A stretch of 16,996 nt of DNA from Terriglobia bacterium (GTDB lineage: Bacteria; Acidobacteriota; Terriglobia; UBA7540). The stretch is taken from assembly GCA_030040455.1 (NCBI GenBank), contig JASHTR010000613.1:1-16996 (forward strand), read 5' to 3'. The notes beneath the pieces were generated by a model. That model worked only from the letters and a program-made list of their open reading frames with translations. It ran no database searches and was not told where the DNA came from. The translations under genes and the position numbers were made by a program. Of the stretch, positions 1 through 16,996 are shown piece after piece; within the stretch, counting starts at the first letter, position 1, and every line of letters begins with the position of its first letter.

Positions 1-2
1 AC

Positions 3-2042
3 AACCACATCGGTGCGGCGCCCACCGTAATCCTGAGTTACAACTTCTGGCAGAAACATTTTGGCGGAAGATCATCTGTCATCGGCAAATCCATCACCAT
101 GGGCGACCAGAGTTACAGCGTTATCGGAGTTACCCCCAGAAACTTCTGGTTCTTTTATCAGAGCCATGATGATGTTTTCGTCCCCATCGGTATTTACGAT
201 CGCGTATGGAAACACCAGCGGTTATTCCACCCAGGAATGTTTGTGGTTGGGCGTCTCAAGCCGGGCGTTACGCCTAACCAGGCGCAGGCAGATATGACGG
301 CGGTTGGGGAATTGCTGGCGCAGCAATATCCCAAGGATGATGCCGGATATGGAGTCAAAATGTCGCCCGTTGTGGCTTGGAGCATCAAGAACTACGCGCG
401 CGGGGCACTGTGGCTGCTGCTGGGCGCGGTCTGCTTTGTTCTGCTCATTGCCTGTGTGAACGTGGCAAATCTGTTGCTTAGCCGCGCCGCCGGGAGGCAA
501 CGGGAGATGGCTATTCGCGCCGCGCTTGGAGCAGGCGCCCGGCGCGTGGTGCGGCAGCTTCTGACGGAGAGCGTATTGTTGGGCCTTTTAGGCGGCGGCC
601 TGGGCGTCTTGCTTGCCTCGGCGGGAACGAAGCTGCTGCTGGCCTACGTTCCGGGCGATTTGCCGCGCTCCGAAAATGTGGGTGTCGATCTCCGCGTGCT
701 GCTGTTTGCCGTTGCTGTCTCGGTGATCACGGGGATGATTTTCGGACTTGCTCCCGCCCTACGATCGGCCAAGCCCGATCTCCAGGATACGCTTAAGGAA
801 GGAAGCCGCGGCTCGGCCGGCGGGCAGCACCACCTGCAACGCGGATTGGTGGTGGCCGAAATCGGCTTGGCGCTGGTGCTGCTGATTGGCGCGGGGCTCA
901 CACTCAAAAGCATCTGGTATCTAAACTCAGTGAACCTCGGCTTCAATCCCAGCCACGCCCTCAGCTTCGATGTTTCTCTGCCGCCGGCCCGTTACCAGGA
1001 TGCAAACAATAACCGGATTTTTTATAAAGAATTGCTGGCCAAGCTTCGCGCGCTTCCCGGCGTCAACGTGGCGGGGGCAACCGATCTCATGCCCCTCAGC
1101 GGCAACGACAATGAGTGGTCTTTTTATGTGGAGGGGCGGCCCAAACCACAGATGAAAAATATGCCGCAGACGATGTTCTACATAACCACACCGGGCTATC
1201 TCGGCGCCATGGGCATCAGCCTGCTACGCGGGCGTTTTTTTACGGACCAGGATAACCTCCGATCCCAGCCCATCGTTGTGATTGACGATGTTTTTGCCCG
1301 CACCATGTTTCCAAATCAGAATCCAATCGGTCAGCGCATCATTTTCCCCCTTCCAGGGTACGATGCGCCTCGGGAGATTGTCGGCGTGGTACACCATGTC
1401 AAGCATTTTGGCCCAGCCGGAATGAAAGGCTGGCAAGTTCAGAACGATCTTTATATGCCCATGGCCCAGGTTCCGGATCAGTTTTACAAGGGTGGAGGCG
1501 TATGGAACCTGACTTTGGTGGTGCGCACGTCAGTTGACCCGCGAGCCATGACGGTTGCCGTTATTCGAACCGTCCATTCGATTGACAACAGCGTGGCAGT
1601 GAATGCGGTCCAGACCGTTACTGAGATGGAGCGCGCGTCGCTTGCTGCGCAACGTTTTACGATGATGCTGATGGCGGTTTTTGCCGCGCTGGCCCTCATC
1701 CTGGCTGCGATTGGAATCTACGGCGTGATTTCCTATTCGGTCAGCCAGCGCACGCACGAGATTGGCATTCGCATGGCGCTGGGCGCGCAGCGGCGCGACG
1801 TGCTGGCTTGGGTGGTGAAGCAGGGCATGACGCTGGCGTGTTACGGTGTTGCGGCAGGAGTGATTGCCGCGCTGGCTTTGACGCGGCTGATGTCGAGCGT
1901 TCTTTATGGCGTCCAGCCGACGGATCCCGCTACCTTTGTCGTAATTTCGGTCGTCTTAGCGGGTGTGGCTTTGCTCGCGTGCTATATCCCTGCGCGCCGC
2001 GCGACGAAAGTGGATCCGATGGAAGCGTTACGCTATGAATGA
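3..2042 (+). CDS. ADOP-family ABC transporter permease P1 (5' partial)
   Basis: This is a large inner-membrane permease of the MacB/FtsX type, without its own ATPase domain. The reading frame is open from base 3, so the true start lies before the window. Alignment by eye with permease P3 suggests about 140 N-terminal residues are missing, including the first membrane helix; 679 residues are visible. They comprise the end of the first periplasmic (MacB_PCD-like) domain, a first FtsX block with [12 protein letters not shown] near base 440, a linker helix rich in A/L near base 860, a second periplasmic domain, and a C-terminal FtsX block from about base 1670 with [20 protein letters not shown]. 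It ends in the shared tail [20 protein letters not shown]. The first ATG in view (base 99) is internal and not a credible start. Known family role: MacB/LolC-like export or mechanotransmission driven by a separate ATPase. The substrate cannot be told. The stop codon adjoins a palindromic repeat. Confidence 0.9.
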   Translation, partial: NHIGAAPTVILSYNFWQKHFGGRSSVIGKSITMGDQSYSVIGVTPRNFWFFYQSHDDVFVPIGIYDRVWKHQRLFHPGMFVVGRLKPGVTPNQAQADMTAVGELLAQQYPKDDAGYGVKMSPVVAWSIKNYARGALWLLLGAVCFVLLIACVNVANLLLSRAAGRQREMAIRAALGAGARRVVRQLLTESVLLGLLGGGLGVLLASAGTKLLLAYVPGDLPRSENVGVDLRVLLFAVAVSVITGMIFGLAPALRSAKPDLQDTLKEGSRGSAGGQHHLQRGLVVAEIGLALVLLIGAGLTLKSIWYLNSVNLGFNPSHALSFDVSLPPARYQDANNNRIFYKELLAKLRALPGVNVAGATDLMPLSGNDNEWSFYVEGRPKPQMKNMPQTMFYITTPGYLGAMGISLLRGRFFTDQDNLRSQPIVVIDDVFARTMFPNQNPIGQRIIFPLPGYDAPREIVGVVHHVKHFGPAGMKGWQVQNDLYMPMAQVPDQFYKGGGVWNLTLVVRTSVDPRAMTVAVIRTVHSIDNSVAVNAVQTVTEMERASLAAQRFTMMLMAVFAALALILAAIGIYGVISYSVSQRTHEIGIRMALGAQRRDVLAWVVKQGMTLACYGVAAGVIAALALTRLMSSVLYGVQPTDPATFVVISVVLAGVALLACYIPARRATKVDPMEALRYE

Positions 2043-2140
2043 AGCGGTCAGCTATCAGCGGTCAGCGATGGCGTTTGGTTATCGTCAGCCTGGAGGCATC
2101 CTTGAGGGACTTTAGAGAAAGCTGATAGCTGATAGCTAAA
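2043..2140. repeat. Family A palindromic repeat, copy 1
   Basis: The P1-P2 gap is almost entirely one inverted repeat. Twelve-base arms TCAGCTATCAGC (2048-2059) and GCTGATAGCTGA (2121-2132) pair perfectly around a 61-base loop. Further CAGC/GCTG units lie on both sides. Related copies occur at about 8421, 14008, 14761, 15155 and 16640. The block starts directly after the P1 stop codon and leaves only the ribosome-binding site AAAGGTGG before P2. Confidence 0.8.
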
Positions 2141-2148
2141 GGTGGTTT

Positions 2149-4608
2149 ATGGCAACACTCATCCAAGACCTGAAATTTGGCTGGCGGCAACTGGCGAAAC
2201 GGCCTGGGTTCACGGCGGCGGCGGTGATCTGTCTGGCGCTGGGCATTGGCGCAACTACAGGAATTTTCAGCGTGGTAAATACAGTTCTTTTGCGCCCGTT
2301 GCCCTACGCACATCCCAGCCGGCTCATCCGAATCTACACGGAGTGGCCTAAGTTTCCCGGAGGAGGCTTGCACAGGTTCTGGGTCTCGCCCCCGGAATTT
2401 CTCGACATTCGGCGGGACGCGAAGCTGTTCCAGTCGGTCGATTCATGGGTCAACAGCGGCGTGAATCTGTCCGGCAAAAGCAATCCCTTATATGCCACGG
2501 CTTCTTTTGTTTCGGGCGGCTTGCTACGCTCGCTCCGAGTCGTTCCTGCCTTCGGCCGCTTGATTGCGCCTGCCGACGATGAGTATGGCGCTAATCGCGT
2601 TGCTGATATTTCTTACGGTCTCTGGCAGCGCGCCTATGGCGGCGATGCGAACATTATCGGGCGAGACATTCTGCTGAACGGCGAAAAGACCACCATTATC
2701 GGCGTCATGCCCCGCGATTTTCACTTCCCATTGGGCGAGTCCAGCCCTACCGATGTTTGGACGCCGCTTCAAATCAATCCGGCCAAGCCGGGAAGCCGCA
2801 GCTCGCACTATTTGTCGCTCCTGGGATTGCTCAAGCCCGGCGTCACCCCGCCGCAAGCCCAGGCCGAATTTGCGAGCTTAGTGAAGTATTGGGGTGAAAC
2901 GGGCTCGGCGAAAGAGCATCATTTCGATCCGGCAACTCATACGATCGTCAGTTACCCCTATCAGGAGGAAGTGGTGCGCGGCGTGCGGCCTGCCTTGCTG
3001 ATGCTGCTGGGCGCGGTTTGTTTTGTTCTGCTTATTGCCTGCGTCAACGTCGCGAATCTCTTGCTTGCGCGCGCCGAAGGCCGGCGGCACGAGATCGCCA
3101 TTCGCAGCGCGATGGGAGCCACCCGCACGCAGCTCACGCGCCAATTCATTATCGAGGGCATTCTACTCTCCGCCGTGGGAACCGTTGTGGGCCTGCTCCT
3201 GGCTAGCGTCGGCATGGGGCTGCTCAAACTCGCCAGCCTGGCGAGCATACCGCGCGCCTCCGCCATCGCGCTCGATGGCCACGTGGTGCTCTTCGCCGTG
3301 GCAATCTGCTTCCTGACGGGTGTCTGCTTCGGCCTTGCGCCGCTGATGCATTTTTTGCAGGAAAACGCTCATGAAAGTCTTCGCTCCGGCGCGGGCCGGA
3401 CCACCGTAAGCGCGAGCGCCCGGCGCTTCCGTCACGCCCTCGTGGTGTGCGAGATGGCTCTGGCGCTGATGCTCCTGATCGGCACCGGGCTGATGGTCCG
3501 CGCCTTCTGGAAAGTCCAGGAAGTCGATGCGGGGTTCAATCCCAAGAATGTGATCACCATGCAGGTGAGCCTGCCTCAGGCTGTTTACTCAACACACCAG
3601 AAAGAGCTGAATTTCTGGTCAGCACTCGAAGCACGGCTCGACAATCTGCCTGGAGCAAGAGACACAGCACTCTTTTCCGGCTTGCCTCCAGTGCGCCCCC
3701 CGGAGGATGACGATACGCGGATCGAAGGTTTCGTGTACAAACCAGGCGGGCCGATCCAGAACGTTGAATTCTATCAGGTGATCAGTCCGGGGTATTTCAA
3801 GACCCTGGGCATCCACCTGATTGCGGGCCGCTTGTTTAATGATAGCGACGGGCCGAACGCCCCGAAAGTGGCCATCGTTAACGAGACAATGGCGCGTACG
3901 TTTTGGGGAAATCAAAGCCCGGTTGGCCGCAGAGTCGCGCCTTGGTATGACACAAAGAACTGGTCCACGGTTATCGGCGTGGTGGCCGACGTGAAGAATG
4001 GCGGCCTGGAGCAACCCACGGGCACGGAGCTTTACCTCCCCTTTACTCAGGTTCAAACGCCAGGACCAAATAGCTCCTACATTGCCGTCCGGACGGCGGG
4101 CGACGCGAGCGCCGTGGTCAGCGAGGTCCGGCGCATGGTGCACGATCTTGATCCCACGCTGCCGCTGGCCCACGTTCGCAGCATGGATAGCGTGATGTCC
4201 GCGGCGCAGTCACGGCCTCGCTTTCTGGCGCTTCTTCTTACCCTTTTCTCAATCGTGGCGCTTGTTCTGGCGGCGGTGGGAATCTATGGCGTGATTTCTT
4301 ACTCCGTCGCCCAGCGCACCAAAGAGTTTGGCATCCGCATGGCGTTGGGCGCGCAAAAGCAGGATGTCCTTCGACTCGTCGTGGGGCAGGGAATGACCCT
4401 GGCGCTCGCCGGCGTGGGCCTTGGGATCGCGGGAGCGCTCGTTTTGACTCGTTTCCTGAAGAGTTTACTCTACGGAGTTCACCCGACCGATCTGCTGACG
4501 TTTCTCGGTGTCTCGCTTGTACTGGCAGGCGTGGCTTTGCTCGCGTGCTACATCCCCGCGCGCCGCGCAACGAAAGTGGATCCGATGGTGGCGTTGAGAT
4601 ATGAGTAA
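2149..4608 (+). CDS. ADOP-family ABC transporter permease P2
   Basis: This complete 819-residue permease is typical for ADOP proteins. The start ATG follows AAAGGTGG at a 3-base spacing. Domain order: a cytoplasmic N-terminus ([18 protein letters not shown]), TM1 at about 22-43, periplasmic MacB_PCD-like domain to about 280, first FtsX block from about 284 ([20 protein letters not shown]), linker helix at about 433, second periplasmic domain, and second FtsX block from about 695 ending [20 protein letters not shown]. It has two homologous halves and no ATP-binding motifs, so it must use an ATPase made elsewhere. It follows P1 by 106 bases in the same direction and is probably co-transcribed. 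The stop codon TAA is the first triplet of repeat B1, and the next gene (vapC-1) converges on it. Substrate unknown. Confidence 0.92.
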
Positions 4609-4682
4609 TGCCGTGGTTCGTGGTTAGTGATTCGTGATTCGATATTCGAGACACGAACCACGAATCACTGCCTTTGCCTTGG
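4606..4682. repeat. Family B palindromic repeat, copy 1, shared by two convergent genes
   Basis: An imperfect hairpin sits between convergent genes P2 and vapC-1. Arms 4627-4641 and 4654-4668 match 14 of 15 bases around a 12-base loop. The first triplet (TAA, 4606-4608) is the P2 stop codon, and the vapC-1 stop (4665-4667 on the minus strand) lies inside the right arm. The first 36 bases match copy B4 at 10966 in 35 positions. It could act as a bidirectional transcription barrier, but there is no T-tract, so it is not called a terminator. Confidence 0.8.
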
Positions 4683-5078
4683 ATCGAGGATGCGAAGATG
4701 CTTGAAATAAGTGCGATAAAAACCACGGTCCCGCGTGAGCAGCCGGTCAGCCTGGAGCAAGGCGTGCGCGCCAATCAGGAAGTCTGCTGTAACCCGCGAT
4801 CGCGATCCGCCCCGCTCGCGGTAAGCCTTCCAGACCCTGCCGGCCTCAATCGCAGCTTCAGCAGTGAGGGGACTGAACTCGATTCTGAGCTCGTCAAACA
4901 TTTGGCGCACGACCTGGGCGGAAGTGAAGAGCCCGGCGATCTCCGCCCAAACGACGCCACAAGCCACAACGCGCCCCTCGGCGACCGAGGATTCCAGGGC
5001 TTCGCGAGAGTGCCGGGCAAACACGGAGTCGCGGATCACAAAGTCGAAAATGACGCTGCTATCGACGGCGGTGACCAT
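4665..5078 (-). CDS. vapC: PIN-domain ribonuclease toxin, VapC family (pair 1)
   Basis: This 137-residue protein has the size and acidic-residue pattern of VapC toxins, which are Mg-dependent endoribonucleases that act on tRNA or rRNA. The expected metal-binding positions are D6 (MVTAVDSSVIFDF), E46 (WAEIAGL), D99 (RVTADFLIGAHALLQ) and D117 (LLTRDRGF). It overlaps the upstream antitoxin gene by 20 bases in a different frame, the usual layout for translational coupling. The last residues RQRQ and the stop codon come from repeat B1. The family assignment is firm; the actual RNA target is unknown. All four acidic positions are intact, so an active enzyme is likely. Confidence 0.9.
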   Translation of the reverse strand: MVTAVDSSVIFDFVIRDSVFARHSREALESSVAEGRVVACGVVWAEIAGLFTSAQVVRQMFDELRIEFSPLTAEAAIEAGRVWKAYRERGGSRSRVTADFLIGAHALLQADRLLTRDRGFYRTYFKHLRILDPRQRQ

Positions 5079-5304
5079 GTGGGAATGCTTCTCCGCGGAG
5101 TTCAGTTATGATCTCGTCGGTAGTCTTGCCAAGCTGCAGGATGCCGTAATACTTCTCGAAAGGGTCGGATGAATTCAGTTTGGTCATCACAAGCTTGCCT
5201 TTATCTTCTCGGACGTTCAGCACCTGTCCTTTGCGGAGGCCCAGGCGCACGCGCAGCGGCTTGGGGATGGTGATCTGGCCTTTTTCGGAAACCGTAGTCT
5301 TCAT
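5059..5304 (-). CDS. vapB: AbrB/MazE-type antitoxin, VapB family (pair 1)
   Basis: This 81-residue protein begins MKTTVSEKGQITIPKPLRVR, the classical swapped-hairpin AbrB DNA-binding fold (residues 1-45). Its C-terminal tail (about 46-81: SSDPFEKYYGILQLGKTTDE) is of the kind that wraps the PIN toxin. The open frame continues 5' to base 5529, but the AbrB domain starts exactly at the ATG at 5304, and the upstream part is repeat DNA, so the longer form is rejected. There is no Shine-Dalgarno sequence before this ATG. A promoter and palindrome place transcription start at the ATG itself (see those entries). It neutralises VapC and probably represses its own promoter. Confidence 0.9.
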   Translation of the reverse strand: MKTTVSEKGQITIPKPLRVRLGLRKGQVLNVREDKGKLVMTKLNSSDPFEKYYGILQLGKTTDEIITELRGEAFPHGHRRR

Positions 5305-5320
5305 ACCAAAATGGTATGAA
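5300..5320. promoter_or_regulatory. Palindromic operator over the vapB-1 start codon and -10 box
   Basis: Perfect 9-base arms TTCATACCA (5300-5308) and TGGTATGAA (5312-5320) are separated by AAA. The palindrome covers the vapB start codon (5302-5304) and the predicted -10 box. AbrB-type antitoxins commonly autorepress by binding such sites, so the antitoxin-toxin complex is the likely ligand (inference). Confidence 0.65.
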
Positions 5321-5339
5321 TTCTTACTGGATTTTTCAA
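5311..5339 (-). promoter_or_regulatory. Predicted sigma-70 promoter of vapBC pair 1, leaderless
   Basis: Read on the minus strand: -35 TTGAAA (5339-5334), a 17-base spacer, -10 TACCAT (5316-5311). With the usual 6-base discriminator, +1 falls on 5304, the A of the vapB ATG. This would give an mRNA without a 5' leader, which fits the absence of a ribosome-binding site. The -10 matches only 4 of 6 consensus bases. Confidence 0.5.
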
Positions 5340-5365
5340 GTAGAGGCGCTGCTTCCCGCGCACTT

Positions 5366-5390
5366 GTAGCGCCGGGCCCGCATTGGGCCC
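5366..5390 (+). repeat. GTAG-headed hairpin (REP-like)
   Basis: The tetranucleotide GTAG (5366-5369) is followed by CGCC and then GGGCCC (5374-5379) and GGGCCC (5385-5390), which can pair around a 5-base loop. A GTAG head next to a short hairpin is the format of REP elements used by RAYT transposases. It sits about 60 bases upstream of vapB-1. Confidence 0.45.
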
Positions 5391-5397
5391 CTTCGCG

Positions 5398-5462
5398 GAG
5401 CCTGCCCTGAGCAAAGCGAAGGGACCGGTTCGAAGAGGAGCGAATCGGCTCAGGGCAAGCTC
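5398..5462. repeat. Inverted repeat with CCCTGAGC/GCTCAGGG arms
   Basis: Arms 5398-5412 and 5448-5462 are reverse complements in 14 of 15 positions. The core TGCCCTGAGC / GCTCAGGGCA is perfect. The loop of 35 bases contains GCGAAGGGACCGG. No gene is seen in this intergenic stretch (5321-5634), which consists of this element, the GTAG hairpin and a B-D composite repeat. Confidence 0.6.
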
Positions 5463-5493
5463 TGCGGCAGTTCGAGGGTTGTGATCCGCGGCG

Positions 5494-5573
5494 CGTGGTT
5501 CGTGGTTCGAACCACGAACCACGAATCACAGCCTTTGAAAAGCCGCAGCGTCACAGGGCTAACGCTGCGCTAC
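5494..5573. repeat. Composite B-D repeat, copy 1 (30-bp perfect palindrome + REP-like hairpin)
   Basis: A perfect 30-base palindrome occupies 5494-5523, centred on TTCGAA and built from GTGGTTCGTGGTTCGAA and its complement. It is followed by AATCACAGCCTTTGAAAAG and then the D hairpin (5543-5573). Read on the minus strand, D starts GTAG and pairs CGCAGCGTT with AACGCTGCG (one weak position in this copy). The same B-to-D junction recurs near 7011-7026 and 11451-11469, so B and D travel as one unit. Confidence 0.75.
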
Positions 5574-5634
5574 GGGCTCATCGATCCGTAGATTTCACAG
5601 ATAACGCAGAAGCGGACGATCGAAGAAGTTATTT

Positions 5635-6165
5635 ATGCCGGGTATAAAGCATAATTCGCCAGCCTTTCTCTTGGTGGCACTGCTCGCGTCGATGGTCTTA
5701 TCCGCCGGCGCCCGCGCGATGGCGTCCAGCCTCGCTGATAAAACGCTATCCCCATCCGGGATGGCAGGAGGTGAAGGAGGGATTCTTGAACTGACATACA
5801 CGCCCTCCCCGACAACAAGCTCCGCCCCTGCCCAGCCGAAAAAGGGGGTAAAGATTCCCTTCGAATTTGTGGAAGGACTGATGGTATGCGCCATACCGAC
5901 AAGCAGCGGAAAGCTCCGCCTGGTTTTTGATACCGGAGCCAACGCTACGGCGCTGCTTGGGAAATCGCGTCCTATTGAGATTCATATTGGCGGCAAATCA
6001 CTTCGGCTGGTCTCCGCACCGCTCCGGACGTCCACGCTTGGACAGGTGAACAAGACTTTGCCCCCGGAGAGACGCCTGGAAGGAATTCTGGGCGAGGACG
6101 TGCTGGTCCAGTTCGAGCGCGTGACCGTTGACTATAAGAGCTTAGAAATCGAATTTTATCCCTGA
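5635..6165 (+). CDS. Secreted retropepsin-like aspartyl protease, small
   Basis: A 176-residue protein. A positively charged start and a hydrophobic stretch (about 9-29, FLLVALLASMVLSAGARA) indicate a Sec signal peptide with a likely cut after ARA. A low-complexity Ser/Thr/Pro segment (about 55-70) follows. The catalytic motif of single-domain aspartyl proteases is clear: LVFDTGANATALL at 96-108, with D99 as the catalytic residue. The closing motif LEGILGEDVLVQFERVTVDY (148-167) is the hydrophobic-hydrophobic-Gly element of the fold, followed by IEF. Such proteins act as dimers because each chain gives one Asp. Expected location is the periplasm; substrate unknown. It lies between two vapBC pairs on the opposite strand and between two D repeats, with no obvious operon partner. 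The start is the first ATG, with only a weak purine-rich stretch GAAGAAG before it. Confidence 0.75.
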   Translation: MPGIKHNSPAFLLVALLASMVLSAGARAMASSLADKTLSPSGMAGGEGGILELTYTPSPTTSSAPAQPKKGVKIPFEFVEGLMVCAIPTSSGKLRLVFDTGANATALLGKSRPIEIHIGGKSLRLVSAPLRTSTLGQVNKTLPPERRLEGILGEDVLVQFERVTVDYKSLEIEFYP

Positions 6166-6179
6166 GGTGCGCAGCAAAG

Positions 6180-6210
6180 CCGCAGCGTTAAAGGGCGAAC
6201 GCTGCGCTAC
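6180..6210 (-). repeat. D repeat (GTAG-headed REP-like hairpin), copy 2
   Basis: On the minus strand this begins GTAG and forms a hairpin with perfect 9-base arms CGCAGCGTT and AACGCTGCG around an 8-base loop. It is identical over all 31 bases to the copy at 7027-7057. The stop codon TAG of vapC-2 is the TAG of its GTAG head. Confidence 0.8.
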
Positions 6211-6638
6211 AGGGGATTGATAACGCGCAGGAACTTGAATTGATGGAAATCCGTATCGGCGGTGCGAATCTCAGTAATGCCATGCTCGCGCATGAGCGCA
6301 GCAATATGAAGGTCGTGCATCGTGTTGCCGGACGTGTGCGGATATTCACGCGTGAGATCGCGGACGACTTCCGGATGCCGGTCCGTTTCCTTCAAAAGGC
6401 CAAAAGAGGGAGAAGCTTGAAGTGCCTCGATAAAGCTCCAGGCTTCGGCAAACGTCATAGGATGACGAAAAAGTGAGCGATGTGTAACAACACGCAGAAA
6501 TTCGTAAATGACGGACCATGTGGTGAACCACGCCTCGGCCGAGGAGCTCCACTCTGCGAGCAGTTCTCGCATCCGCCGCTGCCCTGGAAAGTCCTCATTC
6601 GCCGCATAGATCAAAAGATTCGTATCAACGACAAACAC
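6207..6638 (-). CDS. vapC: PIN-domain ribonuclease toxin, VapC family (pair 2)
   Basis: A 143-residue PIN protein opening with MFVVDTNLLIYAAN, the typical VapC start with D5. Further acidic metal ligands are E46 (SVIYEFLRV), D109 (NTMHDLHIAALMREHG) and D128 or D130 (IRTADTDFHQF). It is of the subgroup with a TTxxVxxEFLRV segment, so an active RNase is likely. It starts 2 bases after the antitoxin stop codon. The C-terminal codons run into D repeat 2, which supplies the TAG stop. It is only distantly similar to the first PIN toxin, so the two pairs are not a recent duplication. Confidence 0.9.
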   Translation of the reverse strand: MFVVDTNLLIYAANEDFPGQRRMRELLAEWSSSAEAWFTTWSVIYEFLRVVTHRSLFRHPMTFAEAWSFIEALQASPSFGLLKETDRHPEVVRDLTREYPHTSGNTMHDLHIAALMREHGITEIRTADTDFHQFKFLRVINPL

Positions 6639-6640
6639 TT

Positions 6641-6907
6641 TCAGGCCTTCCTCCTCGCGCCGTACAAACGTTCATCGCGCTCCGCTTCTAGAAAGTCATA
6701 CAGCGTCTTGCGGTCATTGAGGTTCACCTTGGGAGGCCAACCCATTTTGAAACTCGGGAGCGGGAGAAGGCGTTTGGGCTTGGGTTTCTCCTGCAATCCT
6801 TGGCGCAGAAATTCCGTAACCAGGCCCGAGAGGGTCTCATTGCGCTCGACAGCCCGCCGCTTCAAGTCGCGGAAAAGAGGATCAGGAATAATGAGCGTGG
6901 TTTTCAT
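6641..6907 (-). CDS. vapB: Ribbon-helix-helix type antitoxin, VapB family (pair 2)
   Basis: An 88-residue protein. MKTTLIIPDPLFRDLKRRAV followed by ERNETLSGLVTEFLRQGL (to about residue 38) is a CopG/Arc-like ribbon-helix-helix: one beta strand, two helices. The tail (40-88) contains PLPSFKMGWPPKVNLNDR and an acidic helix LYDFLEAERDERLYG, a common toxin-binding end in this group. The open frame reaches 7006, and an ATG at 6919 would add four residues (MVFR), but the fold begins at the 6907 ATG. No ribosome-binding site precedes it; a near-consensus promoter ends 7 bases upstream. It is a different antitoxin class from the AbrB-type gene of pair 1. Confidence 0.88.
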   Translation of the reverse strand: MKTTLIIPDPLFRDLKRRAVERNETLSGLVTEFLRQGLQEKPKPKRLLPLPSFKMGWPPKVNLNDRKTLYDFLEAERDERLYGARRKA

Positions 6908-6918
6908 ACGGAAAACCA
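6898..6918. promoter_or_regulatory. Palindromic operator over the vapB-2 start codon
   Basis: Perfect 8-base arms TGGTTTTC (6898-6905) and GAAAACCA (6911-6918) flank a 5-base centre. The palindrome includes the start codon (6905-6907) and most of the -10 box. It is a plausible binding site for the ribbon-helix-helix antitoxin. Confidence 0.55.
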
Positions 6919-6943
6919 TATCGCAGACACAGAAAAATGTCAA
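6915..6943 (-). promoter_or_regulatory. Predicted sigma-70 promoter of vapBC pair 2, leaderless
   Basis: On the minus strand: a perfect -35 TTGACA (6943-6938), 17-base spacer, -10 TATGGT (6920-6915). Transcription would start at about 6908, one base before the vapB ATG (6907). This is the same geometry as pair 1 and again has no ribosome-binding site. Confidence 0.6.
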
Positions 6944-6981
6944 ACCACTCATTCGAGAGATAAGAGACGAGAGACAACAGC

Positions 6982-7057
6982 ATTCGTGGTCAGTGGTTCG
7001 AACCACGAATCACGGCCTTTGAAAAACCGCAGCGTTAAAGGGCGAACGCTGCGCTAC
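6982..7057. repeat. Composite B-D repeat, copy 3
   Basis: Arms ATTCGTGGT (6982-6990) and ACCACGAAT (7002-7010) enclose a perfect 14-base palindrome GTGGTTCGAACCAC (6993-7006). The junction CACGGCCTTTGAAAAA leads into the D hairpin (7027-7057), which is identical to the copy at 6180-6210. It fills the space between the divergent vapBC-2 and ABC ATPase 1. Confidence 0.75.
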
Positions 7058-7080
7058 GAGAAAATGAAGAGGAGAAAACG

Positions 7081-7809
7081 ATGGAATCTAATTCACTGAT
7101 CCGGCTTGAAGACGTCACAAAAGTGTTTTACACCGACGAGGTGGAAACGCACGCGCTTTCGGGCATCCACCTCCAAATCCGCGCGGGGGAATACGTCTCC
7201 ATCGCCGGGCCTTCGGGTTGTGGGAAATCGACGCTGCTCTCCATCATGGGGTTGCTGGATACTCCCACCGAAGGCAAATATTCGCTGAACGGCGCGCCGG
7301 TGGAAGACCTCGACATGGGCGACCGCTCGCGCATTCGCAACCGCGAAGTGGGGTTTATCTTTCAAAGCTTCAACCTGATCGGCGATCTGAACGTGTTCGA
7401 GAACGTCGAGCTACCGCTCACTTATCGCGGCATGCCTTCGCCCGAGCGCAAGCAGCGGGTGCAGCAGGCGCTCGAGCGTGTTGGCATGTCTCATCGCGCG
7501 AAGCATTACCCCTCGCAGCTTTCGGGCGGCCAGCAGCAGCGCGTGGCGGTGGCGCGGGCGCTGGTGGGGGAGCCAGCGGTGCTGCTGGCGGACGAGCCGA
7601 CCGGCAACCTGGACTCGAAGAACGGCGAAGCGGTGATGGACCTGATGCGCGAGCTTCACCGCGCCGGAGCCACCATCGTGATGGTGACGCACGACCCGCG
7701 CTTTGCGCGCTATGCGGAGCGCACGGTGAGCCTTTTTGACGGTCGGATCGTGGACGAGAATTTCGAGCCGAATCCAACACCGGACCACTCTCCGGCGTCG
7801 GAGATGTAG
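7081..7809 (+). CDS. ABC transporter ATP-binding protein 1 (MacB/LolD type)
   Basis: A 242-residue cytoplasmic ATPase with all motifs intact: Walker [10 protein letters not shown] (43-51), Q-loop Q95 (FIFQSFNLI), signature [15 protein letters not shown] (147-161), Walker [14 protein letters not shown] (167-179), H-loop H204. The [12 protein letters not shown] start and [17 protein letters not shown] are typical of the family that drives MacB/LolCDE/FtsX-like permeases. The start ATG has a good ribosome-binding site (AGGAG, 6-base spacing). A short Pro-rich tail (228-242) extends beyond the normal fold. It would power P3, or the other permeases, none of which has its own ATPase. P3 follows after the intervening RAYT element, in the same direction. 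Confidence 0.93.
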
Positions 7810-7840
7810 TAGCACCGGCGTCCCTTCACCGAGACGCTTT

Positions 7841-7862
7841 CTGTAGCGGCGCTCTATGAGCG
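7841..7862 (+). repeat. Left REP of the RAYT element
   Basis: CTGTAGCGG followed by CGCTC, TAT and GAGCG; GTAG head at 7843-7846. The first in-frame ATG of the transposase (7856-7858) is in the hairpin loop region. It is the exact reverse complement of 8369-8390. Confidence 0.85.
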
Positions 7863-8377
7863 TCGAAAGGAAATTTCGAGGGCAAATGAACTTAAGCGCG
7901 AGTTCTCGGCTGCACCGCCTGGACCGATTGTTTACGGATCAGCCGGTATATTTCCTTACGGCATGTACTGCCGCACGTAAAAGGATTTTGATGAGCAAGG
8001 AAGCGCACGAGGCATTTGTTGTGTTCGCCCGGCAAGCACAGGGCTATGGGGTTTGTATAGGCTGCTATGTGATGATGCCGGATCATCTGCACCTGTTCGC
8101 AGCATTTTCCTTCGGAAGCATGTCGCTCAGCTCATGGATAAAGTCACTCAAGAATGCTCTATCGAAAAGCTTGCGGGCGCAAAATGTGGCTGCTCCGCAT
8201 TGGCAAAAGGGTTTTTTCGATCATGCGCTGCGGTCGAAGGAATCGTACGCCGCGAAATGGGAGTACATACGGCTCAATCCAGTCCGCGCCGGACTGGTGA
8301 AAAGACCCGAGGAGTGGCCCTACCAAGGCCAGATTCACATGCTCTCCGGCGATAGCTTGGATTACCGGCGCTCATAG
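7856..8377 (+). CDS. REP-associated tyrosine transposase (RAYT, Y1/HUH family)
   Basis: A 173-residue protein of the IS200-like Y1 superfamily, which cuts and joins single-stranded DNA through a tyrosine. The HUH metal motif is VMMPDHLHLF (72-81; H77 and H79). The nucleophile is most likely Y137 in KWEYIRLNPVRAGLV, the hallmark block of the family. The early segment VYFLTACTAARKRIL (31-45) is the usual first beta strand and loop. The first ATG, used here, lies in the left repeat and has no ribosome-binding site. ATG 7886 (residue 11) has GAGGG closely upstream and may be the real start. The stop TAG lies in the right repeat. RAYTs are normally single-copy, host-kept genes that act on REP palindromes. 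No frameshift is seen, so it is probably functional. Confidence 0.88.
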   Translation: MSVERKFRGQMNLSASSRLHRLDRLFTDQPVYFLTACTAARKRILMSKEAHEAFVVFARQAQGYGVCIGCYVMMPDHLHLFAAFSFGSMSLSSWIKSLKNALSKSLRAQNVAAPHWQKGFFDHALRSKESYAAKWEYIRLNPVRAGLVKRPEEWPYQGQIHMLSGDSLDYRRS

Positions 8378-8390
8378 AGCGCCGCTACAG
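8369..8390 (-). repeat. Right REP of the RAYT element
   Basis: On the minus strand this has the same 22 bases as the left end, GTAG head at 8388-8385. The transposase stop codon TAG (8375-8377 on the plus strand) is in its hairpin loop region. Confidence 0.85.
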
Positions 8391-8419
8391 CCCATAACAA
8401 TGATTTGGCGGAGGAAACC

Positions 8420-8529
8420 GTCAGCGATCAGCTCTCAGCGATCAGCCGTCAGCCAACGACTTTCACGTACAAAGTTTTCTTACTGAGTGCTGACTGCTGA
8501 AAGCTGGTATTAGCAAGCAGCGCCCCTAC
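8420..8529. repeat. Family A repeat, copy 2, plus a possible short REP-like tail
   Basis: Left CAGCTCTCAGC (8429-8439) and right GCTGAAAGCTG (8496-8506) pair in 10 of 11 positions, with extra ATCAGC and GTCAGC units on the left. Directly after it, the minus strand of 8513-8529 reads GTAGGGGCGCTGCTTGC, another GTAG-headed stretch, but with a poor hairpin. No gene is seen between the RAYT element and P3. Confidence 0.65.
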
Positions 8530-8538
8530 GAGGTGATT

Positions 8539-10968
8539 ATGGGTACAATTTTTCATGACCTGAAATTTGGGCTGCGGCAACTCCGCCGCAATCCGGGTTT
8601 CACGGCGGTAGCGATCATTACTCTTGCACTCGGCATTGGCGCAAACACGGCCATCTTCAGCCTGGTGAACGCCATTCTTCTTCGCCCGCTGCCTTATCCG
8701 GACGCCAGTCGACTGATGACGGTTTGGGAGACGGAGCCGAGCGGTCCAGGAAATCTTTATCCCGCCAGCGGCCCGGATTTTCTCGATTGGCGAGCACGAA
8801 ACAGGGTATTTGAAAGCATTGCAGCGGGAACCGGAGCAAACGCGGCGCTGGCGAGCAGCACATCGGAGCCACTCGAGCTCGCTGGCTATGCAGTTTCACC
8901 CGAAATGTTTCACGTCCTTGGCGAGCAGCCGTTGTTGGGCCGGGTCTTTGCCAAGGACGAGACTGAGGCCGGTCACAATCACGTTGTAATTCTCAGTTAC
9001 GGATTGTGGCAACGAGCCTTTGGCGGCGATCGGAGCATCGCTGGCCGGAACATCATTCTGAATGGCGAAGCTTATGACGTGGCGGGAATCATGCCGCAGG
9101 ATTTCAAATTTCCCAATGTCTGGGGCAGCCGGGCTGATTATTGGATACCCATAAATTTTGTTGCGCCTGCATATAGAAAAAGCCGCGGCAGCCACTGGCT
9201 CTTTGTGATCGGGCGGACAAAAAAAGGCGTTTCCGTAGAAAAAGCCCGCGCCGATATGGAAACCCTCTCACAGCGGCTCGCTCACCAATATCCGGACACC
9301 AATACCGGGGTCATCGCCAAGGTTGTGACCTTGCGATATCAGTTGGTGAAGAATGTGAAGCCTGCACTATTAGTGCTCTTTGCCGCGGTCGGCCTCCTTC
9401 TGTTGATTGCGTGCGCGAACGTTGTGAATTTGCTGATGGCGAAGGCCGTGGGGAGGCAGCGGGAAGTTGCCATCCGGCTGGCGGTTGGCTCCGGGCGTGC
9501 TCGCCTCGTTCGCCAACTGCTCACGGAAAGCATTCTTCTTTTTTTCCTCGGGGGTGCAGCGGGGCTTGTGGTGGGTTGGAGCGCATTAGAATTACTGCTC
9601 CGTGCCGCGCCCACCGGCTATATCCCCGGCATTCTTCAAGTTCATCTGGACAGTTGGGTCTTCCTTTTTACATTCCTCGTTGCATTTGTGGCGGGCACTT
9701 TGGCCGGATTCCTTCCAGCCCTGCAAGCCTCCAAGCCCGACCTGCAGGAAACCCTGAAAGAAGGTTCACGGTCACTTGCCTCGTCGCATCACCGCTCCCG
9801 CAGCGTGATGACTGCTGCCGAAGTAGCATTAGCATTGGTAATGCTGGTTGGAGCGGGGCTTGCCCTCAAGAGCCTGGTGCGGCTGCTGGGGGTGGAGGCG
9901 GGTTTTGACTCCCATAACGTCCTGACGGCCAGGCTCGCCCTGCCCGAGGCAAAATACTCGAAGCCAAGCCAGATTGACTCCTTTTATCAGCAGGCATTGC
10001 AGCGCATCCAGGCGCTTCCCGGCGTTGTCTCCGCGGCCGCGGCCACCGAACTGCCTCTGGAAGGAGGAAGCAATGGTGTGGTGTATATCGAAGGTCAACC
10101 GATCCCCAAGGACATGTGGTCGAGTCCTCTCGTAGAGTGGTGCGTCATCACGCCGGACTATTTCCACACCCTACGCATCCCTTTGATCGAGGGGCGGGAT
10201 TTCACGCTGCGGGACACGGATAAAAGCCGACTTGTGGCAATCATCAATGAAACCATGGCGCGCCGTTTCTGGCCCAAACAGGATGCCGTGGGTAAGCGGT
10301 TCAGCCAAGGTTTTGAGAAGAATCCTAAATGGATCACTGTGGCTGGTGTTGTGGGTGATATACGGGAGTTTGGCCTCAATCAGCCCCCTATTCCCGAGGC
10401 TTACTTTCCGGCATACGTGCAACATCGCGCGGACATGGCTTTGGTCATTCGAACGTCCACCCCGCCGCTCGGCCAGATTTCGGCAGTGAGAAAGGCGATT
10501 CACGATCTCGACCCGCAATTACCGGCCTATAATCCCCAGACACTCAGCCAGATTGTCTCGAAGTCTTCCCAGCAACAGAGTTTTCTCGCGCTGCTGCTAG
10601 CGCTTTTTGCCGCGCTGGCATTGATCCTGGCTGCGGTGGGAATCTACGGAGTGATTTCTTATTCCGTCAGCCAGCGCACGCACGAAATCGGCATTCGGAT
10701 AGCGTTGGGAGCGCAGAAGCGCGATGTCCTACAACTTGTGCTGGGTCAGGGATTGAGGTTGGCCCTGGCTGGCGTCGGCATTGGCATTGTTGCCGCATTG
10801 GTCCTGACGCGCCTGATGACCAGCTTACTCTACGGCGTGAAGCCGAGCGACCCGTTGACGTTCGTTGTGGTTTCAGGAGTGCTGATCGCTGTGGCGTTGC
10901 TGGCGTGTTACATTCCTGCCCGCCGGGCCGCGAAAGTTGACCCGATGGTGGCATTGAGGTACGAATAA
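8539..10968 (+). CDS. ADOP-family ABC transporter permease P3
   Basis: A complete two-halved permease of 809 residues. The ATG at 8539 is chosen because GAGGTG lies just before it; a GTG two codons earlier has no ribosome-binding site. Domains: amphipathic N-terminus (FHDLKFGLRQLRRNPGF), TM1 at about 21-43, periplasmic MacB_PCD-like domain to about 275, first FtsX block from about 277 (LLLLIACANVVNLLMAKAVG), linker helix at about 424, second periplasmic domain, second FtsX block from about 684 with [20 protein letters not shown] and tail [20 protein letters not shown]. No ATPase motifs. It is downstream of ABC ATPase 1 and likely uses it. The last 109 residues differ from P4 at only 10 positions while the central parts are far more divergent. 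The TAA stop is the first triplet of repeat B4. Confidence 0.93.
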   Translation: MGTIFHDLKFGLRQLRRNPGFTAVAIITLALGIGANTAIFSLVNAILLRPLPYPDASRLMTVWETEPSGPGNLYPASGPDFLDWRARNRVFESIAAGTGANAALASSTSEPLELAGYAVSPEMFHVLGEQPLLGRVFAKDETEAGHNHVVILSYGLWQRAFGGDRSIAGRNIILNGEAYDVAGIMPQDFKFPNVWGSRADYWIPINFVAPAYRKSRGSHWLFVIGRTKKGVSVEKARADMETLSQRLAHQYPDTNTGVIAKVVTLRYQLVKNVKPALLVLFAAVGLLLLIACANVVNLLMAKAVGRQREVAIRLAVGSGRARLVRQLLTESILLFFLGGAAGLVVGWSALELLLRAAPTGYIPGILQVHLDSWVFLFTFLVAFVAGTLAGFLPALQASKPDLQETLKEGSRSLASSHHRSRSVMTAAEVALALVMLVGAGLALKSLVRLLGVEAGFDSHNVLTARLALPEAKYSKPSQIDSFYQQALQRIQALPGVVSAAAATELPLEGGSNGVVYIEGQPIPKDMWSSPLVEWCVITPDYFHTLRIPLIEGRDFTLRDTDKSRLVAIINETMARRFWPKQDAVGKRFSQGFEKNPKWITVAGVVGDIREFGLNQPPIPEAYFPAYVQHRADMALVIRTSTPPLGQISAVRKAIHDLDPQLPAYNPQTLSQIVSKSSQQQSFLALLLALFAALALILAAVGIYGVISYSVSQRTHEIGIRIALGAQKRDVLQLVLGQGLRLALAGVGIGIVAALVLTRLMTSLLYGVKPSDPLTFVVVSGVLIAVALLACYIPARRAAKVDPMVALRYE

Positions 10969-11001
10969 TGCCGTGGTTCGTGGTTAGTGTTTCGTGATTC
11001 G
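10966..11001 (+). repeat. Family B repeat, copy 4 (left half only)
   Basis: TAATGCCGTGGTTCGTGG and the bases after it match repeat B1 in 35 of 36 positions. The right arm is missing and the S23 gene starts instead. Its first triplet is the P3 stop codon. Confidence 0.75.
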
Positions 11002-11014
11002 CGGTTAGGAAGTG

Positions 11015-11425
11015 GTGAGCGTTTTGAAGAACGATAACGAAACTGCGATTCGGGATTACAAGGACTTGCGTGTTTGGCAACAGGCGATGGAATTAGCAAA
11101 GCTCGTCTATCAGGTGACTCAGCCATTTCCAGCGGAAGAAAAATTCGGCATCATTTCGCAGATGCGGCGTGCGGCGGTATCGGTTCCTTCCAATATTGCC
11201 GAAGGTCAAGCTCGGAACACGACGGGTGAGTTCGTCCAGTTCATCTCACACGCTAAGGGCTCCCTTGCAGAACTGGACACGCAAGTGCGCCTTTCGGTGG
11301 GGCTGGGATTCTGCCCGGAGAGTCATTCGGAAAGAGTCTTAGGGCTGATTACGGACTTACAGAAAATGTTAAATGGTCTCCGCCGAAAACTGACGACAAG
11401 TAATGCCGGGGTTCGCGGTCAGTAA
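11015..11425 (+). CDS. Four-helix-bundle protein of the S23 (23S rRNA intervening-sequence) family, copy 1
   Basis: About 136 residues, all-helical, with the family signature: DYKDLRVWQQAMELAKLVYQ, then EKFGIISQMRRAAVSVPSNIAEGQAR, then FVQFISHAKGSLAELDTQVRLS. First described as ORFs within 23S rRNA intervening sequences, most members are free-standing and have no proven function; the fold forms pentameric bundles. The start is uncertain: GTG 11012, GTG 11015 (AGGA upstream) or TTG 11024 are possible. The final residues (about SNAGVRGQ) and the TAA stop are encoded by repeat B5, so this gene is embedded between B4 and B5. It sits between permeases P3 and P4 on the same strand. There is no rRNA nearby. 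Confidence 0.82.
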   Translation: MSVLKNDNETAIRDYKDLRVWQQAMELAKLVYQVTQPFPAEEKFGIISQMRRAAVSVPSNIAEGQARNTTGEFVQFISHAKGSLAELDTQVRLSVGLGFCPESHSERVLGLITDLQKMLNGLRRKLTTSNAGVRGQ

Positions 11426-11500
11426 TTCGAGGCACGAGCCACGAACCACGAATCACTGCCTTGGAAAAGCCGCAGCGTCACAAGACGGACGCTGCGCTAC
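11401..11500. repeat. Composite B-D repeat, copy 5/4
   Basis: It begins TAATGCCGGGGTTCG, like the starts of B1 and B4, then has the right arm CGAACCACGAATCACTGCC found in B1 (complete from 11441), then GAAAAG and the D hairpin (11470-11500). It contains the stop codon of the S23 gene (TAA 11423-11425). The TAA that opens the repeat is out of frame here, so translation continues into the element. Confidence 0.78.
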
Positions 11501-11541
11501 GTTTGTCACACTCGCAATTCATCATTTGAAGGGAGTTTGGC

Positions 11542-14007
11542 GTGAGCGCCTTGATCCAGGATTTGAAATTTGGCCTGCGCCAACTCCACCGCAATCCCGG
11601 TTTTACGGCAGTCGCCATCCTCACGCTAGCGCTGGGGATTGGAGCCAGCACGGCCATTTTCAGCCTGGTTGAGGCGGCCCTGTTTCCTTCATTCACAGTC
11701 AGCAACCCCAGCCGGCTTGCCGGAGTCTACACGAGCGGTCCCAACGGAACGGGTTATAGTCCCACGTCCTATCCTGACTACATCTATTATCGCGATCACA
11801 ACCAAGTGTTCTCCAGCCTGATGGCCTATGCACATATATCGGTGCGCTGGACGCATGGAGACCAGACCGCCTTCCTTCCCGCCGCTATCGCCTCCAGCAA
11901 CTACTTTACCGTGCTGGGAGTGGAACCTTTTATGGGGCGAACTTTTTTGCCCAAGGAAGACAGCGCAATCGGAGGTTCTGCCGTCGCCGTTGTGAGCTAT
12001 CAATTCTGGGCGGGGCAGTTGGCCTCCGACCCGAAGATTATCGGAAAGACTTTAACACTCAATGGTCATCCCTTCACGATTGTCGGCGTGGCCCCAAGAA
12101 ACTTCTCAGGGGTGGACCTTGCCTGGGGATCCATGCCTGACATATGGGTTCCAATGTCGATGCAGGCCGTTGCCTTACCTACCAACGGTGGCCTTGATCC
12201 CCTACAGAACCGCGAGGCCACATTCCTCCTCGTCATGGGCAGGCTAAAACCTCAAATGAGTCTTGAAGATGCCAGGGTGGATATGGAAGTAGCGGCACGG
12301 CAGCTTGCGGAGGCGTATCCGGTCGACGACAAGGGGCGAACCGCTTTCGTGTTGACGGCAAACGAATCCAGGATGTGGCCCGGCTGGCGCAACTCTGTGG
12401 TTCAGGTGTTGTTGCTTCTGGGAGTGGCGGTTGGCTTCGTCCTGCTGATTGCCTGCGCGAACGTCGCCAATTTACTTCTGGCAAGAGCCACGGCGCGGCA
12501 GAGGGAGACTGCGGTGCGGCTCGCTCTCGGAGGCAGCCGCGGGAGAGTGGTCCGGCAGTTGCTGACCGAGAGTTTATTGTTATCAACGATGGGCGCAGCA
12601 GCCGGCTTGCTCTTTGTGCGCCTGCTGATTGGGATCATCCCCTCGTTTGAGCTGACATACCGAATGCACATGAATCTCAATCTAAAAGTAGATTGTCGCG
12701 TCTTTATCTTTGCCCTGCTTCTTTCGTCGGTCACGGCTCTCATTTTCGGGTTGATTCCAGCCTTCAAAGCCTCAGACATCGATTTGAGCCACTCACTCAA
12801 GGAAGGGTCGCATCGTTCTTCGGCAACAATCAGTGGGCGAGGAATGCGCGATGCGATTATTGCCATCGAAGTGGTTCTCGCCTTTTTGTCTCTCATCGGC
12901 GGGGGTCTTTTCATCCACAGCCTGCTTCATTTGGAGAGCGCCGATCCCGGCTTTCGTCCGGACAATGTTCTCGCCGCCTCCGTGGCGCTCTTGCCCGGCC
13001 AATACTCTCCTACGCAGGGATCTCAATTTTACGCTCAGTTGCTCGACCGCGTTTCAAATATCCCGGGCATCCACTCCGCCTGCCTTACACAGCTCCGTCC
13101 GCTGACTACTATTCTTGACGTCAGGCAGATCGTGCTTGAAGGGCAGGAAGAGCAGAACGCAGAATCAGGAATCACAATTCAAACGGACATTGTTTCACCA
13201 GGATATTTTAGGACATTGGGCATTCCTCCGCTTCGAGGACGCGACTTCACCCCGCAAGATGACGCACAGGCGCCGCAGGTTGCGATCGTTAACAAAACAA
13301 TGGCCGAAAGCCTCTGGCCGCGCCAGGATCCCATTGGGAAACGGTTCAAAATTCAAGGAGAAAATGTGTACTGGCAGGTGGTTGGTGTGGTTGCGGACAT
13401 CAAATATCACACCGTTTGGGAAGGCCCCGTTTCATACATGTACCTGCCGGTGGCTCAGGTTTATGTCCCGGAAATGACCCTGTTCGCTCGGACTAAGGGG
13501 AACCCTATGGGCTATTTGCCTCAAGTGCAGCAAGCCGTCGGAGCGCTGGATAAGACAGTTCCCGTGTTTGGCGTGGAAACGCTGGAAGAACAAGTGAAAC
13601 AGTCGCTTTCACAGCCGCAGATGATGGCAACGCTGCTCACCTTATTTGGAACCATCGCTCTTGTTCTGGCGCTGATTGGAATCTACGGCGTCATTTCATA
13701 CTCTGTCGCTGGCCGCACGCACGAAATTGGGATCCGAATAGCGTTGGGAGCGCAGAAAAGAGATGTCCTCCGGCTGGTGCTAGGCCAAGGATTGACGCTG
13801 GCCTTGATCGGAGTCGGCATTGGCATTGTTGCCGCGCTGGGTTTGACGCGCCTGACGACCAGCCTGCTTTACGGCGTGAAGCCGGGCGATCCGCTAACGT
13901 TCGTTGTGGTCTCAGGAGTGCTGATCGCTGTTGCGCTGCTGGCCTCCTACATCCCCGCCCGCCGGGCCACGAAGGTTGATCCGATGGTGGCGTTAAGATA
14001 TGAATGA
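11542..14007 (+). CDS. ADOP-family ABC transporter permease P4
   Basis: A complete 821-residue two-halved permease. The GTG start at 11542 has a ribosome-binding site (AAGGGAG, 7-base spacing) and aligns with the ATG starts of P2 and P3 ([20 protein letters not shown]). TM1 at about 22-44; periplasmic domain to about 285; first FtsX block from about 287 ([20 protein letters not shown]); linker helix at about 437; second periplasmic domain; second FtsX block from about 694, tail [20 protein letters not shown]. The first periplasmic region (VEAALFPSFTVSNPSRLAGV onward) differs from the LLRPLPY type of P2 and P3, so it probably represents another ADOP subgroup with another ligand. It is followed 90 bases later by ABC ATPase 2, a likely partner. 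The TGA stop runs into repeat A3. Confidence 0.93.
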   Translation: MSALIQDLKFGLRQLHRNPGFTAVAILTLALGIGASTAIFSLVEAALFPSFTVSNPSRLAGVYTSGPNGTGYSPTSYPDYIYYRDHNQVFSSLMAYAHISVRWTHGDQTAFLPAAIASSNYFTVLGVEPFMGRTFLPKEDSAIGGSAVAVVSYQFWAGQLASDPKIIGKTLTLNGHPFTIVGVAPRNFSGVDLAWGSMPDIWVPMSMQAVALPTNGGLDPLQNREATFLLVMGRLKPQMSLEDARVDMEVAARQLAEAYPVDDKGRTAFVLTANESRMWPGWRNSVVQVLLLLGVAVGFVLLIACANVANLLLARATARQRETAVRLALGGSRGRVVRQLLTESLLLSTMGAAAGLLFVRLLIGIIPSFELTYRMHMNLNLKVDCRVFIFALLLSSVTALIFGLIPAFKASDIDLSHSLKEGSHRSSATISGRGMRDAIIAIEVVLAFLSLIGGGLFIHSLLHLESADPGFRPDNVLAASVALLPGQYSPTQGSQFYAQLLDRVSNIPGIHSACLTQLRPLTTILDVRQIVLEGQEEQNAESGITIQTDIVSPGYFRTLGIPPLRGRDFTPQDDAQAPQVAIVNKTMAESLWPRQDPIGKRFKIQGENVYWQVVGVVADIKYHTVWEGPVSYMYLPVAQVYVPEMTLFARTKGNPMGYLPQVQQAVGALDKTVPVFGVETLEEQVKQSLSQPQMMATLLTLFGTIALVLALIGIYGVISYSVAGRTHEIGIRIALGAQKRDVLRLVLGQGLTLALIGVGIGIVAALGLTRLTTSLLYGVKPGDPLTFVVVSGVLIAVALLASYIPARRATKVDPMVALRYE

Positions 14008-14080
14008 AGCGATCAGCAGGCAGCTCTCAGCCGTCAGCAGGCTCAAAGCTGAACGCTGATTGCTGAAAGCTGATAGCCAA
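14008..14080. repeat. Family A repeat, copy 3
   Basis: CAGCTCTCAGC (14021-14031) and GCTGAAAGCTG (14062-14072) pair in 10 of 11 positions and are the same arm sequences as copy 2. Extra GATCAGC, GTCAGC, GCTGAACGCTGATTGC units lie between. GAATGAAGCG(A/G)TCAGC spans the P4 stop just as it does at the P1 stop. Confidence 0.7.
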
Positions 14081-14097
14081 CAACCAAGAGAACAAAC

Positions 14098-14757
14098 ATG
14101 ATCCAGATGCTCAATGTTGAAAAATCTTATCCGGCCGGGCCGGCCAGATACTGGGTATTGCGGCGAATCAACCTGGAAATCAAGGAAGGCGAGTTCATCA
14201 CCATTATGGGCCCTTCCGGGGCGGGGAAGTCCACGCTGCTGGCGATTCTCGGAATGCTCGATGGAGAATTCAAGGGCGAATATTATTTTCTGGAAACGCC
14301 GGTGCATAAGCTCAGCATCAAACAACGCGCTGAGTTGAACAAAAGATTCATCGGCTTTGTCTTTCAGCAATATCATCTGCTGGACGGCTTGAAGGTAGCG
14401 GAGAACCTCGACATCCCGCTTTCCTATCGGGACATCCGGGCTTCGGAGCGGCAGGCGCTAGTGGCGGACGCGCTGGATCGCTTTCACATTGTTGGCAAGA
14501 AGGACCTCTATCCGAGCCAGCTTTCCGGCGGCCAGCAGCAGCTTGTGGCGATCGCGCGAGCGGTGATTGCCAGTCCCAAGCTGATTCTGGCCGATGAGCC
14601 GACGGGCAATTTACACTCCAGCCAGGGCAAAGAAATCATGGACCTCTTCAAGCGGCTGAATGACGAAGGAACCACCATCATCCAGGTGACGCACAATGAA
14701 AACTGGGCAGCTTACGGAAACCGGACCATCAAGCTGGTGGATGGGTGGATATCCTGA
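14098..14757 (+). CDS. ABC transporter ATP-binding protein 2 (MacB/LolD type, variant motifs)
   Basis: A 219-residue ATPase. Walker [10 protein letters not shown] (38-46), Q-loop Q90 ([12 protein letters not shown]), signature LSGGQ (142-146), Walker [10 protein letters not shown] (162-170), H-loop H199. Two positions depart from the family norm seen in ATPase 1: the arginine after LSGGQQQ is leucine (L149, [10 protein letters not shown]), and the D-loop aspartate of GNLDS is histidine (H173, GNLHSSQG). Both are near the dimer interface, so the cycle may be altered, but the catalytic residues are present. The ATG start has a weak AAGAGA ribosome-binding site. It lies between P4 and an S23 gene; P4 is its likeliest partner. 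It is clearly diverged from ATPase 1, not a recent copy. Confidence 0.92.
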
Positions 14758-14799
14758 AGGCAGCGCTCAGCACTCAGCTTTCGGCAATCAGCTCAAGAT
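14758..14799. repeat. Family A repeat, copy 4 (left flank of S23 gene 2)
   Basis: Contains AGCTTTCGGCAATCAGC (14776-14792), the reverse complement in 16 of 17 positions of 15167-15183 on the far side of the S23 gene. It begins right after the ATPase 2 stop (TGAAGGCAGCGCTCAGC). Confidence 0.65.
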
Positions 14800-14811
14800 A
14801 AAGGAGTGCAT

Positions 14812-15171
14812 TTGAAGGACTTTCGAAAGCTGAATGTTTGGCAAAAAGCTTATCAGTTAACCCTCGACGTCTACAAAGCGACTAAGAGGTTCCCGAAAGA
14901 AGAGCTCTACGGCTTAACAAGCCAAATTCGTCGCTCGGCAGCTTCAATTCCAGCCAACATCGCAGAGGGCTGCGGCAGAAATGGCGATGCGGAATTTGGT
15001 CGTTTCCTTCACATTGCTATGGGATCGGCGAGCGAACTGGAATTCCATTTGCTGCTTGCGCGTGACCTTGACTTGCTGGATGAATCAGAGCAAGGCTCGC
15101 TATCGACGCAGACTATCGAAGTGAAGCGGATGCTTTCCGCGCTCATTCTTAAGCTGAAAGCTGACCGCTGA
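14812..15171 (+). CDS. Four-helix-bundle protein of the S23 family, copy 2
   Basis: A protein of 119 residues starting from TTG 14812, which has an ideal ribosome-binding site (AAGGAG, 5-base spacing); the GTG at 14806 overlaps that site and is less likely. Family features: MKDFRKLNVWQKAYQLTLDV, YGLTSQIRRSAASIPANIAEGCGR, FGRFLHIAMGSASELEFHLLLARDL. It is all-helical with no signal peptide, so cytoplasmic. It differs clearly from copy 1, so these are old paralogs or separate arrivals. The last residues (LKLKADR) and the TGA stop are encoded by repeat A5, and the gene is flanked by A copies in inverted orientation. Function unknown. Confidence 0.84.
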   Translation: MKDFRKLNVWQKAYQLTLDVYKATKRFPKEELYGLTSQIRRSAASIPANIAEGCGRNGDAEFGRFLHIAMGSASELEFHLLLARDLDLLDESEQGSLSTQTIEVKRMLSALILKLKADR

Positions 15172-15183
15172 TTGCTGAAAGCT
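15150..15183. repeat. Family A repeat, copy 5 (right flank of S23 gene 2)
   Basis: AAGCTGAAAGCTGACCGCTG and the following GATTGCTGAAAGCT. It overlaps the last codons and stop (15169-15171) of the S23 gene and forms an inverted pair with copy 4. Confidence 0.65.
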
Positions 15184-15222
15184 TTTCCCCAAGCGCGCTC
15201 AGGAGGGAGGGAATAACGGGAA

Positions 15223-16608
15223 ATGAAGATCGCGGCTTTCGCCTCGCCCCGCATTCTCGTCGCCGACGATCAGGCGGACATCCTTGAGGCACTCCGCCTG
15301 CTTCTGAAAGGCGAAGGGTATGTAGTTGAAACCGCATCGTCTCCGGGCGCGACGTTGCGACGCGCGGAGGACGCTGATTTTGACGCTCTCCTTGTCGACC
15401 TGAACTACACCCGCGATACGACTTCCGGCCAGGAGGGGCTGGACTTGCTGGCGCGCCTGCAAGCCCTTGATGGCACGCTGCCCGTGATCGTGATGACGGC
15501 CTGGGGCAGCGTGGATCTGGCCGTTGAAGCGATGCGGCGCGGTGCCCGCGACTTCATTCAAAAGCCCTGGGAGAACGCAAAGCTGCTGGCCACGCTCCGC
15601 ACCCACGTCGAGCTGAGCCGCGCCTTGCGCGAGGGCCGCAGGCTTGAGGCGGAGAATCGTCTTCTCCGCTCCGGCGCCGCGCCTCCGATGATCGCTCAAT
15701 CCCAAGCGATGCGGCGCGCGATCGAGGTGATTCACCGCGTCGCGTCGTCGAGTGCCAGCGTCCTGATCACCGGCGAGCACGGCTCCGGAAAGGAAGTTGT
15801 TGCCCGCACCCTGCACGCGCTGTCGGATCGCGCTTCCAAGCCTCTCATTACGGTCAATGCCGGGAGCATCCCGGAAGGGCTATTTGAGAGCGAGCTCTTC
15901 GGCCACGTCAAAGGCGCCTTCACGGACGCCAAGACGGACCGCGTGGGTCACTTCGAGCTCGCCTCGGGGGGAACGCTCTTCCTCGATGAGATTGCCAACG
16001 TCCCGCTCAGCCAGCAGGCCAAGCTGCTGCGGGCCATTGAAACCGGCGAATCGCAGCGCGTCGGTTCCTCCAAAACCTCGCGCGTGGACGTGCGGGTGCT
16101 TGCCGCAACGAATGCCAGCCTGGCGGAAGAGGTAGCGGCGGGCCGGTTTCGTGAAGATTTACTTTTCCGCCTGAACACGATTGAACTTCATCTTCCACCG
16201 CTGCGGGAGCGGCGGGAGGATATTTTGCCGCTGGCCGCCTATTTTCTCAGCCGGTTCTCGGAGCGTTACCGCAAGCCGCTGCCTGCGCTGGATTATGCGG
16301 CGGGAGAAGCCCTGGAGCGTTATGCCTGGCCGGGCAACGTCCGGGAACTCAGTCACGTCATCGAGCGGGCGGTCCTGATGGCGCAAACCGGCTCGGTCAC
16401 CGCTTCCGACCTGGGGCTTGCACCCGCCTCAGGCGCTCCAGTTCGCCTGGAAGGGATGCCGCTGGACGAGGTAGAGAAACATCTGATTCGTAGCGCTCTT
16501 CGCCGCTTCGAGGGTAACATCAGCCAGGCCGCCCAGGAACTGGGGCTCAGCCGCAGCGCGCTCTATCGCCGGCTCGAACGGTATGGGATGAAAAGCGGTG
16601 AAAATTAG
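15223..16608 (+). CDS. Sigma-54-dependent response regulator, NtrC family
   Basis: A 461-residue three-domain regulator. Receiver domain (about 10-128): acidic pair D15-D16, phospho-acceptor D59 (LLVDLNY), T92, K114. AAA+ domain (about 157-390): Walker A GEHGSGKE (184-191), sigma-54 contact loop GAFTDA (231-236), Walker B GGTLFLDE (249-256), then FREDLLFRLNTIELHLPPLR. C-terminal Fis-type helix-turn-helix (about 424-458: ISQAAQELGLSRSALYRRLE). When phosphorylated it should remodel RNA polymerase holoenzyme with sigma-54. The last Gly of the canonical GAFTGA loop is Asp, a variant that recurs in part of the family. An in-frame stop just upstream fixes the start at or after this ATG; AGGAGGGAGG lies 12 bases away, GGGAA nearer. 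It follows the ABC/S23 genes and precedes a probable sensor kinase gene. Confidence 0.94.
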   Translation: MKIAAFASPRILVADDQADILEALRLLLKGEGYVVETASSPGATLRRAEDADFDALLVDLNYTRDTTSGQEGLDLLARLQALDGTLPVIVMTAWGSVDLAVEAMRRGARDFIQKPWENAKLLATLRTHVELSRALREGRRLEAENRLLRSGAAPPMIAQSQAMRRAIEVIHRVASSSASVLITGEHGSGKEVVARTLHALSDRASKPLITVNAGSIPEGLFESELFGHVKGAFTDAKTDRVGHFELASGGTLFLDEIANVPLSQQAKLLRAIETGESQRVGSSKTSRVDVRVLAATNASLAEEVAAGRFREDLLFRLNTIELHLPPLRERREDILPLAAYFLSRFSERYRKPLPALDYAAGEALERYAWPGNVRELSHVIERAVLMAQTGSVTASDLGLAPASGAPVRLEGMPLDEVEKHLIRSALRRFEGNISQAAQELGLSRSALYRRLERYGMKSGEN

Positions 16609-16639
16609 GTGCCAGGTTTCAGGCGCCAGGAAGCTTTCA

Positions 16640-16683
16640 GCGATCAGCATTCAGCCTATTGGTGCGTGCTGAACGCTGATCGC
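16640..16683. repeat. Family A repeat, copy 6 (hairpin)
   Basis: Arms GCGATCAGCATTCAGC (16640-16655) and GCTGAACGCTGATCGC (16668-16683) pair in 15 of 16 positions around a 12-base loop. An alternative pairing GGTGCG/CGCACC overlaps it. The rest of the gap after the regulator gene, 16684-16799, shows nothing recognisable. Confidence 0.7.
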
Positions 16684-16922
16684 ACCTTGGTAGCCACCAC
16701 CTCCTATTCACGGGGCGTCAGTCCGGCTCCAAAAAAGGCAATCAAGATGTGCGTAGGGTGAATATCTTCATCTTGACGTTCGCCAAGGCACGATAGCATA
16801 TGACCGGCCATCCCAAACCCTCAATCCCGGATACTCCGGCGTTCCCAAGCTTTCCCGCTCTCCTTGCCGGCAACGGATCGGTCGGGGCTGAATGCCGCCT
16901 GACAAGTGGTTATGATATTTCT

Positions 16923-16996
16923 ATGTCGGGCACAAATCCCCGCATCCCCAAGCTTACCTTTGTGCGGCGCATCATTGGAATGGCGATGCTGGCCGG
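16923..16996 (+). CDS. N-terminus of a probable sensor histidine kinase (3' partial)
   Basis: The frame is open to the window edge: MSGTNPRIPKLTFVRRIIGM then AMLA. A short basic cytoplasmic start running into a hydrophobic helix with the form (L/F)xxRRIxxxAxLAG is how many membrane NtrY/NtrB-like kinases begin. The place directly after an NtrC-type regulator supports this. The same frame is open back to an ATG at 16800, which would add a Pro-rich 41-residue leader that looks non-coding. Neither start has a good ribosome-binding site. Only 24 residues are seen, so the identity rests mainly on context. Confidence 0.4.
   Translation, partial: MSGTNPRIPKLTFVRRIIGMAMLA

Follow-up and report, generated by a model that had tools for sequence, protein, structure and literature searches.

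The RAYT gene and its hairpin ends

We analyzed a 16,996-nucleotide stretch of a Terriglobia bacterium genome (the window), in which a gene for a REP-associated tyrosine transposase (RAYT) and the two REPs that bracket it lie between transporter genes. The features at the locus are as follows.

7081..7809, plus strand: ABC transporter ATPase gene, upstream (PF00005)
7841..7865, plus strand: left REP, with GTAG at 7843-7846, stem 7847-7854/7858-7865 and loop TAT at 7855-7857; carries the first in-frame ATG, 7856
7856..7885, plus strand: in-frame extension from the REP-loop ATG, a leader that is probably untranslated; absent from the four nearest homologues
7878..7882, plus strand: GAGGG, from its sequence a candidate Shine-Dalgarno for 7886, with a short spacing of 3 nt
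7886..8377, plus strand: RAYT gene, 163 aa; likeliest start ATG 7886, from the N-termini of the four nearest homologues
8366..8390, minus strand: right REP, inverted, with GTAG at 8388-8385, perfect 8-bp stem 8366-8373/8377-8384 and loop ATA at 8374-8376; carries the stop TAG, 8375-8377
8533..10968, plus strand: MacB/FtsX-type permease gene, downstream (PF12704, PF02687)

The frame from 7856 to 8377 is open, with its first ATG at 7856 and the stop TAG at 8375-8377, and residues are numbered here along this 173-aa frame. The protein passed the NCBIfam model NF047646, REP_Tyr_transpos (108.7 bits, cut-off 80), and matched Pfam Y1_Tnp (32.1, cut-off 23), while its score against the NCBIfam IS200 model NF033573 (28.3 bits) was below the cut-off of 55. 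The sole solved structure matched at E ≤ 0.01 was E. coli TnpA-REP (4er8, E = 8.3e-11). In the alignment to 4er8, Y137 takes the place of the catalytic tyrosine of the E. coli enzyme. In an alignment of 16 sequences, the histidines of the HUH motif (H77-L-H79) and the catalytic tyrosine (Y137) were invariant, as were W116, Q117, D122, H123 and R126, and N141, downstream of Y137, was nearly so. W116, Q117, D122, H123 and R126 have the same spacing as the GTAG-contact residues, which are listed as W, Q, E/D, H and R in passages of PMC6006769; according to the same passages, the third of these residues is D rather than E in subclasses 2.5 and 2.7.

Four homologues, P0002 to P0005, stand nearest to the window protein (65-78% identity). 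A search of genome contigs yielded one relative (39% identical), and no relative was matched in viral contigs. The window's own genome holds three other Y1_Tnp matches (L001, L003 and L004, on contigs C305, C34 and C519), the best at 103 bits.

Sequence comparison within the window bore out the perfect 22-base inverted ends with GTAG heads described in the initial annotation: the repeat is exact between 7841-7862 and 8369-8390, and when extended matches at 24 of 25 bp. The 5-bp hairpin described there proved to be longer, as in DNA folding each arm formed, behind its GTAG head, a stem of 8 bp closed by a 3-nt loop. The left arm, whose stem pairing includes one G.T, folded at -7.1 kcal/mol (equalled by 5 of 200 shuffles) and the right arm at -10.4 kcal/mol (equalled by none of 200). 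The first ATG (7856) and the stop codon do overlap the loops, as had been noted, but only two bases of each codon lie in the loop, the third being the first stem position. The element is also about 28 bases longer than its frame, with 550 bp between the repeat ends and 522 bp for the ORF including its stop.

Directly beyond the right REP, at 8421-8448 of the window, are two 14-bp direct repeats (TCAGCGATCAGC..). By eye, the interval from 99 to 14757 holds four MacB/FtsX-type permeases (one of them Pfam-tested) and two ABC ATPases (one tested), and a sigma-54 response regulator follows this run at 15223-16608. Amid the transporter genes, on the minus strand at 4665-5529 and 6207-7006, are two toxin-antitoxin-like pairs, each with a PIN protein; its partner is of the MazE type in one pair, and in the other is a small protein that has no Pfam match at E ≤ 1e-4. 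Two genes for 23S rRNA intervening-sequence proteins (PF05635; 11012-11425 and 14806-15171) are situated between or beside ABC transporter genes.

Start and stop codons

The initial annotation named 7856, the first ATG, and 7886 as candidate starts of the gene and proposed that a hairpin over the start codon could limit translation. Alignment of homologues points instead to 7886. The N-termini of P0002, P0003, P0004 and P0005 all coincide with M11, which is encoded at 7886. For the other 11 database sequences aligned, nine begin at this residue or up to 4 residues downstream, P0106 begins one residue upstream of it, and P0050 has a long N-terminal extension that itself contains a REP-like peptide. 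Moreover, two relatives (G353 and G054) have an upstream REP of the same orientation that carries a loop ATG. The loop ATG precedes the family start by 30 nt in the window, by 25 nt in G353 and by 23 nt in G054, and in both relatives it is out of frame. Since the REP ATGs of these relatives are out of frame and the homologues begin at 7886, the in-frame ATG in the left REP is most simply a one-in-three coincidence. A start at 7856 is therefore not supported. From the aligned sequences, the likeliest start of translation is 7886, which lies 20 bp downstream of the left hairpin. As this hairpin ends at 7865 and leaves 7886 uncovered, we also discarded the idea that the REP masks the start.

Counting against 7886, a spacing of just 3 nt separates GAGGG from the ATG, and the predicted RNA fold has this sequence base-paired. 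A public gene call (P0001) puts the start at a third position, 7991 (128 aa), which would cut the conserved N-terminus. When 7841-7910 was folded as RNA, the REP formed a separate hairpin (7847-7865), and a second predicted stem joined 7876-7883 to downstream coding bases, pairing the whole of GAGGG. The stability of this fold was no better than that of shuffles (z = -0.83). In the predicted structure, access to the ribosome-binding site may be partly blocked, by the second stem rather than by the REP.

By eye, 8 of the 120 listed RAYT homologues (P0016, P0037, P0048, P0050, P0062, P0065, P0069 and P0117) have predicted N-termini that hold REP-like peptides (AAVYDRR, AVIDRRYS, GAHRAPLQ, GGHRPPLQ), and the starts of such genes may be miscalled. 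Passages of an earlier study consider many REPs at predicted N-termini to be possibly extragenic, with translation perhaps starting downstream, and suggest that REP hairpins can lower RAYT expression (PMC3733652). We found no match to a sigma-70-like promoter in 7600-8560 (shuffles average 0.6). Transcription would probably occur by read-through from the upstream transporter gene.

The stop within the right REP is real, since there is no earlier stop in frame. The REP supplies this stop because, when inverted, it reads CGG CGC TCA TAG in one of three frames; the gene's own stop may have been lost earlier. The protein has the extra C-terminal residues DYRRS past the ends of its nearest homologues, as might be seen if the gene were a decaying RAYT that had lost its stop, ran into the REP and had no function left. 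However, the frame is open and the catalytic and contact residues are kept, the three nearest homologues are 75-78% identical over 96-97% of the query, and the right REP hairpin is perfect, making decay most improbable. Endings in RRS occur in 14 of the 120 listed homologues, the window's own included. When one of the RRS-ending homologues (P0029) was used as a query against 396 genomes of the phylum at E ≤ 1e-35, the window's own gene alone was matched.

We surveyed 93 RAYT-family loci, consisting of the window, 91 others among the at least 150 matches listed, and the 39%-identical relative on a genome contig. An open frame and visible stop were present at 86 of these, and 50 of the 86 had a flanking inverted repeat with a score of at least 16. 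The stop lay inside an arm of the repeat at 12 of the 50 loci, the window included, a count that stands without a chance control and in which some arms are perhaps not REPs. A possible start lay inside an arm at 3 of the 50, and the window alone had both start and stop in the arms. The survey is blind to REP pairs whose stems differ; for example, L007, which was scored as having no repeat, ends on a REP head. At close relatives of the window gene, the TAG of a GTAG serves as the stop in four of seven. In three of these four, the GTAG stands at the foot of a complete 8-bp hairpin; the fourth, in G353, lacks an intact hairpin there and its frame is broken.

The initial annotation held the locus to be more compact than known RAYT loci. 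Such compactness is not new in kind, both because arm stops recur in our survey and because overlaps at either end are already on record. In passages of PMC3733652, GTAG REP termini are said to often provide TAG stops, and the legends to figures 8 and 9 mark flanking sequences that overlap RAYT genes at the 5′ or 3′ end; passages of PMC2817692 report REPs very near or immediately 3′ of rayt stop codons. We found no statement of both overlaps on one gene in the article text searched. The claimed novelty comes down to a start codon that is most likely unused and a stop overlap of a kind already described.

The stop is supplied by a REP or GTAG at five of the eight subfamily loci, or at four of eight leaving out G353, whose hairpin is not intact. 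This count fits a role in which the subfamily retains the REP behind the gene as its translation stop; the ribosome would halt on the hairpin, or on the same GTAG that the enzyme cuts, and REP cutting or folding would be coupled with enzyme synthesis. The count also agrees with simple proximity of the REP to the gene, and we consider such coupling improbable.

REPs beside relatives and across genomes

The initial annotation allowed that the element boundary might be accidental, with unrelated flanks at orthologous RAYT genes. Instead, a GTAG hairpin whose stem is 8 bp long lies no more than 150 bp from the gene in all seven close relatives (46-61% identical to the window protein). Hairpins are present on both sides in six of these, and on the downstream side alone at G002:C120. 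In a control, 89 of 700 shuffled 180-nt pieces gave a GTRG hairpin of at least 6 pairs, while the hairpins counted have 8. In the more distant L010 of G052 (44% identical), our scan revealed no GTAG hairpin. In G353, which belongs to another family of the class, the exact 20-base REP lies upstream of a 61%-identical RAYT, and this RAYT copy has an internal TAG. The hairpins of G054, G003, G014 and G002 have other stem sequences, as would follow if REPs and RAYTs evolve in step.

The REP is also dispersed. In the window's own 3.36-Mb metagenome-assembled genome (MAG), the 20-base core occurred at 37 places with up to 3 mismatches, 9 of them exact, compared to one for the reversed control; thus, the repeat is not due to chance. 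With up to 1 mismatch, 33 of the family's 39 genomes contained the core, and the control gave one match overall. Several REP copies sit in inverted doublets with a variant REP.

Together, the NF047646 match, the GTAG-headed inverted ends and the dispersal of the core sustain the earlier identification of a RAYT with cognate REP ends. The locus is very probably a typical REPtron, in which one RAYT (TnpA-REP) gene has an inverted pair of cognate GTAG REPs as its ends. At the level of sequence, this reading is supported by family membership, by the conserved catalytic and GTAG-contact residues, by dispersed REPs of the same sequence and by the stop that a REP supplies. By analogy with what has been published for E. 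coli TnpA-REP, this transposase would recognize single-stranded REP hairpins, its tyrosine would cut at the foot of the GTAG, and the ends would then be rejoined. Such an enzyme could act on REPs, dispersing or rearranging them, instead of moving the gene that encodes it.

The dispersal of this REP need not be the work of the window's RAYT, since REPs lie inside other repeat families and some genomes have high REP counts without a close RAYT. We read 34 REP contexts in 30 loci of the window's own genome, and 16 were within two other repeat families with their own inverted ends, which probably account for some of the REP copies. One family, M1, is ~119 bp long with its own terminal inverted repeats and has REPs or REP pairs inside (L039-L043, L054 and L057). 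The other, M2, is 101-134 bp long, also with its own terminal inverted repeats and REPs or REP pairs inside (L044, L048-L050, L052, L053, L056 and L059). TA was found at the right border of M1 in three of four copies checked, and at both borders of M2 in five of eight loci, these being the loci caught by the search pattern. REPs may have spread as cargo of TA-targeting miniature elements instead of by a RAYT.

With up to 1 mismatch, this REP has 126 copies in G036 and 92 copies in G018. Among the matches listed, G036 has only RAYTs of ~31% identity and G018 has none. Five genomes (G036, G018, G021, G032 and G012) have 44 to 126 REP copies and no close RAYT relative among the matches listed. 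G002 has two close RAYTs yet 1 copy of this REP, and its RAYTs bear REPs of other stem sequence.

Movement of the gene and known systems

The initial annotation envisaged that the whole unit moves as one IS200-like piece: the REPs would be its ends, the 550 bp would transpose whole, and the start would be held in the left hairpin, limiting translation. The perfect ends with GTAG heads would suit such a unit, as would its distribution. Homologues of P0003 (E ≤ 1e-30) were present in 6 of 399 genomes of the class, the window's own included, and these belong to four genera. The RAYT was absent from all 11 of the best orthologous ATPase loci, taken from matches in 39 genomes with the window's own locus excluded. 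At 8 of the 11, the permease match starts 100-344 bp past the ATPase match, compared to a gap of 723 bp in the window, of which 550 are the unit. This pattern fits gain at this site, short of proving a clean insertion.

However, the window's own genome has one RAYT copy among the matches listed, although a second could be missing from this MAG, which is 77% complete. Close copies are 46-62% identical in pairwise comparisons (54% between the two copies in G054 and 54% between the two in G002), so no recent jumps are seen, and the likely start lies outside the hairpin. Moreover, the permeases that come next in the eight loci are just 36-42% identical to that of the window, and we found no precise empty site at the 11 orthologous loci, where spacer and permeases are too diverged. 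With one copy found and any empty site obscured by divergence, we set the mobile 550-bp unit aside as very unlikely. The patchy occurrence of the gene and its absence from the 11 ATPase loci suggest acquisition or relocation at some point; the low identities, together with its presence in so few genomes, indicate that the spread is old and patchy.

A REPtron at this locus agrees with those described in passages of PMC2817692 and PMC6006769, in that the RAYT lies between two inverted GTAG REPs and the REP is dispersed, often as inverted doublets. Unlike the RAYTs of PMC2817692, which its passages place solely in gammaproteobacteria, this one has a host of another lineage, and unlike REPtrons with REPs beyond the rayt stops, its stop is in the loop of an inverted REP. 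As with the GTAG REPs in passages of PMC3733652, the REP supplies a TAG stop and overlaps the RAYT gene, but here the TAG comes from the loop and not from the GTAG head. The TIRYT (TIRtron) systems of the same study also have a related tyrosine transposase and inverted ends and, according to its passages, include a group in Acidobacteria; however, the ends of TIRYTs for the most part bear no relation to GTAG repeats, while both ends here are GTAG-headed (PMC3733652). The Y1 HUH transposase and the hairpins near the ends are shared with IS200/IS605. In contrast to that family, the protein is below the NCBIfam IS200 cut-off and the two ends mirror each other in inverted orientation; passages of PMC2817692 describe IS200/IS605 members as having no terminal inverted repeats. 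The number of copies found, in a MAG that is 77% complete, is one.

Our results place a clear GTAG REPtron beyond the lineages of the first description, and they indicate that a REP adjoining a RAYT can mislead start-codon annotation. As overlap of this kind was already described, the gain is small. Nonetheless, REP-supplied stops that recur in close relatives offer a simple, countable trait for studies of the association between RAYTs and REPs.
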